NCBI RefSeq assembly: GCF_900182555.1
Contig: NZ_FXTH01000002.1
Coordinates: 124,001-188,000 of the forward strand
DNA: 64,000 nucleotides
Direction of reading: 5' to 3'
Origin: Fodinibius sediminis
GTDB lineage: Bacteria > Bacteroidota > Rhodothermia > Balneolales > Balneolaceae
The translations under genes were made by a program, and so were the position numbers. Below, piece after piece: positions 1-64,000 of the stretch. Numbering within the stretch: the stretch's first letter is position 1; the number at the start of each line of letters is the position of its first letter. The notes beneath the pieces are model-generated. The model made no database searches. It was given only the letters and a program-made list of their open reading frames with translations, and was not told the DNA's origin.

Positions 1-105
1 AAAGCTGGGCACCACAATGCGGGGAATCTGCTTGGAGGGACGATCCTTTTTTTTCTGTCTCCTGCGACGTCGGAATCGTTTCCACTTTTGTATAGGATAT
101 TTCAT
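1..105 (-). CDS. Probable CDP-diacylglycerol-serine O-phosphatidyltransferase, N-terminus only (partial)
   Basis: Only the first 35 codons lie in the window; the gene runs off the left edge. It starts with ATG at 105, two bases after the psd stop, so it is probably translated with psd. The visible residues are a very basic stretch (KRFRRRRRQKKK) followed by IPRIVVPSF. That is what I would expect just before the first membrane helix of a PssA protein. PssA makes phosphatidylserine, the substrate of the neighbouring Psd, and the two genes are often adjacent. The call rests on this context and a short motif; none of the catalytic CDP-alcohol phosphotransferase residues is visible. Confidence 0.5.
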   Translation of the reverse strand, partial: MKYPIQKWKRFRRRRRQKKKDRPSKQIPRIVVPSF

Positions 106-106
106 T

Positions 107-757
107 TCACGAGTTAATCGTAGCTAAAATTGTCTTTCCGGCCACTGCTTTTTCACCTTCCGATACATTAATTTCCACATCAGCCGGAACAAGTATATCC
201 ATTCTTGAACCAAATTTCATCATTCCAAACCGTTCGCCTGCCCTTAGCTGATCACCCTTCTCAATATGATAGACGATTCGGCGTGCTAAAAAACCCGTTA
301 TCTGCCTGAAAAAAATCCTGGTATCGCTCCGGTGGCGTATTCCAAAATCTGCACGCTCGTTGAGTTCTGATGCCCGATGGTCCCACGCCATCAGATAGGC
401 TCCCGGATGATATTCCAGATATTCCAGCTCGCCACCAACAGGAAGTCTGTTCACATGCACATCCAAAGGGGAAAGAAAAATACTGATCTGTGTGGCTTTA
501 CCCTGTATATAGTTCTCTTCCTCAACCTCCCTGACCAGCAGGATTTTCCCGTCCGCCGGGGAGAGTACGAAATTTTCTCCCTGGGTAATATCCCGATCAG
601 GGTCTCTGAAAAAGTAGAGTATGAACATGACCAGCACCCCCATGAGGGCATAGATGAGATACGTGGACCAATGATCCAGGAAGGATGCCCCCAGGCTGAC
701 CAGGAAAGCAAAAAGTAAAGTAACAACGATCGTCGTGTATCCCTCGCGAGCAAACAT
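107..757 (-). CDS. psd: Phosphatidylserine decarboxylase proenzyme (short type)
   Basis: Converts phosphatidylserine to phosphatidylethanolamine at the inner membrane. The protein has a hydrophobic N-terminal segment and then the PSD core, with a SPADGK motif and a conserved SIFLSPLDVHVNR block. Near the C-terminus is the FGSRMD motif; family knowledge places self-cleavage between its Gly and Ser (about residues 183/184) to create the pyruvoyl group. I chose the ATG at 757, giving 216 residues beginning MFAREGY and starting just after the rseP stop. A start 57 bases earlier would overlap rseP by about 53 bases and add an atypical N-terminus. It sits between rseP and the probable pssA in one minus-strand run. 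Confidence 0.93.
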   Translation of the reverse strand: MFAREGYTTIVVTLLFAFLVSLGASFLDHWSTYLIYALMGVLVMFILYFFRDPDRDITQGENFVLSPADGKILLVREVEEENYIQGKATQISIFLSPLDVHVNRLPVGGELEYLEYHPGAYLMAWDHRASELNERADFGIRHRSDTRIFFRQITGFLARRIVYHIEKGDQLRAGERFGMMKFGSRMDILVPADVEINVSEGEKAVAGKTILATINS

Positions 758-761
758 AATG

Positions 762-2099
762 CTAGCCGAATTGTCTGAGAATGTCGTTAAAGGTAACGAA
801 AATGAAAAGCGCAATAATCAGCAAAAATCCAATTTGCTGGAGCCACATCCGTACCTTCGGCGAAGGCTCCCGGCGGGTAATTCCCTCATATATTAAAAAC
901 ATGAGGTGTCCGCCGTCCAGAACGGGGATCGGCAGTATGTTCATAATAGCCAGGGTAATACTTAGAAAAGCCGTGATATTCCAAAATCCGACCCAGCCTC
1001 CCCGGTCGGTAGCCTCCTTGGTGACATTAGCGATAGCAACCGGTCCGCCCAGACTTTCGCGGACAGCGATATCTCCTGAAAACATCTTACTGAAACCCTG
1101 TACAATACCCGTCAACGTAGCATTCGAGCGCTGTACGCCAACTCCCAGGGATTCGAACAACCCGTACTTAAAACGATCAATGGCAAACAAGCTGTCTGGA
1201 TTCGGAGCATAAATACCCAGCTTGTTGTTGGCATTGGGCATTATGCTGAAAGCAAGTGTCTCTCCCTCCCGGTTAATCGTCATTGAGACTGAATCTTCGG
1301 AGGTGCTTATCAGCTGCACAGCCTCCGGCCAGTAGCGTACTGACTGCCCGTTAATGGAGGCAATGATATCGCCCCCTTTGAGTCCGGCCTCTTCGGCCGG
1401 ACTTCCCGGCTGTACCCTGCTGATGCTGCTGGGCATTGCGTTGGCTAAACTAATGAGTCCGTCCTGTCCTATTTCATTCAGCATGCTGTCTGGAACGGGA
1501 ACAGTGGCCTGCCTTCCGCTGCGCATCACCATGTAGCTAAGATCAGAAGAAGTCATGATCTCTGGAGCGAAAAGATCATTAAAATAGGCTACTTCCTCGC
1601 CGTTTACCCCGATCAGTTTATCACCGGTCTGAAAACCAATCTGATCGGCCAGTGACTCCTCGCTTACATAAATGCTGTTGACGCTGTCCAGCCTAATCTT
1701 GGTTTCACCCGTACTGTAGGCCAGTCCCGCATAGATAAAAACGGCCAATATCATGTTAAAGATAACCCCGGCTGTTATCACCACTATCCGCTGCCAGACC
1801 GGCTTGCTGCGAAATTCCCAGGGTTTGGGCTCCTCTTCAAGATATTCGGTATCCATGCTTTCATCAATCATCCCCGATATCTTGACATAGCCTCCCAGCG
1901 GTGTAGCCCCGATACAGTAGTCGGTCTCCCCTTTTTTAATACCAAAAATCCGGGGCGGAAATCCCAGTGAAAAGCGCTCTACACGCATTCCAAAAAGCTT
2001 AGCCGCTAAAAAGTGCCCCAGCTCGTGGAAAAAAACCAGAATAAGCAGGGCTGCAGCAAAGATTGCAAGTGTTGATAATAATCCTAAAATCCATTCCAT
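762..2099 (-). CDS. rseP: RIP metalloprotease RseP (site-2 protease)
   Basis: Membrane zinc protease that cleaves transmembrane segments of anti-sigma factors and leftover signal peptides. The HExxH zinc motif (HELGH) is at residues 25-29 inside the first membrane helix. Two PDZ regions follow in the middle of the protein, the second around the GSPAEEAGLKGGD block. The third zinc ligand motif, NILPIPVLDGGH, is near residue 387. Length (445) is normal for the family. It follows dxr by 18 bases and precedes psd, a common order in Bacteroidota-like genomes (dxr-rseP), so these genes are probably one transcript. Confidence 0.95.
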   Translation of the reverse strand: MEWILGLLSTLAIFAAALLILVFFHELGHFLAAKLFGMRVERFSLGFPPRIFGIKKGETDYCIGATPLGGYVKISGMIDESMDTEYLEEEPKPWEFRSKPVWQRIVVITAGVIFNMILAVFIYAGLAYSTGETKIRLDSVNSIYVSEESLADQIGFQTGDKLIGVNGEEVAYFNDLFAPEIMTSSDLSYMVMRSGRQATVPVPDSMLNEIGQDGLISLANAMPSSISRVQPGSPAEEAGLKGGDIIASINGQSVRYWPEAVQLISTSEDSVSMTINREGETLAFSIMPNANNKLGIYAPNPDSLFAIDRFKYGLFESLGVGVQRSNATLTGIVQGFSKMFSGDIAVRESLGGPVAIANVTKEATDRGGWVGFWNITAFLSITLAIMNILPIPVLDGGHLMFLIYEGITRREPSPKVRMWLQQIGFLLIIALFIFVTFNDILRQFG

Positions 2100-2117
2100 G
2101 AAACTTAGCTATACTGT

Positions 2118-3269
2118 TTAAATGGTTTGTGCCAGATTCCTGGCCTTTTCATCAATTATTTTTAGTGTATCCAACGAAAGTGTTTCTGAATTATTTAACT
2201 GGACCAAACAGCGTTCAATTACTTTGGGTATGTGAGTATAGGTAATTTCCTCCTTTAAAAACCGGGCAACAGCCACTTCATTGGCTGCATTTAGTATGGC
2301 AGGTGCTGTACCTCCCGTCCTGGCGGCTTCCAATGCCAGTTCCAGGCAAGGAAACCGATCGTAATCAACGGGTTCAAACGTCAGTTCAAACGCCTTGTGC
2401 CAATCCAGTCGCGGAACATCCAGCATTTTTCGCTCAGGATACGTAAGTGCGTATAATATGGGGACCTTCATCGTGGGAGGTCCCAGCTGGGCTTTACTCG
2501 ATCCATCATTGAACGTTATTACCGAGTGTACAATGCTCTGGGGATGAACCACTGCTTCGATGCGCTCCAGGGGGATATCAAACAGCCAGTGAGCTTCAAT
2601 AATTTCGAGTCCCTTGTTCATCATGGTTGCCGAATCAACCGTTATCTTGGAGCCCATAGACCAATTCGGATGGTCAAGGGCATCATCAACGGTAATCTTT
2701 TCCATTTCCTTCTTGCTCCAGGTGCGGAAAGGTCCTCCACTGGCAGTGATAACAAGCTTTTCAACCTGCTGCACGGGTTCACCGACCAGGCACTGCAGCA
2801 TGGCACTGTGTTCGGAGTCCACGGGAATAAGCTGATCGGGCTGCTCACTAATAAGTTCACGAACCAGTGCACCGCCCACCACCAGCGATTCCTTGTTTGC
2901 AAGGGCTACCTTGTTACCTGATTTCAATGCCGCCACTGTAGGTTCGAAGCCGGCGTACCCCACCAGGCTGTTTAAGACAATATCCGCTTCGTCCAGGGTA
3001 GCCAGCCGCAACAAATCTTCCCGGCCGCCAAGCAGGGTGGTCTCGGAATGACTGACAGCATGCTTAAGAGAAGAAAAACCCGCTTCCTCAGCCAGCAATG
3101 CGTATTTTGGTCGAAACTCATTGACCTGCTCCGCCAGTTGCTTCCAGCTGTTATTACAGCTCAGCGCCAGTACCTGAAACTGATCCGAATGCTGACGTAT
3201 AATCTCCAAGGTCTGGCTGCCGATGGAGCCGGTAGAACCAAGTATGACAATGTTTTTTTTAGAACTCAA
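2118..3269 (-). CDS. dxr: 1-deoxy-D-xylulose 5-phosphate reductoisomerase
   Basis: Second enzyme of the MEP isoprenoid pathway: NADPH-dependent conversion of DXP to MEP. The N-terminal Rossmann motif is GSTGSIGSQTLEII. The metal and substrate motifs PVDSEHSAM, SGGPFR and SMGSKITVDSATMMNKG are present, and the 383-residue length fits. The first codon is TTG at 3269: no in-frame ATG lies close upstream, and the Rossmann motif begins only about ten residues in, so no later start is possible. A GAAG run lies about 11 bases upstream. The 103-base gap to the upstream hydrolase gene contains an 8-bp inverted repeat (3299-3306/3341-3348) of unknown role. Confidence 0.95.
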   Translation of the reverse strand: MSSKKNIVILGSTGSIGSQTLEIIRQHSDQFQVLALSCNNSWKQLAEQVNEFRPKYALLAEEAGFSSLKHAVSHSETTLLGGREDLLRLATLDEADIVLNSLVGYAGFEPTVAALKSGNKVALANKESLVVGGALVRELISEQPDQLIPVDSEHSAMLQCLVGEPVQQVEKLVITASGGPFRTWSKKEMEKITVDDALDHPNWSMGSKITVDSATMMNKGLEIIEAHWLFDIPLERIEAVVHPQSIVHSVITFNDGSSKAQLGPPTMKVPILYALTYPERKMLDVPRLDWHKAFELTFEPVDYDRFPCLELALEAARTGGTAPAILNAANEVAVARFLKEEITYTHIPKVIERCLVQLNNSETLSLDTLKIIDEKARNLAQTI

Positions 3270-3372
3270 TGGTACGATGCTTCAAATTCAAAAGACCCCC
3301 GAAGATAGATAAAAACCGATAGAACTCAGAATAGAATTCCATCTTCGGATAATTGCGCACCACCCTGGCAAT

Positions 3373-4272
3373 TCAGGATGCCCAGGCAAGCGCTTTTTTA
3401 TACATCTCAGCATGAGCCAGCACGGTTTCCTTTACGGTTGGCGCATAGCCACCTGAAAGCAACAGCACCAAGGGTATCCCCTTTTCGACAACGGTTCGAA
3501 TAACAACCTCATCCCGGTTTTGCAGTCCCTTCATCGAGAGCGAAAGCCGCCCGAAATGATCGTCTTCAAGAGGATCTATCCCTCCCAGATAAAAAACAAG
3601 ATCCGGGTCAAACTGACTGAAAATATCATCAAGGGCATCACCAAGCGTACGTAAATAAACCTTGTCTCCCGTCTTGTCGGGCAGTCCGATATCAAGCGAA
3701 GAGGGGGGCTTTTTAAATGGATAGTTTTTCTCCCCATGCATTGAAAACGTGAACACGTCTTGATTATTTTCAAATACTTTGGCAGTACCGTTACCCTGAT
3801 GCACATCGCAATCGAGCACCAAAATGCGTTTTGCCCACATCGACTGCTGCAGTACTTTTATGGCAACGGCTACATCATTAAATACGCAGAATCCCTCTCC
3901 AAATCCGGGCATGGCATGGTGCGTCCCCCCGGCCAGGTTGCCGGCGATACCATCTTCAAGCGCCATCAGTCCGGCATTAATCGTCCCCTGTACCGCCAAT
4001 CGAGATCGCAGTGCCAGCCGTCTTGACCAAGGCAGTCCCAGCCTGCGCTGCTGCTTTCTATTCAACGTACCCTCCATAATTCCATGAACATACTCCCGCG
4101 TGTGCACAGTGAGCAGGCTGGCCACGTCAACAGGAGAAGGAGCCACAACATTTTCTGGATAAATAAGCTGCTGCCCGGTAAGATAGCGGTGCAAACCCGT
4201 GAACTTTTTCATCGGGAACACATGACCTTCCGGCAGAGGAGCATAATATGCAGGAGCGTAGGAAACTCTCAT
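3373..4272 (-). CDS. Histone deacetylase-family amidohydrolase
   Basis: Zinc hydrolase of the arginase/deacetylase fold. Bacterial members include acetoin-utilisation AcuC-like and acetylpolyamine amidohydrolases, and the true substrate cannot be told from sequence. The active-site motifs are clear: HHAMPGFGEGFCVFND carries the catalytic His pair, DCDVHQGNG the Asp/His zinc ligands, and GGIDPLEDD the third Asp. I start it at the ATG at 4272 (299 residues, MRVSYAPAYY), five bases after the pgeF stop. A longer reading would overlap pgeF by about 94 bases. It lies between pgeF and dxr in a minus-strand run. Confidence 0.88.
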   Translation of the reverse strand: MRVSYAPAYYAPLPEGHVFPMKKFTGLHRYLTGQQLIYPENVVAPSPVDVASLLTVHTREYVHGIMEGTLNRKQQRRLGLPWSRRLALRSRLAVQGTINAGLMALEDGIAGNLAGGTHHAMPGFGEGFCVFNDVAVAIKVLQQSMWAKRILVLDCDVHQGNGTAKVFENNQDVFTFSMHGEKNYPFKKPPSSLDIGLPDKTGDKVYLRTLGDALDDIFSQFDPDLVFYLGGIDPLEDDHFGRLSLSMKGLQNRDEVVIRTVVEKGIPLVLLLSGGYAPTVKETVLAHAEMYKKALAWAS

Positions 4273-4277
4273 GGAAG

Positions 4278-5042
4278 CTATCTTTTGATCCGTATCAATG
4301 CCATCATGCGGCCGCTTTCCTCCCCTTCCCTGCGATAGGAGTAGTAATCCCGGGACCCGGCAACGGTACACTCACCGCTAACCTCGATATGCGAGTCTTT
4401 TAGTCCCTCAGACCGAAGCTGGTTTCGGATAAATCCTTTCAAGTCGACATGGGGCTTGTGATAAGTGTCCCAGTCGACAAACGGGGAAGGAAACTGTTCG
4501 GCCACCTCTGGACCCACTTCAAAATTTTCCAGTGAAATACAGGGACTGACAAAGGCCCTGAGGCTTTTGCTTGCCGCTCCCCGGCGTTTCATCATCGCTA
4601 AGCCCCGGGGGATAATCTCCGCTACCGCCCCGCGCCAGCCGGCATGGAAGGCCCCAATAACCTGACTGGAGGAATCCCATATCAGCACGGCCGCACAATC
4701 GGCTACCTGTATGGCTAGAGTCAGCCCCGGGAGCGTTGTTATCAGTCCGTCCGTGGATGCATAGGTCCCGTCATCAGTGACTACCTGTACCCTGCTGCCG
4801 TGTACCTGATCAGCCAATGCCACCCATTTCGGATCAATACCCAGATCTTCAAAAAGCAGCAGTCGATTCCGGGCAACTACGGATTCCTCATCCTGCGTAT
4901 TAAAGCCTAAATTAAGCCCTTCTACGCGGCTGCCGGCCAGGCTGTGCCCCTGATTCTTTAGCACGAACCAGGCCTCCACCCGGTCGTTTTCAACCGCAGT
5001 GTGCGGGATGATATAGGAAAAATCACTGCTGGAAATGTTCAT
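4278..5042 (-). CDS. pgeF: Laccase-domain protein, YfiH/PgeF family
   Basis: Member of the YfiH family, described as polyphenol oxidase, purine nucleoside phosphorylase or peptidoglycan-editing factor. Its exact activity here is not decided by sequence. The signature FHAGWRGAVAEIIP holds the metal-binding His. Further ligand-type residues occur in VADCAAVLIWD and near SPCISLENFEVG. The start chosen is the ATG at 5042 (254 residues, MNISSSDFSY), which overlaps the end of aroE by 20 bases; a start 54 bases earlier would overlap by 74. It is followed five bases later by the deacetylase-family gene. Confidence 0.88.
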   Translation of the reverse strand: MNISSSDFSYIIPHTAVENDRVEAWFVLKNQGHSLAGSRVEGLNLGFNTQDEESVVARNRLLLFEDLGIDPKWVALADQVHGSRVQVVTDDGTYASTDGLITTLPGLTLAIQVADCAAVLIWDSSSQVIGAFHAGWRGAVAEIIPRGLAMMKRRGAASKSLRAFVSPCISLENFEVGPEVAEQFPSPFVDWDTYHKPHVDLKGFIRNQLRSEGLKDSHIEVSGECTVAGSRDYYSYRREGEESGRMMALIRIKR

Positions 5043-5883
5043 GTAACAACTTCCGTATGTTATCAATGGGAAACGGCCGGCCCGTCCAGAGTTCAAAAGA
5101 TCGACTGCCCTGCTGAATCAGCATCTCCAGCCCACCGATCGTTGTCGCTCCAGCCTTTTCAGCCAGTGCCAGAAACTTCGTTTTCAGCGGGTTGTATACG
5201 ACATCATAACAAATACGGCCGGCCAGAAACTCCTGTTCAGCGTCCTTGACCGGGGAAGTGTCAATTCTGGGATCCATTCCCAGGGGCGTAGTATTCACGA
5301 TAAGCACTGCTTCATCCGCATAGGATGTCCACTGGTTATACGAGATGAGCGTTACGTTTTCCTCCCGGTTAAAGGAATCAATGCGTCCCGGCCGGCGGGA
5401 CACCAGGTACAGCTCTTGCATTCCCAGGGAGGAGAGAGCGGTGACGATAGCCCGGGCAGCCCCCCCTGTTCCAAATATGACGGCACGTCCCCCTTCAAGC
5501 CTATCCGCATGGTCCTGCAGCGGGGCCAAAAAACCGAAAACATCCGTATTGAAACCCTGCAGCTGGAATCCTTTCTTCACAATGGTATTGACAGCCCCGA
5601 CCGATCGGGCCTCAGGATCAATGGTATCCAGGTAGTCTCCAATCACCTGCTTGTAAGGGATGGTGATATTGGCACCCTGGAAAGTTTCCCGGTTGAGGTA
5701 GGAGGCCAGCCGGCTCAATTCGGCCGATTGAATTTCGATGGCATAATACCGCGCTTCCATACCGTAGTGTTGGAGTGCCGTGTTATGCATCAGTGGAGAA
5801 AGGCTATGCTCCACCGGATTACCAAACAGCACATAATGGGGGGCATGTACCTTTTCACTTTTCAGAAACGATGAGAGTGTCAT
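5023..5883 (-). CDS. aroE: Shikimate dehydrogenase
   Basis: Reduces 3-dehydroshikimate with NADPH in the aromatic amino acid pathway. The substrate-binding block GNPVEHSLSPLMHN, the lysine-containing NITIPYKQ motif and the nucleotide loop FGTGGAARAIV are all visible. The C-terminal GLEMLIQQG motif is also typical. I use the ATG at 5883 (286 residues), because the in-frame extension to 5937 reads straight through the intrinsic terminator of the gene upstream (5910-5939), which is unlikely to be coding. It is the first gene of the aroE-pgeF-hydrolase-dxr-rseP-psd run. Confidence 0.93.
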   Translation of the reverse strand: MTLSSFLKSEKVHAPHYVLFGNPVEHSLSPLMHNTALQHYGMEARYYAIEIQSAELSRLASYLNRETFQGANITIPYKQVIGDYLDTIDPEARSVGAVNTIVKKGFQLQGFNTDVFGFLAPLQDHADRLEGGRAVIFGTGGAARAIVTALSSLGMQELYLVSRRPGRIDSFNREENVTLISYNQWTSYADEAVLIVNTTPLGMDPRIDTSPVKDAEQEFLAGRICYDVVYNPLKTKFLALAEKAGATTIGGLEMLIQQGSRSFELWTGRPFPIDNIRKLLHEHFQQ

Positions 5884-5902
5884 ATAAAGAAGAAACAGGT
5901 TG

Positions 5903-5939
5903 GCAAAAAAAATGCGCACCTTTCTGCAAGTGCGCATTT
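5903..5939 (-). terminator. Intrinsic terminator after the START-like gene
   Basis: On the minus strand, AAATGCGCAC (5939-5930) pairs perfectly with GTGCGCATTT (5919-5910) around a 10-base loop. The stem runs straight into a run of eight T. It lies 23 bases past the stop of the START-like gene and just before aroE, so it separates two transcription units. Confidence 0.85.
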
Positions 5940-5961
5940 AATTCTTAAATTTATACCCCTT

Positions 5962-6459
5962 TTACGCGGCGGCTTCCTCTTCTTCTGCTTCTACAGCAGC
6001 TTCCATTTCAGCAATTGTAGCATCCGCTTTTTCCTTGAAGGTATCGGATTCAACTTCTTCTTTAAAGCGCTGTAGATCTTTCTTCATCTGTGCCGGCAGT
6101 CCCTGGATGAACTTGGCCAATTCCTCATCAGGTTCGCCATAAAATGTACGATAATCAAGACTAAAGTCGACGCGCGTACGTTCTCCGTTATCTAGTGGAG
6201 TAAACCGAATCGTTCCGGTCTGATTTAAGTTTCCATTGATAGTAATCCACGCAAACCGGGTATTCCGTAAATTATCGATGATATTTGTGGTCCATTCAAA
6301 CTGCTCTCCTCCCATCTGGGTAGAAAATTCAAACGTTTGAGAGTTTACTTTTTTAACTCGATCAATTCGTTCAAAGAAGTGTGGAAAGTAGGTAGGATCA
6401 CTTAAATATTCATAGACTTTGGCCAGTGGCAGATCAACTTCAATTCTTTCGTGCGCCAT
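5962..6459 (-). CDS. START-like/SRPBCC ligand-binding protein
   Basis: A 165-residue protein of the polyketide-cyclase/START-like fold. The N-terminal VDLPLAKVYEYLSDPTYFPHFF and the later FTPLDNGERTRVDFSLDY strand pattern are typical of SRPBCC proteins annotated as polyketide cyclase/dehydrase or lipid transport. The C-terminus is a very acidic helical tail (EAAVEAEEEEAAA). No catalytic residues can be assigned, so the ligand is unknown. It is the last gene before the terminator at 5910-5939. The 236-base gap to tmk may hold its own promoter, which I could not identify. Confidence 0.75.
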   Translation of the reverse strand: MAHERIEVDLPLAKVYEYLSDPTYFPHFFERIDRVKKVNSQTFEFSTQMGGEQFEWTTNIIDNLRNTRFAWITINGNLNQTGTIRFTPLDNGERTRVDFSLDYRTFYGEPDEELAKFIQGLPAQMKKDLQRFKEEVESDTFKEKADATIAEMEAAVEAEEEEAAA

Positions 6460-6695
6460 AATGTATATACTTCAAGATTGGTTAAAGTTACTAATTGAAA
6501 CGATAAGAGAGATAATCCAGTTTTAAAGTAGGATTCACCCACAATGCAATAAATTTACGCATTTTTGGCCTTATCAGCAATTAATTATGCCCTTAATTTT
6601 AAAGTTTTTTCAACCGTTACTCCGAGACATCTATCAGCTGCCCGAACCTGATTCATGAGTATCCCCTGGCAACAGTCCGATCATAGCCTGTTTAC

Positions 6696-7310
6696 CTATG
6701 GCCTGGCCGGGAAAAGGGTCTGGACCTGCCTCCAGATTAACTGCTGCACCTGTTGCGGGGGTTTGGTGGCATCAACCGTAAAAAACCGCTCCTCCTTGTC
6801 AGCCATCCGGTCAAAGCCCTCGATCACCCTGTTGAAAAAGGTATCTCCCGCCTGCTCCATACGGTCTTTATAGGTTTCGGCCATGCGTTTTTTGGCCTCC
6901 TCCAGCGGAACCTTCATGTAGATGGTGAGGTCGGGCGTGCGTTTGTGGCTGGCAATCCTATTGATATATTCAATCTCCGTGAGAGGCATTGACGATCGCC
7001 CATACCCCTGGTAGGCGGTTGTCGAATCATAAAAACGATCCAGAATCACCACAGCCCCTTCCTGCAGGGCCGGCAATACCTTCTCCGACACCAACTGAGA
7101 ACGGGCTGCAGAAAAAAGGAGCAGTTCTGTAATGGGATCCACAGAATAATCGGGATTCAACAGGATTTCCCTCACCTTCTCCGAAACTTCAGGTCCGCCG
7201 GGGTCACGAAAAACCCTAACCTCGGCCCCCTTGGCTTCCAGATGATTTGTCAAGTGAGTAATTTGAGTTGATTTTCCACTCCCGTCAATTCCTTCAAAAG
7301 TTATAAACAC
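6696..7310 (-). CDS. tmk: Thymidylate kinase
   Basis: Phosphorylates dTMP to dTDP. The P-loop is GIDGSGKST near residues 7-15, followed by the DR(F/Y) motif in LDRFYDSTTAYQGYGR and the TIYMKVPLEEAKKRM block. Length is 204 residues, as usual. The start is GTG at 7310, with AGGGA about 9 bases upstream. It lies downstream of the PspC-domain gene with a 129-base gap. The run continues into the START-like gene. Confidence 0.94.
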   Translation of the reverse strand: MFITFEGIDGSGKSTQITHLTNHLEAKGAEVRVFRDPGGPEVSEKVREILLNPDYSVDPITELLLFSAARSQLVSEKVLPALQEGAVVILDRFYDSTTAYQGYGRSSMPLTEIEYINRIASHKRTPDLTIYMKVPLEEAKKRMAETYKDRMEQAGDTFFNRVIEGFDRMADKEERFFTVDATKPPQQVQQLIWRQVQTLFPARP

Positions 7311-7439
7311 AGGTCCCTGGATTTAATCCGATTTGAAATTTCAGAGAGGAATATAACAATCATCTCTCTCCCAATGAATTGATTTATAAGATAGGACTCT
7401 GACACCTTGGAAACATGAATAGTCGACAATCAGCCGGCG

Positions 7440-8138
7440 TCAAATGCCGTATTTATCCAGTTCGGGCGGCTCCTTGTCGAGCGCAATAGCCAGGGCGATA
7501 TACACCAACAGCGAGGTTCCGGAGCCGGCGAAGAAAGCAAAAATAAAAAGAAAACGGACCACTGTTGTACTGATACCGAAATATTCTGCCAATCCACCGC
7601 ATACGCCGGCCAGCTTTTTGTTCGAGCGTGATTTATACAATTTTTTCCGCTGCCGGAAAGCATAACGATCAAACTGATACTTGTCGTCGGAGAATCGACG
7701 GTTGCCTCCCTTGCTACTGAGATCGTTATCAAGTTTGTATGCCCCTTTTTTCTGTTCGGTCGACTCAAAATCATAGGTACGCTTTTTGCGCTCTTCTTCC
7801 CTTTTCTTTTTTGCCTGTTTCTCTCTCTTGCGATCGCCCACGAAAAAGCCGAAGCCAACCAGGGTAACCAAAATCCCGCCGATGAGCGGCAGAAACTCTA
7901 CAAATCCTGCCAAATCGGGCCCTACTCCCAGCCCAAGGATCGCCTGGATCATATACACCATAACAACCAGCAGCATCGCTATACCTGCTATTGTCGCAAA
8001 ATTCCAAATATTGGCCGGACGCTCCTGTTCTTTGTCATCCATGAATTCATTCAAGGTCTGCTGGAGTTCATGCTCCTCAAAGTCCATGAATGAAGCAGAA
8101 GACTGCGTGCCTGATTTTTGTCTTGTTTTAGATGCCAT
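7440..8138 (-). CDS. PspC-domain membrane protein
   Basis: 232 residues. The first half carries two hydrophobic segments (about residues 48-70 and 80-102), then a long Lys/Arg/Glu-rich linker. The C-terminal 60 residues are a PspC domain: LYKSRSNKKLAGVCGGLAEYFG followed by a membrane helix. PspC proteins act in envelope stress, often as partners of PspA, but no psp partner is visible here. A strong ribosome binding site, AGGAGGT, precedes the ATG at 8138. The N-terminal half is not a family I recognise. Confidence 0.8.
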   Translation of the reverse strand: MASKTRQKSGTQSSASFMDFEEHELQQTLNEFMDDKEQERPANIWNFATIAGIAMLLVVMVYMIQAILGLGVGPDLAGFVEFLPLIGGILVTLVGFGFFVGDRKREKQAKKKREEERKKRTYDFESTEQKKGAYKLDNDLSSKGGNRRFSDDKYQFDRYAFRQRKKLYKSRSNKKLAGVCGGLAEYFGISTTVVRFLFIFAFFAGSGTSLLVYIALAIALDKEPPELDKYGI

Positions 8139-8204
8139 AATATTTTACCTCCTAACTTACCCCCGTTTACGAAGATCTCGGAACATTGTTACAAATAAAA
8201 TGCA

Positions 8205-8786
8205 TCATTGCCGATAAATAATACGTTTTTCTGTAATGATTTTATCCAGCGGCACATCATAGTCTTCAGTAGGTAAGCAGGATACGATATTCTGTTCGAA
8301 ACAAAGGCCGATTGTCGGGCAGGAAACCCCTTTCAGAAATCGATCATAATATCCACCGCCATACCCTATGCGGTGCCCCCGCTCGTCGCCGCCCACCATC
8401 GGTACGATGACAAGATCTAATGCCCCCGGTTCGGCCTGCCGCCCACTTTTAGGCTCGAGAACCCCCCATTTATTAGGCCGCAGGTCATCAAATGATCGCA
8501 GTCCGATGTGAGAAAGCCTCTCATCCTCGAAATGAGTTACAGGCACTACGACTCTTTTTCCCTGCTCGATCATCATTTTTATCAGGACATGCGTGTTGAC
8601 CTCCCGCCGGTCATTCATCGAAACATAGCAGTGAATCACGCTGGCAGACCGGTACTCCGGCTGCTGCTGAAGCTCCACGGTAATCTCCCGGGAAAATCCC
8701 ATAAAGTCGGCTCCGGAAATGCGGGCACGCCTTGAACACAGCCTTTTACGCAACTTCTCTTTGGACTGCCCGGCTGCCATCGTCAC
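8205..8786 (-). CDS. 5-formyltetrahydrofolate cyclo-ligase
   Basis: ATP-dependent conversion of 5-formyl-THF to 5,10-methenyl-THF in folate one-carbon metabolism. The family signature GHRIGYGGGYYDRFL is present in the C-terminal half, as are an N-terminal basic ATP-binding segment and the VPMVGGDERG block. At 193 residues it is the normal size. The first codon is GTG at 8786, whose GTGA overlaps the bshC stop by four bases, suggesting coupled translation. An ATG at 8780 is the alternative. Confidence 0.9.
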   Translation of the reverse strand: MTMAAGQSKEKLRKRLCSRRARISGADFMGFSREITVELQQQPEYRSASVIHCYVSMNDRREVNTHVLIKMMIEQGKRVVVPVTHFEDERLSHIGLRSFDDLRPNKWGVLEPKSGRQAEPGALDLVIVPMVGGDERGHRIGYGGGYYDRFLKGVSCPTIGLCFEQNIVSCLPTEDYDVPLDKIITEKRIIYRQ

Positions 8787-10429
8787 AGTTTAATTACTTT
8801 ATGCTGATCAAACGTCTCCTGCTCATCCAGCGAGGCGAGCAGCTCATCCCAGATATCAAGGCCAAATTTGTTCATAAAATAGATAGCCGCAACCGATCGC
8901 TCCTGCAGGTTGTCGCGGGGAAACAGATTCTGCTTAATTCTTCGTATCCGGTTTAACTGAGTCTGATCCTGCTGCTTTACCGCACGATAGACCTTGCCTT
9001 TTAACTTGTCGAGTTCACCAAAATAAACGGCTGTAGCCTTTCCCGCTGCCCCTTCCAGTGTGGGGTCAACGGTGGCCACTTTCTTTTTCTTTGCCCGGGC
9101 CAGCTCGCCGACCTTCTCCTTCCATTCCGAAAAAATAGCTTCGATATCCATTTTCTCCGTATGCTCAACATAGGCTGCGTCGAGATCCTCAATACGATTG
9201 GCGTATTCATGAAATTCAAAGGGCAATTCATCAAATATACGGTCAACCGCCGGTTCAACAAGGGTCGCAGACAGGCGGGGATAGATTATGGGCATTTTTG
9301 CATCAAAGCGCGCATAAAGCTGTTTCATCTGCCCATAATAAGCGAGTTCTCCCGGCCCGGCCACATAACCAAGAGTTGGGATCAGCTTATCCTGCATAAT
9401 GGGCCGAAGAAAAACATTGGGTGAAAAAAGTTCCGGATTTTCCTCCACCTCCTGCAGCAGCTGTTCCCTCGTCCACTGATGCCCCTGCTCCGTGGCCCAC
9501 CCTTCGGTACTGGCGTTGATCTTCAGCCGGTTGCCTTCACCAGAAATATAAAAAAGGTTGGAATCATACAGGGTCACCTGCTGATGAAACTGTTCCTTCA
9601 TCCTGCCGGAGGGTCCTTCCAGTGCTTTCCGGATATCCTCTGCATCCTCAACAGACTGGTACACCACTCCTTTTACAAACTCTTTAATCCCCGGATCATT
9701 ACTTCCGGCCAGCACCAGTCCATGCCTGGAAAAAAGCCGGCTGATAAAATTGCCAAACGCCCCTGCATAGGTTGTGCCGGGGTAAAAACAATGATCCAGC
9801 AATTCCCAGACCGCCGATGAAAAATCAGTCTCATATAAATCAGATCGCATGGCATTGCGCAGCTGTTCAAGTTCACCGGGAATCTTCATCTCAGCAACCG
9901 GCGGCAGCGGAAATGAGCGGGAGGGCAGCTCATAGGTTTGCAGCTTGCCATCTCCAGGCGCATAAACCGAACGCACCTCTTCATAATCGTGATCTTCATC
10001 AGCAAGCCAAAAGACCGGGATGACCGGCCGATCAAGCTGAGCTTCCATCTGCCGGGCAATATGGATAACGCTAATCGTTTTTAGCACGGTATACAGCGGC
10101 CCGCCGTAGAGCCCCAGCTGTTGTCCCGTAACCACAGCCAGCGCGTCATCCTGCTGCAGGCGATCCAGGTTCTGCAGTGCATTCTCGTGAAGATCATAGG
10201 GATCGTTAAAAGCACGGAGAAGATCCGTCATTTGCCGGCGGTCTCCCCGATACTGGTGCTGTCGGGCTTTCGCTTCTATCTCCTCCCTGTCAAAGGGATT
10301 GTAGTCATAAAACGCATCGACCCGGGAAAAGTCTGAAATGTATGTTTTGAAAAGGCTGGAAAATGGAAGGTGTTCAAAAGACCTGTTTATTCTCTGCAAT
10401 GTTTTAACTTTTAAGCTTCTGGATTTCAT
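8783..10429 (-). CDS. bshC: Bacillithiol biosynthesis cysteine-adding enzyme BshC
   Basis: Last step of bacillithiol synthesis: adds cysteine to glucosamine-malate. The N-terminal HLPFSSLFKTYISDF and the VVTGQQLGLYGGPLYTVLKTI block are characteristic, as is PVFWLADEDHDYEE in the Rossmann-like core. A coiled-coil region follows (about residues 430-500). With the ATG at 10429 the protein is 548 residues and overlaps the upstream gene by 26 bases; a start at 10486 would overlap by 83 and adds a basic tail not seen in the family. BshA and BshB are not in the window. Confidence 0.92.
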   Translation of the reverse strand: MKSRSLKVKTLQRINRSFEHLPFSSLFKTYISDFSRVDAFYDYNPFDREEIEAKARQHQYRGDRRQMTDLLRAFNDPYDLHENALQNLDRLQQDDALAVVTGQQLGLYGGPLYTVLKTISVIHIARQMEAQLDRPVIPVFWLADEDHDYEEVRSVYAPGDGKLQTYELPSRSFPLPPVAEMKIPGELEQLRNAMRSDLYETDFSSAVWELLDHCFYPGTTYAGAFGNFISRLFSRHGLVLAGSNDPGIKEFVKGVVYQSVEDAEDIRKALEGPSGRMKEQFHQQVTLYDSNLFYISGEGNRLKINASTEGWATEQGHQWTREQLLQEVEENPELFSPNVFLRPIMQDKLIPTLGYVAGPGELAYYGQMKQLYARFDAKMPIIYPRLSATLVEPAVDRIFDELPFEFHEYANRIEDLDAAYVEHTEKMDIEAIFSEWKEKVGELARAKKKKVATVDPTLEGAAGKATAVYFGELDKLKGKVYRAVKQQDQTQLNRIRRIKQNLFPRDNLQERSVAAIYFMNKFGLDIWDELLASLDEQETFDQHKVIKL

Positions 10430-10976
10430 CACGCAGGCGCGCCGCTTTTTCATAGTTCTCGGTATCGATAGCCGTTTGGAGCTCACTCTCGAGTTTTTCC
10501 AGTTTGCTCATCTCCTCGCTTTGCTTCTGAGCTTTGGGCGTGGCCCCCAGCTCTCCCTCATGCTCGGTATCAGAGACGATACCCGCCTCATCCAGAATTT
10601 CACTGTCAACGTAAATCGCAGCGTCAAAACGTACGGCAAGAGCTATGGCATCACTGGGACGCGCATCCTGCTCCCGTTCATTACCATTGTCATCATAAAT
10701 GATCTTTGCAAAAAAGGTTCCTTCACTCAAATCATTAATAAATACCTGCTGCACTTCTGCGCCAAAGGCCTGGATCATATTTTTCAACAAATCGTGTGTC
10801 ATCGGACGCGGAGGCTTTATGTGCTCGAGCTCAAGTGCGATAGCCTGCGCCTCGAACGTACCGATAATTATGGGCAGTCGGCGGTTTCCGTGTTCTTCTG
10901 TAAGGATTAATGCGTAGGCTCCTCCGCTGCTGGGGCTGGTGGAGAGCCCTAAAATGTCCATCTTGATTTTATCCAA
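10404..10976 (-). CDS. Bifunctional nuclease (BFN/DUF151) domain protein with UVR motif
   Basis: The first 135 residues form a BFN/DUF151 domain (GLSTSPSSGGAYALIL, LPIIIGTFEAQAIALELE, RPSDAIALAVRFDAAIYV). Family members have been reported to have nuclease activity. The C-terminus ends in a UVR helical motif, LQTAIDTENYEKAARLRDEI, the UvrB-UvrC interaction motif also found in McsA-type proteins. The BFN plus UVR fusion is common in Bacteroidota-like genomes. It is the first gene of its minus-strand run and is divergent from the MTH938-like gene, with 155 bases between them for two promoters. Confidence 0.88.
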   Translation of the reverse strand: MDKIKMDILGLSTSPSSGGAYALILTEEHGNRRLPIIIGTFEAQAIALELEHIKPPRPMTHDLLKNMIQAFGAEVQQVFINDLSEGTFFAKIIYDDNGNEREQDARPSDAIALAVRFDAAIYVDSEILDEAGIVSDTEHEGELGATPKAQKQSEEMSKLEKLESELQTAIDTENYEKAARLRDEIQKLKS

Positions 10977-11131
10977 AGCTTTATCACTTACTTTTTTAAA
11001 TTCTTGATATGTACGAATACAAATTTACAGATTTTTCTTGTACCCGTAAACTTTATCGCACTTATTCTTAAACGGATTTCATCTGTACTTTGTTAGGTTG
11101 ATAAAGAGAATTAATAGGACGAGGTTGAGTT

Positions 11132-11506
11132 ATGATACAAAAAATAAAATCCCCCCAAATTAATTCCATCAAATGGGGAAAAATTTCAACGGGCGACGGG
11201 CACGAATACAAGGATGCCAAACTCTTTCCCGGCGGTTCGCGCGAATGGGACTGGAATGAAACGGGCACCCACCACCGTCCGGGCATCCAGCCGGCCGATG
11301 TGGAAGAACTGTTGCAGCACGGGGCTGAAGTCGTTGTCCTTTCCAGGGGCTTTCACGAACGGCTGCAGACAAGCAGAAAAACCGAAAATTATTTAAAAGA
11401 ACGGAACATTCCTTATCATGTACTGGAGACCGAAGCTGCAGTTCAAAAGTATAATCAGCTACGCGAAGAACAACCTGCAGGAGCTCTGATACACTCCACC
11501 TGCTAA
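11132..11506 (+). CDS. MTH938-like (AAMDC/NDUFAF3-type) protein
   Basis: A 124-residue protein of the MTH938 fold. Typical features are INSIKWGKISTGDGHEYKDAKLFPGG near the N-terminus and VVVLSRGFHERLQ in the middle. Eukaryotic relatives include the complex I assembly factor NDUFAF3. The gene lies 184 bases upstream of nuoA in the same direction, so a link to complex I is tempting but not shown. A GAGG ribosome binding site lies ten bases before the ATG. Confidence 0.75.
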   Translation: MIQKIKSPQINSIKWGKISTGDGHEYKDAKLFPGGSREWDWNETGTHHRPGIQPADVEELLQHGAEVVVLSRGFHERLQTSRKTENYLKERNIPYHVLETEAAVQKYNQLREEQPAGALIHSTC

Positions 11507-11630
11507 CCATTCAAGGGTGCCTGAAGGCCGAAAAACACCTGCTGTTTATAACCATTTTAAATAGTAAAACCCCTCGGTGGGCTGTATGTTTTGAATGTAA
11601 TATATCCTATATTCACTGCCTTAATTTCCA

Positions 11631-11659
11631 TTGACATTATGAACGTTGGCCCCTAATTT
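11631..11659 (+). promoter_or_regulatory. Candidate sigma-70-type promoter for the nuo operon
   Basis: A perfect TTGACA (11631-11636) is followed after 17 bases by TAATTT (11654-11659), 31 bases before the nuoA start. The -10 match is only partial, and the consensus promoter of this lineage is uncertain. Confidence 0.35.
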
Positions 11660-11690
11660 CCGACTGATTCAAATAAATTGATCTTAACCA

Positions 11691-12068
11691 ATGCTCTCTA
11701 ATTATATACCGATTATAATTCTGGGTGGAATTGCCATTGTTCTGGCCATTCTACTGATGACGCTTTCCAAAGTCCTGGGTCCCTCCCGCCCCAATAAAAC
11801 CAAGCTCCAACCCTATGAGAGCGGCATGGATCCGGTTGGAGAGGCAAAAGATCGCTATTCCATCAGTTTTTACCAGGTGGCCATCGCATTTATTATTTTT
11901 GACCTGGAAGTTGTCTTTATCTATCCCTGGGCGGTTCGTTTCCTCGACTTTGAGTTCGGAACGCTGGTTTCGATGATCGTCTTTATTTTAGAGCTTTTCG
12001 TCGGTCTTGTATACCTCATTAAAAAGGGTACACTAGACTGGGACATGAAAAAAGGAATGTTTAATTAA
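11691..12068 (+). CDS. nuoA: NADH-quinone oxidoreductase subunit A
   Basis: Small membrane subunit of complex I, 125 residues with three hydrophobic helices. The conserved loop is visible: LQPYESGMDPVGEAKDRYSI, followed by FYQVAIAFIIFDLEVVFIYPWA, whose acidic DLE motif is diagnostic. First gene of the nuoA-H run, preceded by a candidate promoter at 11631-11659. Confidence 0.96.
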   Translation: MLSNYIPIIILGGIAIVLAILLMTLSKVLGPSRPNKTKLQPYESGMDPVGEAKDRYSISFYQVAIAFIIFDLEVVFIYPWAVRFLDFEFGTLVSMIVFILELFVGLVYLIKKGTLDWDMKKGMFN

Positions 12069-12089
12069 TTTAATCTAGCCTGTAACTAT

Positions 12090-12572
12090 ATGGGTATTGA
12101 AAGTTCACTTGGTGATGGTTATTTCACCACAAAAATTGATTCTCTGACAAACTGGGCCCGCTCCAATGCTGCCTGGCCCATGCCGATGGGACTGGCCTGC
12201 TGTGCAATCGAAATGATGGCTTTTGCCGGCCCGAAGTACGATGCAGCCCGGTTTGGGTCAGAAGTGATGCGTTTTTCACCCCGCCAGAGCGATGTTATGA
12301 TTGTTGCAGGCTGGGTCAACTATAAGATGGCACATGCGATCCGTCGTATCTGGGACCAGATGCCCGATCCGAAGTGGTGTATCGCCATGGGCGCCTGCGC
12401 TTCTACGGGCGGCATGCATCGCTGCTACGGCGTTGTTCAGGGATGTGACAACTTCCTGCCGGTGGATGCCTATGTTTCGGGCTGTCCTCCCCGTCCTGAT
12501 GCCCTCTTGCATGCCCTGATGAAAATCCAGGACAAAATTCGCACTGAACACTCTGTAATGCTCGATACTTAA
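12090..12572 (+). CDS. nuoB: NADH-quinone oxidoreductase subunit B
   Basis: Carries the N2 iron-sulfur cluster that hands electrons to quinone. The cluster ligands are visible as GLACCAIEM (two adjacent Cys), MGACASTGG and [10 protein letters not shown]. The 160-residue length is normal for NuoB/PSST. It sits 21 bases after nuoA and one base before nuoC. Confidence 0.97.
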
Positions 12573-12573
12573 T

Positions 12574-13086
12574 ATGGATTTAGAACTGTCTGAAACACTT
12601 CAAAATGTTGTCGATGGGCTGTCCGAGGATTTTACGGATTCGTTCATCGAGGTCTATCAGTCCTCCGGTGATACCTTCATTCGCGTGGAGGTGGATGCGA
12701 TCATTGATATTTGCCGATACCTGAAAAATGAGCATCATTTTATTTACCTTAGCGATGCCTTCGGCGTAGACCGCTTTACCTCCAATGAACGCTTCGAGGT
12801 CGTCTATAACCTGGTTTCCCTTCGCGCGCGCCAGCATCTTTTTGTAAAAGTACGCCTGCCGGAAGAAGGGCCGGTTCTTCCTTCAGTCACCGGGATCTGG
12901 AAATCGGCAAACTGGATGGAGCGTGAAATATACGACATGTTTGGGATCAGGTTCACAGGCCACCCCGATTTCCGCCGAATTTTCATGCCCGAGGATTTCG
13001 ACTACTACCCTCTTCGCAAAGAATTTCCACTGTTGGGTATTCCAGGTTCCATCGAATTGCCAAGCACAACGCCTGACCCCGAATAG
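12574..13086 (+). CDS. nuoC: NADH-quinone oxidoreductase subunit C
   Basis: Peripheral-arm 30 kDa subunit. The C-terminal signature WMEREIYDMFGIRFTGHPDF followed by RRIFMPEDFDYYPLRKEFPL is clear. At 170 residues it is a separate NuoC, not the NuoCD fusion found in E. coli. It starts one base after nuoB, so translation is probably coupled. Confidence 0.96.
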   Translation: MDLELSETLQNVVDGLSEDFTDSFIEVYQSSGDTFIRVEVDAIIDICRYLKNEHHFIYLSDAFGVDRFTSNERFEVVYNLVSLRARQHLFVKVRLPEEGPVLPSVTGIWKSANWMEREIYDMFGIRFTGHPDFRRIFMPEDFDYYPLRKEFPLLGIPGSIELPSTTPDPE

Positions 13087-13094
13087 TTATATTT

Positions 13095-14387
13095 ATGGAT
13101 ACAAAACGTCTCTCCAATCAATTTGAGCCAAAGTTCTTCAAGGAACACCAGGAAAAGCTGTATCAGGCCCTGGAAGACAAGCACACCACCGTCGAGATGA
13201 TGGACGAGGACGATCCGCTCAATACGAAGATGGTCCTTAATATGGGTCCTCAGCACCCGGCGACGCACGGAGTGCTCCGATTAATTCTTCAACTCAACGG
13301 TGAGCTTATTGAAAAAGCCAAGGTTGATGTCGGTTACCTTCACCGGGGAGTGGAGAAGATTGCCGAAAACAAAACATACCAGGAGTTCATGCCCTACACC
13401 GACCGCATGGACTACCTCTCCCCCTACAGCAATAACGTAGCCTTGTGTACGGCTGTCGAAAAAATCGCCAATGTTGAAGTACCCGAACGTGCGCATTACA
13501 TCCGGATGATCGGTTGTGAACTGGCACGGATTTCATCCCATTTAATTTGGCTCGGAACCATGGTAATGGATGCGGGAGCTGTCTCCTATTTTATCTGGGC
13601 ATTCAGAGAACGGGAAAAGCTGCTCGATATTTTTGATCAGCTCACCGGCCACCGCTTTACGGTATCTCATGCACGTATCGGCGGAGTGGCCAATGACATC
13701 ACGGATACGGCCATGGCCATGATTAAAGAATTTGTAAACACCTTCCCGAAGGAGCTCAAGGATTGGCACAAGACGCTCGACCGGAACCGTATTTTCTTTG
13801 ACCGTAACAGGGGCGTCGGTGTTTTGGATACGGAAGATGCCCTTGAAAGCGGGGCAACCGGACCTACCCTGCGGGGCTCGGGTTATGCCTATGATATTCG
13901 CACCGTTACCCCCTATGCGCGCTACGAGGAGGTGGAGTTTGAAGTCCCCACTCGCCTGGAAGGTGACAACCTGGCCCGCTACTATGTGCGCATGGAAGAG
14001 ATGCACGAAAGTATTCGCATCATCCGACAGTGCCTGGAGAAACTTCCCAAGGGTCCCGTACGAACCGACAATGCCAAGCAGGCCTACCCTTCCAAAGACG
14101 AAGTATATTATTCCATGGAAGGCATGATACATGACTTTATGATGACTGATACAGGCATCTGTCCGCCCGAAGGCGCTGAAGCTTATCACGCTGTTGAGGC
14201 CGCCAAGGGCGAACTGGGATATTATATTCAAAGTGACGGTTCAGGACATCCCTGGCGTATGAAAATAAACTCACCCTCCTTCAAGAATCTCCAAATTTTA
14301 GAACAGATTCTGGAAGGCGAGATGGTTGCAGATACCGTCGTAATCATTGGGGGCGTTGACCCCGTAATGGGAGAATGTGACAAATAA
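13095..14387 (+). CDS. nuoD: NADH-quinone oxidoreductase subunit D
   Basis: The 49 kDa subunit that forms the quinone pocket with NuoB. It shows GPQHPATHGVLRLIL with the conserved His, YLHRGVEKIAE, and the C-terminal end IIGGVDPVMGECDK with the conserved Asp-Pro. Length is 430 residues. It begins with an extra acidic N-terminal segment of about 40 residues before the core. Confidence 0.97.
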   Translation: MDTKRLSNQFEPKFFKEHQEKLYQALEDKHTTVEMMDEDDPLNTKMVLNMGPQHPATHGVLRLILQLNGELIEKAKVDVGYLHRGVEKIAENKTYQEFMPYTDRMDYLSPYSNNVALCTAVEKIANVEVPERAHYIRMIGCELARISSHLIWLGTMVMDAGAVSYFIWAFREREKLLDIFDQLTGHRFTVSHARIGGVANDITDTAMAMIKEFVNTFPKELKDWHKTLDRNRIFFDRNRGVGVLDTEDALESGATGPTLRGSGYAYDIRTVTPYARYEEVEFEVPTRLEGDNLARYYVRMEEMHESIRIIRQCLEKLPKGPVRTDNAKQAYPSKDEVYYSMEGMIHDFMMTDTGICPPEGAEAYHAVEAAKGELGYYIQSDGSGHPWRMKINSPSFKNLQILEQILEGEMVADTVVIIGGVDPVMGECDK

Positions 14388-14391
14388 TTTT

Positions 14392-14946
14392 ATGGCAGAA
14401 CAAGAACTAGCTTTTACACAAGAAGAATTAGACGAAATTGAACGGATTAAGGCCAAATTCCCAACCGACAAAGCGGCGACGCTCCGGGTCTTGTGGGTTG
14501 CACAAAACAAGTACGGTCATGTAAAGCCAGAAGTGCAAAACCTGGTGGCCGACACCCTGGAGGTTCCGCGATCTCACGTACACGGGGTAGCCAGCTTCTA
14601 TACCCAGTATTACAAGGAAGAGATGGGGAAGTTTGTACTTGATGTCTGTACCTGCCTGAGCTGTCAGCTCTGTGGAGGGTATGAGATACTGCACCACCTG
14701 GAGGATGAACTGGGTATCAAAGCCGGTGAAACCACCGATGATGGGCTGTTCAGCATCCAGGAGGTAGAATGCCTCGGGGCCTGTGGATATGCTCCCATGC
14801 TGCAAGTGACCAACGGGGTTTATGCCAACAACCTGACCAAGGAGAAAGTTGATAAACTCATTGAGAACCTGCGCAACGGCAACCTGCCTGAATTTGAATC
14901 GATGGTAATGCGTCAAAACGAAAAACGTAAGAAAGCGGTATCATAA
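14392..14946 (+). CDS. nuoE: NADH-quinone oxidoreductase subunit E
   Basis: The 24 kDa thioredoxin-like subunit with the N1a [2Fe-2S] cluster. The ligands are in DVCTCLSCQLCGG (C-x4-C) and CLGACGYAPM (C-x3-C). I start it at the ATG at 14392 (184 residues), five bases past the nuoD stop. A GTG at 14377 would overlap nuoD by 11 bases and is the alternative. nuoF follows two bases after the stop. Confidence 0.95.
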   Translation: MAEQELAFTQEELDEIERIKAKFPTDKAATLRVLWVAQNKYGHVKPEVQNLVADTLEVPRSHVHGVASFYTQYYKEEMGKFVLDVCTCLSCQLCGGYEILHHLEDELGIKAGETTDDGLFSIQEVECLGACGYAPMLQVTNGVYANNLTKEKVDKLIENLRNGNLPEFESMVMRQNEKRKKAVS

Positions 14947-14948
14947 TA

Positions 14949-16238
14949 ATGATTGAAGACTGGAAATCATACGAACCACTGCTCATCCCTGACATTCCGA
15001 ATCTTCATAAAATTGATGTCTACGAAGAAAACGATGGTTACAGCGCTCTTAGAACAGTGCTCAATGACCAGGAGAAATGGTCGCGCACGGATGTGACCAA
15101 TGAAGTGAAAGCAGCAAATATTCGCGGACGAGGCGGTGCCGGCTTTAATGCAGGGCTCAAATGGAGTTTTATGCCCGAACCGGATGATCGTCCCCGCTAC
15201 CTTGCCTGCAATGGTGATGAGTCGGAACCCGGAACCTTCAAAGACCGCAATATCTTTGAGTTTAACCCCCATATCTTTATCGAGGGTGCTTTGATCGCCG
15301 CCTACGCGATGTCCGTTGACACCATCTATGTCTACATACGCGGAGAATATATCGACTGGGTCCATATCCTGGAACAGGCTGTTGAAGAAGCCTACGACCG
15401 GGGGTACCTGGGAAAAGATATTCTGGGCAAAGGAATTGACATTGACCTACACGTCACCTACGGCGCCGGGGCTTACATCTGTGGAGAGGAAACGGGCATG
15501 CTCGAATCGCTGGAGGGCAAACGCGGTTACCCTCGTGTTAAACCGCCCTTCCCTGCCCAGAAAGGTCTCTGGGGAAATCCTACCACTATTAATAACATTG
15601 AAACGCTTGCCAATGTCCCGCTCGTAATCAACAACGGGGCCGAATGGTATCAATCCATTGGCGCAGAGGGACACAATGGACCTGTGCTATATGGCATTTC
15701 CGGACATGTGAATAAACCCGGTGTCTACGAGTACCCGGCGGGAATGTCTGTCGAAGATCTTATTTACGAAGTTGCCGGTGGTATCCGGGGCGGCAAAAAG
15801 CTGAAGGCACTTATTCCCGGTGGAACCTCAACCCCTGTGCTGCGCGCCGATCAGCTGGAAGGCGTAAGCATGGACTCCAACTCGCTGCGCGACGCCGGGT
15901 CCATGATGGGAACGGCCGGAATGGTGGTGATGGATGAGGATACGGATATGGTAGACCTGCTGTGGCGCATCAGCCATTTTTTCCATCACGAATCCTGTGG
16001 ACAGTGCACCCCCTGCCGGGAAGGAACCGGATGGCTCGAGAAGGTACTGCTCAAAATCAAGAACGGCGAAGGAGAAATCAAGGATCTCGACCTTTTGCTT
16101 GATGTCACCACCCAGATGGAAGGGCGTACCATCTGTGCTCTTGCTGATGCTGCGGCATGGCCTGTGCGACATACGATTAACCGGTTCAGGGATGAATTTG
16201 AAGCCCGCTGTAAGAAGTCGGTGCATGCAGTAGCATAA
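14949..16238 (+). CDS. nuoF: NADH-quinone oxidoreductase subunit F
   Basis: The NADH-oxidising subunit with FMN and the N3 [4Fe-4S] cluster. The FMN/NADH loops are RGRGGAGFNAGLKW and GAGAYICGEETGM, and the cluster ligands lie in ESCGQCTPCREGTGW plus a later Cys in GRTICALAD. Length is 429 residues. A 147-base gap with two hairpins separates it from nuoG, while the earlier nuo genes are almost contiguous. Confidence 0.97.
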   Translation: MIEDWKSYEPLLIPDIPNLHKIDVYEENDGYSALRTVLNDQEKWSRTDVTNEVKAANIRGRGGAGFNAGLKWSFMPEPDDRPRYLACNGDESEPGTFKDRNIFEFNPHIFIEGALIAAYAMSVDTIYVYIRGEYIDWVHILEQAVEEAYDRGYLGKDILGKGIDIDLHVTYGAGAYICGEETGMLESLEGKRGYPRVKPPFPAQKGLWGNPTTINNIETLANVPLVINNGAEWYQSIGAEGHNGPVLYGISGHVNKPGVYEYPAGMSVEDLIYEVAGGIRGGKKLKALIPGGTSTPVLRADQLEGVSMDSNSLRDAGSMMGTAGMVVMDEDTDMVDLLWRISHFFHHESCGQCTPCREGTGWLEKVLLKIKNGEGEIKDLDLLLDVTTQMEGRTICALADAAAWPVRHTINRFRDEFEARCKKSVHAVA

Positions 16239-16259
16239 GTACTGAGTTTTGTATCCTAT

Positions 16260-16362
16260 CCGGGATAAACGTTCAGATATCCCGGCAGTCGGGAGTGAAC
16301 ATACATATACCTTCATTGGTACAAATTCGAAATTTGGACATTACAGACGCCTTAATGCGTCT
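16260..16362 (+). other. Two hairpins in the nuoF-nuoG gap
   Basis: CCGGGATA (16260-16267) pairs perfectly with TATCCCGG (16278-16285) across a ten-base loop. Downstream, AGACGC (16345-16350) pairs with GCGTCT (16357-16362). Neither is followed by a T-run, so they are not classic terminators. They could mark an mRNA processing point or an attenuator within the operon. Confidence 0.45.
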
Positions 16363-16385
16363 CTGAATTCATAAACAGAAGATCG

Positions 16386-18122
16386 ATGCCTGAAGTATTT
16401 ATAGATAACGAACGTTACGAATTTGAAGGAGACCAGATGGCCCTCCAGTTCATCCTCGATCTGGGGATGGAGGTGCCTTTTTTCTGCTACCATCCCTCCA
16501 TGTCAATTCCGGCCAACTGTCGGCAGTGCATGGTTAAAGCCGGGCAGTATATAAAAGATCAGGAGACCGGGGAATATGAACTGGATGACGACGGAAATCG
16601 AAAGATTCGCTGGTTTCCCAAGATGCAGACTTCCTGTGCCCTTAAACTGTCCGATGGAATGGTTATTCAGACCCAGGAGACATCGGAAGAAGCCGAACGT
16701 GCACAAAAGGATACGCTTGAATTTCTGCTGATCAATCACCCGCTCGACTGCCCCATTTGCGACCAGGCCGGCGAGTGTCCGCTTCAGATTCAAACCTATA
16801 AATATGGACCTGAAGGCAGCCGCTTTGAAGTAAAGAAGGTTCACAAGCCCAAACGTGTGCAACTCGGACCACGAGTCACCCTTGACGCCGAGCGGTGCAT
16901 TAACTGTACAAGGTGCGTCCGTTTTGCCGATGAAATAAGTGGCAGCAAGCAGCTGACAATTGTTTCCCGGGGAGACAAAAATTATCCAATGACCGCTCCG
17001 TCGGAAACCTTCGACGATCCGTATTCCCTCAATACCGTTGACATATGCCCGGTCGGTGCCCTCACCTCTACCGATTTCAGGTTCAAGGCCCGGGTCTGGG
17101 AAATGAATCAGACCCCAAGCATTGACATTACCAACGGGAAGGGCTGCAATATAGATCTGTGGACCCGTGACAACGAAGTACTGCGCATTACTCCGCGTCA
17201 CAACAGTGAAGTCAATGATTACTGGATGCCCGATGAAGGACGTAAAGCATTTGAACAGTTTAACAACAACCGTGTATCCCGTCCGTCTGTCAAACTGGAC
17301 GGCGACAATCACTCCAATACCTCCTGGAATAACGCCATTGAAACTTTTGCCGAAGCCCTGGAGGCGCATGCCCCCCAGGAGCTGCTTCTAATTGGCAGCC
17401 CGCACGCCTCGGTTGAAGAAAATTATGCGTTCAATAAGTTTTTCAACCTGCTGGGTGCCTCAACCGCCAAATTCATCCCCCACCTCATCTCCGGCTACGG
17501 CGATGACTTTCTGATTACAGACGACCAGGCCCCCAACACCAATGGATGCCGTCTGATCAGTCTGGAAGAAACCGACAGTGCCGGAATCAAAACAGCAGTC
17601 GCTGAGGCTGAGGTGGTAATTATCCTCGCGGATGACCTGGTGGGACGCGAAGCTCTTTCCGCTGATGATTTGTCGGCTAAATATACCGTATCCCTGGCTA
17701 CCAACAAGACCCTGACAACCCGGGCTTCCGACCTGGTTATCCCTATTACCTGTGTGGCCGAGCATGCCGCCAGCTATGTGAATGTGGATGGACGCATACA
17801 GCGCTCTTTCCCTGCCAAGGAGACCAAATACACGAATCGCAGGCTGAACCTGGAGATGTCTGAAGGTCGTCTTGATCGATACGGGACCAATTTCGACAAC
17901 TGGGTCAAAGAAGAACATAAAATTGACTGCCTGCCGGCATGGGAATTCCTGAATCACCTGGCAGATCGGCTTGGACTGGAATTTCAGTATGATCATTCCC
18001 GGACCATCTTCGCCGAACTCAGTGACCAGATTGAATCACTTCGTGGTGTCACCTACGAACGGATGGATGATGAACAAGGCGTTCAGCTTCCCATCGAACA
18101 GAATGAAGTAACACAAGCGTAA
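16386..18122 (+). CDS. nuoG: NADH-quinone oxidoreductase subunit G (short form)
   Basis: Iron-sulfur subunit of the peripheral arm. Residues 1-100 are a [2Fe-2S] ferredoxin domain (PFFCYHPSMS, ANCRQCMV, QTSCAL). Next come the HPLDCPICDQAGECPLQ motif and the [4Fe-4S] ligands CINCTRCVRFADE and CPVGALTS. A molybdopterin-oxidoreductase-like domain with no cofactor site follows. At 578 residues it is much shorter than the roughly 900-residue E. coli protein; short forms are common in this part of the bacterial tree. Confidence 0.95.
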   Translation: MPEVFIDNERYEFEGDQMALQFILDLGMEVPFFCYHPSMSIPANCRQCMVKAGQYIKDQETGEYELDDDGNRKIRWFPKMQTSCALKLSDGMVIQTQETSEEAERAQKDTLEFLLINHPLDCPICDQAGECPLQIQTYKYGPEGSRFEVKKVHKPKRVQLGPRVTLDAERCINCTRCVRFADEISGSKQLTIVSRGDKNYPMTAPSETFDDPYSLNTVDICPVGALTSTDFRFKARVWEMNQTPSIDITNGKGCNIDLWTRDNEVLRITPRHNSEVNDYWMPDEGRKAFEQFNNNRVSRPSVKLDGDNHSNTSWNNAIETFAEALEAHAPQELLLIGSPHASVEENYAFNKFFNLLGASTAKFIPHLISGYGDDFLITDDQAPNTNGCRLISLEETDSAGIKTAVAEAEVVIILADDLVGREALSADDLSAKYTVSLATNKTLTTRASDLVIPITCVAEHAASYVNVDGRIQRSFPAKETKYTNRRLNLEMSEGRLDRYGTNFDNWVKEEHKIDCLPAWEFLNHLADRLGLEFQYDHSRTIFAELSDQIESLRGVTYERMDDEQGVQLPIEQNEVTQA

Positions 18123-18137
18123 ATACAAAATCATTAC

Positions 18138-19142
18138 ATGGAGCCTGTAACTACAACATCATATATTGTTTTAGGAATTGCGCTGTTTATGCTGCTCAAC
18201 TCAGCAGCAATAGCCGTTTATGCTGAACGACGTGTTTCAGCCTTTATTCAAAACAGACTCGGCCCCAACAGAGTGGGGCCACTGGGGCTTTTCCAACCTC
18301 TGGCAGACGTTGTAAAACTCCTGCTCAAAGAGGATGTAACACCTGCCAAAGGATTCAAAACAATTCACGCCATAGCCCCCGTCATTCCTGTGGTTACGGC
18401 GCTGATGACCGTGGCTGTCATCCCTTTCGGCGATGGCCTCTATGTAACCGATATTAACGCCGGCGTGCTCTACCTGCTGGCTGTAAACTCCCTCGGGGTG
18501 TATGGTGTTACCCTTGGCGGATGGGCCTCCAACAGCAAATATTCCCTGCTCGGCGGGCTTCGTGCCGCAGCCCAGATGATAAGCTATGAACTGCCCATGG
18601 GCATGGCTATTGCCTCCTGTATTTTATTCGTTGGATCGTTGAGCATGATAGATGTCGTTAATTCCCAGGAATACTGGTGGAATCTGTTTCGAAATCCCAT
18701 CGGGGCCGTCATCTTTATTGTTGCTGCCTTTGCTGAATCCAACCGAACTCCTTTCGACCTGGTTGAGGCCGAGCAGGAACTTGTCGGTGGTTTTCATACC
18801 GAATACAGTTCCATGAAGTTTGGAATGTTCTTTTTGGCTGAATACATGCACGTTGTTATCGGAAGCATGCTGATAACAACTTTCTTTTTCGGTGGATATC
18901 ACCTCCCCTTTGCCGGCTATTGGCTGCCCGAAATGGGATCAACGGCAAAAGCCATTCTGGATGTTTCCGTCTTTACCCTTAAAACGGTGTTTTGGGTCTT
19001 CACCTATATTTGGGTTCGGTGGACGATACCGCGCTTTAAATATAACCAGGTTATGAAACTGGGCTGGAAACGAATGCTACCGATCAGCATCGCAAACTTT
19101 ATTGTGTTGGCAGTGCTTATCTATGGCTATTACCACCTGTAG
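18138..19142 (+). CDS. nuoH: NADH-quinone oxidoreductase subunit H
   Basis: Membrane subunit that joins the peripheral and membrane arms and lines the quinone channel. Diagnostic blocks are AERRVSAFIQNRLGPNRVGP, GLFQPLADVVKLLLKED and FAESNRTPFDLVEAEQELVGGF. 334 residues and about eight hydrophobic helices. It is the last nuo gene here: a strong terminator follows 40 bases later, and nuoI-N are not in the window. Confidence 0.97.
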   Translation: MEPVTTTSYIVLGIALFMLLNSAAIAVYAERRVSAFIQNRLGPNRVGPLGLFQPLADVVKLLLKEDVTPAKGFKTIHAIAPVIPVVTALMTVAVIPFGDGLYVTDINAGVLYLLAVNSLGVYGVTLGGWASNSKYSLLGGLRAAAQMISYELPMGMAIASCILFVGSLSMIDVVNSQEYWWNLFRNPIGAVIFIVAAFAESNRTPFDLVEAEQELVGGFHTEYSSMKFGMFFLAEYMHVVIGSMLITTFFFGGYHLPFAGYWLPEMGSTAKAILDVSVFTLKTVFWVFTYIWVRWTIPRFKYNQVMKLGWKRMLPISIANFIVLAVLIYGYYHL

Positions 19143-19181
19143 GTAAGCGTACAGGGGTTACACATTCCTTTACTGATAAAG

Positions 19182-19219
19182 AAAAAGGGAAGAAAGCCGT
19201 TAAGCTTTTTTCCCTTTTT
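19182..19219. terminator. Bidirectional intrinsic terminator between nuoH and the epimerase gene
   Basis: AAAAAGGGAAGAAAGC (19182-19197) pairs over 16 bp with GCTTTTTTCCCTTTTT (19204-19219), with one G-U pair and a 6-base loop. A and T tracts flank it on both strands, so it can stop the nuo transcript and the convergent polysaccharide transcript. Confidence 0.92.
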
Positions 19220-19231
19220 ACGTTCCATGCT

Positions 19232-20314
19232 CTATGAAGGCAATACTGGGTTTTGCTGCTTCCTCTCGATGAAATAGCTTTTATACCAGCCAATAAATTC
19301 CTTAATGCCCTCCTCTATGCCCACACGAGGTTTAAAATTGGTGTAGCTAAAAAAGTCATCTACCTCGGCCCATGTTTTGGGGACATCTCCCGGCTGAATG
19401 GGAAGCATGTTCTTTTCGGCCTCAACCCCGAGCTGTTTTTCAATTTCGTGGATAAAATCCATCAGCTTAACCGGATTGCTGTTGCCAATATTGAATACCC
19501 GATAGGGGGCAAAACTTGTTGCCGGGTCGGGGTCGCTGCCTGTCCAAACGGTATTTGAAGTCGGCGGTTTGGGAATCAATCGGACGATGCCTTCGACAAT
19601 ATCATCAATGTAGGTAAAATCCCGTTCCATCTTCCCATAATTGAATACATCGATCGGCTCATTGTCAAGCATTGCTTCAGCAAACAAGAATAAAGCCATA
19701 TCCGGACGTCCCCAGGGGCCATAGACGGTAAAAAAGCGCAAACCGGTTGTGGGGATGTTGAAAAGGTTGGAATAGGTATGAGCCATAAGCTCATTTGATT
19801 TTTTGCTGGCCGCATACAGACTCATCGGGTGGTCCACATTATCCGAGGTGGAAAAAGGCATATTCGTATTTGCGCCGTACACCGAACTGGAAGAAGCATA
19901 GATGAAATGCTTCAGTGAGTGGTGCCGGGCACTCTCCAGCAAATTCAAAAAGCCGATGATATTACTGTCGATATATCGGTAGGGATCTTTCAAGCTGTAA
20001 CGCACTCCCGCCTGGGCCGCCAGGTTGATGACAATATCAAAATCCTCTTCACGAAACAAATGATCAATTGTCGATTTATCCTCCAGGTCGGCCTTGATGA
20101 ATTGAAAATTCTCGTTGTCTGAACTATCAATCAAGGTGTTGCAGGTAATGCTGTCCTTTATGACTCCCAGTTCTTCCAGTCGGTCATATTTAAGGTCCAC
20201 AGAATAGTAGTCATTGATGTTATCAAAACCAATAACCTCATGGCCTTCACTTACCAAACGTCTCGAAAGGTGAAATCCAATAAAACCTGCCGCCCCAGTT
20301 ACTAGTATTTTCAT
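19232..20314 (-). CDS. UDP-glucuronate 4-epimerase (NAD-dependent SDR)
   Basis: Extended SDR epimerase of 360 residues. The NAD loop is VTGAAGFIGFHLSRRL, followed by the GFDNINDYYSVDLK block typical of UDP-glucuronate epimerases of the CapI/LpsL type. The catalytic motif is SSSSVYG...YAASK, with YxxxK at YAASK. It would convert UDP-GlcA to UDP-GalA, a building block for an acidic polysaccharide. It is a single gene read from a sigma-54-type promoter at 20381-20396 with two upstream palindromes. It ends at the bidirectional terminator shared with nuo. Confidence 0.85.
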   Translation of the reverse strand: MKILVTGAAGFIGFHLSRRLVSEGHEVIGFDNINDYYSVDLKYDRLEELGVIKDSITCNTLIDSSDNENFQFIKADLEDKSTIDHLFREEDFDIVINLAAQAGVRYSLKDPYRYIDSNIIGFLNLLESARHHSLKHFIYASSSSVYGANTNMPFSTSDNVDHPMSLYAASKKSNELMAHTYSNLFNIPTTGLRFFTVYGPWGRPDMALFLFAEAMLDNEPIDVFNYGKMERDFTYIDDIVEGIVRLIPKPPTSNTVWTGSDPDPATSFAPYRVFNIGNSNPVKLMDFIHEIEKQLGVEAEKNMLPIQPGDVPKTWAEVDDFFSYTNFKPRVGIEEGIKEFIGWYKSYFIERKQQNPVLPS

Positions 20315-20380
20315 ATATTTTGCTCTCTAACTGTTGAAATTTTTGAGAATTGAACACTTCCTGCTGCACATTACAGACGT

Positions 20381-20396
20381 TTCAAAAAACGTGCCA
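20381..20396 (-). promoter_or_regulatory. Sigma-54-type -24/-12 promoter of the epimerase gene
   Basis: Read on the minus strand: TGGCACGTTTTTTGAA. It matches the sigma-54 consensus TGGCACR-N4-TTGCW at every fixed position except the C of the -12 element. It lies 67 bases before the gene start. Two palindromic upstream sites are about 100 and 120 bases further upstream. A GAACCG/CGGTTC hairpin (20414-20434) lies in between. Confidence 0.65.
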
Positions 20397-20487
20397 CAGT
20401 ACAACCGCGCCCGGAACCGCCGTTGAAACGGTTCAGCATACATTCCACTTGCTTCACGGCTTCTCATCTCATGGCCTTACTACTCAG

Positions 20488-20526
20488 TGAGTAATTTTTA
20501 CTACCCGTCGAGTAAATATTTACGAG
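20488..20526. promoter_or_regulatory. Two palindromic upstream activating sites (epimerase promoter)
   Basis: Copy 1 is TGAGTAA-TTT-TTACTAC (20488-20504). Copy 2 is CGAGTAAATATTTACGAG (20509-20526), with a perfect GTAAATATTTAC core. Both match the CGAGTAA-N3-TTACTCG palindrome found upstream of four other sigma-54-type promoters in this window, though copy 2 has one extra central base. Spacing between centres is about 21 bp, two helical turns. This suits cooperative binding of an enhancer-binding protein. Confidence 0.6.
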
Positions 20527-20593
20527 GCATTCAGCTACCGAGGGGCTGTGCAGTACGGATCGTCTGCCCCGCGCTGAAAAATCCACAGGGGTA

Positions 20594-21805
20594 CTAGCCC
20601 GCCCTGGACATCCCTGACTCCCGCCTCATCACATACTGTGCGATCCTGTCCCCGATCTCCAGGGAAGCCGTAGCTGCCGGTGAAGGTGCATTGCATACAT
20701 GGATACTTCGCTCCCCATACCGGATCAGGAAATCGTCGACCAGGCTGCCATCCGGGTTCAGTGCCTGGGCCCGCACACCGGGGACTGATGCTATCAGGTC
20801 ATCTGCCTGTATCTCCGGGATTAGTTTTTGAAGGCTTTTAACAAATTCAGCCTTGGACAAGGATCGATACAGTTCCCTGAAGCCTTCTTGCCAGTGCTCG
20901 CCGACAAGTTTCCAGAAACCCGGATAACTCAGGGAATGCCAGGCATCGGACGCCTCAAACGAAAACTTGGAATACCCTTCTCTTTTCAGGCTGAGTACTG
21001 CATTTGGCCCTGCATGGATGCTCCCATCAATCATCCTCGTGAAATGTACTCCGAGAAATGGAAATGAGGGATTGGGGACGGGGTAAACAAGATTATTTAC
21101 CAAATAGCGTCGTTCCTCTACAAGCTCATAGTACTCTCCTCTGAAGGGGATAATGCGATGCTCCAGAGACACCCCGCTTTTTGATGCAATTATATCACTG
21201 TGCAGACCGGCGCAGTTGATGACGCAACCCGCCTCATACGATTCCCCCCCCGCATTGACGATACAGCGTTGCTCATCCTCGTGCAGGGAAGTAACCTGCT
21301 GCTCAAACAGAATTGTCCCGCCCTTCCGCTGTAGTTCTTCACTTAGCACACGGGCAACCTGCCTGTAATCTACGATGCCCGCTTCCGGCACATGCAGTGC
21401 TGCAATACCATTGACATGGGGTTCGGTCTCCTTGAGCTCTCTTCCTGAAATTTTACGCACGTTCAACCCATTCATTCTTCCCCTTTCCAGAAGGGTATTC
21501 AGATAGGGCAGTTCTGCCTTCTCAGTGGCAACGATCATTTTTCCGCATACTTCGCATGCAATATCAAACTGCCGACAAAACCTGACCATCCGCCGACTGC
21601 CCCGTGTTGCAAGTTTTGCTTTCTTGCTTCCGGGCTTGTAATACACTCCCGAATGAATCACTCCGCTGTTTCTGCCCGTCTGGTGCGTTGCTACTGCTTT
21701 CTCTTTTTCAAGTATGAGTACAGTAGATTCCGGACGTGCCTGCATAATAGCATAACCTGTGGCGAGGCCAACAATCCCTCCGCCCACAATTGCAAAATTA
21801 TACAT
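20594..21805 (-). CDS. lhgO: L-2-hydroxyglutarate oxidase
   Basis: FAD-dependent oxidase or dehydrogenase of L-2-hydroxyglutarate, 403 residues. The N-terminal dinucleotide loop is VGGGIVGLATGYAIM, followed by the family block HQTGRNSGVIHSGVYYKPGS. The conserved VNCAGLHSDIIA and RGEYYELVEERRYLVNNLVYPVP regions are present. A GGAGGAAA ribosome binding site precedes the ATG. It sits between the epimerase and the ABC flippase gene, with 133 bases to the latter. Its metabolic role has no obvious link to polysaccharide synthesis, so it may be a passenger. Confidence 0.88.
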   Translation of the reverse strand: MYNFAIVGGGIVGLATGYAIMQARPESTVLILEKEKAVATHQTGRNSGVIHSGVYYKPGSKKAKLATRGSRRMVRFCRQFDIACEVCGKMIVATEKAELPYLNTLLERGRMNGLNVRKISGRELKETEPHVNGIAALHVPEAGIVDYRQVARVLSEELQRKGGTILFEQQVTSLHEDEQRCIVNAGGESYEAGCVINCAGLHSDIIASKSGVSLEHRIIPFRGEYYELVEERRYLVNNLVYPVPNPSFPFLGVHFTRMIDGSIHAGPNAVLSLKREGYSKFSFEASDAWHSLSYPGFWKLVGEHWQEGFRELYRSLSKAEFVKSLQKLIPEIQADDLIASVPGVRAQALNPDGSLVDDFLIRYGERSIHVCNAPSPAATASLEIGDRIAQYVMRRESGMSRAG

Positions 21806-21938
21806 AATGGTTTCCTCCTTATGTTGATGGCCGCCAACTAAGTCCCTTCATTTTGATATCCATCGACTCTTGATCTGTTACCTCTTTTCTCTCGATTCTC
21901 CTGATGCTTTTATTGCCCGGACTACAAACTCATCATTT

Positions 21939-23738
21939 TTAACCCTCCAGGGCCATCTCTCTGAACCTGACATTGGATTCTATCAGATCGTAGTAACTAC
22001 CCTCCTGGACAATTCGCCCCTCCTCCATGTAATAGAGCTTGTCACAATTCTTTACTGTTGTCAACCGGTGGGCAATCATGATCAGGGTCCGTTCCCCCCG
22101 CAATGATTCGATGGCACCGGTTATCTGCTTCTCCGTAATATTATCCAATGCGGAAGTAGCCTCATCCATTACCAGGACCTTTGGATTATGGTACAGCGCA
22201 CGCGCTATTCCCACCCGCTGGCGCTGGCCGCCTGACAATCGCGTTCCATGTTCCCCTACAATGGTATCCAGTCCATTGGTAAGGCGATTAATCATCTCTT
22301 CCAACTGTGCCAGTCTAACAGCCCTCATGACTTTGTCGTCATCAATCATTGACTCTGGCAATCCGAAGGCAATATTTGAGCGCAAGGTTTCATCAGCCAG
22401 ATAAATGGATTGCGGTATATAGCCGATATTCCGCTGCCAGGCTGAAATATTACCATTAACATCTATCCCATCGACAAGGATATCCCCGTCCTCCGGCTCC
22501 AAAAGTCCAAGTATAATATCTACAATGGTTGTTTTACCTGCCCCCGAGGGTCCCACAAATCCAACTGCTTTACCTCTTGGTATGCTAATTGAGACCTGTC
22601 TGAGGGCCTGTACATCACTTTCCGGGTAGCTATAACTCACATTCCTGATTTGTATTTCTTCATCAAGCTCCAACTGCTTGTCGTTTTTTCGATCAGCAAG
22701 AAATCTGGTATTATATTCTTCCAGGTCTTTGAGATCATGGTAGAGTGGCTCAAGGGAAACCATGTTATATCGCAGGTTTGTGTAGTTTGCAACCAACTGC
22801 TGAACCGATGGCATTAACCGGACCGTAGCCATGGCAAAAAGTGTCAATACTGGTATGATGGTTTCCATAGGCCGTTCCTGCCAAACCAGAAGTACAGAAA
22901 CCAAAAGCATACCCAACACCGCTGTAGTCTCAACCACCGGCCGGGGAATTTGTTGGATAAACTTGATATATGTTAACAAGCGAGTACTTCGGAATGCCTC
23001 TTTACGGAATTTGTCAATGAACTCCTCTTCCCGGTTCAGTACGCGGGCGTCTTTTATGCCTCCCAGCCCCTGGTTAAGCGCCTTGATCATCTCTGCCCTG
23101 CGTACCTGTTCTTCCTCACCATACTCCTTCATTTTTCGTTTGTTAAGCAAAATAAATGTTCCAGCACCCAAGCCCGACAGGCTAATCACAAGAATTGTTA
23201 TGAGGGGTTCCATCACAAATAGAAAGACAAGAATGGATAGAGCCATTACTCCTTCCCTGGTCATCCTTAACATGTTGGAGACCACATTATTGATAAACAC
23301 ATTCACCTCGTGGGTTATGTTTCTCAATAGTTCCGCTGTATTTCTTCCAAGGTGAAAGGTATATGGCGCATGCATATACGCCCGCATCATCCGGTGGCAG
23401 ATGGTATACCTTCGGTTGTATACAAAGCGGGCCTCCAGGTAATTAAATGCAATGATATAGGCACTCTTAATAATAAAGATCCCGACCAGGCCAACGGAGC
23501 CCCAAACCAGGAGGTCCCGGGAGGTCTCAATGCCAAGCACGGAAAAAACAGATTGCAGCCATCCTATTTCCATTACACTCTCCGGATCTGCGATGATAGC
23601 CACAAAAGCGGGTATCATACCGATACCGGCCACTTCCATCACAGCGGCAATCAACATTAGCACTAAAAGGATAAGCAGTTTAACAGGATCCCCTTTGGGA
23701 AGGATATAGAATATTTTCTTCAGCGTTTTTGGTAACAT
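21939..23738 (-). CDS. PglK-like ABC transporter (lipid-linked oligosaccharide flippase candidate)
   Basis: Fused permease-ATPase half-transporter of 599 residues. The N-terminal half has about six membrane helices. The ATPase half has Walker A GPSGAGKTT (396-404), signature LSGGQ (501-505) and Walker B VLVMDEATSALD (from 521). The segment RLMPSVQQLVANYTNLRYN and the N-terminus resemble Campylobacter PglK, the flippase for undecaprenyl-diphosphate-linked oligosaccharide. This fits the PglC-like priming enzyme in the same locus. There is no C39 peptidase domain, so it is not a double-glycine peptide exporter. It follows the SLBB gene by 39 bases. Confidence 0.8.
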   Translation of the reverse strand: MLPKTLKKIFYILPKGDPVKLLILLVLMLIAAVMEVAGIGMIPAFVAIIADPESVMEIGWLQSVFSVLGIETSRDLLVWGSVGLVGIFIIKSAYIIAFNYLEARFVYNRRYTICHRMMRAYMHAPYTFHLGRNTAELLRNITHEVNVFINNVVSNMLRMTREGVMALSILVFLFVMEPLITILVISLSGLGAGTFILLNKRKMKEYGEEEQVRRAEMIKALNQGLGGIKDARVLNREEEFIDKFRKEAFRSTRLLTYIKFIQQIPRPVVETTAVLGMLLVSVLLVWQERPMETIIPVLTLFAMATVRLMPSVQQLVANYTNLRYNMVSLEPLYHDLKDLEEYNTRFLADRKNDKQLELDEEIQIRNVSYSYPESDVQALRQVSISIPRGKAVGFVGPSGAGKTTIVDIILGLLEPEDGDILVDGIDVNGNISAWQRNIGYIPQSIYLADETLRSNIAFGLPESMIDDDKVMRAVRLAQLEEMINRLTNGLDTIVGEHGTRLSGGQRQRVGIARALYHNPKVLVMDEATSALDNITEKQITGAIESLRGERTLIMIAHRLTTVKNCDKLYYMEEGRIVQEGSYYDLIESNVRFREMALEG

Positions 23739-23777
23739 CCAGTCTCTGGCTTTAAGCCCTTTTTTAAATATTTCTCG

Positions 23778-24302
23778 TTAATTACCGCGCAGGTTTTCAA
23801 TAAGAAGTATGGAAGTCGCGATAACGCTTACCACCGGAGCAATGACACCCACATAATCGCCAAATGATGGTTTCCGTCTCACCTGGAGCGTCACGATATC
23901 ATTATTCTGCAGATCAAATTCAAACATTTCCACTGGCTCCGGGTCCTGATACCGGTACCTGAACAAGGCCACATCCACCATCTTCCTGTTTTCATTATAG
24001 CGGGATACTTTTAGTTCAATTTGTGTTTTTGCCCAGTTTATATCCGATTCCCGTCCTCTCAGCTCGCTATAGCCAAAAGTATAGGAGATCAGCTCAGGCA
24101 GGGTTGTCTCCTCGGGTATGATATAGCGGCCTGCACTGTTTACGTCTCCCCAGACATTGACAGAATCCGTCAATTCTCCCATCTCCGCTACCCGTATATA
24201 CCGGTTGCTCAGTCCCTCTGACGGAAACTGGGCGTATAATAGTGTCGGTCCGAATACAAGCAAGCCCGCAATGACAATGATATATTTAATTTTTCTATCC
24301 AT
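23778..24302 (-). CDS. SLBB-domain secreted protein of the polysaccharide export type
   Basis: With the ATG at 24302 it has a clean signal peptide (MDRKIKYIIVIAGLLVFGPTLLYA) and a mature part of about 150 residues. The block VNVWGDVNSAGRYIIPEETTL is a soluble-ligand-binding beta-grasp (SLBB) motif, as in Wza-type export proteins. A C-terminal hydrophobic segment follows (VISVIATSILLIENL-like). It lacks the Poly_export domain of a full Wza. In-frame starts at 24350/24353, touching the BY-kinase stop, are possible but would put 16-17 basic residues before the signal peptide. It lies directly after the BY-kinase gene. Confidence 0.7.
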   Translation of the reverse strand: MDRKIKYIIVIAGLLVFGPTLLYAQFPSEGLSNRYIRVAEMGELTDSVNVWGDVNSAGRYIIPEETTLPELISYTFGYSELRGRESDINWAKTQIELKVSRYNENRKMVDVALFRYRYQDPEPVEMFEFDLQNNDIVTLQVRRKPSFGDYVGVIAPVVSVIATSILLIENLRGN

Positions 24303-24352
24303 AACTTTACGTTTAAATATTATTAGACTGCTCTTTTTTGCTTTAATCATCA

Positions 24353-26695
24353 CTACCGGTAATCCTCGTAGTTGCTGTAAAGCGACTGGTAGTAACCATT
24401 CCCATAGTAACTGCCGGTCTCTTTTTTATGATCAAAGTCATTAAGAACAATACTGGTTACATTCGCATTGATTTGTTCAAGCTCTTCCATCGTACGAAAC
24501 AGCATACCCCGATTTGTCTTTCTGTATTTTGCTACGACAACGGTTGCTTCTGCCTGTTTCAGCAGGGCTGTTGAATCACTGATAATTCCATATGGAGGAG
24601 TATCCAGAATGATAACGTCAAATACCTCCTGCATTTTTTTCAATAATTGTTTGAACCGCATGCTATTGCTGATAATCTCGGGCATTTCCGCATCCTTTCC
24701 GGCAGAAATCACTTTTAGTGATTCCACATCTGTATCCTGGAGCAATTGATCGAAAGGCAGGTTTCCGTTGAGATAGTTGGATAACCCTGTATCACCCGAC
24801 AAGCCAAAATACTCGTGTAGCTTGGGTCGTCGAAAATCAGCCCCAATGATGAGGGTCCAGTATCCCTCTTCAGCAAATGCGATACCAAGGTTGGCGGCTA
24901 CCGTTGATTTTCCGTCCCCCTTTTCGGCACTGGTGATGGCAATGGTTTTCGGCGGGGTCTCCCCATTCTGGTAGATAATATTGTTTTTAAGCCGTCTCAC
25001 GGACTCTGAGGCAATGCTCATACGGTCCTGAAGCAATACCATTTCATCCGGTACTTTGCCACTGCCCGTATTGAATGACCTCCGTTTCCTTTTTGAAACT
25101 TTCTCAAAAGATGGGATGACGGTGAGCGGTGGTAGATAAACCGTTCTGAGCTGACCTACATTATTGATGCTGTTATCCCTGAACTCCTTGATTACAATAA
25201 ATCCTACCGACAAAAAACCGCCCAGCATAATACCCACAATAACATAAATCTTTCGGTCCGGGCCTACAGGTGCATTCGGGACGTTCCCCTGGTCAATGAT
25301 ACGTCCAAAACCGAACTGGGATTGCCTCAATACAGCCATGTCAGCATGCTGGCGTAAAACATTCAGATAAAGTTCTTCATTTATCCTTACATCACGCTGC
25401 AGTTTTGCCAGTTTGACCATGCCTTCCGGCAGGGAATTAAAATTGGCATCCATTTCATCCTTGTGGGTTGCGAGTGAACTCTGCCTGGATTCCAGCTGTT
25501 TTTTCTGCATCCGGAGCTCGACCAGCCGGCCCTGAATCTGAGAAACCATTTGTGCCCGGTCTTCACTATTCATCCCCATGAACTCATCATCACTGGTGAA
25601 GAGTTTTTTCGATAGCTCGTCAATTTCCCCCTTGAGACGGGCGATCTCCTTGTCGAGATACTGAAGGCGCGAGGGAACCGGATTTCGTTGTCGAACCCCT
25701 GGATTTTTCGCAATAATCAATGACCGTTCCTGTTCCAGTCGGGCCATCATTTCCTGGGCGTTTCTTATCCTTGGCCCAACGGCTTCAGAGAATTGCTCCG
25801 AAAGTCCCGGTTTGATCTGCTCGAGCTGCTGTTCGTAGTTTGATATGTTCTCATTGACGGTTTCAAGCTCGGTCCGAATACGCTGTAGTTCGGCCTCTGT
25901 ATCAGATTTCTGGGCAACCATTCCCGTAGCTTGCTCATCGACCTTGACAATGCCCGTGGCATCCATATATCTGCGGAGAGCTTGTTCAGAATTCTGCAAT
26001 TTCTGTTGCAGTCGTTCTTTCTCCTTTTCAAGAAAATTTGCTGTTGACTGTGCAGCCCGTCGGTTTTGCTGAGTCGAGGTTTCAATATAGGTTTGCATCA
26101 CCAGGTTCACGATCTTGGCAGCCTCATCAGGCGAAGTACTTGTATAGTTGATCCCCACAATGTCTGATTCTTCTTCCTTTGGCTCAATAAACCTAATCCC
26201 TCTTCGGATCCTGGTGGCTACCGCTTCTTGTGAGGCTTTCTCCAGATTCCCATTTTCATCCGCGTTCCAAAGAATAGGAAACGATCTACGGCCACCCGGC
26301 TCTTCTTCCATGAGTGCATCGGCTACCTGGAGGGAAAATTTCCTGGACTGCAGCACCTCTAACTCATTTTCAAATGTAGAACTTGTCCCCTGCCCGGAAG
26401 TCTGGGAAATAATTTTAGAAAGTTCTTCAGTGGGAGAAGTATCGGCCGAACTGATCAACAGCGAACCCGTACTTTGATAGGTCGGGGTAACGGTAGAGGC
26501 ATAAAACCATGCTCCAACACCGCCTGCAATCAGGAAAAACATTATACTCCATTTGTACTTGAGCAAAGTTGCAATGATCATATGGGGATCAAGTCCATTG
26601 CTTTCTTTATTAGAAGCATAATCATGAGGAATGTACTGATACCGCTCTATTCCTTCTTGATTATTGTCGTCATGTTTTTGAAGTGAACTAGACAT
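24353..26695 (-). CDS. Wzz/BY-kinase fusion (polysaccharide chain-length and export tyrosine kinase)
   Basis: Inner membrane co-polymerase with a cytoplasmic tyrosine autokinase, 780 residues. Membrane helices lie at about 50-70 and 485-505, with a long coiled-coil periplasmic region between (about 200-330 and 370-420). The kinase has Walker A SAEKGDGKST (to about 598), Walker A-prime IIGADFRRPK (from 617) and Walker B VIILDTPP (from about 694). The last 18 residues hold seven tyrosines, the usual autophosphorylation cluster. It controls polymer length and export together with a Wzy-type polymerase. A weak -24/-12-like site lies at 26750-26765. Confidence 0.92.
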   Translation of the reverse strand: MSSSLQKHDDNNQEGIERYQYIPHDYASNKESNGLDPHMIIATLLKYKWSIMFFLIAGGVGAWFYASTVTPTYQSTGSLLISSADTSPTEELSKIISQTSGQGTSSTFENELEVLQSRKFSLQVADALMEEEPGGRRSFPILWNADENGNLEKASQEAVATRIRRGIRFIEPKEEESDIVGINYTSTSPDEAAKIVNLVMQTYIETSTQQNRRAAQSTANFLEKEKERLQQKLQNSEQALRRYMDATGIVKVDEQATGMVAQKSDTEAELQRIRTELETVNENISNYEQQLEQIKPGLSEQFSEAVGPRIRNAQEMMARLEQERSLIIAKNPGVRQRNPVPSRLQYLDKEIARLKGEIDELSKKLFTSDDEFMGMNSEDRAQMVSQIQGRLVELRMQKKQLESRQSSLATHKDEMDANFNSLPEGMVKLAKLQRDVRINEELYLNVLRQHADMAVLRQSQFGFGRIIDQGNVPNAPVGPDRKIYVIVGIMLGGFLSVGFIVIKEFRDNSINNVGQLRTVYLPPLTVIPSFEKVSKRKRRSFNTGSGKVPDEMVLLQDRMSIASESVRRLKNNIIYQNGETPPKTIAITSAEKGDGKSTVAANLGIAFAEEGYWTLIIGADFRRPKLHEYFGLSGDTGLSNYLNGNLPFDQLLQDTDVESLKVISAGKDAEMPEIISNSMRFKQLLKKMQEVFDVIILDTPPYGIISDSTALLKQAEATVVVAKYRKTNRGMLFRTMEELEQINANVTSIVLNDFDHKKETGSYYGNGYYQSLYSNYEDYR

Positions 26696-26835
26696 TTCCG
26701 AACCTTAAGTCTTAAGTTTTATCCTTTATTGCTTTACTTCTGACAGCTGAACACAGCTTTTGCCAGGTTATTAAATCAAATCTTGCACTTTGTAACAGCT
26801 CCTTCGTCATGTTCTCCCATATTTTTTCAGGAGTA

Positions 26836-28764
26836 TTAACCAGCCAGCAGTGATCTGTCTGTCGTTGCTCTTACTGATCCATTGAACTTCTTCATTTCCT
26901 TATATGAATAGGTCGGGACCATTTCTTTCAGGTGCTCCCTTATAAAGGGTGTATTTCCATTCTCGAGGAGATGCAGCAAATCAGAAATTTTTTGTTCAAG
27001 CTCTTCAGTCGTTACTTTTCTGCTGCAAACCGCTTTAAAAATCTCCTTGTGCCGGGTTTCAGTAACCCCCTCCTCTGCATTTAACAGTTCTTCAAACAGT
27101 TTTTCGCCTGGCCGGAGCCCCGTAATTTGAATCTGGATATCTTTTCCCGGCTCCAGATTATGCAACCTGATAAGCTCCTTCGCCATATCCAGAATCTTCA
27201 CCGGTTCTCCCATATCAAGTACAAAGACCTCTCCCCCTTGTCCCATAGACCCGGCCTGCATCACCAGCAGGACAGCTTCTGGAATCGTCATGAAATAGCG
27301 TTTCATCCGGGGATCCGTGACCGTGACCGGCCCCCCGTTGTTGATCTGCTCAATAAACAGCGGCACCACAGATCCTCTTGATCCCAGTACATTACCAAAC
27401 CGGACAGAAATGAATTTCGTCAGGCAAGTGCCATTCTGTGCCATACAAACTTCTTCCGCGATACGCTTAGTTGCGCCCATCACGTTGGTGGGATTTACTG
27501 CCTTATCCGTCGACACCATCACAAACTTGTCGACCTCATGCTTGCAGGCAAGCGATGCAAGGGTATAGGTTCCGCCCACATTCACCTTGATCGCCTCCTC
27601 TGGAAAGCTTTCCATCATGGGTACGTGTTTATAGGCAGCAGCGTGAAAGATGACATCAGGCTCGATCTTTCCAAATATCTGGTCCATTTTAGATTCATCT
27701 GTGATGCTGCCCACATATGGAATGACCGTCGTGTCCCTGTCCTTGAATTCATTTTCAAGATAGAACAGTTCAGTCTCATCAATGTCCAGGGCAATTAATT
27801 TCTGTGGTCCCAGACTGGCGCATTGCCGAATCAGCTCACTCCCTATCGATCCGCCGGCACCAGTAACCAGTACGGTCTTTCCCTGTATGCTCGCTTTTAT
27901 TGAATCCATGTCGATTTCAACCGGCTCTCGTCCCAGAATATCTTCAATACTTACATCCCGAATATGCCGGACTCCAACCGGATCATCCGTCAGGGAATGA
28001 AAAGACGGGAGGACCTTGATGTCCATGTCTGGACGAATTTCCTTGACTTCATCCACCAGCTTTTTCAGATCCTTTTTGGGTATTTCCGGAAATGCGATAA
28101 TTAATAATTTTACAGGGTACTGCCGAATATGGTTAATCATTTCCTCCCTGCCCCCCAAATTGCGAACCCCGTGCAAAAGCAGGCCAGGCAGTGTCCGGTC
28201 GTCAAAAACTCCATATACCGACAAATCCCATTGATCATTCCGGAGAATATCGCGAAGTATTTGCTCTCCCATGCTCTCTCCGCCGTAAATAATCGTATGC
28301 TTTTTATTCTTCTTGGAGGGATTCACAAACTCACAGTACATTCTTTTACTAATTCTAAATCCGCCAATTCCCAATGTGGCACTGGTCAGGGTAAGAGTCG
28401 TAAATGCATATTCATAGTTTCCCGCATCCTGAAGAAACCGCATTATTACCAGTGAACTCATTCCACCGAAAATAACCGCCAGCACAATTCTGACCATCTC
28501 TCCCAAACTGGTATATCTCCAGGTTACCATATACATCTTGCATATTGTTAATCCTGCCAAGACCGAGCCTACGATGACCATGGTATGTTGAACGGGGAAT
28601 GCTTTCACATTGGCCACAAACGGGGACAAAATCATATAGGCAAATGATGCTGATAACAGCAGCAGTACAGCATCCCCTATCAAAAAGAAAAGCCCTCTCG
28701 TAAATTTATTCCGATACTTGTACTTATCTTTATAAGACTCTATTTCCTGATGGTTTCCACTCAT
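26836..28764 (-). CDS. PglF/WbpM-type UDP-N-acetylglucosamine 4,6-dehydratase (membrane)
   Basis: 642 residues. Four hydrophobic helices occupy the first 150 residues, then a CoA-binding-like Rossmann region, then the dehydratase domain. NAD loop: VTGAGGSIGSELIRQ. The catalytic region is VSTDKAVNPTNVMGATK, where the usual Tyr of SDR enzymes is Met, the hallmark of the WbpM/PglF/FlaA1 group. It would make the UDP-4-keto-6-deoxy sugar used by the PglE-like aminotransferase next door. It is read from a sigma-54-type promoter at 28906-28921 with a palindromic site at 29081-29101. The 490-base upstream gap holds only these sites. Confidence 0.88.
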   Translation of the reverse strand: MSGNHQEIESYKDKYKYRNKFTRGLFFLIGDAVLLLLSASFAYMILSPFVANVKAFPVQHTMVIVGSVLAGLTICKMYMVTWRYTSLGEMVRIVLAVIFGGMSSLVIMRFLQDAGNYEYAFTTLTLTSATLGIGGFRISKRMYCEFVNPSKKNKKHTIIYGGESMGEQILRDILRNDQWDLSVYGVFDDRTLPGLLLHGVRNLGGREEMINHIRQYPVKLLIIAFPEIPKKDLKKLVDEVKEIRPDMDIKVLPSFHSLTDDPVGVRHIRDVSIEDILGREPVEIDMDSIKASIQGKTVLVTGAGGSIGSELIRQCASLGPQKLIALDIDETELFYLENEFKDRDTTVIPYVGSITDESKMDQIFGKIEPDVIFHAAAYKHVPMMESFPEEAIKVNVGGTYTLASLACKHEVDKFVMVSTDKAVNPTNVMGATKRIAEEVCMAQNGTCLTKFISVRFGNVLGSRGSVVPLFIEQINNGGPVTVTDPRMKRYFMTIPEAVLLVMQAGSMGQGGEVFVLDMGEPVKILDMAKELIRLHNLEPGKDIQIQITGLRPGEKLFEELLNAEEGVTETRHKEIFKAVCSRKVTTEELEQKISDLLHLLENGNTPFIREHLKEMVPTYSYKEMKKFNGSVRATTDRSLLAG

Positions 28765-28905
28765 TTTCTCCCTTTTCCTACATTGAAATTGTTAATAAGA
28801 ACATGCGCCGCACCAAATTGAGCTTCTATTTACATTCAAATAATTCAAACCATTTCATACATCGTGCTTCCTAATTGAAAGAAGCGTATCGACTTATCTT
28901 AATAC

Positions 28906-28921
28906 TACAAGAGTTATGCCA
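28906..28921 (-). promoter_or_regulatory. Sigma-54-type -24/-12 promoter of the PglF-like gene
   Basis: Minus-strand reading is TGGCATAACTCTTGTA, with GG and GT at the correct 12-bp spacing. The identical 16 bases occur at 30576-30591, and one- or two-base variants at 37289-37304 and 49058-49073. It is 141 bases before the gene start. Confidence 0.8.
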
Positions 28922-29080
28922 ATTCAGACGGGGTATGTAATCAACCACTGATTGTACGGTTAAAAAGTCCTTAGGTACGCATGATCCCACTTTCCTGTAT
29001 GGGAACTGTTCTGCTACAAAAGCCCCTGATGATTTTCTACATCGCACTCCCCGGCAGTATGTGTTATATTTGTTCAGGTG

Positions 29081-29101
29081 ATCGAGTAAAAATTACTCGA
29101 T
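29081..29101. promoter_or_regulatory. Palindromic upstream activating site (PglF-like promoter)
   Basis: Perfect 9-bp inverted arms (ATCGAGTAA and TTACTCGAT) around AAA. Its centre is about 170 bases upstream of the -24 element, a usual distance for a sigma-54 enhancer-binding protein site. The surrounding GTGTTA-N2-TTTGTTCA is also shared with the site at 30746. Confidence 0.75.
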
Positions 29102-29253
29102 ACGACCCTTTTATATTTTCATGGAATAAAGACTGACTATACAGTGTTTTCCCCCGTACCATGCTGATTCTACTGACTTCTGTATCTTCTTCACCTCGTG
29201 CGCTTATCAGAAGAGCCTATACAAGCTGCAAGCATTAGAAAAGGAAGCATCTG

Positions 29254-30468
29254 TCAATCCAGGAGATCATGAATGACACTAACAATTCGCTGACGATCAG
29301 AACTTGAAAGGTTACTCCCTGAAGGCAAACAAAGACCACATTCAAAGAGCTTGTCCGAAATGCCATTACCGTAATAAGGGAAATCGCTATAGAGCGGCTG
29401 CATATGCATCGGTTTCCAAAGCGGACGACATTCAATATTTTCCTCTTCCAGGGCCTGTCGAATATCTTCTCTTGTGACCCCCCCGGTCTCCTGGGGGTTG
29501 ACAAGAACAGTAGTCAGCCATCGATTACTGAAATGCCCTTCCGGTTCTTTCAAGAAGTAAATTCCACTTGTCGCCATACGGGCTTTAAAACCAATACCCT
29601 GCCCCGTCTCTGCGCTATCTGAATCAAGCCAGTTCCCGTTCAGCTGCTCAAAATAATAATCATGATTCGATCGCCTGGCCGCTATATGTTCATCCAGAAC
29701 CTTTATCTGTCCCCTCCCTATGCCAGCCACTATATTACTCATCCGGTAATTGTAACCAAGTTCTGAGTGCTGGTAATGAGGTGCCTTGTCGCGCGCCTGT
29801 GTTGCAAGAAACCGGGCTTTTGATATCAGTTCCTTCTGGTCACCCAATAAAGCGCCTCCTCCAGAGGTGGTGATAATTTTATTTCCGTTAAAGGAGAGCA
29901 CTGACAATTCCCCAAAATTGCCACATCTCTTCCCCCCCGCAGATGATCCGAGTGCCTCTGCAGCATCTTCGATGACCGGGATATCGAATTTCCGGGCGAC
30001 CTTCAGAATATCATCAACCTTGGCCGGCATGCCGTACAAGTGTACAACGATAATTGCCTTCGGTTTTCCGGCTGTTTCTCCATTCTTCTCCATACGGTCC
30101 AGGATGGCATGCTCTAAAAGCTGTGGATCCATGTTCCAGGTCTCCGGTTCCGAATCAATGAAGATGGGGGTGGCTCCCTGGTACCTGATCGGATTGGCTG
30201 TAGCAGCAAACGTAAGCGACTGGCAAATCACTTCATCTCCTGCCTGCAATCCACACAAAATAAGTCCCAGGTGCATTGCTGCGGTACCGGAGGTCACGAC
30301 AGCGGCATGACTTCTGCCGGTGTAGTCCTGTAAATTCTTCTCGAACTGATCCACGTTTTCACCCAGAGGAGCAATCCAGTTTTTTTTGAATGCATCGTGA
30401 ATATAGTCGAGTTCCTTCCCTCCCATATGAGGAGAGGAGAGGTAAATGCGAGATGTAGAATCGTCCAT
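29254..30468 (-). CDS. PglE-like DegT/DnrJ/EryC1 aminotransferase
   Basis: PLP-dependent sugar aminotransferase, 404 residues. The family features are the cofactor-binding TSGTAAMHLGL, the EDAAEALGS block with the Asp that contacts the PLP ring, and the Schiff-base lysine in FNGNKIITTSGGG. In this locus it probably aminates the UDP-4-keto sugar made by the PglF-like dehydratase. I use the ATG at 30468; the frame extends two codons to a TTG. It is a single gene with its own sigma-54-type promoter at 30576-30591 and a strongly folded leader (30499-30560). Confidence 0.85.
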   Translation of the reverse strand: MDDSTSRIYLSSPHMGGKELDYIHDAFKKNWIAPLGENVDQFEKNLQDYTGRSHAAVVTSGTAAMHLGLILCGLQAGDEVICQSLTFAATANPIRYQGATPIFIDSEPETWNMDPQLLEHAILDRMEKNGETAGKPKAIIVVHLYGMPAKVDDILKVARKFDIPVIEDAAEALGSSAGGKRCGNFGELSVLSFNGNKIITTSGGGALLGDQKELISKARFLATQARDKAPHYQHSELGYNYRMSNIVAGIGRGQIKVLDEHIAARRSNHDYYFEQLNGNWLDSDSAETGQGIGFKARMATSGIYFLKEPEGHFSNRWLTTVLVNPQETGGVTREDIRQALEEENIECRPLWKPMHMQPLYSDFPYYGNGISDKLFECGLCLPSGSNLSSSDRQRIVSVIHDLLD

Positions 30469-30498
30469 AATCAATTGTATAACTGTATTTTCTGATGC

Positions 30499-30560
30499 AG
30501 ATGGTTTTCCAGCCGACTTTTGATAGGGGTATCCCTATTTAGCTCAACTGGAAAACATCT
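30499..30560 (-). other. Large stem-loop in the mRNA leader of the PglE-like gene
   Basis: AGATGGTTTTCCAG (30499-30512) pairs with CTGGAAAACATCT (30548-30560) with one bulged base. Inside it ATAGGG (30523-30528) pairs with CCCTAT (30533-30538). Given the -12 element at about 30578, the transcript would start near 30565, so this structure fills most of the 5-prime leader. Confidence 0.55.
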
Positions 30561-30575
30561 CCTCTCTTGTTGGAA

Positions 30576-30591
30576 TACAAGAGTTATGCCA
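30576..30591 (-). promoter_or_regulatory. Sigma-54-type -24/-12 promoter of the PglE-like gene
   Basis: Minus-strand TGGCATAACTCTTGTA, identical to the element before the PglF-like gene. It lies 108 bases before the chosen start codon. The shared flank TACAAGAGTTATGCCAA extends to 30592. Confidence 0.8.
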
Positions 30592-30745
30592 ACTCAATAC
30601 AGCTGGCTCATCTAGCCGGGCAAATAGCTGAATCAATAAGACTCCATCTCCTGTGAAGCGCTCACACACCCACTGGAAACCCAAAATTGTCAACCGAAAA
30701 CAGGAAAGGGATATCTGTAGACAGTGTTACTTTTGTTCATCCGCG

Positions 30746-30762
30746 TGAGTAAATTTTACTTG
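30746..30762. promoter_or_regulatory. Palindromic upstream activating site (PglE-like promoter)
   Basis: TGAGTAAATTTTACTTG matches CGAGTAA-N3-TTACTCG at 13 of 17 positions with the same spacing. The preceding GTGTTACTTTTGTTCA also resembles the flank of the 29081 site. Its centre is about 163 bases from the -24 element. The rest of the 667-base gap 30469-31135 has no gene I can support. Confidence 0.6.
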
Positions 30763-30960
30763 GCCTGCGTCTTCAGTTGTTTCGAATTTTTCCCCTGCAG
30801 CCCTACACCCGTGTTACGATCATTTACAACAGCAGCCTCCCAGCACGACCGATCAATGCCCCTATACCGCTGCAGTAGAACAGGTATAAGCCGGATGGGA
30901 TGGAACAAATTGCATGCGGCCGTGGAGATCCCGGGTATAAGGGGAAATGCCACACATTAA

Positions 30961-30998
30961 AATAGGTCCAACCATGCCATTTTGGACCTATTCTTGCA
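30961..30998 (+). promoter_or_regulatory. Inverted repeat overlapping a sigma-54-like site before the barrel gene
   Basis: AATAGGTCCAA (30961-30971) pairs perfectly with TTGGACCTATT (30982-30992). Overlapping it, TGGACCTATTCTTGCA (30983-30998) has the GG/GC spacing of a sigma-54 promoter, but two -24 bases differ from consensus. It could be a promoter for the plus-strand barrel gene or just a hairpin. Confidence 0.3.
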
Positions 30999-31135
30999 TG
31001 ATACAGTTACTGCAAGCCGAAGTAATTCAGAGCTTGGCCTATTGCATATGAGGCATAGCCAATTAGAATCCCCGTAGTCTGAGCCTTATATCGACGTGGG
31101 AAAATTTATGATAAATTATTAAACACGGAATTATA

Positions 31136-31864
31136 ATGAATGGCTTTCATTTACGATCACTTCCAGCAGGCCTCCTACTAATCGTCCTGTCGGGACTTAT
31201 TTATCCTGCAACTGCGCAATCAACAAATTTTGGAATAACTGGTGGCATGAATATCAGTTCTCACCTCAATGCATTCAGATATGTTAATGGGGATATCCGA
31301 TTAAATCTGGACCCCAAAATAACAACCGGCTATTATGGCGGAATGATACTCCGGCAAAATATCTCGAAAGCTTTTCGTTTGCAGATGGAACCCTCCCTTA
31401 CCCTTCTCGGAGCCAAATATGAAGAACCCTTCATGCTGCGCGGCTCGGAGCTACAAACCGACAGCAGAACAAAGCTGCTGTATATCCAGCTTCCGCTGGT
31501 ACTGCAACTTTCAACCGTGCCTCCACAGCGTGTCGTTTACGGTCGTGATACCCCTAAAACCACCTATCATCTTACCGGCGGAGTTTTTGCCGGCTACCTG
31601 TTGGATGCCCGGTTCAAGGGTCAAAATACCGGAGCTCCCATTGGCATCTCATTTGAAGGAGAATTCTCCAATGATATCACTTCCCAGTATGCCGAATACG
31701 ACGGAGGAGTCGTTTTCGGCATGGGAGTTGAACATGGCCTGAGAAGAAAAATTGGCCTTGAAGCACGTGCACAATATTCCGTTTGGGATTCCGGCAATGC
31801 AGAAGAACTGGCATTCTACCCGCACAACATGGCCGTAACCGTAGCTCTCTATTTTATTCTCTGA
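31136..31864 (+). CDS. Outer membrane beta-barrel protein (PorT-like)
   Basis: A signal peptide (about residues 1-27, ending YPATAQ) is followed by alternating strands typical of an eight-stranded barrel: NFGITGGMNISSHLN, TTGYYGGMILRQNIS, KAFRLQMEPSLTLLG, and a C-terminal strand ending in VTVALYFIL. It belongs to the broad PorT/OmpW-like outer membrane protein group common in Bacteroidota and relatives. Function unknown. It is the only large plus-strand gene inside the polysaccharide locus and is divergent from the PglE-like gene. A CTTTCAG/CTGAAAG hairpin (31877-31893) follows the stop but has no T-run. Confidence 0.7.
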   Translation: MNGFHLRSLPAGLLLIVLSGLIYPATAQSTNFGITGGMNISSHLNAFRYVNGDIRLNLDPKITTGYYGGMILRQNISKAFRLQMEPSLTLLGAKYEEPFMLRGSELQTDSRTKLLYIQLPLVLQLSTVPPQRVVYGRDTPKTTYHLTGGVFAGYLLDARFKGQNTGAPIGISFEGEFSNDITSQYAEYDGGVVFGMGVEHGLRRKIGLEARAQYSVWDSGNAEELAFYPHNMAVTVALYFIL

Positions 31865-32470
31865 AATAATGGACGACTTTCAGTTGCTGAAAGCCCATGG
31901 TATATTTGTGCCCATTAGAATTCTGCGGTATCAGTCGGTAGTTTAATTAGAACCAGTTCATTCCTGTTAGTCACGGTCTGTTATTTAGCACCAGTAACAT
32001 GGCGGTACCCTGCTTTTGAGATCTTTCCAAATCTAGGATCATCATTATCTGTCTAAAAGCCTGAAGTATAATTTAGGAAAGGAAGTTATTAGCTGGAAAT
32101 GTCGATCTGCATATTTTGAAATGGCGTTTTTGGAAACCCGCACGTACTGGCTGAGAGTCGAGGGCTATTTCTAGATGATCCGGGTGCCAAAAGCCCCACA
32201 TATACCGGAGGCGACCTTGACTTTCGATATAAAGGTAATAACCTATCCCCTTAATATTCTAGTTAACTGTAAGAGGTAACCAGATTCCATGTATTGTTCA
32301 TATTTCATCAACATTTACCAGATGCTCTTGGCCAGTTCTTTCATGCTACTGTTTCAGTTTTTTTTAAAAAATGAGCCACTGTATTTATTTATTCAGTAAA
32401 GTGTAATTCATTATAGGTGTATCTAATGCTGAAAACGGTTTTCACTAACTAAAATTAAAGGTAGAATGTT
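31865..32470. other. AT-rich gap with one short coding remnant
   Basis: About 600 bases with no complete gene. Apart from the short open stretch at 32120-32254, I see only AT-rich DNA. Its last part must contain the promoter of the small-peptide genes, which I cannot place with confidence. Confidence 0.4.
32120..32254 (+). pseudogene. Possible remnant of a decayed gene
   Basis: A 44-codon open stretch bounded by stops, without a start codon. It translates to protein-like sequence containing NPHVLAESRGLFLDDPGAK and YTGGDLDFRYKGNNLS. Codon composition looks coding, and no longer frame is open around it. I cannot name the family. Confidence 0.25.
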
Positions 32471-32656
32471 ATGAAAAATTTAACCGAAATGGATTTAATT
32501 GCATTGACTTATAATGAAACTATTCGTTTAGGAGGTGGGAGACTTGGCGCCCTCAGAAAGGGCTGGAAATATTTTAAGAAGTTTGCAGAATATACCGGTT
32601 TAGCTGACGCCACCGAGGATTTTGCTAATGGTTTTAGAGATGGTTGGAATGCATAA
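32471..32656 (+). CDS. Double-glycine leader peptide 1 (bacteriocin-like)
   Basis: A 61-residue peptide. Residues 12-23 (LTYNETIRLGGG) fit the double-glycine leader pattern: Leu at -12, Glu at -8, a hydrophobic residue at -4 and Gly-Gly at -2/-1. That predicts a 23-residue leader and a 38-residue core starting RLGALRKGWKYFKKF, which is basic and aromatic at its start and acidic later. Such leaders are normally cut by C39 peptidases of ABC exporters. AAAGG lies upstream as a ribosome binding site. The second peptide gene, with identical leader and core lengths, follows 23 bases downstream. Whether it is antimicrobial or a signal is unknown. Confidence 0.65.
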   Translation: MKNLTEMDLIALTYNETIRLGGGRLGALRKGWKYFKKFAEYTGLADATEDFANGFRDGWNA

Positions 32657-32679
32657 CTATTGTCAAAGACATATAAATT

Positions 32680-32865
32680 ATGAATACTCCAGAAGAAATA
32701 AACATTTTTGAATTAACCGAGAACGAATTAACATCAGTATACGGTGGCAGAAAGAGTTGGGCTTATAGGATAGGTTTTGCTACTGGGCGGCTTGCAAGAC
32801 AAATCTGGGAAGATATTAAAACCTCACATAGAGCACGAGCTGAGGGTCAAATACAATCATATTAA
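32680..32865 (+). CDS. Double-glycine leader peptide 2 (bacteriocin-like)
   Basis: Also 61 residues. Its leader LTENELTSVYGG (residues 12-23) is a near-perfect double-glycine leader: L-12, T-11, E-8, L-7, V-4, G-2, G-1. The predicted core is 38 residues, beginning RKSWAYRIGFATGRLARQIW, with no Cys. It matches peptide 1 in leader and core length but not in core sequence, a pattern seen in two-component peptide bacteriocins. A terminator follows at 32896-32922, so the two peptides form a closed transcription unit. No C39 exporter is present in the window. Confidence 0.68.
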   Translation: MNTPEEINIFELTENELTSVYGGRKSWAYRIGFATGRLARQIWEDIKTSHRARAEGQIQSY

Positions 32866-32895
32866 ATAACATCTTAAAGCGAGTTTCATCATCTC

Positions 32896-32922
32896 GTAAA
32901 GCATGACAAGCTTTACATTTTT
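32896..32922 (+). terminator. Intrinsic terminator of the two-peptide unit
   Basis: GTAAAGC (32896-32902) pairs perfectly with GCTTTAC (32910-32916) across seven bases and is followed by ATTTTT. It lies 31 bases after the second peptide gene. Confidence 0.75.
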
Positions 32923-33107
32923 ATAACATATTCTATGCAATGAATAAATGATATGATATGCGCCAGTAAATTTCTGATGTAAAATCATGAGATTTTATCC
33001 AATATTTTATTATAGATTTTACAGCTGGCCGCAACGTTAACTGAAGATGCTTTGTCATTAATCAGTCATTAACATCTAAAGCCATTTATATCATTACATA
33101 GCTAAGT

Positions 33108-33205
33108 GGTCCGCCTCCAGGCTCCCACGGTAGGGAGCTTAAAATAGATAAATCTAATCTGAGCAAATTTTAGATATGTGTAGTCGTGGGACTGAGAGGC
33201 CGACC
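33108..33205 (+). repeat. Imperfect inverted repeat with internal hairpins (structured RNA candidate)
   Basis: GGTCCGCCTCCAGG...CCACG (33108-33129) is the imperfect reverse complement of 33185-33205. Inside, GCTCCC (33121-33126) pairs with GGGAGC (33133-33138) and an ATCTAA/TTAGAT pair is also possible. The CCTCCA at 33114-33119 could pair instead with the TGGAGG ribosome binding site at 33235-33240. That suggests a leader that can hide or expose the site. It matches no riboswitch class I know. The rest of the gap 32923-33264 holds nothing I recognise. Confidence 0.4.
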
Positions 33206-33264
33206 ATTATATACCGGATCTTCAAAACATCAGGTGGAGGTCTTATGCAAAAAATTGTCCGCTA

Positions 33265-33615
33265 ATGCCTGAAACAAGTCTGCCGTATTTTACATGGGAA
33301 AAGTTGATTCGCAAATCATCAGTTCACAGATATGGTTTGCAGGGCTATAACGAACTTCTTGATGTGGACTATCATAAGCACATTGAGTTGAACATGATAA
33401 AAATAGATTCGTTAATTCATCGAGTCCTACAATCATCATTAAATCCTTTGGAAACTCTGCCAAGTGGCGAAGAACTCAATTCATTGGTATCCCAAGCACA
33501 TGTATTATTTCTTTTGATACACCGGATTTTCACTTTATTCACCGAAACAATAACTAATCCAACTATCTCAGTAAAGGCCCGCTCTAAGATATTTGTTACA
33601 TTATACCCATTTTAA
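33265..33615 (+). CDS. Hypothetical protein, 116 residues
   Basis: No family recognised. The protein is mostly helical in character with no signal peptide; a hydrophobic stretch near residues 70-92 (SQAHVLFLLIHRIFTLFTE) could be amphipathic or membrane-associated. Its ATG overlaps by one base (TAATG) the stop of a six-codon reading frame (33245-33265, peptide MQKIVR) that has the good GGAGGT ribosome binding site, so its translation may be coupled to that mini-frame. It sits between the GG peptides and the CPBP-like gene on the same strand and may belong with them. Confidence 0.5.
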   Translation: MPETSLPYFTWEKLIRKSSVHRYGLQGYNELLDVDYHKHIELNMIKIDSLIHRVLQSSLNPLETLPSGEELNSLVSQAHVLFLLIHRIFTLFTETITNPTISVKARSKIFVTLYPF

Positions 33616-33730
33616 TTAATTAAAAAGTCTACTTATATAATCCTAAAATGTTTTATCGGTTTTCTTCACTGATAGGCCATAACATACTTTTAAAAAAATT
33701 TACCAGCTCATATGTATGCATAAATAAGAA

Positions 33731-34285
33731 ATGAGAATATACCAACTAAGAGCTATGCATCGAATAGGAACAGATTTATATGCTGCAGGAATTCACTACT
33801 TACGTACGATAAAAAAATACAAGACAGTTAGATTCCTATTTGAACTAACTCTTCTATCTCTTGTAGCAAAATTATTGTTTGTCATGGTTATTGGGTGGGG
33901 CTATGAAACTTTCACTGATTCAAATTTTGCAGCACTTGAAACACCTATAGACAAAAGCAAAAAAACTTTTTCACTTTTTTTTCTTGCTTGTTTTTTTGCT
34001 CCTTTTGTGGAAACCTTTTTTTTTAATCTTATTCCAATTTATTTACTTCATAAGGTAATTGATAATAGTTGCCTACTTATTTTGGCAGCCTCTATTGTTT
34101 TTTCGATCATACACATCTCATATGATTATATTTATCCAATTATAATATTTCCTTTATCGATCATACTTTCATTTGGATTTGTCGTTAAAATGAGAGTTTC
34201 TTTTAGAAAAGCTTTTTGGGTAACCTTCTTAATACATGCCCTTCATAATTTTATTAGTATAGCTATTTTATTCTTAACTGAATAG
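33731..34285 (+). CDS. CPBP-family (CAAX protease-like/Abi) membrane protein, degenerate motif 1
   Basis: 184 residues with about five hydrophobic helices. Three CPBP motifs can be aligned. APFVETFFFN (from residue 90) stands where EExxxR is expected: Glu94 is kept, but the second Glu is Thr95 and the Arg is Asn99. FSIIH has His128, and the final HxxxN is His169 and Asn173. The loss of part of motif 1 suggests altered or lost peptidase activity. CPBP proteins often act in bacteriocin immunity or peptide processing, which fits the two GG-leader peptides 0.9 kb upstream. Confidence 0.65.
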   Translation: MRIYQLRAMHRIGTDLYAAGIHYLRTIKKYKTVRFLFELTLLSLVAKLLFVMVIGWGYETFTDSNFAALETPIDKSKKTFSLFFLACFFAPFVETFFFNLIPIYLLHKVIDNSCLLILAASIVFSIIHISYDYIYPIIIFPLSIILSFGFVVKMRVSFRKAFWVTFLIHALHNFISIAILFLTE

Positions 34286-34370
34286 TATCAGCATTAATGC
34301 TTTTCTGTTTTCCTCTCCATGCAAGCTATAGATCTCCAATAAAATTACAATTGCTATGATATGGCTTAAT

Positions 34371-34873
34371 ATATATCTAAAGACAGGGAAGCTGACCTGG
34401 CACCTCAATGCCTTGAGCAGGTTGTTCTTACTAGAGACGTTCGGGTACAAGAAAACCATCCTATTTACGGAGGGTCCTTTAAAACGCATTATGGAACTGA
34501 TCATCTAAACCTCAGCCAAATAAATAAAGATCCCCTTCCCCGGGTTGTTGTCTATGATATGACCAGCGAGCAGAAAAATATAAAAAGAATCAAAAAGAGG
34601 ATGCTTTCGACGGGCGTCATCAGCAAAGTTCATGACAAAATGAATCTGGAGCGCCTTGTATCCTTCACACATCAAACAGCGGAAAAGAATCTAGAGCTTA
34701 TCAGGCATCTGGGAATCCCCATGATGGAGGCCGACCTGTCAAATTCACTGGGTAATTCAGAAAGGGAAAGGCTGAGAGAATTTCTGTCTTTCTATTCCAA
34801 TAGATCTGATCGTTGTTGGCGTAAATGCAAGGTCCTGCAGCCTCGCTTTTCCATCCCCTGTCCCGTTAGATGA
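34371..34873 (+). pseudogene. Probable gene fragment (5-prime end missing)
   Basis: An open frame of about 167 codons from just after a stop to the stop at 34873. It reads like real protein throughout (for example GSFKTHYGTDHLNLSQ, DPLPRVVVYDMTSEQ, HLGIPMMEADLSNS). The only usable ATG is at 34559, well inside it, which would give a 104-residue product. The upstream part is uninterrupted but has no start, so this looks like a gene cut at its 5-prime end. Family not recognised. The flanks 34286-34370 and 34874-34988 hold nothing more I can support. Confidence 0.4.
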
Positions 34874-34988
34874 GCAAAATCTGCAGACACACCGGAAGTG
34901 CTTGATCATCCAGCAGAATGCAATACCAGCATCGAATTACCCCACCTAAAAGAGCCCCCTTATGATCAAGGTAAACTATGCCGTTATA

Positions 34989-35618
34989 TCAGCCAATAAT
35001 TTTGGCTGGTACTCCTGCAACCGTTGCATTGGGTCTTACTGAATGAATAACCATGCTTTGTCCACCCACCGTACTATCCCTGCCAATCCGAATATCCTGG
35101 AGGGTAGACACCCCTATTCCCATATCCACGGCCTCTTCAATTATAGTATGCCCTCCCGTATTTACCCCCGGAGCAAAGCTCGAGTATCTGCCCACCGTAG
35201 TATGGTGACCCAGTGAACAGTTTACATTGATCACTACAAAATCTTGGATTTCAGATCTAAAATTAATAGTCGTACCCGGATAAACAATGCATCCCTTCCC
35301 TATGGTTACACTTTGGGAAATCCACGCTCTTTCGTGAATCAGTGTGGGATACAAAAGAGAGGAGTTAGAAGACAATTTCATTAAAAGTTCTCTTTTCACC
35401 TTGGGAAAGGCGATACCAATCACAACAGCCGCATTCTTCATATCCAGGGCTTTATCGACTCCCCCTATCACCCTCAGTCCAAATTGCTGCGTGCCGATCT
35501 TCTCCGGGTCGTCGTCCAAAAAACCGACGACATCGAACTTTTTGGAATATTCACTAATATTCAGCGCCAAATGGCCACCGACACTTCCTGCGCCTATAAT
35601 ATATAGTTTCTTCTTCAT
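34989..35618 (-). CDS. PglD/NeuD-like sugar O/N-acyltransferase
   Basis: 209 residues: an N-terminal Rossmann-like UDP-sugar-binding part (YIIGAGSVGGHLALNI, VVGFLDDDPEKIG) and a C-terminal left-handed beta-helix of hexapeptide repeats with a His-rich active loop (SLGHHTTVGRYSSFAPG). This is the PglD/NeuD acetyltransferase architecture. Next to a PglC-like transferase, and with PglE- and PglF-like genes nearby, it probably acetylates the 4-amino group to give UDP-diacetylbacillosamine. It starts immediately after the PglC-like stop (TAAATG). Third gene of the transcript from the 37289 promoter. Confidence 0.85.
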   Translation of the reverse strand: MKKKLYIIGAGSVGGHLALNISEYSKKFDVVGFLDDDPEKIGTQQFGLRVIGGVDKALDMKNAAVVIGIAFPKVKRELLMKLSSNSSLLYPTLIHERAWISQSVTIGKGCIVYPGTTINFRSEIQDFVVINVNCSLGHHTTVGRYSSFAPGVNTGGHTIIEEAVDMGIGVSTLQDIRIGRDSTVGGQSMVIHSVRPNATVAGVPAKIIG

Positions 35619-36227
35619 TTAGCTTGTCCCCCTGAAAGGCTGCATAGGCTGGGCATCAGACTGATTAACACCCTCCCGCTTTAAAATTTTTATGACAGTG
35701 AGACCCACAATTTTCATGTCCAAGGCAAAGGAAAGGTGGTCAATATAGTAACGGTCATATTCAAATTTTTTCTCCCAGCTGATGGAATTTCGACCGTTTA
35801 CCTGCGCCCAGCCGGTAATACCCGGCCTTACCTCATGTCTTCTCCGCTGTTGTTCGGTGTAATAGGGAATATATTCAAACAACAAAGGTCGGGGACCAAT
35901 CAGGCTCATGTCTCCTTTCAACACATTGATCAGCTGGGGAAGCTCATCCAGCGACAGTTTGCGGATCCGGCTTCCAATTTTGGTCATACGCTCCATGTCC
36001 GGAAGGAGATTGCCCTGCTCATCACGTTTATCCGTCATGGTTTTAAATTTGATAATTTTAAAAGGCTTTTCCCTGAGTCCCGGCCGCCGCTGGTAAAAAA
36101 ACACTGCCCCCTCATTTTGAAAATAAAGTAACAGACCAATAACTAATAACATGGGAAAAGTGACGACCAAAAGCAGCAGTGAAATAACCACATCAAACAA
36201 TCTTTTGCCATATTTTCTATAAACCAT
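35619..36227 (-). CDS. PglC-like phosphoglycosyl transferase (priming sugar transferase)
   Basis: Monotopic bacterial sugar transferase of 202 residues that moves a sugar-phosphate onto undecaprenyl phosphate. It has a single N-terminal re-entrant hydrophobic hairpin and FFYQRRPGLREKPFKIIKFKTM. LSLDELPQLINVLKGDMSLIGPRP carries the catalytic Asp-Glu, and RPGITGWAQVNGRN follows. The short length, without the extra helices of WbaP or WcaJ, matches PglC. It lies between an ATP-grasp gene and the PglD-like gene. Confidence 0.92.
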   Translation of the reverse strand: MVYRKYGKRLFDVVISLLLLVVTFPMLLVIGLLLYFQNEGAVFFYQRRPGLREKPFKIIKFKTMTDKRDEQGNLLPDMERMTKIGSRIRKLSLDELPQLINVLKGDMSLIGPRPLLFEYIPYYTEQQRRRHEVRPGITGWAQVNGRNSISWEKKFEYDRYYIDHLSFALDMKIVGLTVIKILKREGVNQSDAQPMQPFRGTS

Positions 36228-36239
36228 GTCATTATGTAT

Positions 36240-37244
36240 TTAAAACTCTTTTAACGCTGATTTCATCCCCCTTCTCACTGGTAATTGCCATAAAAGTTTA
36301 CACCAGTCGTGGTTGCCTTCGATCAATCCGGGACCCTTTTCAGTTATAACCACATCCCAGCCGATGGATCTATTCTGTGGTCGGTGAAGAGCCGCTTTTT
36401 TTACCATCTCAAGGGTCTCTTCCCAGTAAGGAATTTGGAAGCCGGGAATCTTTACCTTTGTCACAGGATGACATTCTTGTACTTCCTTCGTTATGTCGCT
36501 GTAAACAGCCGGACCGCTCAGTTGACCGGTTGTTTCATCTATGGGAGCCGCCAGGTTTCCGGCCGCCATATTGTCCACCGGTGAGTTGACTGATATCCGA
36601 AGCCTGCAGCCCAGTATCACAACTTCATTCCTGTCGTCGAGCTGTGTAAAGATGCGAACAGTATTGACCGCAGAAGGCGACAGTCGATTTAATTGAGGAT
36701 GCTGCTCAATAAACTCTTCAACCAACGGAAACCCTCTCTTCTCCATAAAATCCAGGATACTTGCACGGTTAAAGTCCGAACATCTTTTAATTTCAACATC
36801 GGTCCCACAATTCCCCTCCGCCGATTTGAAGACAAGCCTTCCGGACGGGTTGGCAAGTATTTCATCTGCAATTTCCGGCTGATTTTTGATCGTCTCGATA
36901 TCAGCGACCCTGTGAACAAAAAAATCGCCGTAGTGCTTATAGAAAAGGGTCTTGTCTTCCAATATATGCCGGTCATTGCGTGGATTCATCCTTAGCTGGT
37001 ATTCATACATATATCCGGTTCCAGCCCATTGCTCCCGCTCTTTTTGGGATAGATCAAAAAAACCAAACTGGAAATACTCCAGTATCGAAATATTATAGGT
37101 GAAGACGCTTCTAACAACATCAGACAGAATAGCGGTCCTGGGTTTCCCCGTAAGCTTGCTGGCATGATTAAGAAATACCCTGAATTTCTCGCGGTCCAGC
37201 TTTTTCAAATAATAGCCGAGATATATAGCCCTGTTCATTTTCAT
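36240..37244 (-). CDS. Sugar-transfer-associated ATP-grasp protein (1)
   Basis: 334 residues of the ATP-grasp group found in polysaccharide loci (ATPgrasp_ST). Visible blocks are RLVFKSAEGNCGTDVEI, NTVRIFTQLDD, and the C-terminal IGWDVVITEKGPGLIEGNHDW holding the metal-binding Glu/Asn. ATP-grasp enzymes form amide or ester bonds through an acyl phosphate; the acceptor here is unknown. I place the start at the ATG at 37244, since the longer frame to 37337 would run through the -24/-12 promoter at 37289-37304. First gene of the unit with the PglC- and PglD-like genes. Confidence 0.78.
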   Translation of the reverse strand: MKMNRAIYLGYYLKKLDREKFRVFLNHASKLTGKPRTAILSDVVRSVFTYNISILEYFQFGFFDLSQKEREQWAGTGYMYEYQLRMNPRNDRHILEDKTLFYKHYGDFFVHRVADIETIKNQPEIADEILANPSGRLVFKSAEGNCGTDVEIKRCSDFNRASILDFMEKRGFPLVEEFIEQHPQLNRLSPSAVNTVRIFTQLDDRNEVVILGCRLRISVNSPVDNMAAGNLAAPIDETTGQLSGPAVYSDITKEVQECHPVTKVKIPGFQIPYWEETLEMVKKAALHRPQNRSIGWDVVITEKGPGLIEGNHDWCKLLWQLPVRRGMKSALKEF

Positions 37245-37288
37245 TTTTAATGACTCACATTTTAAACGGTCAATACCACTTTTTTTAA

Positions 37289-37304
37289 TACAACAGTTAT
37301 GCCA
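37289..37304 (-). promoter_or_regulatory. Sigma-54-type -24/-12 promoter of the ATP-grasp-PglC-PglD unit
   Basis: Minus-strand TGGCATAACTGTTGTA: one base different from the elements at 28906 and 30576, with the same spacing. It is 45 bases before the chosen ATG, so it argues against the longer reading frame upstream. Confidence 0.8.
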
Positions 37305-37440
37305 ATACGGTTTGGGAAAACAGTGATTCTGAGTCATAACTATTTATCAGCTTCATATGCCTTGAGAGTATCTTTCTTAACCGCCCGGATGGAAACCGGT
37401 TAGAGTGACAACCGAACCGTTTCGGGTTATTTTTATATGT

Positions 37441-37459
37441 TCGAGTAAAAATTACTCGA
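37441..37459. promoter_or_regulatory. Palindromic upstream activating site (ATP-grasp unit)
   Basis: Perfect 8-bp arms (TCGAGTAA and TTACTCGA) around AAA, the same core as at 29081-29101. Its centre is about 146 bases upstream of the -24 element. Found in the 265-base gap between two minus-strand genes. Confidence 0.75.
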
Positions 37460-37509
37460 CCTTTCCTGAAAGCATTCCTGTCATCTTCAATCCCTGTGAT
37501 CACTACCGC

Positions 37510-38625
37510 TCACGAATCGGAATTAATTAACGCCCCCAGCTCATTGGCTGCCATAAATTCAACATCCGGCCATCTACTAACGATCTTCTTCAATAGCTCC
37601 TGCAGCGCTTGTAATCCCCTCTCTCTGTTTTTGGGATCGATGTGTCCACAGAAATTTACCCGGTGCGAGCTAATGATTGCAGGACGATTCCATCGAAAAG
37701 CAGCTTCAATCTGTTTCATTGCGTACGATACCCAGTTTACGCCTCGATCTTCGGTAGGCTCAAATACCACGTTGCGTACCAGGTACGTTTGACCCAGCGC
37801 ATTTTTTTTACCGGTATAGTTGAAGACTTTCTTGTACACTCCCCTTCCCTGGTGCTCTTTTTTCAATAAAGGGGTATCAATGTACTGTACTCCCTGCTCT
37901 TTCAAGGGACGGTGTATGATAGGATGTTCACGCCCACCAGGCGGATTAAAATGATTGGGTTTGTAGCCATAAACCTTTTCAAAAGCTTCCAACCCGTCAC
38001 AAATCAAATCTTTATAACGCTCGTTTTCTTCAATCGACCAGAAATCAAAAGCAGCCATTGGTGAGATCGTGCTATAACCACTGGACCTAATGCTTGTATA
38101 CGATCGATTCTGGAGAGCTGTAAGTACTTCATGGTCTCCTGAAATCAACTTCTCCTCAAGTACTTTCAAATTAAGATGCTCTCTTCCGTGGAACAGCGGA
38201 ACAATCAGTTCCTTCTCCATCCCTTCTTTTAACAAATCCCATGCACCCACATAGGCATTGGGTTGCATAATAGATAGTTTCTGAAATGTTTCGGGCAACA
38301 ACTCATAATGGTAGCGCCGGTATCCTGTTTCAGCTATTTTTTCAAAATTAATATTACATGGCACTGCAAAGGAAGTAAAAACAGGATGTTTTCCCCCTTG
38401 GTCCTCCACAGAAGTCAACACCTGAAACAACGCTTCAAGGTCATCACGGGTTTCCAGGGTATCATAGGCATCAAAACGGTTCATGACCTTGAGCCCCTCT
38501 TTGTCCATCTTATCACGGGCAGTTTTTGAATCAACCCGCACGTTCCCATAGTCATCGACCGAAAAAACCACAATCTTTCGCTGTGAACGCCAGCCGATCA
38601 TATTTTTCAAATTTAATGTAATCAT
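37510..38625 (-). CDS. Polysaccharide deacetylase-like hydrolase (1)
   Basis: 371 residues of the glycoside hydrolase/deacetylase beta/alpha-barrel fold. Putative metal motifs are FSVDDYGNVR with the Asp pair, FHGREHLN in the middle and SSHRVNFCG near the end. It is a clear paralogue of the protein at 57357-58484, which shares FHGREH, the YTGKKN or YTGQKN block and the HRVNF motif. It is not the classical NodB pattern of the 39709 gene. Likely acts on a polymer or precursor of this locus; exact substrate unknown. Confidence 0.68.
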   Translation of the reverse strand: MITLNLKNMIGWRSQRKIVVFSVDDYGNVRVDSKTARDKMDKEGLKVMNRFDAYDTLETRDDLEALFQVLTSVEDQGGKHPVFTSFAVPCNINFEKIAETGYRRYHYELLPETFQKLSIMQPNAYVGAWDLLKEGMEKELIVPLFHGREHLNLKVLEEKLISGDHEVLTALQNRSYTSIRSSGYSTISPMAAFDFWSIEENERYKDLICDGLEAFEKVYGYKPNHFNPPGGREHPIIHRPLKEQGVQYIDTPLLKKEHQGRGVYKKVFNYTGKKNALGQTYLVRNVVFEPTEDRGVNWVSYAMKQIEAAFRWNRPAIISSHRVNFCGHIDPKNRERGLQALQELLKKIVSRWPDVEFMAANELGALINSDS

Positions 38626-38696
38626 CTTTTCTACTGAGAACCTTTATCGATATCACTTCAGTTTCACCTTGGCGTCAAACCTATTTTTATTAATTT

Positions 38697-39578
38697 CTAA
38701 TAAAAATAATCAATGAATTTTGCGAATGCTTTATCCGCCCCACTTAACCTGTGGTAGGAAGTGTTCATAGGTTTTTCAGCAATGTATATGTGATCTTGCA
38801 TACGGAATTTATTGCCAGCTACAAGGTGTTTTAAATAGAATGGCCCCCGAGCCGTTAATTTTTTTAAAAAATCTTTATCTCCATCAATCATGAATGACAA
38901 TTCATCCACAGGATTTGATACTAAATTTTCATATTTAATTCTCTTATAAGAAATTCCTATAGAAAGAACATAGGTTAAAAAGTTTTTAAGTAGCCAACTT
39001 CGAAAAACATAGGAGGATCCCAGAGGTACAATATCATGCTCAATCCCCTCTTCTAAGTTTCTAGGAACTTCTTTCTTGTATGAATTCAATACATCACCAA
39101 ACCTCCTGGTTAAATGCATCACCTTAATCTTATAGTTTAACTTTTTTAAAACCAGTAATCTTCCCGGAGCCTTAGAGGAATCTATGATAACTTTTGAATC
39201 AGTAATCTTAAAAATAAGGTCAAACAACTTATTTGTATCTTCCAAAAAGCAATGTAATTTTTTGGATGGATTCCTCAGTGAAATATAGGATGACAAAATA
39301 TATCTTTTACTTGTCAGCCTGCTTTGTAATTTGATATATTCATCCAAATCCAAAGTTCTTACCTTATCCCACTCCCTGATTATGTTGGACCAAATGCTGC
39401 AACTGGGAACCGGGTTCCCGCAAGCACAGTACTCTCTATTTTTTATTCCCTTTTGGGCAAAAAAAATAAGTTCCCCAGAGCTAAATGCACTTTTTTTAGC
39501 TCCTAAAATAACATCGAGTAGGGTCGTACCCGAGTGTCCTTCTCCTGATATGTAAATAATTGTTCTATTATTCATCAT
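38697..39578 (-). CDS. Sulfotransferase-family protein
   Basis: PAPS-dependent sulfotransferase fold. The phosphosulfate loop is IIYISGEGHSGTTLLDVIL at the very N-terminus with the chosen ATG at 39578, giving 293 residues. The 3-prime-phosphate region is seen at VIIDSSKAPGRLLVLKKL and VMHLTRRFGDVLNSYKKE. It would sulfate the polymer or a precursor. The frame stays open up to a TTG at 39701, seven bases after the previous gene, so an extra 41 N-terminal residues are possible. The gene is clearly more AT-rich than the PglC/PglD genes nearby. Confidence 0.72.
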   Translation of the reverse strand: MMNNRTIIYISGEGHSGTTLLDVILGAKKSAFSSGELIFFAQKGIKNREYCACGNPVPSCSIWSNIIREWDKVRTLDLDEYIKLQSRLTSKRYILSSYISLRNPSKKLHCFLEDTNKLFDLIFKITDSKVIIDSSKAPGRLLVLKKLNYKIKVMHLTRRFGDVLNSYKKEVPRNLEEGIEHDIVPLGSSYVFRSWLLKNFLTYVLSIGISYKRIKYENLVSNPVDELSFMIDGDKDFLKKLTARGPFYLKHLVAGNKFRMQDHIYIAEKPMNTSYHRLSGADKAFAKFIDYFY

Positions 39579-39708
39579 GAATAAACCATAGTGATTGCAA
39601 CCTTTTGAATGAGGAACAAGCTTATAAGCCTTTAGAAAACGTTCCCAGTTTTTATCGATAGTGGCTGTAAATTTAATGTCCCATACGTCAACAGATGACA
39701 ATCAGCAG

Positions 39709-40593
39709 TCATATCTTCAGCATTTTTTGGCAAGTCTTCCTTTTTTGGACCAGACTGATCATCGTGTCAAATTCATAGTTCGTCAAAAGCATTTCCAACT
39801 TGGGATAGACCGTTTTTCTATTGAGCCACATTGATTTCATTTTATTACGTTTTAAAAATCGTGCCTTTCTAAGCTCTTCAAAATAGTATTCCGGATACGG
39901 TTCCGTATCCAGTTCATAAGGATGGACATATACAATCGCCGGTCGTTCCCTGATAATCATTTCAAAAGCCTTTTGGGTCAACCATTCCGGAGAAAATCGC
40001 AGGTAGCCTCCTCCACATACCGGCATTTGCCGTCCCAGTATCTGAATGGTAGACATCGGCACCTCCATAAGTTCATACCCGGATGGCGTTTTTATTTTAC
40101 ATATCTCCCTGGGAAAGTCCGGCCAGCCATAACGTATTCCGTTGATCGGCATAATGCTACTGTCGTAGGTAAATCCGGCTTCTGCAATGACATCCAATCC
40201 CCATTCCGTTTCTGGTGTAATGGAAAAGGCGGGCGCCCGGTGTCCCCAAACAGCTTGCCCCGATATATCCTCTATAAGCTTTTTTGCACAGCTTATTTCA
40301 TTAAAAGCCTCCTGTCTTGACATGCAAAAAAACTGCCGATGATGGTATCCGTGTACGCCCAGTTCATGCCCTTCTTCTGCTATCTCCCCTATAAGTTCCG
40401 GAAACTTTTCTGCAACTTTACCCAGAATAAAAAAAGTGGCTTTAACCTTGTGTTCATCCAGAAGACTGAGAATCCTCTGGGTCAATCGAACTACCCGGTC
40501 TGTCTGTTCCGACTGCTTCGAGAATGCATCTCTCATGGCTATGCTTATGCCATCCTCCACATCTATAGTAAAAGCAGCCTTACTCAAACTCAT
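39709..40593 (-). CDS. Polysaccharide deacetylase (NodB/DUF3473 type)
   Basis: 294 residues. NodB metal motifs are FTIDVEDG (catalytic Asp pair), HGYHHRQF (His ligands) and HRAPAFSITPETEWGLDVI. A C-terminal DUF3473-like part includes PMSTIQILGRQMPVCGGGYLR and YVHPYELD. This form is found in exosortase and exopolysaccharide loci and removes N-acetyl groups from polymer sugars. The ATG at 40593 is used. Located between the ATP-grasp gene at 40647 and the sulfotransferase. Confidence 0.88.
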   Translation of the reverse strand: MSLSKAAFTIDVEDGISIAMRDAFSKQSEQTDRVVRLTQRILSLLDEHKVKATFFILGKVAEKFPELIGEIAEEGHELGVHGYHHRQFFCMSRQEAFNEISCAKKLIEDISGQAVWGHRAPAFSITPETEWGLDVIAEAGFTYDSSIMPINGIRYGWPDFPREICKIKTPSGYELMEVPMSTIQILGRQMPVCGGGYLRFSPEWLTQKAFEMIIRERPAIVYVHPYELDTEPYPEYYFEELRKARFLKRNKMKSMWLNRKTVYPKLEMLLTNYEFDTMISLVQKRKTCQKMLKI

Positions 40594-40646
40594 AGCCTTT
40601 TAAATTTAATTTTTACGGCAATCATTCTGAATCGAGATTCCGTTAT

Positions 40647-41693
40647 CTACAATTGTTCCTCAAAAAACGGACCATTCAACGCCTCCGGCAACCAGATTAA
40701 GGGCGCAGAATTCCACTCCAGGAGCACCGGATCCCCCAGCTTATTCACAGTAACATCCCATCCGATAAATCTTAAATAGGGAAAAATTTTATGGGATTTT
40801 ATACACTGATCCAATACCTTTTCATAACTGGGTATAGCAATTGACTTAAATGTGATCCCACTATCCGGATGCCGCTCTCCTATTTTTATCCCGAATCTAT
40901 TATAGGCCCCTTCCGCCAGATGACCGTTGGACTTCACAAAACAAAATCCTCCCCCGGATGATGCATTATCTACTCTTGACTCTCCGATTCCAAATCGCAG
41001 GTAGGCATATTTGATATCTATCTCTCCTTCGTCATTGAGATAAGTGAGAACTCTCACCGTATTAACAGTTTTGTCATTTAGTAATCCTAAATCCTCATGT
41101 TGTTGAATAACCGGCTGGATAATGTAGCTGGATATATGAGAGTAGGTGTCAAGATCAAGCTTCCCAGACTCAATAAATTTGACTCCATGGCCCCCGAACC
41201 CTTCATCTTCCTTTAGAACCACCTCATCATTATAGTCAGCTAGTATGTTTTCTGCTTTATTGATTGCTATCGGCCTGCGATCACTGTCATAGATATTTTT
41301 ACCTATTTTCAATAAAAGAGGATCGGGAGCAAAATTAGGAAACACTTTATGATCAAAAGTCTTGTAGGCACTTATTCTGATGGACTCCGGGTTATATTGT
41401 CGTGATAAACAAGCCAGGAAATAGTCATTCGGGATCCATCCTGTTTTAAATTCTCCCCTGATTTCTGTATAAAGGGATAACCATGGCCAGAAAGAGGAAC
41501 TTCCGAAAGTTTTCTTCGCGTACGATTTCAACATCCTCATTTTTTTCTTGTCCACTATTTTATATCCCCTCCTGTTAACCAACTGTTTTATTAAGCGGTG
41601 TGCTTGCTTTCTGTAAAAATAGAGGCGTATTTTCTCCTCTGAATATCTATGGACTCTCTTTACCATGTCTATGCTATTCATAGCCACCCGCAT
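40647..41693 (-). CDS. Sugar-transfer-associated ATP-grasp protein (2)
   Basis: 348 residues, second member of the ATPgrasp_ST group here. It shows the ATP-binding lysine region VVLKEDEGFGGHGVKFIE, NTVRVLTYLNDEGEI, the SGGGFCFV loop, and the C-terminal IGWDVTVNKLGDPVLLEWN with metal ligands Glu and Asn. It aligns with the 36240 protein in the NTVRxxT and IGWDV blocks but is otherwise diverged. It probably attaches an amino or acyl group to a sugar intermediate; the partner is not known. Confidence 0.75.
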   Translation of the reverse strand: MRVAMNSIDMVKRVHRYSEEKIRLYFYRKQAHRLIKQLVNRRGYKIVDKKKMRMLKSYAKKTFGSSSFWPWLSLYTEIRGEFKTGWIPNDYFLACLSRQYNPESIRISAYKTFDHKVFPNFAPDPLLLKIGKNIYDSDRRPIAINKAENILADYNDEVVLKEDEGFGGHGVKFIESGKLDLDTYSHISSYIIQPVIQQHEDLGLLNDKTVNTVRVLTYLNDEGEIDIKYAYLRFGIGESRVDNASSGGGFCFVKSNGHLAEGAYNRFGIKIGERHPDSGITFKSIAIPSYEKVLDQCIKSHKIFPYLRFIGWDVTVNKLGDPVLLEWNSAPLIWLPEALNGPFFEEQL

Positions 41694-41748
41694 CTATTAT
41701 TTACTGTTAATGATTCAGTCTGTAACGGCTTCTATTTTTCTTCACAAA

Positions 41749-42474
41749 TTAGAATCTGTCATTTAACAATCTTGGAATATACTTCATAATTCCCTTCTCA
41801 TGTTTTTGATAATTATTACGCCACCACCTTCGAAAAGGCAATTGGATACCTGCTACAATCCTTGCCTTCAAAGGCAACCGCCATCCCATTCCTGCCATCG
41901 CCACATCAGTACAGGGACCGCAGAATCCACAGGGACGACCGTTTTGGGGTCGCCTACAAAACCACGTTATTTTCATTACCTCCATCCACCCATTTTTCTC
42001 GGCAATATTAGCCATTTCTTTTTTTGTAAGACCCAATACCGGAAATTCAAAATATTTAAAAATGGGAGAATTAGACTTAAAATAATCGAAGGTCTCACTG
42101 CTGATCACACTTAACTCCATCGGAAAAACCCCAATCTGATCACAGTACCTCGCTAAAATCTCGTATTGAAGATTTATTTTTTTTGACTTTGCAATTTGTC
42201 TGTACTCAGCTGTTATCGCCTTATTTTTTTTAATCTCTCCTATACCTATATAGGAAATTGGGAGAAAAAGATTCTTCATTTCTGGATGCTGCCGTAATAT
42301 TTTACGACGAATATTATGCATAGTATCAATTTCTTTACCCGTACACTCCTGAGCCCTTACGATATAATGGGTTTTAACCATTTTATTTTCCAGAAATAAA
42401 AGTTGTAACAAGCGAAAGGTCGAATCCCATCCCCCCGTCCACAGTAACTGCGTTGTATTATTGATCTCCTGCAT
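41749..42474 (-). CDS. QueC-like PP-loop ATPase (1)
   Basis: 241 residues. The PP-loop is WTGGWDSTFRLL at residues 12-23, a TGGxDS variant of the SGGxDS motif of N-type ATP pyrophosphatases. Four Cys near the C-terminus (WFCRRPQNGRPCGFCGPC) match the zinc site of QueC, the 7-cyano-7-deazaguanine synthase. It is the most divergent of three tandem copies and has a basic C-terminal tail. No queD, queE or other queuosine gene is in the window, so a role in modifying a surface sugar or protein is more likely than tRNA modification. That is inference. Confidence 0.7.
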   Translation of the reverse strand: MQEINNTTQLLWTGGWDSTFRLLQLLFLENKMVKTHYIVRAQECTGKEIDTMHNIRRKILRQHPEMKNLFLPISYIGIGEIKKNKAITAEYRQIAKSKKINLQYEILARYCDQIGVFPMELSVISSETFDYFKSNSPIFKYFEFPVLGLTKKEMANIAEKNGWMEVMKITWFCRRPQNGRPCGFCGPCTDVAMAGMGWRLPLKARIVAGIQLPFRRWWRNNYQKHEKGIMKYIPRLLNDRF

Positions 42475-42481
42475 GGTGCCT

Positions 42482-43216
42482 TCATTTATTTAATAAATTC
42501 ACTACTGGACTATGATAGATTTTCTTCAAATACTTCCCCCCAAACCGAAGCAGCCAGGGTATCCGATGACCCGCCCCCTCTTCTATGGCAATACGGCAGG
42601 GATTACATACTCCACAGGGAATCCCCTTTTTAAACGGATGATAGATCGGATGATGGCAAAACCATGTCAGGTCCAGCAGGTCCAGCCAGTCTTCTCTTTC
42701 TGCTATTTTCTGCATCTCCTGCCTCGTTAAATCAATAATGGGAAGGGTGAAGTACTGGAAAATTGTTTTCACATCGGGGGCCATCGAATTTGTATCCAAA
42801 CAGTCGACTATAGATTCAGAAACACTGTCTTCATTATCCGCTTCAATAGAAAGTTCTACCTCCCTCAATCCATATTGTTTACATAAGCTTGCAAACCAGA
42901 CATATTGTCTACCAACATGCCGTTCTTTTCTAAGGCGTCGCCAGGCGTTTGAAATTTCATGATCTATTTGTATTTCACTTATATCGATATAGATAGTCTG
43001 TTTCAACAGCTCACCAACCATTCCCCCTCTGGTAAGTTCTCCCCTGATTTCATTCATGGCTTGGAGTTCGTGAATAGGCGACCGATGCGAGAGATCAAGG
43101 ACATAAAGCGGCTGCACCTCCCTCTTTTCCAAAAACAGCAATTGAAGAAGCCTGAATGTCGAATCATAACCTCCCGTCCACAGTAATAATGTTGTATTTT
43201 TCGTTGCAGATTCCAC
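42482..43216 (-). CDS. QueC-like PP-loop ATPase (2)
   Basis: 244 residues starting at a GTG (43216). PP-loop WTGGYDSTFRLL at residues 13-24, then FLEKREVQPLYVLDLSHRS. The C-terminal zinc-site-like motif is WFCHHPIYHPFKKGIPCGVC. It is a close paralogue of copy 3: a 123-bp stretch near the N-terminus (43043-43165) is identical to 43835-43957 except for two bases, while the rest has drifted, suggesting gene conversion. The three genes follow each other with 7- and 57-base gaps. Confidence 0.7.
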   Translation of the reverse strand: MESATKNTTLLLWTGGYDSTFRLLQLLFLEKREVQPLYVLDLSHRSPIHELQAMNEIRGELTRGGMVGELLKQTIYIDISEIQIDHEISNAWRRLRKERHVGRQYVWFASLCKQYGLREVELSIEADNEDSVSESIVDCLDTNSMAPDVKTIFQYFTLPIIDLTRQEMQKIAEREDWLDLLDLTWFCHHPIYHPFKKGIPCGVCNPCRIAIEEGAGHRIPWLLRFGGKYLKKIYHSPVVNLLNK

Positions 43217-43273
43217 GATAGCTATTGATCAACTATTTAAAAGATTTTCAATATTTAAGGTCCAGTACCTGTT

Positions 43274-44032
43274 TCATTTAATAAAGTTCATAATTGAACT
43301 ATGGTACATTTTCTTCAAGTACTTCCCCCCAAACCGAAGCAGAAAAGGTATCCTGTGCCCAAACCCCTCCTCAACAGCTATGCGACAGGGGTTGCAAATT
43401 CCACAAGGAGTGCCATTCCTGAAGGGATGATAAATGGGATGATGGCAAAACCACGTTAATCCCATGAGACCCATCCAGTTTTCTCGCTCCGCTATGTGCT
43501 GCATATCCCTTTTGTTCAGATTTATTATCGGAAAAGAGAAATAGTTAAAAATGGTTTTTTCATCGGCATCCATTCTGTTCTCTTCAAGATTATAGGCAAG
43601 GGATTCGGAAATGCTCTCCTCGCTACTTCGCTTTTGAATAGAAAGTTCTATTCCCTCTAAGCCATATTGTTTGCATAAGCTGGCAATCCACACATACTGT
43701 TTGCCGAGATGCCTTTTCTTGCTAATGCGGTGCCAGGCATTTGAAATCTCATCGTTAATATCTATTTCACTCTTGTCTATATAAATAGTGGGTTTCAGCA
43801 GGTCGCCAACCATACCCCTGCTGGCAAGCTCTCTCCTGATTTCATTCATGGCTTGGAGTTCGTGAATAGGCGACCGATGCGAGAGATCAAGGACGTAAAG
43901 CGGCTGTACCTCCCTCTTTTCCAAAAACAGCAATTGAAGAAGCCTGAATGTCGAATCCCAGCCTCCAGTCCATAAGAGAATCGTCAATTCACTGTCGACC
44001 GACTGTCTAATTTGTTCACGTATACTTTTCAT
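43274..44032 (-). CDS. QueC-like PP-loop ATPase (3)
   Basis: 252 residues with a slightly longer N-terminus. PP-loop WTGGWDSTFRLL from residue 21; the C-terminal cysteines are in WFCHHPIYHPFRNGTPCGIC plus NPC. It is upstream-most of the three tandem copies and follows a GNAT-type acyltransferase gene by 39 bases. QueC relatives outside queuosine synthesis are known from antiviral systems (QatC, Cap9 of type IV CBASS), but none of their partners is here. Confidence 0.7.
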   Translation of the reverse strand: MKSIREQIRQSVDSELTILLWTGGWDSTFRLLQLLFLEKREVQPLYVLDLSHRSPIHELQAMNEIRRELASRGMVGDLLKPTIYIDKSEIDINDEISNAWHRISKKRHLGKQYVWIASLCKQYGLEGIELSIQKRSSEESISESLAYNLEENRMDADEKTIFNYFSFPIINLNKRDMQHIAERENWMGLMGLTWFCHHPIYHPFRNGTPCGICNPCRIAVEEGFGHRIPFLLRFGGKYLKKMYHSSIMNFIK

Positions 44033-44071
44033 AGGATTTTATTAATAGACAATGATACCATCAGTGTCTTT

Positions 44072-45067
44072 TCAAATTGAATCATGCATACCTGCAACCA
44101 GGGACCAATTTTCAATCCTGCTTACTTTGTTTTCAATGGCCAAATCAATAGGTAGTGCAACCATATGTTTCATCTTTTTTTTGATAAATCCATTCTTCCA
44201 CAACTTCGGGGTCCCGAACCTCCGGTTATCCATCAGCGCAAGGAAAGCCGCATTCAAAGACCTTGCCACTTCTACAACTTCCCTAAACAAATAACCGGAC
44301 AATGCCGGATCCCCAAGGATATCCACCAGAACCATCTCCCTGCTTGCTCCCTTCCGATTCAGTGTAAAAATGGCCCCGATCATTTTGCTGCACCGCTCAA
44401 TACTCACCATTCCATACTGCCTGTTTGGCCTGTCATGGTATCTCCACTTGTGGAAGCCAGCTTTTCGATTAATGGATACATATTGATCAAAATTCTCTCC
44501 TTCCCTGGCCAGGATATCCAACAGGCCGATATCCAGGCTGAATGCATCATCAATACTCAAAGACGTGGATAACTCACCACTAAGCGTTCCCATCGTCATG
44601 CTTATGGGTTTCAAAATTTTTACCCACCAACTGATTTCATCCAGGTATTGCCCCCCAATTTTAAGATTCACGGGGAGGCTGTTGTTATTCGGGAAATTAA
44701 ACAGCAACTGATGATTGCTGTTTACGGCCTCTTCTATGCCTCTCATTCTTAACTGTTTGAAAATGCCTCTCCCCCTGTAATCAGCGGCAACCACTGAATC
44801 ACAGGGCTGATACGCTTTTATGATGGTGCCCCTGCACTTCAGCTCCCATGGCCACAGATGATCAATGCCAACAATTTTGCCCTCTTCTTCAGCCACATTG
44901 ATGACAGAACTCCCAAAGACACTGGATTTGAATTTCCATTGCCAAAAATCATCCCCCCTTCGGGTAGATGACCTTTGATTCTCAGAAAAAACGGCATCCA
45001 ATAGATTGAGAATCGCCTGTCGATCCCCTTCATCAGCATGCCTTATATTTAGTTTATGGCCTTTCAT
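44072..45067 (-). CDS. GNAT-type acyltransferase
   Basis: 331 residues. The first 150 show a GNAT fold: LNIRHADEGDRQAILNLLDA, then VAADYRGRGIFKQLRMRGI, which resembles the acyl-CoA-binding R/Q-x-x-G-x-G/A loop. The second half resembles a second GNAT-like repeat, as in FemAB-like or polysaccharide-locus acyltransferases. It probably acylates an amino sugar or amino acid attached to the polymer. It lies between a GT2 glycosyltransferase and the QueC-like genes. Confidence 0.65.
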   Translation of the reverse strand: MKGHKLNIRHADEGDRQAILNLLDAVFSENQRSSTRRGDDFWQWKFKSSVFGSSVINVAEEEGKIVGIDHLWPWELKCRGTIIKAYQPCDSVVAADYRGRGIFKQLRMRGIEEAVNSNHQLLFNFPNNNSLPVNLKIGGQYLDEISWWVKILKPISMTMGTLSGELSTSLSIDDAFSLDIGLLDILAREGENFDQYVSINRKAGFHKWRYHDRPNRQYGMVSIERCSKMIGAIFTLNRKGASREMVLVDILGDPALSGYLFREVVEVARSLNAAFLALMDNRRFGTPKLWKNGFIKKKMKHMVALPIDLAIENKVSRIENWSLVAGMHDSI

Positions 45068-45088
45068 CAGCGATCCTATATTTCTGGC

Positions 45089-45892
45089 TCAGTTCAAAAT
45101 TCTCTCATTAGAGAACTTGTACCAGGCAGCCAGATAAAATTGTTTTATTTTTCTTAACAGCTTAAATGGGACAAAATAAAAAGGTGGTTTTACTCCCTGT
45201 AACTTCCATGCCTTTATTTGTCTTTGCTGGGATTTCCACAGCGTTTTCTTGTAGTTTGATGTGCTCCTTCCTCCCATGGAAAACCGTAGGATATAACTAT
45301 CCAGTCTTTTGATTTTCAAATCATTGAAATAGAAATAGCGCAATACAAATTCATAATCCCCACTGCCTCCCAGATCTGTTCGGTAATATCCCAACTGTTC
45401 AATTACTTCTCTTTTTAGATAGATACTTTGATGGGAGGGCATCCAGCCTGCTTTAAAGAGTGACTTCCTGAATTCCGGGCTTCTGTTAACCCTGACGGGT
45501 TCATCTTTCTGATTTACCAGGACACTGTGCCCATACATACCATCAATCTTGTTGGTCACAAAATGTACCGCTATTCTTGCAATAACCCTTTCATCAAACA
45601 ATCGGTCGCCCGCATGGATCAATCCAACAATGTCGCCGGTAGCTGATTTTATTCCTTTGTTTATGGCATCATACATTCCCTTATCCGGCTCTGAAATGAT
45701 TTTATCGATATGACTGCCATATTCACCTATAATGCCCAATGTATTGTCAGAAGACTGCCCATCAACTATGATATATTCAATATCATCATAGGTTTGAGTA
45801 ATAACTGATTCCAGCGTATCTCTGATATCATTTTCGTTATTGTAACAAATCGTAATCAGTGATACCTTAAAACTGTTAGTTTTATTATTCAT
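45089..45892 (-). CDS. Family 2 glycosyltransferase
   Basis: 267 residues. The GT-A start KVSLITICYNNENDIRDTLES, IIVDGQSSDNTLGII and GDIVGLIHAGDRLFD (metal-binding site) are typical of WcaA-like family 2 enzymes. The ATG at 45892 is used, since the frame begins one codon earlier with GTG. It has no membrane helices, so it adds a sugar at the cytoplasmic face. Donor sugar cannot be told from sequence. Confidence 0.87.
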   Translation of the reverse strand: MNNKTNSFKVSLITICYNNENDIRDTLESVITQTYDDIEYIIVDGQSSDNTLGIIGEYGSHIDKIISEPDKGMYDAINKGIKSATGDIVGLIHAGDRLFDERVIARIAVHFVTNKIDGMYGHSVLVNQKDEPVRVNRSPEFRKSLFKAGWMPSHQSIYLKREVIEQLGYYRTDLGGSGDYEFVLRYFYFNDLKIKRLDSYILRFSMGGRSTSNYKKTLWKSQQRQIKAWKLQGVKPPFYFVPFKLLRKIKQFYLAAWYKFSNERILN

Positions 45893-45924
45893 CACAAAAA
45901 TTTTGAAGACTTATACAGATAAGA

Positions 45925-47049
45925 TTATTTTCCATTTATCTGATTTTCACCAATTGACAAAAATCGTTTTGCTCTTTCTTTAGGTGTATTAAAAAGCTTT
46001 AAATTTTTTTTCCCTTCAGATATTAAGTTTTCCTGAATTTCTGGATTTTGAATTAAATTTATAATTTTATTGCTAATATCAACTGGTTCCATAGGGTTAA
46101 AGTAAACTGCGGCTTTTCTACAAACCGTCTTAGCAAAGGGTAAGTCTGAAGTCAGTATAGGCTTACCCATGGCCATTGCTTCCACATAAGATGCAGAAAA
46201 ACATTCCAATAGTGTTGGCAAAAACATCATGTCACATTCACTGTAAAGAGTAGGGCAATGGTCTATGGGTACAGGACCAACATTTATGATATGTTGCTGG
46301 TATTTTTCCTCATTAAACCTTGTGAATGCATCCTCAGGTAAGGTTAAGACGAACTTTACATTCGTGATTTTATTTTTAAGTAATTCATCAACTACTTCTA
46401 AAATGATGTCTAAATTTTTATGACCATAATTGGAGCTAATTGTTAATAGCCTAACTTCACCATCGACTTTCGGGGGTAATTTTTTTTCCTGCGAGATGGA
46501 ATCACTAAACACGCCATTTATAGTATTTGAAACGGTATGTACTTCTACATTTTTTAATAGTTTTTTTAGTCTCTTATTTACATCATCTGTTTGAACTATA
46601 ATTGCATCCGATTGTCGATAAAAATATAGATCAAAGTGTTTTTTTATTTTCCAGTATATCTTCTTTTTACTGGATATTTTATTAAAATATGGAGATTCAG
46701 GATATATGTAATGAGGAATATTGAATGCCGTAATCAATGGAGCTTTAGGTATCCAATAACCATGTCCCCCAGTTGAAATGACAACATCCGGATTAATTTT
46801 TCTTTCCAGCCGATTAAAATATCTACTAGTCTTAATAATATTTAAAAAGCTTGCCCCCGTTCTTCTTTCCATTCTATAAAAGTGAAAATTTGAACCAAAG
46901 GCATCCAAATCCAAAGAATTGTAAATGTTATTACACAAAAAAATATAATAGTCATTAACCGTTATACTCCTGCACTCATTAATAAAGGAGTGAACTACCT
47001 GTTCTGCTCCCCCTTTATAAATCGCGGCTGCATTAATGATTACTTTCAT
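45925..47049 (-). CDS. Family 4 glycosyltransferase
   Basis: 374 residues of the GT-B fold. N-terminal IINAAAIYKGGAEQVVHSF is the acceptor-domain glycine loop. The nucleotide-sugar E-x7-E motif is ECFSASYVEAMAMGKPILTSD. Very AT-rich compared with the housekeeping part of the window. Its start overlaps the end of the next glycosyltransferase gene upstream by 17 bases, so the two are co-translated. Confidence 0.85.
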   Translation of the reverse strand: MKVIINAAAIYKGGAEQVVHSFINECRSITVNDYYIFLCNNIYNSLDLDAFGSNFHFYRMERRTGASFLNIIKTSRYFNRLERKINPDVVISTGGHGYWIPKAPLITAFNIPHYIYPESPYFNKISSKKKIYWKIKKHFDLYFYRQSDAIIVQTDDVNKRLKKLLKNVEVHTVSNTINGVFSDSISQEKKLPPKVDGEVRLLTISSNYGHKNLDIILEVVDELLKNKITNVKFVLTLPEDAFTRFNEEKYQQHIINVGPVPIDHCPTLYSECDMMFLPTLLECFSASYVEAMAMGKPILTSDLPFAKTVCRKAAVYFNPMEPVDISNKIINLIQNPEIQENLISEGKKNLKLFNTPKERAKRFLSIGENQINGK

Positions 47050-48133
47050 GACTTAGGATAAATGAATAAAATTTATCAGCTATTTCATCAGGTATAAAAT
47101 CCTGAATTCCCTTTGGAGCATTTTGTTGGAATTTTTTTCTAACATTCTCATTACTCATCAGTTCTTTCAAACAATCTTTAAAGGCTTCCTGGTCAAATAA
47201 AGGAACCAAAAAGCCATTTTTGTTATTTTCTATCATATCCGAAGGCCCCGCATTGCAATCATAAGCAACTACCGGTAGTCCCGCTGATAAAGCCTCTCCT
47301 ATTACATTTGGAAAGCCCTCTGAACTGGAGCTAAAGGCAAATATCTTGCTTTTGTTGAAATATGGGTCAATATGTTGTTGTTCCCCTTCCAAAAAAACAG
47401 ATCCTTCAGCATCCAATTCCCGAACAAGCGTTTTCAGTTTTCTTGAAAGGTTTTGTTTCTTGGAATCTCCTCCTACGATCACCAGTTTCCAATCGGGTAG
47501 TCCGATATCAACGAACATTTTAATTAATTCATCAAAATGTTTAGTACGTATTAGTCTCCCAATTGACAAAACAACATTTTCCCGCTTCGCCTGACCATTT
47601 GAATGAATCTGACGAATGGGATTACCAATTACTTCAATATTATTATTCCATCGGTTCATAGAACAAATCTTCTTAGCCTCCTTGGTCTGAGCTATATAGC
47701 CTGCCGCTTTCGGGTACAATTTGCTACGGAGAAAATTATGCAACCTTCCAAGATCTTTTCCAGGTTGGCTGCGATCAGAAATATAGACCGGAAAACCAGC
47801 CCCGTACAAAGCAATCAAAACCAGGTTATTCCATATTTCTCCAAAGCTTAAGATGGTATCTGGCTTAATCTTAAGCACCCGGGATCTGAGGAAATAAATT
47901 GTCCGGAGTGTATCTACCGTCCGCCTGGAATTATTAAATATAAAACCAGGCTTATGGACGACCACGGTCTTCGGGATCTCATAAACTACCTTGCGATCCC
48001 TGCCTATGAGAATCAGATGAACTTCGGTACCTGTCCTATCGGCAAAATTGACGGCAAGCTGTGCCATCACTCTTTCCATTCCCCCGATACCAAGCGAGTG
48101 TATAATCAAGCAGATTGTTTTATCAGTACTCAT
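47033..48133 (-). CDS. Family 4 glycosyltransferase
   Basis: 366 residues, GT-B fold. It begins CLIIHSLGIGGMERVMAQLA, and the donor-binding motif is SSSEGFPNVIGEALSAGLPVV with the E-x7-E pair. VLSIGRLIRTKHFDELI marks the start of the second Rossmann domain. It is the first gene of the run 48133 to 37510, and I found no sigma-54-type element in the 168 bases before it (48134-48301). Confidence 0.88.
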   Translation of the reverse strand: MSTDKTICLIIHSLGIGGMERVMAQLAVNFADRTGTEVHLILIGRDRKVVYEIPKTVVVHKPGFIFNNSRRTVDTLRTIYFLRSRVLKIKPDTILSFGEIWNNLVLIALYGAGFPVYISDRSQPGKDLGRLHNFLRSKLYPKAAGYIAQTKEAKKICSMNRWNNNIEVIGNPIRQIHSNGQAKRENVVLSIGRLIRTKHFDELIKMFVDIGLPDWKLVIVGGDSKKQNLSRKLKTLVRELDAEGSVFLEGEQQHIDPYFNKSKIFAFSSSSEGFPNVIGEALSAGLPVVAYDCNAGPSDMIENNKNGFLVPLFDQEAFKDCLKELMSNENVRKKFQQNAPKGIQDFIPDEIADKFYSFILSHESNH

Positions 48134-48301
48134 CTAATAATCACGCTTCATATTCTGAACAACCCGAAAGTGCATTGCATTAGAATTGGATCTATTTATT
48201 GTGGCCCATATCCAAACTCTCTCTGCCTGTTATTTATCCGGCCGTATTATATGACAGTGGCAAGTTGTAATTTACAGCCAGCTTTCTTGTCTCTCTTCCA
48301 G

Positions 48302-48961
48302 CTATTGCACCACCGTAAAAACGGTCTGTACATCTGCAGGCGTCTCTCCAATTACAGCAAACTTGGTACCGGCAGAAAAATCAAAATCCTCGTATCCAGT
48401 TTTAACCCTATCCAAAATTTCTTCTACTTTATCATAGCTAAAATTTGGTTTTCCATCGTTAACCATCCTGCCTGGGAGATCTTCAACGGCAAGTTCCTCC
48501 AAGTCAAATACCGGATTAGTACGAAGAGACCAGATCACCAACTGTATTTCGCGATAGGTAACAGTCGGATCATTTTCCATTAAATCCTGTTTAATATTGA
48601 GCAGATAGTTGATGGGCTTCCATTCTTCCACTTGAAAAGTAGAGTACAGTTTAACTCCTTCGTAAACCCCGCCATCCGAATCAATGGGAGTTTCCCAGTC
48701 AATACACCAGCCCTCTTGAATACCATTTTGAATGATATCATTGGCTTCTATATCACTGAAATCAATCTGATAAAAAGCTTGTGAATCTTTATTCACCTGA
48801 ATTGTAGCACTATCTCCACCTTGAATGGCTTTTACTTCTTCAACCGGATCTAATGAATCGGGAAGATCGGGTTTTTCACCAGTTGCATTATCCTTACAAG
48901 ATACGCTGAAAAGCAAAACGCATGTTACCAAGTATATGGTTAAGTAATTGAAAGGTTTCAT
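48302..48961 (-). CDS. Lipoprotein with a thioester-domain-like motif
   Basis: 219 residues from the ATG at 48961. A lipoprotein signal ends at LFSVSC with Cys22. The mature part has GWCIDWETP (Cys86) and, about 54 residues on, REIQLVIWSL (Gln140). This pairing resembles the YCID...TQxAIW pattern of bacterial thioester domains, which form a Cys-Gln bond used for covalent adhesion and are known mostly from Gram-positive surface proteins. The match is by eye only. It has its own sigma-54-type promoter (49058-49073) and upstream palindrome, placing it in the same regulon as the sugar-nucleotide genes. Confidence 0.6.
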   Translation of the reverse strand: MKPFNYLTIYLVTCVLLFSVSCKDNATGEKPDLPDSLDPVEEVKAIQGGDSATIQVNKDSQAFYQIDFSDIEANDIIQNGIQEGWCIDWETPIDSDGGVYEGVKLYSTFQVEEWKPINYLLNIKQDLMENDPTVTYREIQLVIWSLRTNPVFDLEELAVEDLPGRMVNDGKPNFSYDKVEEILDRVKTGYEDFDFSAGTKFAVIGETPADVQTVFTVVQ

Positions 48962-49057
48962 ATCTATTATCTTTTTTATCATAATTATAAATTGATACCA
49001 TGCCAAGAAGCCAACAAATAGTATTTCTGAACATGATATATCGTATATAAATTATAC

Positions 49058-49073
49058 TACAAGAGTTGTGCCA
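49058..49073 (-). promoter_or_regulatory. Sigma-54-type -24/-12 promoter of the lipoprotein gene
   Basis: Minus-strand TGGCACAACTCTTGTA, with the consensus TGGCAC at -24. It is 96 bases before the lipoprotein start. The upstream palindrome is at 49237-49253. The remainder of the 49007-49343 gap holds no gene. Confidence 0.78.
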
Positions 49074-49236
49074 ACTTAATACTGTCGTCTCCGTCCTGAA
49101 CTTCGATATGCCATAATTATCAGGCTGGATCTAATAAAACCTCACTGAACAAGGTAATATGTTTTAACATGCCCATCACAGTTGTGAGTTACAGTGTTTT
49201 TGATTTTAAAATACCCGAACATGGTAAACACACTTC

Positions 49237-49253
49237 CGAGTAAAAGTTACCCA
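49237..49253. promoter_or_regulatory. Palindromic upstream activating site, degenerate (lipoprotein promoter)
   Basis: CGAGTAAAAGTTACCCA matches the palindrome at 14 of 17 positions, with the left arm perfect and the right arm weaker. Its centre is about 172 bases from the -24 element. Confidence 0.55.
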
Positions 49254-49343
49254 TTCATTTTAAGCTTAGTCCACATTTTTTACATATGTCCATCCATCAA
49301 GAAATAATGATTTCCAGTATTGAAAAGTTGTTTTTTATTTGAC

Positions 49344-50662
49344 ACAAAAGCCGGATTCCCTCTGGGAAATCCGGCTTTTAATGAGGTATTGGGCAGTATG
49401 ACTCTGGACAGGTTAGTTGTTAAAAATTATTGCCTCCCACTGAAATCCGGGGGTTTCCATTCCCTTCCACCCGATTCATAGCATCAGTACAGTTGCTATT
49501 CAAATCATTGTTTTTCAACCACGCTATACGCAACTTGGGATTATCCAGTTTTTCCCAAAAGTCACACGAGATGCTTCCAGTAAGAGCATTATCATTCAAA
49601 TATAATGTCTTAATCTGATTAAAGTCTGGCCAGCCTGACTGCGGCATATCGCCCGTAAAATTATTCCAGCCCAGACCAATAATCCTGATGTTACTCGGAA
49701 CTGAAAGAATGTTATCTATAGAACCCGACAATTTATTGCCTTCAAGGCCAAGACTCTTCAGGTCCGGTAAGTTCTCAAATCCATGCAATGTCCCTGTTAA
49801 GTTATTCCATGAAAAACGTAGCGTATACAACTTGGTGAAATTACCGTTATTCCAGTAGTGTGGATATTCACCGGTTAGATTATTATCCGTAAGTACGAGG
49901 CTTCGCAACTCGGTAAAATTACTGAAATCAGGCAATTCACCCGTCAGATGGTTATCAGGAGTATCATTACTACTTTCCCCCAAATTTAGAAATGTAAGCT
50001 GGGTTAAATTTTGGAAACTTGCCGGTATTTCTCCCTCTAATTGGGCACTTGCTATGTAAAGATGCCTTAAATTTCTCAGATTCCCGATGGATGATGGCAG
50101 GGTAGTACCTGAAAAATCATTAAAACTCAGATATAGGCCTTCTAACTGTGATAGGTCTCCTATTTCGACAGGGATGGGACCTTTAATATTTGGTTGGTTC
50201 GCTATCTCAAGGCGTAATAAATTCGATAAACCACCAATTGTCGAGGGAATTCTGCCACTGAAGTCATTGGTATTGGAATAACGTTTTCCCGCATGATAAT
50301 GCTTCGTTAAACGCTCCGGCGGCTCTTTCAGGGTTCCGCCAATCTCGTAGGTGCGTCCGGCCAGGATCAGCCATTCCAGGCTGGCCATATCGCCAATCGA
50401 CGACGGGATCTCGCCGGATAACTCATTTTTCTTGACGTTCAGATACCGGACCTTCGTCAGGTTCCCAATGGATTCCGGCAGGCGGCCGCTCAGCCCATTG
50501 TCAAACAGGTCCACGCGCACCACACGTCCATTGGCATCGGTCTCAATGCCGTACCAGCCGTCGGAGGGATCCCCGCTGCCCCAGCCACTGTTGTTGTGCC
50601 AGTGGTCCCCGCCCGTCGCCTCATACAGGTCCAGCAGCGCCTGCCGGTCTCCCGCTACGCTG
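49344..50662. repeat. 1,319-bp direct repeat, copy 1
   Basis: Matches 50862-52180 at a constant offset of 1,518 bases. I saw no difference between the copies. It covers a terminator, the whole LRR module and its stop codon. The copies diverge abruptly at both ends. Confidence 0.9.
49346..49379 (-). terminator. Intrinsic terminator of the LRR gene (repeat copy 1)
   Basis: On the minus strand AAAAGCCGGATT-TCCC pairs with GGGAATCCGGCTTTT across three bases with one bulge. The T tail is short (CTTTTG). An identical structure lies in repeat copy 2. Confidence 0.65.
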
Positions 50663-50745
50663 TTTACAGAAGCTTGTGCTAACACTTCATTTACCAGCCC
50701 CATTAAAAGAGAAAATAATAGGACGGTTAAGAATTTTTCTCTCAT
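49420..50745 (-). CDS. Secreted leucine-rich repeat protein
   Basis: 441 residues with a Sec signal peptide (about 1-23, ending EVLAQA). An N-terminal cap DRQALLDLYEATGGDHWHNN is followed by about ten plant-type LRRs (for example LSGRLPESIGNLTKVRYLNV, LSGEIPSSIGDMASLEWLIL, LTGEYPHYWNNGNFTKLYTL). The C-terminus ends GNPRISVGGNNF. Residues from about 29 to the end are identical to the C-terminal part of the next upstream protein, owing to the 1,319-bp duplication. No lipobox, so it is probably periplasmic, surface-bound or secreted. Confidence 0.85.
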   Translation of the reverse strand: MREKFLTVLLFSLLMGLVNEVLAQASVNSVAGDRQALLDLYEATGGDHWHNNSGWGSGDPSDGWYGIETDANGRVVRVDLFDNGLSGRLPESIGNLTKVRYLNVKKNELSGEIPSSIGDMASLEWLILAGRTYEIGGTLKEPPERLTKHYHAGKRYSNTNDFSGRIPSTIGGLSNLLRLEIANQPNIKGPIPVEIGDLSQLEGLYLSFNDFSGTTLPSSIGNLRNLRHLYIASAQLEGEIPASFQNLTQLTFLNLGESSNDTPDNHLTGELPDFSNFTELRSLVLTDNNLTGEYPHYWNNGNFTKLYTLRFSWNNLTGTLHGFENLPDLKSLGLEGNKLSGSIDNILSVPSNIRIIGLGWNNFTGDMPQSGWPDFNQIKTLYLNDNALTGSISCDFWEKLDNPKLRIAWLKNNDLNSNCTDAMNRVEGNGNPRISVGGNNF

Positions 50746-50861
50746 AGTTTGATATTAGAAGCTTAATCTTTTGAACGGTTAATTTCTCTCTATTGATTGA
50801 ATTAATACAACTTAATAGATATAAATAGCTTATTTAAAATAACCTTTAGATACAAAAAATA

Positions 50862-52180
50862 ACAAAAGCCGGATTCCCTCTGGGAAATCCGGCTTTTAAT
50901 GAGGTATTGGGCAGTATGACTCTGGACAGGTTAGTTGTTAAAAATTATTGCCTCCCACTGAAATCCGGGGGTTTCCATTCCCTTCCACCCGATTCATAGC
51001 ATCAGTACAGTTGCTATTCAAATCATTGTTTTTCAACCACGCTATACGCAACTTGGGATTATCCAGTTTTTCCCAAAAGTCACACGAGATGCTTCCAGTA
51101 AGAGCATTATCATTCAAATATAATGTCTTAATCTGATTAAAGTCTGGCCAGCCTGACTGCGGCATATCGCCCGTAAAATTATTCCAGCCCAGACCAATAA
51201 TCCTGATGTTACTCGGAACTGAAAGAATGTTATCTATAGAACCCGACAATTTATTGCCTTCAAGGCCAAGACTCTTCAGGTCCGGTAAGTTCTCAAATCC
51301 ATGCAATGTCCCTGTTAAGTTATTCCATGAAAAACGTAGCGTATACAACTTGGTGAAATTACCGTTATTCCAGTAGTGTGGATATTCACCGGTTAGATTA
51401 TTATCCGTAAGTACGAGGCTTCGCAACTCGGTAAAATTACTGAAATCAGGCAATTCACCCGTCAGATGGTTATCAGGAGTATCATTACTACTTTCCCCCA
51501 AATTTAGAAATGTAAGCTGGGTTAAATTTTGGAAACTTGCCGGTATTTCTCCCTCTAATTGGGCACTTGCTATGTAAAGATGCCTTAAATTTCTCAGATT
51601 CCCGATGGATGATGGCAGGGTAGTACCTGAAAAATCATTAAAACTCAGATATAGGCCTTCTAACTGTGATAGGTCTCCTATTTCGACAGGGATGGGACCT
51701 TTAATATTTGGTTGGTTCGCTATCTCAAGGCGTAATAAATTCGATAAACCACCAATTGTCGAGGGAATTCTGCCACTGAAGTCATTGGTATTGGAATAAC
51801 GTTTTCCCGCATGATAATGCTTCGTTAAACGCTCCGGCGGCTCTTTCAGGGTTCCGCCAATCTCGTAGGTGCGTCCGGCCAGGATCAGCCATTCCAGGCT
51901 GGCCATATCGCCAATCGACGACGGGATCTCGCCGGATAACTCATTTTTCTTGACGTTCAGATACCGGACCTTCGTCAGGTTCCCAATGGATTCCGGCAGG
52001 CGGCCGCTCAGCCCATTGTCAAACAGGTCCACGCGCACCACACGTCCATTGGCATCGGTCTCAATGCCGTACCAGCCGTCGGAGGGATCCCCGCTGCCCC
52101 AGCCACTGTTGTTGTGCCAGTGGTCCCCGCCCGTCGCCTCATACAGGTCCAGCAGCGCCTGCCGGTCTCCCGCTACGCTG
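50862..52180. repeat. 1,319-bp direct repeat, copy 2
   Basis: Partner of 49344-50662. It covers the LRR half of the FN3-LRR gene, its stop codon and the following terminator. The 199 bases between the copies hold the start of the shorter gene. Confidence 0.9.
50864..50897 (-). terminator. Intrinsic terminator of the FN3-LRR gene (repeat copy 2)
   Basis: Same hairpin as at 49346-49379, 41 bases after the stop of the FN3-LRR gene. Its presence separates the two LRR genes into distinct transcripts. Confidence 0.65.
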
Positions 52181-53769
52181 CCCGAAGTGGAACCATTGGT
52201 CACCTTCTCTTCTATATTGAAGCTCCAGACCGAGGACCAATTACTGCTGTTGTTGTCTCCTGTTGCCTGAACTCTCCAAAAATACTGTCGCCCATTTTCA
52301 AGCCCTGAAACATCAAAGGAGGCGGATGTAACGTTTTCATCTACGATCGGTGAAAAGAAATCGCTGCTGGTAGCCAGCTGCACGTTATAACCATTTGCTT
52401 CAGTGAGTTCTTCCCACTCAAGTGTCAAAGAAGCAGTGCTGTTGGTGCTACCATCCGACGGTGCTATAAGGCTAACCGCTGGAATCGGTGTGCTTCCTGA
52501 TGTGGTTGTAAACTGCCATATCCCAGACCATTTGCCTTCGTTTCCATCCCGAACCGCTCGCACCCTCCAATAATGGGTGGATTCAGATGACAACCCATTT
52601 GATGGAGTATATTCAGTACCATCTACCTGTTCTTCTACTACCATATCGTTTCCATGGCTTGCGTGCAAAATATAACCGTCTGCGCCTTCTACTGCTTTCC
52701 ATTTGAAGGTGGGTTTTAACGAAGCATCGGTCATTTCATCGTCAGGAGAAACCTGGACCGGTGCGGGCAGGCTGTCCGCCTTTGTCGTCGTGAACTCATT
52801 AATATCCGACCATATTCCTTTATCTCCATCCCTGACCGCTCGCACCCTCCAATAATGGGTGGATTCAGATGACAACCCATTTGATGGAGTATATTCAGTA
52901 CCATCTACCTGTTCTTCTACTACCATATCGTTTCCATGGCTTGCGTGCAAAATATAACCGTCTGCGCCTTCTACTGCTTTCCATTTGAAGGTAGGCTTCA
53001 AGGAAACCTTGGTAGCTTCATCTTCAGGCAAAAGATCCGAAGGTGCAGGCAAACTGTCTGTAGCAGACGTTGTGGTATTGGCAGACTGCCCAACGGTCGT
53101 AAATGTATATACTTCGGACCACTCTGTTTCACGTCCCTTCGTCTGGGGTTCAACACGCCAGTAGTAATCCTCGGAATGATTCAGCTCACTAACGACATAG
53201 GATGTGCCCTCTATTTTCTGATCAACTATGAGGTTTTCAAACTTCTGATCATCAGCGAGCTGCAAACTATATTCCGAAGCACTGGCTACAGCTTCCCACT
53301 GAAGCTTAACTTTGGTAGGACTATCTTCCAAGCCATCATCCGGCGATTTAAGTTCTGTTGAAACCGGATCAGGTTTACTTGGTTTGGAAGTCGTTTTGAA
53401 ATCCCAGGTATCAGACCATTCGGTTTCCTGATCTTCTATCACAGGACGGACCTGCCAGTACACAGTGGTATCATAGGGCAAGCCCTGAATATTGAATTTC
53501 GTAGAATCAATGGTACTATCGGCAATTGTCGACAAGAACTCTTCCTCAGTCGATAATTGAATTTGAAACGAACGTGCTTCCTCTACTCCACCCCATTCGA
53601 GGGTGAGCGATGTTGATTGTTCGGAGTGAACCTCAGGAGCAATAAGACCGGGCTTTTCCAGGCTGGATTTTGTTTCCTTTTGAGTCCCCTGTGTTACTGA
53701 ATCGGTACATTGGGCTAGTGCTACAAGCATAAATATGCCTGCCAGTAGGTATAGTGATCGGTATTTCAT
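50938..53769 (-). CDS. Lipoprotein with five FN3-like domains and a C-terminal LRR module
   Basis: 943 residues. A lipoprotein signal ends at LVALAQC (Cys21). Five fibronectin-III-like domains of about 95 residues follow (to about 525), each with the YxWRVRA type strand. The third and fourth share an almost identical 158-bp stretch (52553-52710 and 52835-52992). From about residue 530 the LRR module is identical to that of the shorter LRR protein. It is probably an outer membrane-anchored surface protein that binds polymers or cells. The gap upstream (53770-54459) is AT-rich with no sigma-54-type element. Confidence 0.85.
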   Translation of the reverse strand: MKYRSLYLLAGIFMLVALAQCTDSVTQGTQKETKSSLEKPGLIAPEVHSEQSTSLTLEWGGVEEARSFQIQLSTEEEFLSTIADSTIDSTKFNIQGLPYDTTVYWQVRPVIEDQETEWSDTWDFKTTSKPSKPDPVSTELKSPDDGLEDSPTKVKLQWEAVASASEYSLQLADDQKFENLIVDQKIEGTSYVVSELNHSEDYYWRVEPQTKGRETEWSEVYTFTTVGQSANTTTSATDSLPAPSDLLPEDEATKVSLKPTFKWKAVEGADGYILHASHGNDMVVEEQVDGTEYTPSNGLSSESTHYWRVRAVRDGDKGIWSDINEFTTTKADSLPAPVQVSPDDEMTDASLKPTFKWKAVEGADGYILHASHGNDMVVEEQVDGTEYTPSNGLSSESTHYWRVRAVRDGNEGKWSGIWQFTTTSGSTPIPAVSLIAPSDGSTNSTASLTLEWEELTEANGYNVQLATSSDFFSPIVDENVTSASFDVSGLENGRQYFWRVQATGDNNSSNWSSVWSFNIEEKVTNGSTSGSVAGDRQALLDLYEATGGDHWHNNSGWGSGDPSDGWYGIETDANGRVVRVDLFDNGLSGRLPESIGNLTKVRYLNVKKNELSGEIPSSIGDMASLEWLILAGRTYEIGGTLKEPPERLTKHYHAGKRYSNTNDFSGRIPSTIGGLSNLLRLEIANQPNIKGPIPVEIGDLSQLEGLYLSFNDFSGTTLPSSIGNLRNLRHLYIASAQLEGEIPASFQNLTQLTFLNLGESSNDTPDNHLTGELPDFSNFTELRSLVLTDNNLTGEYPHYWNNGNFTKLYTLRFSWNNLTGTLHGFENLPDLKSLGLEGNKLSGSIDNILSVPSNIRIIGLGWNNFTGDMPQSGWPDFNQIKTLYLNDNALTGSISCDFWEKLDNPKLRIAWLKNNDLNSNCTDAMNRVEGNGNPRISVGGNNF
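52553..52710. repeat. 158-bp near-identical FN3 repeat, copy 1
   Basis: Matches 52835-52992 at an offset of 282 bases, which is 94 codons, one FN3 domain. The two stretches look identical; the flanks diverge. Points to recent domain duplication or conversion. Confidence 0.85.
52835..52992. repeat. 158-bp near-identical FN3 repeat, copy 2
   Basis: Partner of 52553-52710 within the FN3-LRR lipoprotein gene. Confidence 0.85.
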
Positions 53770-54459
53770 GCGAAGTAGAAAGTAATTTTATTTTAGAAAT
53801 GAGCGAGAGAGAACCAGGGTAGGCTACTACCCGAGACCTGTAATATTTACTAACAACTATAATTATTACAACAGTTTATTAGTAATTATTACAAGTTTAT
53901 TAATACCTACTGCTACAAGTGAATGTTCCATTTTATGAAAAAAAATGGACTTTTTTTTTACATTCACTTAAGCTAATGGGAGCCACATAATTAATACCCT
54001 ACAGCAAGTGAAAAATGACAAGGAAGAGGGGCATTTTTCATAAAAAAACCGGCATTATCGATCAATAATACCGGCTTGTTGTGCGCCATATTACAGGAAA
54101 TAGCTTATCAGCTAAAGCTGCTGCAACAAGTAGGAGTCAAAAGTAAGGATGGATCTGATGTAAAAAGATTGGAAATCAGATGGTAATAATTTTTGCTTGA
54201 GCAAGGTAGCAATAATCCATCAGGCACAGTCAGCTTGCTGTTTTTTCAGGCATGGTACGGCAGTACTATGTATTCAAGCTATCCTGTTTACTTGTCAACC
54301 GCTTGAGAGATGGAGCTTACCAGAGATCACCCCGGCGAACACAGTTGTTATAGAGAAAGGGGTTCAGGCACAACCGATCAGCAACCTGACCTTTGTTTGC
54401 ACAGGTGCCTGTAATCGAGTCTGTCAATATCAATCAGCATAGGAAGAAAAAATGGTCTT
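53770..54459. other. AT-rich gap with a terminator and no gene
   Basis: Holds the terminator at 54046-54077 and several weak GTAA-N3-TTAC palindromes (53848-53893) that resemble the upstream activating sites but have no -24/-12 partner. An open stretch near 54050-54187 reads protein-like but has no start and overlaps the terminator. I do not call a gene here. Confidence 0.4.
54046..54077 (-). terminator. Intrinsic terminator downstream of the ATP-grasp gene
   Basis: On the minus strand a 13-bp stem (AAGCCGGTATTAT with ATAATGCCGGTTT, two imperfect positions) and a six-base loop run into seven T. It would end the long minus-strand transcript that comes from the right edge. Confidence 0.75.
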
Positions 54460-55461
54460 TCAGGATATCAAACTTTCAACCATCCATCCCTGGGCGTCAA
54501 ATGGACCATCATACCAGTTTAATTTTCGATCCCAGTACCCCGTACATGGATAATATACCTCTTTTATAAATCCATAACTGAGTTCGACAATCATGGGTTG
54601 TCCATTTTCAAACACATAATCAATGGCCAGGCATTGGCTGTCAATCTTTTCTGCCACCTCAAATGACAGACGAATCGTCTCCTGATCAAAGTGGTGTTTG
54701 TCATAAAGCACATGACCACTGCCCGAGGCCCTGAAATCTCCCTCACGCACCAATCGCTTAATGGCAAAAGCCTTCCCATCAATAACGATGACCCGAATAT
54801 CAAAATCATTTTCAGGAATAAATTCCTGAAAATAAACATACCCTCTTTCAGGTCCCACTACTCTTGCAAATTCAGTAGTCTTTGCAAACCGCAGGACACC
54901 TTTTGCCACATTCCACAGACTTGTCTTGTCATTTTTGTAATGATACCAGCGATCTTTCAAATTTTGAATTTTATCATACTGGCTAAATCCCTTTGAAAAG
55001 GCGCGATTAACCTGTTTTATTGCTTCCGATCTATTTCTGACTAATTTTACATGTGCTGAACCAGCCCCTCTTCGTAATTTAAAAACTTTGGGGAAGTCGG
55101 CCTCACCAATCCATTGCAAGGCCTCCTGTTTGTCATAAAATACATAAGAAGGAACCAGTGGTACCCCTGCCGCCTCCAAAAGATATTTCTGCCCCACTTT
55201 GTCATCAAAATGCCAAACCGTATTGAAATCGGGGAACACTTTTTTCCCGGCCGATTGCAGGGCATATATCAATTGTTTAGCAAAAAGAAAATCCTTCGGA
55301 TTGGACTGGCTAAAATGCCACATCAATGCATCGCATTCTTCAACCTGCTTGATGATATCATTCGAATAGCAGTCTACAATCTTGTATTCGATACCATGGT
55401 TTTCACAGTATTCAATCCATTTAGAACTAAAATCATTTGCTTGTTGATGAATAGCTATCAT
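54460..55461 (-). CDS. RimK-like ATP-grasp protein
   Basis: 333 residues. The N-terminal part resembles the pre-ATP-grasp domain (ALMWHFSQSNPKDFLFAKQL). The ATP-grasp core shows FPKVFKLRRGAGSAHVKLV, FIPENDFDIRVIVIDGKAFAIKRL and the metal site AIDYVFENGQPMIVELS. The ATG at 55461 is chosen because its ATGA overlaps the asnB stop by four bases; the frame extends eight codons further. Probably ligates an amino acid or similar group to a sugar acid. It is the last gene before the terminator at 54046-54077. Confidence 0.75.
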   Translation of the reverse strand: MIAIHQQANDFSSKWIEYCENHGIEYKIVDCYSNDIIKQVEECDALMWHFSQSNPKDFLFAKQLIYALQSAGKKVFPDFNTVWHFDDKVGQKYLLEAAGVPLVPSYVFYDKQEALQWIGEADFPKVFKLRRGAGSAHVKLVRNRSEAIKQVNRAFSKGFSQYDKIQNLKDRWYHYKNDKTSLWNVAKGVLRFAKTTEFARVVGPERGYVYFQEFIPENDFDIRVIVIDGKAFAIKRLVREGDFRASGSGHVLYDKHHFDQETIRLSFEVAEKIDSQCLAIDYVFENGQPMIVELSYGFIKEVYYPCTGYWDRKLNWYDGPFDAQGWMVESLIS

Positions 55462-57353
55462 TGATCTAAATATTTTTTTGCCCATACTTCAAATGCAGTC
55501 ATTAACCAAATAGCATCCAGTTGAGCAGGATTAGCATGCTCAACATTAGCCACCCATTTGGAGATTACCTTGGTATGAAATATGTTTCTTTTTTTTATTC
55601 CGGGTTCAATCTCATTCAGCCATTTACTCTGGAAGTCAGAAGATTTCATAAAATCCTTCAGTGGAATGCCGAATCCTTTTTTCCTGCGAAATGCGAACTC
55701 ATCACCAAATTTTTCTCGACAAAGTTTCTTCAGTAACAATTTAGCTTCTTTCCTGCCATTCCGTTTGTCAATTAACTCTTTTCCCGATATTCCCAGCGAA
55801 ATTTTTACCATTTCATTATCAAGAAAAGGAACCCGATTTTCAATACTATGTGCCATGGACATCTTATCCTGTCTCATAAGTAAATCAGGCAGATATGTTT
55901 TAAGCTCATATTTGCGGTGTTTTAAAATACGATCACCTGAGAGGTTATTTAAGATACCAGCTCTTTTTGTCATGGCCGTTCTAAAATTGAACTCAGGATA
56001 TATATCCTTCACGGTAGCAAGGCTTCCAAATGACGAGTCCATAATCAAGCGACTCCCATCGTTAATGTAGTATCTTAAAAAATTCAATAGATCCGCTGAA
56101 TTTTGTTTAAGCTTGCTTAAAAATTTTCTATTGAAATATGCAGATGACACAGTATTGACAAACCGGTCATATCCTGCCAATGCCTCATCCGCCCCCTCTC
56201 CGCTCAGTAAAACTGTAACATGTTTTTTTGCTTCCTCACTCAGGTAATAAATACCAATCGTATTGGGGTGATTAAGAGGTTGTTCAAAATGCCAAGTTGC
56301 GTTTTCCAGGTTATTAAAATAGTATTCCGGATCCATTAAATATTTATGTGCATGCAGATTTAATTTTTGTGTGACCTCATCAATATATTTTTCCTCAGAA
56401 AAAGAAGGATTTGAGAAATTAATCGAAATGGTCTCCAGGGCACCTTGATCCAGACTTTGTTCTGCATAATAGGTGACCAGTGATGAATCCACCCCCCCAG
56501 AAAGCTGACAACCCAGTTTCACATCACTTATCATCTGTCGATTCACACTCTGCTCAAGCGTTTCTCCCAACGTAGAAAAGGACTTTTCTTTGGCTATCGG
56601 AATTGTTCCCTCGGTATTAACATCATAATAGACATGCTCTTTTATATCACCCGAATGATTTACACTTACATATGTACCCGGCGTACAGTTATGAATATCT
56701 GTGAACAGGGTATCATTAATCACATTTCGGAATAACAAAAATTCATCAAGCTTTGATTTATCCAGTTCAAAAGAGAAATCAGGCAACACCTGAAAACTTT
56801 TTATTTCTGAAGAAAAAGCAAGCCGGTCCTTTCCTCTCAGAATATACAGTGGCTTAATCCCAAACCTGTCTCTGGTCAGGAAAAGACATTTCAGTCTCAT
56901 GTCCCATATGGCAATAGCGAACATCCCGTTAAGCTTTTTAAGCATGCCGTCGATCCCGTATTCCAGATAAAGCTTCAGAACAATTTCCGTATCAGTCGTG
57001 CTCTTGAACTTGTATCCCTTCAACTCCAGTGTTTCCTTGTAATCAAATGCATTATAAATCTCACCATTCATCATCAGAGCAACCTGGCCATCGTCAGAAA
57101 CCATCGGTTGCCGACCATTACTTGATAAATCAAGAATACTTAACCGATTAAACCCAAAAAATAGATCACCGGCATTTCTGGCCTGGTACTCCCTGCGAGC
57201 AACTACCTCACCCAGCCCCTTATCGGTATCAATACTGAGAACTGCAGAATCATCAGGTCCACGATGCTTTTGCAAATCAATCATTTGCCATATAGTCTGA
57301 ATACTATCTTCTTTTCTATGACTTAGATTTATATAACCTGCTAATCCACACAT
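55458..57353 (-). CDS. asnB: Asparagine synthase-like glutamine amidotransferase
   Basis: 631 residues. The N-terminal class II amidotransferase domain starts MCGLAGYINL with the catalytic Cys2 and contains LQKHRGPDDS. The synthetase domain has the PP-loop CQLSGGVDSSLVTYY and GEGADEALAGYDR. Relatives in polysaccharide loci turn sugar uronic acids into amides, which would fit a UDP-GalA-containing polymer here. True asparagine synthesis cannot be ruled out by sequence. It lies between a deacetylase-like gene (three bases upstream) and a RimK-like gene (ATGA overlap). Confidence 0.88.
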   Translation of the reverse strand: MCGLAGYINLSHRKEDSIQTIWQMIDLQKHRGPDDSAVLSIDTDKGLGEVVARREYQARNAGDLFFGFNRLSILDLSSNGRQPMVSDDGQVALMMNGEIYNAFDYKETLELKGYKFKSTTDTEIVLKLYLEYGIDGMLKKLNGMFAIAIWDMRLKCLFLTRDRFGIKPLYILRGKDRLAFSSEIKSFQVLPDFSFELDKSKLDEFLLFRNVINDTLFTDIHNCTPGTYVSVNHSGDIKEHVYYDVNTEGTIPIAKEKSFSTLGETLEQSVNRQMISDVKLGCQLSGGVDSSLVTYYAEQSLDQGALETISINFSNPSFSEEKYIDEVTQKLNLHAHKYLMDPEYYFNNLENATWHFEQPLNHPNTIGIYYLSEEAKKHVTVLLSGEGADEALAGYDRFVNTVSSAYFNRKFLSKLKQNSADLLNFLRYYINDGSRLIMDSSFGSLATVKDIYPEFNFRTAMTKRAGILNNLSGDRILKHRKYELKTYLPDLLMRQDKMSMAHSIENRVPFLDNEMVKISLGISGKELIDKRNGRKEAKLLLKKLCREKFGDEFAFRRKKGFGIPLKDFMKSSDFQSKWLNEIEPGIKKRNIFHTKVISKWVANVEHANPAQLDAIWLMTAFEVWAKKYLDQ

Positions 57354-57356
57354 ATG

Positions 57357-58484
57357 CTAGTTATCCATTATTAGCTTAGCCAGTTGATCAGAACTCATAA
57401 ATTCTACTTCTGGCCATTTTTTTAAAATTTTATTGAGCAGCTCATACAGACAATCAAGGCTTTTCTCCCTGTTATTAGGATTAATACTACCGCTGAAATT
57501 GACTCTGTGAGCTGAAATAATAGCAGGTTTTTTCCAAAGGAAAGCGGTGGATATTTCATGCAGCGCCTTGTCAACCCAATCGATACTGGGATCAGATGTT
57601 GGTTCAAAAATCACATTTCTGATGGTATACACCTGGCCGTACTTATTTTTTTGACCGGTATACCTTCGAATAAGGTTGTATTTTTCCTCGTTACCTGTCG
57701 GCTCTTTCTGTACTCGTCCGGACTGTATTAGATTAATACCATACCTATGAAAAAACTCTTCTGTTTTTCTATTCCATATATAACAGGGAGCTATTATCGT
57801 TTTTGACCTGTACCCCCAAATTTCTTCAAACAGGTCCAACCCTTCCTTTATTTTCGTCTCCAGTGAAGTCAGCTGATTTTCATCATAGGCGGCCAGAGCA
57901 TCGAGAAATTCACTTTTGCAACTGGAGTTTTCACCTTTGTAGTAGGTAAACATATCGTGATCAAAAATTTCAAGTAATTTCTGACTTCCATTTCTCAATG
58001 TATTTATCCAATGATCTGCATGGACATGTTCCCGACCGTGAAATTGGGGTTTAAGCAGTTTTTCATCTATCCCCTTTCTGTACAGACTCATCACTTTATC
58101 GCGATTAGGAAATCGCTCAAGAGAGGCTACAAAAGGTTCATAAAAGTATTTCCTGAAATTAGCCTCCTTGATTTTCTTAAAGTCAGGATTGGCCACAATA
58201 TTGTTAACAGTGAAAATTGCCGGATGGCCTTTTGCATCTCTTACTGAGTTCAAAATGTCGAGTAAGTATTCCAAATCCTTGTTGGTTTCAAGCGCATCAT
58301 TCGAACTATAGGTGCATTTTTCAAGAGGATAACCTTTCAGGATTAATTCATTAAGGGTCTCTCTGGAGGGCATCCTGATGCTTCCCCAGTCATCACTTTC
58401 AATTACAACGATCGTCCGATCGGTACGCCAACCAGGCCAGTTGGATACATGGCACATAATATTTTGCTTGACTTTAGAAATCAT
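57357..58484 (-). CDS. Polysaccharide deacetylase-like hydrolase (2)
   Basis: 375 residues from the ATG at 58484 (an in-frame TTG lies three codons earlier). Paralogue of the 37510 protein: VVIESDDWGSIR, FHGREHVHADHW, YTGQKNKYGQ, IISAHRVNFSG. The SDDWGS motif is the likely metal-binding Asp pair. These two genes flank the middle part of the locus, one near each end. Substrate unknown; a role in trimming or modifying the polymer is inference. Confidence 0.68.
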   Translation of the reverse strand: MISKVKQNIMCHVSNWPGWRTDRTIVVIESDDWGSIRMPSRETLNELILKGYPLEKCTYSSNDALETNKDLEYLLDILNSVRDAKGHPAIFTVNNIVANPDFKKIKEANFRKYFYEPFVASLERFPNRDKVMSLYRKGIDEKLLKPQFHGREHVHADHWINTLRNGSQKLLEIFDHDMFTYYKGENSSCKSEFLDALAAYDENQLTSLETKIKEGLDLFEEIWGYRSKTIIAPCYIWNRKTEEFFHRYGINLIQSGRVQKEPTGNEEKYNLIRRYTGQKNKYGQVYTIRNVIFEPTSDPSIDWVDKALHEISTAFLWKKPAIISAHRVNFSGSINPNNREKSLDCLYELLNKILKKWPEVEFMSSDQLAKLIMDN

Positions 58485-58559
58485 CGGAATCAAATGCTGG
58501 TTATAGAAGCTGAATCGTTATTAATTCATTACACGGTAATAAGTTCATCTTTTATCAGG

Positions 58560-59861
58560 TCATAACACCATTTTCAATACATCATTCAGGGATATATTTT
58601 CCCCTGAGGTAAGTAATGCAATAACAGGATTACCCAACAGCGCTGTCGCACTCATTGAGTAAAGCCCCTTCCGAACGGAGACCACTACAAACAGCAGCAA
58701 TGCCGGGGTAGCTGCTATTATGAACCGTTTCAAAAAAACTTCATGCTCCCTGTTTTGCACATACAAAATAATAATGGCCAGGGCACTCATGTTTGCCACT
58801 GCGGTAAATCTTTCACCGGATGGCAGTGAGCTAAACAGATTCGCCACTCCATAAAAAAGAAGGGCAAATGACATCATATTCGCCCACCCCCTGTTTTTGT
58901 CAAAGAAATCCCTTCCTTTTAGGAACAGCAGCCCGAGAAAGCCCATTACCGACCATTTTATCGCCCGGCCATACCAGGAGGCATACCATACCCGGTTTTC
59001 ATTGCCTCCTTCACGGTGTGTCTCAACCTTATGTTCACTCCGATAAGCAGATGTTCGCTCCTGCACCACTTCTGGGGCATAGTTCTCTATTAAATTATTG
59101 AAAGCAGTTAGGTCTATTTCAGAAATGAAAAAAGTTGTTAGAAAAAAAATAAAATAGACCATCAGCCTATTTCCCAGAAACAGATAGGCAAACAGCACCC
59201 CGACCGGAACCATGAATGAGTAATGAACCAGGATTGCCATCGCAGCAATCCACAGACCGCTTCTCCGTCCCTCAAAGAGAAAAGGCAGCAGGCCATAAAT
59301 AAAAATATGGGCTGCCGTCCACATACGGAATGTCGTGATATTCCAGATAGGGACAGTCAGGGTAAAACACACAATCAGCAGCAGACTAATGGGTTTTATG
59401 CTGCCTTTCAGTCGATCCAGTATAAACCAAACATTCCTGGAGAAGAAAAAGCCAAAAATAATACCATATACCAATGTCAGGACGGCTTGGCTGTCTGTAA
59501 AGCGAGACAGCACCACTGCAATGACCGTTCTTAGGATATCAATCTCTCCACTTTGCTGGTAATATTCCAGGGCCCCGGTCATCGTCATTTCAACAGTATG
59601 TAATCGCTCGACCTGTGCGACATAACCTACAATATCACTTCCCTGGCTTTCCGCCCCGATGGCAAAGGTAAATCCATAAAAAGCTATAAATGCCCAGAGT
59701 ATATTTTTGCCCCACTTGGAATTATGATTCCAGAAAGCCGATACGACCGCCAGAAGAGGCCAAACCAAAAATATCATGGCCGCATAGTACCCTGATTTTT
59801 CATCCACATCCTGCGCATTGGGAGCGGACCATTCAAATAATTTGTGATCTTTTGTTTTCAT
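58560..59861 (-). CDS. EpsG-type polysaccharide polymerase (Wzy-like)
   Basis: 433 residues with about ten to twelve hydrophobic helices and a large periplasmic loop near residues 250-290. The block GSDIVGYVAQVERLH after the second helix and the WNITTFRMWTAAHIFIYG region fit EpsG-family polymerases, which join oligosaccharide repeat units. It lies among glycosyltransferase genes, as expected. No separate Wzx flippase is seen; the PglK-like ABC protein may serve instead. Confidence 0.75.
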   Translation of the reverse strand: MKTKDHKLFEWSAPNAQDVDEKSGYYAAMIFLVWPLLAVVSAFWNHNSKWGKNILWAFIAFYGFTFAIGAESQGSDIVGYVAQVERLHTVEMTMTGALEYYQQSGEIDILRTVIAVVLSRFTDSQAVLTLVYGIIFGFFFSRNVWFILDRLKGSIKPISLLLIVCFTLTVPIWNITTFRMWTAAHIFIYGLLPFLFEGRRSGLWIAAMAILVHYSFMVPVGVLFAYLFLGNRLMVYFIFFLTTFFISEIDLTAFNNLIENYAPEVVQERTSAYRSEHKVETHREGGNENRVWYASWYGRAIKWSVMGFLGLLFLKGRDFFDKNRGWANMMSFALLFYGVANLFSSLPSGERFTAVANMSALAIIILYVQNREHEVFLKRFIIAATPALLLFVVVSVRKGLYSMSATALLGNPVIALLTSGENISLNDVLKMVL

Positions 59862-59871
59862 CGCTGTCTCA

Positions 59872-61032
59872 TTACCGTTGGACAGATGCCATCAACGGCA
59901 TACTCTCCTGCGTTAATTGTAAAAACTGCGTACACACATTTTCAATCCGGTACTTTCTGTAGTCTTTAAAATCTCTTTTATTTTCAAAATTGTACTCCAA
60001 AAACTCTTCAAATACCCGGTCACTGAAGGTGTCATTTTTATAGACCAGTATTGGTTTTTGCAAGAAATTGTAATCGACGAGTTTTAACGATTTTTGTGAA
60101 TCATTCTGATACGGAAAGTGAACCAGAAAATCGACCCCGCTCAGTTCCTGCAGCAAAACATCCCTTTCCACATAATTTCTGAGCACGCACTTGCCAAGGG
60201 CTTCCCGGGTTAATATTTTCTTAAAAAGCTCCTTTCTTCGCGTATACACAATAAATTTATAAGGACGATCAATGGTATTTAATTTTTCCAGAAATGGAAC
60301 GGCATAATGCAGGTAACTCTTAATATTCCCGAAATAAGCAAAGGTTATAAGCCCGCTTTCATTGTGGCTTGTATCACGTCTTTGGGGAAAGGAAAAGCCC
60401 TGAGGAATAACCCTTATCTTGGAATGAAATTCTTCGAAATATGCTGATTGTCCTCCTTTATAAGGAATAGTAATATAATCGACCTTCCGACAGAACCATT
60501 TCTCTATCCATGCAAAATAAAAGAGTTTGTTGAACGAATCATTTTCCAAGCCATAGTACGGATCACCGCAGTCAGCCACCCAGGTCTGAGCAATCGGATA
60601 GTCCGTCCTCCAGGCCCAGGCAACGCCCCAGTGAACGGGATAGGGCGTTGCTATGGAAATTAACAGGTCGTATCCGGATTCTGCCTTAATTGCTCGTTGC
60701 ACCCGGTACATCAATTCAATATCGGGATATTCAAATAACATAAGCAGCAGCCGGCGTATCCCCCGCTTAACCAACCGGCTTAAGCCCGTACTGCCTTTTA
60801 AGTCGATGCTGGGAAACCGAAGCTTTCCGAGATCTTTAATCTGAATCCCAAACTCTCTTTCAAAAGACCCGTGGAGGTCTTCATCTTTCAGGGTAATCAG
60901 TGTAACGTCATGCCCCCGCCTGGCAAACTCTTTCACCAGCTCGGTAGTACGATGTGAGCGAGGCGAGTTTTCGGGATAAAAGGAACGGCTGACAATCAAT
61001 ATTTTTTTCATTTTCATAAAATCCATCTTCAT
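59872..61032 (-). CDS. Family 4-like glycosyltransferase
   Basis: 386 residues. The start is typical of GT-B enzymes: KKILIVSRSFYPENSPRSHR and ARRGHDVTLITLKDE. The second domain shows VIPQGFSFPQ and ITFAYFGNIKS. The usual E-x7-E motif is weak, the region reading SLKLVDYNFLQKPILVYK. Several Met codons lie at the N-terminus; I keep the first ATG, but the one at 61011 (MKKILIV) fits the family better. The gene ends ten bases before the polymerase gene. Confidence 0.78.
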   Translation of the reverse strand: MKMDFMKMKKILIVSRSFYPENSPRSHRTTELVKEFARRGHDVTLITLKDEDLHGSFEREFGIQIKDLGKLRFPSIDLKGSTGLSRLVKRGIRRLLLMLFEYPDIELMYRVQRAIKAESGYDLLISIATPYPVHWGVAWAWRTDYPIAQTWVADCGDPYYGLENDSFNKLFYFAWIEKWFCRKVDYITIPYKGGQSAYFEEFHSKIRVIPQGFSFPQRRDTSHNESGLITFAYFGNIKSYLHYAVPFLEKLNTIDRPYKFIVYTRRKELFKKILTREALGKCVLRNYVERDVLLQELSGVDFLVHFPYQNDSQKSLKLVDYNFLQKPILVYKNDTFSDRVFEEFLEYNFENKRDFKDYRKYRIENVCTQFLQLTQESMPLMASVQR

Positions 61033-61108
61033 TCAAACCTGGCAATACATTATTGATACATTCAAAAATGATGCCCAATGGTTGCTCATCCTTTTTTTCG
61101 GTTACCCA

Positions 61109-61981
61109 TTATTCTCTTACTTCATTTGGATTGATCAGCCGCAGGACAAGTCCGCCATAAATTAAGGTCCGATAGAGGTATCTCGTTATATCTATGGCAA
61201 AAATAACCGCTCGCTCAACCCTGCTCATTGCCTCAGGTATATTATCTCTTCGTATTTTTGGAGCATGAATTAAATGACTGCCCATGATCCGGAGGTAGCT
61301 GTGCCCATATTTTTCCCGTGCGTTTACGGCCCCCCCACATACCAGGCGACGCTGTTTTTTGAAAATAGTAGTGAGCGTGCGCGCCGGATGCAGTACCAGT
61401 ACGTCCGAACTGTAGATCATGTCGTAGCCCATGTCGGTACAACGGAGCGTAAATTCCCAGTCCCCCCCCGATTTAATGGTAGAGCTAAAACCACCGGCCT
61501 CATCAAATACCGATTTTTTAACAAACAGGTTTGCTGTCACGCCTCTCCCCTCGGGCACGTGCCTATGCTGGTGAAATGCCGTTACACTTTCGTACAGGTA
61601 ACCGTACTTATTCCCCGCTTCATTTTGAAAGATCTTTACTTTTCCCCCTACAAGATCGCATGTTGACTGGTCAAAGCAAGCTTCTCCGCTGGCCAGCCAG
61701 TCTTCATCGGGAATACAGTCGGAATCCGTAAAGGCCAGGATCTGTCCCGAGGCTTCATCAACGCCTTTATTTCGTGCTACATAGGAACCGGGCTTCGGCT
61801 CATGAACAAGCTTAACACATTCTGGCATTACAATACCAGAAGGAATGATCCCGGCTTCGCTATTATCTACCACAATGACCTCATACCGATCTTTCGGCAT
61901 GCTTTGTTTGTCCAGAGCCTCCAGACACTTCACAAGCCTTGGCCAGTCGTTATATGTTGGTATGATAACCGAAAGTTTCAT
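61109..61981 (-). CDS. Family 2 glycosyltransferase
   Basis: 290 residues, GT-A fold. LSVIIPTYNDWPRLVKCLEAL, VIVVDNSEAG, and the metal motif ILAFTDSDCIPDEDWL are clear. GGDWEFTLRCTDMGY holds the catalytic ED-type acid region. A hydrophobic stretch near residues 262-282 may touch the membrane. The next gene upstream ends one base before this start. Confidence 0.87.
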   Translation of the reverse strand: MKLSVIIPTYNDWPRLVKCLEALDKQSMPKDRYEVIVVDNSEAGIIPSGIVMPECVKLVHEPKPGSYVARNKGVDEASGQILAFTDSDCIPDEDWLASGEACFDQSTCDLVGGKVKIFQNEAGNKYGYLYESVTAFHQHRHVPEGRGVTANLFVKKSVFDEAGGFSSTIKSGGDWEFTLRCTDMGYDMIYSSDVLVLHPARTLTTIFKKQRRLVCGGAVNAREKYGHSYLRIMGSHLIHAPKIRRDNIPEAMSRVERAVIFAIDITRYLYRTLIYGGLVLRLINPNEVRE

Positions 61982-61982
61982 A

Positions 61983-62960
61983 TCAGCTCGCCCTCCTTAG
62001 CCGAATACCTACCGCTTTAGAAGCCTGTAGCACTGATTCGCGAATTAAATTTTTGAAAAATCGGCCTGTTTTAAATTCTATCCCCAACTGCCACAGCTTA
62101 TCACGTTGTTTTCTAAATTCAGTCAGTGATTGATTTCTGAAAAGATCCCGGGCAAGGATGATGTAGTATTTCTTCATTTCAATATTCAAACTCTTTTTTA
62201 GTTCGTCATCGCTCAGGAAATGGGGCCCATAAGTCAATAAACAGTACAACCTGGCACGTAAAAAAGCATGATTTTCCTTGGCCTGCATATTGCTCATACT
62301 CTCCTCATGACGCCGCGTAAAGGTTAAAACCTGGTGCACAAAGCCGAAGTCAGACTCCTGCAGAAAATCGATACAGGCCGGCGTATCGGTCGCCAGCAGC
62401 GACTCCTCGTATACCTTCTCCCGTTTTCGTATCAGATCCGAGCGAAGCAGGATTGACGACGGCGAGCCGAAGTAGGACGTTCCGCACATTAAATATCTTC
62501 TTGCAATCTCCATGCCCGTATTAAAATTGCTGGGATACGGCAGCCCGTCCAGCCCCACCTTCCTGTCATCCAGGCGATAAGCACTCACAATTCCCACACT
62601 AGGATGTTCCTCCATTACTTTAACCATCCTGGTAATGCAGTCCGGAAAAAGCCAGTCGTCTGCATGGACCACCTTGCAATACTTGCTTTCCGGTGATATC
62701 TGGTGAAAAGCATGGTTGAGATTTTTCATCTGGGGCAAAAATGCTTCGTTATTATGCACCCTGATCCGTTTATCATTCGCTGCATATTTTTCCATAATCT
62801 GCAGACTGTTGTCGGAACTCTGATTATCCACAAGTACATATTCCCAGTGGCTGTAGGTCTGGCTGAGTACGCTCTGGATACATTCTTCAAGATATTTTTC
62901 TCCATTGTAGACCGGAGTCAGCACGCTTACAAAGGGTTCGCTATGTATCGCTTCTTCCAT
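61983..62960 (-). CDS. Family 2 glycosyltransferase
   Basis: 325 residues. VSVLTPVYNGEKYLEECIQS, LVDNQSSDNSLQIMEKY and the metal site VVHADDWLFPDCI are typical of cytoplasmic family 2 enzymes. Its C-terminal 90 residues are basic and helical. It overlaps nothing and precedes the 61109 gene directly. Confidence 0.87.
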   Translation of the reverse strand: MEEAIHSEPFVSVLTPVYNGEKYLEECIQSVLSQTYSHWEYVLVDNQSSDNSLQIMEKYAANDKRIRVHNNEAFLPQMKNLNHAFHQISPESKYCKVVHADDWLFPDCITRMVKVMEEHPSVGIVSAYRLDDRKVGLDGLPYPSNFNTGMEIARRYLMCGTSYFGSPSSILLRSDLIRKREKVYEESLLATDTPACIDFLQESDFGFVHQVLTFTRRHEESMSNMQAKENHAFLRARLYCLLTYGPHFLSDDELKKSLNIEMKKYYIILARDLFRNQSLTEFRKQRDKLWQLGIEFKTGRFFKNLIRESVLQASKAVGIRLRRAS

Positions 62961-63013
62961 TGGTCTTTAAGTGCTCTCTTCTGTTTTAATGACAAATCGT
63001 GATGTAATGTCCA

Positions 63014-64000
63014 CTAGCGATCTACAATCTTCTGTGCAGCATGCTCACCACTTTTGAACGCCTGGTCGGTCCACTGGTACCCCCAGTCTCCGTATCGCCC
63101 GCAATAGCGTACGCCGATATCATCCAGAAAACCGTGAACGGATTTAAGAGCCTCCTTTCGCTCCAGGTCAAAAATTATATTGGCATACTTGATAAACAAG
63201 GTACTCTTGTGCACGATTGTATCTTTCTCGTTAAGTAATCCGCAGCGTTTCAAATCTGCAATGACCGGTTCAATGCATTCTTCCGGGGTGCGGTCCACAG
63301 GACGATATTTATCGGAAAAGTAAATCTCCGCCTGTATGCTTCCCCCGCCCCGCGGTACATTATTGGGCGACATCAGATGAGGGAAGCTGAGCCTGGTAAA
63401 TATGATATCCGGATCATAGAAGTAGCTCCATACGGCTTCTGTGAAGTCATCCCGGTCTATCCCTATGTTTACTATAATGCAGCTCGTACAGGCCAGTTTG
63501 CTGCCGGCTTCCACAATATCGTCGGGCACCCCGTCGATAATATTGGTCACCAGCTCCGGCAGTGGAATGGAAGAAATCACCTCCTCGTAGTCAACGCAGC
63601 TACCATTGTCGAAATAAATCAACTGGTTTTTCGGATCTATCCGGCTTACGTTGTGATCCAGGTTGATATTCGCCAGCGATCTGAACTTTTCGAGATAATG
63701 AACAAAGCCGTGGTTGGTGGGATACCTGAATTTGTCGACATAATGAACGTCGGGCGTGGAAGGTTCCAGGGCTCCCTTCAGCACTTCCTGCATCTCCGGC
63801 TGATACAGCCTTGGCCCCAGCCAGTCAATATCCATCTTCTCGGCGTCGACGGTATGATATTTCTTTCCGTAAACCATCGGAAAGGTCTCCGCAAACGTCT
63901 CACCGAACTTTGCATACAGCCATTCCTTGTAGTTTTTGACATCGCCATTGCCCTTGTATTTAGCTTCTGCAAAGTCATCGATAATATCAGCCACCAGATC
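63014..64000 (-). CDS. FAD-dependent oxidoreductase, protoporphyrinogen-oxidase/UDP-galactopyranose-mutase-like (partial)
   Basis: The C-terminal 329 residues of a larger protein; the gene enters from the right edge and its FAD-binding N-terminus is outside the window. The reading frame is open to 64000, so the GTG at 63994 is internal. Features are the FGETFAETFPMVYGKKYH block, DYEEVISSIPLPELV as in amine-oxidase/UGM-like flavoproteins, and a C-terminal CGRYGDWGYQWTDQAFKSGEHAA, the flavin-binding end. Proteins of this type in polysaccharide loci modify nucleotide sugars or are uncharacterised. Which one applies cannot be told here. Confidence 0.72.
   Translation of the reverse strand, partial: DLVADIIDDFAEAKYKGNGDVKNYKEWLYAKFGETFAETFPMVYGKKYHTVDAEKMDIDWLGPRLYQPEMQEVLKGALEPSTPDVHYVDKFRYPTNHGFVHYLEKFRSLANINLDHNVSRIDPKNQLIYFDNGSCVDYEEVISSIPLPELVTNIIDGVPDDIVEAGSKLACTSCIIVNIGIDRDDFTEAVWSYFYDPDIIFTRLSFPHLMSPNNVPRGGGSIQAEIYFSDKYRPVDRTPEECIEPVIADLKRCGLLNEKDTIVHKSTLFIKYANIIFDLERKEALKSVHGFLDDIGVRYCGRYGDWGYQWTDQAFKSGEHAAQKIVDR

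Follow-up and report, generated by a model that had tools for sequence, protein, structure and literature searches.

The QueC scaffold has so far been found in queuosine synthesis, in two anti-phage systems and, more distantly, in sugar amidotransferases. QueC carries the motifs YxQxHxxE, VPxRN, YPDC and Y189 (PMC13329287), and the NASAT/WbpG sugar amidotransferases, which are encoded in O-antigen loci, combine a PP-loop with a zinc-tetracysteine site (PMC10607449, PMC13329287). Among the openly licensed papers searched, judged by titles and the beginnings of abstracts, none describes QueC-like proteins encoded in polysaccharide loci or next to ATP-grasp ligases. The three tandem genes of Fodinibius sediminis reported here belong to such a family, a scattered and apparently undescribed branch.

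Three QueC-like genes in a polysaccharide gene run

Within a 64,000-nt stretch of F. sediminis DNA (the window), ORF calling placed three QueC-like ORFs, all on the minus strand, at positions 41749-44032 of an exopolysaccharide gene run (Table 1). ORFs, motifs and PF06508 matches confirmed the proposal of a preliminary description that three proteins with a PP-loop and four cysteines lie in a polysaccharide locus. Among the neighbours it had named, the GNAT (PF13527) and ATP-grasp (ATPgrasp_ST, PF14397) genes were recovered, whereas the sulfotransferase match was only weak. The gene order GT2-GNAT-A-B, where A and B denote the two paralogue types treated below, recurs in locus L014 with the same protein clusters, and cluster c14, to which the deacetylase-like gene belongs, also has members close to the type B genes of L015, L016 and L017. 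Gene 45925-47049 had no cluster partner, its sole PDB match at 1e-3 being an adrenergic-receptor entry (6e-4), and no RNA family reached its gathering score across 33000-50000.

Table 1. Features of the QueC-like triplet and the surrounding gene run (window coordinates).
Feature	Position	Strand	Remarks
QueC-like protein type A, copy 3	43274..44032	-	252 aa; transcribed first of the three
PP-loop TGGWDS, copy 3	43952..43969	-	
Four-Cys motif C-x13-C-x2-C-x2-C, copy 3	43385..43447	-	
QueC-like protein type A, copy 2	42482..43216	-	244 aa; GTG start
PP-loop TGGYDS, copy 2	43160..43177	-	
Four-Cys motif C-x13-C-x2-C-x2-C, copy 2	42596..42658	-	
QueC-like protein type B, copy 1	41749..42474	-	241 aa
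PP-loop TGGWDS, copy 1	42421..42438	-	
Four-Cys motif C-x8-C-x2-C-x2-C, copy 1	41911..41958	-	
ATP-grasp ligase, sugar-transfer-associated	40647..41693	-	ATPgrasp_ST PF14397 1.3e-37; directly downstream of copy 1, 55 bp gap
Second ATP-grasp ligase, sugar-transfer-associated	36240..37337	-	PF14397 5.6e-47
GNAT-family protein	44072..45067	-	PF13527 9.7e-15; directly upstream of copy 3
Polysaccharide deacetylase, XrtA-system-like	39709..40593	-	PF01522 1e-21; TIGR03006 246.4 bits, below cut-off 276.2
Possible sulfotransferase (weak)	38697..39701	-	PF13469 19.6 bits, cut-off 27
Deacetylase-like protein (weak)	37510..38625	-	PF01522 16.4 bits, cut-off 23.1
Bacterial sugar transferase	35619..36227	-	PF02397 4.5e-63
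PglD-like hexapeptide acyltransferase	34989..35618	-	PF17836 9.6e-8, PF00132 6.7e-9
Glycosyltransferase	45089..45895	-	PDB glycosyltransferase 9omm 1.7e-19
Glycosyltransferase, group 1 type	47033..48133	-	clusters with L064:5040-6140 (itself PF00534 3.3e-44)

The deacetylase, sugar transferase and PglD-like genes of this run would suit sugar amidotransferases analogous to NASAT/WbpG, which would use ammonia to turn a sugar N-acetyl or carboxyl group into an amidine or uronamide; NASAT itself acts in O-antigen synthesis and has both a PP-loop and a zinc-tetracysteine site (PMC10607449). However, the signature CxxC-Xn-[GN]xCxxC is absent here, the first Cys standing alone after T-W-F. Seven NCBIfam families were matched by 79 members, none of them a NASAT model. 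Such a model is included in the NCBIfam library, and we regard this explanation as rather unlikely.

Predicted QueC-type fold and loss of QueC substrate motifs

QueC (PF06508) was the best Pfam match of each copy (22.0, 19.5 and 19.6 bits against a 22-bit cut-off) and was matched at E 0.01 or better by 71 of 79 members (best 7.7e-8); the NCBIfam QueC model TIGR00364 gave 19.5, 14.8 and 11.9 bits for the three copies against a curated cut-off of 150.3 bits. The copy 3 sequence had no PDB match at E 1, and a 79-row family profile found QueC 3bl5 at 9.2e-4. AlphaFold models of copies 3 and 1 (pLDDT 92.5 and 90.9) had Cap9 as top solved structural match (Z 12.4 and 12.8, respectively), and also matched QueC (Z 10.0 and 11.0), QatC (Z 9.6 and 11.2) and, for copy 3, TtuA (Z 10.2, tied with QueC); QueC was absent among the 50 matches listed in the Foldseek ranking, and LpNASAT (8WEX) among the 50 listed in each structure comparison of copies 3 and 1. 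Both models are predicted PP-loop proteins with a QueC-type fold. All three copies belong to a separate branch of the QueC superfamily of PP-loop ATP pyrophosphatases, and their Cys4 site presumably holds zinc.

The family comprises 104 relatives in 87 loci from many phyla. Six of these loci contain repeated rows (L007, L011, L012, L013, L048, L064); dropping them left 81 loci and 97 members. PP-loop columns are missing from three of the 104 alignment rows (the L025 middle copy, L011 and L013, the last two being the same truncated G063 gene), leaving 101 for PP-loop counts. Near-invariant are W-[TS]-G-G-W-D-S, Gln112 and the four Cys, accompanied by a basic C-terminal tail; the PP-loop Asp and Ser are kept in 101/101 rows. 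All four Cys occur in every one of the 104 relatives, which together with the QueC-type PP-loop fold of both models argues that the motif pattern is beyond chance. The TGG replacing SGG, singled out in the preliminary description, is indeed seen in all three copies, but it is no peculiarity: this conservative change is the rule across the family, with T at the first position in 99/101 rows and S in two. Eight members, L034 and L072 among them, have N-terminal extensions of >60 residues that, on visual inspection, seem to stem from start codons called too far upstream and not from domains. When further loci were sought in the class of G021 at 1e-12, G021 alone matched (1/395), and tblastn of copy 3 against plasmid and phage records gave no match at 1e-5.

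Columns of the QueC motifs YxQxHxxE, VPxRN, YPDC and Y189 are variable or replaced, the alignment being loose around the first motif. Those of E. coli QueC R99 and Y131 vary among the 104 rows, the N100 column is Gln in all 104 and the Y189 column His in 86; the K165 equivalent is Lys in 100/104. A nitrile-forming step had been suggested for these proteins and found no specific support. Nitrile synthetases would carry out both steps of QueC catalysis on a new acceptor, and they have precedent in that QueC and the PP-loop-type PesC and ArtA produce nitriles (PMC13060819), ArtA 9lei being among the structural matches (E 1.3e-3; Z 8.7 for copy 1). Yet QueC residues Y35, R99, Y131 and Y189, whose mutants are inactive (PMC13329287), are mostly not kept, and no neighbourhood gene points that way, so we deem this activity improbable.

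As already claimed, no queuosine gene lies inside the cluster: queD-like and queE-like genes are on the same contig but nearly 120 kb from the triplet, hence not adjacent. The genome also has tgt; no canonical queC was found in it, and queF had no match. According to the preliminary description, fully conserved CDG residues and the lack of queC elsewhere in the genome would make these proteins ordinary QueC enzymes. No canonical queC was indeed found elsewhere, yet the family does not keep the CDG motifs, so the new-family reading is not refuted. Ordinary QueC enzymes supplying preQ0 where queC is lost would accord with the missing queC and with the tgt, queD-like and queE-like genes; set against this are the lost CDG motifs, the QueC scores of 11.9-19.5 bits versus 150.3, the missing queF match, and a QueC cut-off passed by 0/12 genus genomes. 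Moreover, six genus-mates searched that lack canonical queC but have QueE also lack this family, which is thus no QueC substitute. On motifs, score and genus distribution we reject ordinary QueC, to which we assign next to no probability. By sequence criteria, the three copies are not QueC, their scores lying far under the cut-off and the required motifs being replaced, which bears out the earlier doubt.

With queD-like and queE-like genes present and canonical queC absent, the cell may produce CDG that no QueC uses up. This would suit protein modifiers like Cap9 and QatC, joining CDG or another acyl group to an amino group of a partner protein, as would the rank of Cap9 as best structural match, the QueE match in 45 of 49 family-bearing genomes (L084 left out of the count) and the loss of canonical motifs in QatC too (PMC13329287, PMC12424860). 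Against it, QueE had no match in four of the 49 genomes (a Modestobacter strain among them), and the six genus-mates have QueE without the family. Nor are the Tyr and Asp with which QueC and Cap9 read the deazaguanine (PMC12424860) kept, the YPDC columns being variable in the 104 rows.

ATP-grasp neighbours, defence models and viral members

Three ATP-grasp sets were counted, including TupA (PF14305) and ATPgrasp_ST (PF14397), and an ATP-grasp gene is directly adjacent to a member in 11/81 loci. Such genes account for 12/159 rank-1, 2/145 rank-2, 0/132 rank-3 and 2/597 neighbours at rank at least 4 (ranks 1-2 versus at least 4, Fisher 1.2e-5), and within-locus permutation gave 12 observed adjacencies against 4.4 expected (p 5e-5), ATP-grasp having been picked post hoc, after the gene maps had been viewed. 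The control families GT4, GT2, SDR, aminotransferase and deacetylase were not enriched next to members (p 0.27-0.94); glycosyltransferases as such showed no enrichment beside them and were scarcely commoner near than far. Among 139 near proteins, Pfam identified 6 TupA and 5 ST ATP-grasps, and for 97 far proteins neither appears among the 25 families listed out of 159. These sets cover proteins of <700 aa (139/148 near, 97/98 far) from the 41 loci that remained once the window, the 28 loci of Lysobacteraceae and other close repeats had been set aside. The family thus adjoins ATP-grasp ligases more often than expected. Many members stand alone, and 70/81 loci, including 28/28 from Lysobacteraceae, have no adjacent ATP-grasp of the three sets.

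An antiviral use as in QatC and Cap9, also considered earlier, was not supported by the surroundings. PADLOC matched the three copies with its QueC model only. In the 41 loci outside the window, none of the 139 near neighbours matched a CBASS or Qat model; 13 models, with Mads, reverse-transcriptase, CARF, MzaA and PDC candidates, matched one or two members each. A CD-NTase neighbour was likewise matched neither by PADLOC in these 139 proteins nor by Pfam among the window neighbours scanned. The gene maps show no conserved partner gene, which also counts against protein modification; in its favour, the family gene comes after a large tail-like ORF in viral contigs L112 and L113. On balance, Cap9/QatC-like protein modifiers appear unlikely, if less so than NASAT-like enzymes.

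The viral ORF L114 encodes an apparent ATP-grasp/QueC-like fusion. The C-terminal part of this ORF is a family member and the N-terminal part is homologous to the gene adjoining the member in L009 (tblastn 1e-9, 24% identity; phmmer 7e-11). The ATP-grasp domain call is weak: PDB ATP-grasps matched at E 0.054-1.7 only, the motif was read by eye, probabilities were low in hhalign against the ATP-grasp sets, and no PDB or Pfam entry matched the L009 neighbour by itself. Just ahead of the L114 ORF lies a UDP-glucose dehydrogenase gene (4e-127); since no more than 4 other loci have a gene of this kind and the window has none at 1e-10, a general link to uronic acids is unproven. Neither the L112 protein against plasmid and phage records nor the L114 fusion against phage records gave a tblastn match at 1e-5.

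Paralogue types, proposed activity and relation to known systems

Copy 2 shares 69% identity with copy 3, and copy 1 is 36-40% identical to both. Copy 3 falls in clade A with the first L014 copy, and copy 1 in clade B with the second L014 copy, L015, L016 and L017; the triplet represents two old paralogue types, A (copies 3 and 2, duplicated) and B (copy 1). Between copies 2 and 3, dS is 0.32 over codons 17-61 and 2.36 over codons 62-252, and a dN/dS of 0.14 places them under purifying selection. Type B departs from the family at 5/55 conserved positions, all in or just beside QueC substrate motifs, which makes different acceptors for A and B plausible. The proposal that triplication reflects different acceptors is therefore tenable for A versus B, but three distinct specificities are unsupported, because copies 2 and 3 are identical at six motif columns (the pocket being, here, the columns aligned to QueC motifs), as are all copies in 5/8 other arrays (L006, L020, L022, L025, L042). 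Copies differ at one or two of these columns in L021, L028 and L043, and new pockets were rejected as a general cause of tandem arrays given the uniformity of the other five.

Loss of the QueC substrate motifs and adjacency to ATP-grasps suggest that the family may amidate a surface sugar polymer and not make queuosine. An amide step on a surface glycan, one of the options raised initially, is the best-fitting reading, and we tentatively favour, at a little short of an even chance, adenylate-forming amide synthetases that cooperate with ATP-grasp ligases to modify a glycan-linked carboxylate. Each copy would bind ATP at TGGxDST and adenylate a carboxylate with release of PPi; ammonia or an amine would then attack the adenylate to yield an amide, much as QueC does in the first half of its catalysis and as Cap9-type reactions do. 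This carboxylate would probably belong to a polysaccharide precursor and not to 7-carboxy-7-deazaguanine; it would sit on a uronic acid or on an amino acid added by the adjacent ATP-grasp ligase, with types A and B taking different carboxylates or acceptors. ATP-grasp chemistry itself passes through an acyl phosphate, not an adenylate; TupA and ATPgrasp_ST are possible working partners of the family but have a different fold.

More speculatively, the family might exemplify an undescribed glycan-decorating class in which QueC-type adenylating amide synthetases, using the QueC scaffold without deazaguanine, work with ATP-grasps to place amino-acid or amide decorations on surface-polysaccharide carboxylates, at times as tandem sets with distinct pockets and, in one virus, as a fusion with an ATP-grasp-like domain. 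If true, a branch devoid of deazaguanine motifs and often accompanied by ATP-grasps would extend QueC chemistry to surface-polymer decoration, and ATP-grasp and QueC-like genes would provide testable enzyme pairs, possibly with a one-protein version in a virus. The novelty claimed for such a glycan role would hold only in part: this QueC-like branch is apparently undescribed, but NASAT/WbpG are already glycan enzymes of the superfamily (PMC10607449, PMC13329287).

Among known systems, NASAT/WbpG share the PP-loop and a tetracysteine site in surface-glycan loci, with CxxC-Xn-[GN]xCxxC (PMC10607449) against C-x8/13-C-x2-C-x2-C here. YcfA of Erwinia amylovora is a PP-loop structural match (Z 11.0 for copy 3, 10.5 for copy 1) whose alignment to the copy 3 model stops at about residue 197. 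QatC of qatABCD shares the fold and the CDG motif loss but has about 400 aa (PMC13329287) versus 241-252 aa here, where no Qat neighbours were found; its NCBIfam model (cut-off 280 bits) gave 10.7 bits for copy 2, no match for copies 1 and 3, and a match to 1/79 members (0.0013). Cap9 of type IV CBASS, despite being the best structural match, differs in that Y/FxQ(x)5E and YxDC are absent from the family, whose proteins are longer and bear the basic C-terminal tail. Canonical QueC (TIGR00364, PF06508 cluster 1) shares the PP-loop fold, a C-terminal Cys4, a length of about 240 aa and the conserved Lys; its C(x)8CxxCxxC spacing is exact in copy 1, and copies 2 and 3 have x13 where QueC has x8. 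Unlike QueC, the family has TGG for SGG, a Trp before DS, replaced CDG motifs, the basic tail, no queuosine neighbours and scores far under the curated cut-off, and the name 7-cyano-7-deazaguanine synthase should not be given to PF06508-like matches from polysaccharide loci.

QueC-like genes in the window and their relatives

The three tandem QueC-like proteins of the preliminary description are encoded by real ORFs, each with the PP-loop and four Cys, which score at or slightly below the PF06508 cut-off. They lie closely packed on the same strand (intergenic gaps of 55, 7, 57, and 39 bp in the order ATP-grasp, copy 1, copy 2, copy 3, GNAT gene). The GNAT, ATP-grasp, and glycosyltransferase neighbors named there were recovered, and the sulfotransferase as a weak match only. 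Elsewhere in the window, two adjacent ORFs that look leucine-rich-repeat-like by eye (49420-50745 and 50938-53769) share 413 identical C-terminal residues, the trace of a recent duplication or conversion.

Window features of the gene run containing the three QueC-like genes
Feature	Positions	Strand	Basis or content
Copy 1 (type B)	41749-42474	-
Copy 2 (type A)	42482-43216	-
Copy 3 (type A)	43274-44032	-	first in transcription
Glycosyltransferase	45089-45895	-	PDB match 1.7e-19
Unclassed gene	45925-47049	-	member of run, between the two glycosyltransferase genes
Glycosyltransferase	47033-48133	-	assigned by clustering
Further genes of the run	48133-34989	-	GNAT, two ATPgrasp_ST ligases, polysaccharide deacetylase, sugar transferase, PglD-like gene
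Weak calls in the run	48133-34989	-	second deacetylase, sulfotransferase match

Scanning of genome contigs yielded 78 loci, from the best 80 of 106 relatives, and a phylum search detected the family in 7 of 296 genomes, the one bearing the window included; with the window, the set comprises 104 members in 87 loci. By record title, members occur in Bacteroidota, Balneolota, Chlorobiota, Pseudomonadota, Chloroflexota, Synergistota, Nitrospinota, Actinomycetota, Bacillota, Cyanobacteriota, and others, many of them from MAGs. Genome G119, of the same taxonomic family as the host, encodes a member identical to that of locus L035. In the tree, copies 3 and 2 form a group with the first copy of locus L014 (support 100/99); L015, L016, L017, and the second L014 copy are grouped with copy 1 (100/95). 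By these groupings, along with the GT2-GNAT-A-B order kept in L014, the triplet is an old A/B pair with one extra A duplicate. The type B genes of L014-L017 stand in similar exopolysaccharide clusters of MAGs labeled Chitinophagaceae, Balneolaceae, and an archaeon; labels or bins of some may be wrong.

At least two members are found in 10 of 81 loci, and the arrays in L006, L020, L021, and L022, like the A pair of the window, cluster by locus with strong support. Between copies 2 and 3, dN/dS is 0.14, dS is 0.32 over codons 17-61 versus 2.36 over codons 62-252, and the DNA (42482-44032) is identical at 116 of 120 bases over codons 29-68 and far less so elsewhere, the signature of old duplicates under purifying selection with one gene-conversion patch. 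All copies are alike at six motif columns in five of the eight other arrays, so that dosage or hetero-oligomers are there as likely as new specificities. Degenerate members were also seen, namely an ORF without PP-loop (L025, 8989-9660) and a gene in two pieces, one with a stop (genome G063, contig C1, 1982001-1982713; L011 and L013).

Kept ATP and Cys4 machinery and changed substrate motifs

In the numbering of full-length copy 3 (the underlying alignments were numbered without six trimmed residues), W21, T22, G24, D26, S27, T28, P44, Y46, E58, Q112, P168, K174, F195, C196, P199, C210, C213, P215, and C216 are conserved in roughly 90% or more of the rows. The substrate motifs, in contrast, differ from those of QueC given by Libby et al. 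(PMC13329287): YxQxHxxE reads DxxRxSxxxE, the R99 column is variable, the N100 column is Gln in 104 of 104 members, YPDC is absent, and the Y189 column is His in 86 of 104. Gao et al. (PMC12424860) state that the deazaguanine is read by a Tyr and an Asp in QueC and in the antiviral Cap9, and that QatC carries Thr instead. Motif loss therefore points away from 7-carboxy-7-deazaguanine (CDG) as substrate, without strictly excluding it. Clade B (five rows) differs from the other 92 rows at 5 of 55 conserved positions; 52, 110, and 197 align with E. coli QueC R38, G98, and Y189, within QueC motifs, and 49 and 115 with D34 and F103, just beyond them. Position 52 is His in copies 2 and 3 versus Arg in 89 of 92 rows, and L028 and L043 each have a single copy in which Asp49 is likewise replaced by Arg.

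Cap9 tops the structural matches of both predicted models, with matches less than 1 Z apart counted as ties. For copy 3 (pLDDT 92.5, pTM 0.89), VIA-align gave Z scores of 12.4 for Cap9 (162 aligned, rmsd 3.5), 11.0 for YcfA, 10.2 for TtuA, 10.0 for QueC 3bl5, and 9.6 for QatC; Foldseek's own ranking also placed Cap9 first (3.6e-5), QueC being absent among the 50 matches listed. For copy 1 (pLDDT 90.9, pTM 0.86), Z scores were 12.8 for Cap9, 11.2 for QatC, 11.0 for QueC, and 10.5 for YcfA. Over the last 40 residues, the median net charge is +8 among 97 members, compared with +1 among 934 other ORFs from these loci, and the tail after the last Cys pair is positive in 97 of 97 measured members; E. 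coli QueC has a 28-residue tail of charge +4. This basic tail could bind membranes or a polyanion.

An A1 profile search of the host genome (4.43 Mb, 97.9% complete) returned the three copies and nothing further. Canonical queC was not found there, the PF06508 hits being confined to N-terminal portions of two longer ORFs; none of 12 genus genomes passes the TIGR00364 cut-off, and 4 of 58 genomes of the taxonomic family have a near full-length PF06508 match. The host has tgt, two PTPS genes, and one QueE-like gene, and no match to queF; QueE-like genes occur in 12 of 12 genus genomes, every one under the model's cut-off. In the host, queE-like and queD-like genes lie near each other (L103, 6527-7174 and 8144-8539; contig C2, ~46.5-48.5 kb). 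That the family supplies the missing QueC was rejected, because it is absent from all six genus-mates that the A1 search covered (G081, G151, G227, G250, G274, and G286). G081 carries a different full-length QueC-like gene (75.8 bits, below the TIGR00364 cut-off), which directly follows an ORF that looks PfkB/deoxyribosyltransferase-like by eye (L105, 6304-8092), an arrangement resembling cluster 4 of PMC13329287. Conserved CDG pocket residues together with queC absence had been held to make the triplet ordinary QueC enzymes; the absence was borne out, and the CDG motifs of QueC are not kept.

ATP-grasp neighbors and viral members

Neighborhoods of members vary between loci. ATP-grasp genes (ATPgrasp_ST, PF14397; TupA, PF14305; a third set) adjoin members at 11 of the 81 loci, and these are spread over several phyla, with frequencies by gene rank of 12/159 (rank 1), 2/145 (rank 2), 0/132 (rank 3), and 2/597 (rank 4 or more). 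Over the 14 loci with such a gene, 12 adjacent ATP-grasps were observed against 4.4 expected from within-locus permutation (p 5e-5; ATP-grasp was picked after the maps were viewed, the window is included, and loci are not fully independent), and five other recurrent families showed no enrichment in the same test (p 0.27-0.94). TupA has a role in making teichuronopeptide, a poly-glutamate/poly-glucuronate wall polymer, as stated in PMC8153356. In Marinobacter (L045), PGA_cap lies on one side of the member and a Mur-ligase/peptidyl-tRNA-hydrolase-like fusion on the other. An adjacent ATP-grasp was seen in none of the 28 Lysobacteraceae loci. Many Lysobacteraceae members (e.g., those of L065, L070, L084, and L086) are divergent from a class III aminotransferase, whose cluster occurs in 14 of this group's loci and in L023; an iron-containing redox enzyme (eight loci) or a glyoxalase-domain protein (four loci) often accompanies them.

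Viral contig L114 encodes a 601-aa ORF (2906-4711) with a member at its C-terminus (LWTGGWD from residue 384); L115 is identical and parts recur in L116, L119, and L120, thus representing one virus type. The 443-aa ORF directly before it matches UDP-glucose dehydrogenase (4e-127), similar genes being found in only four other loci (L061, L079, L081, and L090) and, at 1e-10, nowhere in the window. The large ORF after it looks like a terminase by eye, and a PDB search gave no match. Homology links the N-terminal part of the L114 ORF to the gene that immediately follows the member in L009/L064, a single genome (tblastn 1e-9, 24% identity; phmmer 7e-11), and a profile of these two matches a gene adjoining the four-copy array in L042 (1.6e-7). 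This N-terminal part looks ATP-grasp-like by its GxxDY...WEIN motif, read by eye, which makes the ORF an apparent fusion of an ATP-grasp-like with a QueC-like part. Weak PDB matches fall at this motif, to RimK proteins (0.054 and 0.06) and, in a second search, to an ATP-grasp ligase (0.082), a D-Ala-D-Ala ligase (1.1), and an MvdD-like protein (1.7), these three standing among 11 rows, some unrelated. Against an ATP-grasp count the low hhalign probabilities with the ATPgrasp_ST, TupA, and third sets, and the L009 gene alone, which matched nothing in PDB or Pfam. Stand-alone members in two other viral contigs (L112, 4010-4750; L113, 3977-4696) each directly follow a large ORF that is tail- or adhesin-like by eye.

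Substrate and relation to known chemistry

A single QueE model, with matches in 10 of 14 control genomes, matched 45 of 49 family-bearing genomes (G700 at 8.4e-6 only) and none of the other four, that is, Anaerolineaceae, KSB1, and Tissierellia MAGs and a Modestobacter strain. The Modestobacter member is intact and sits beside a TupA gene. By this one model, CDG is thus an unlikely substrate for the whole family. We infer, at a little short of even confidence, that members might adenylate a carboxylate belonging to a uronic acid or amino acid in a polysaccharide precursor and there make an amide. Openly licensed literature yielded no description of this branch, in polysaccharide loci or beside ATP-grasps; the amide chemistry of the QueC superfamily is of a kind already known.
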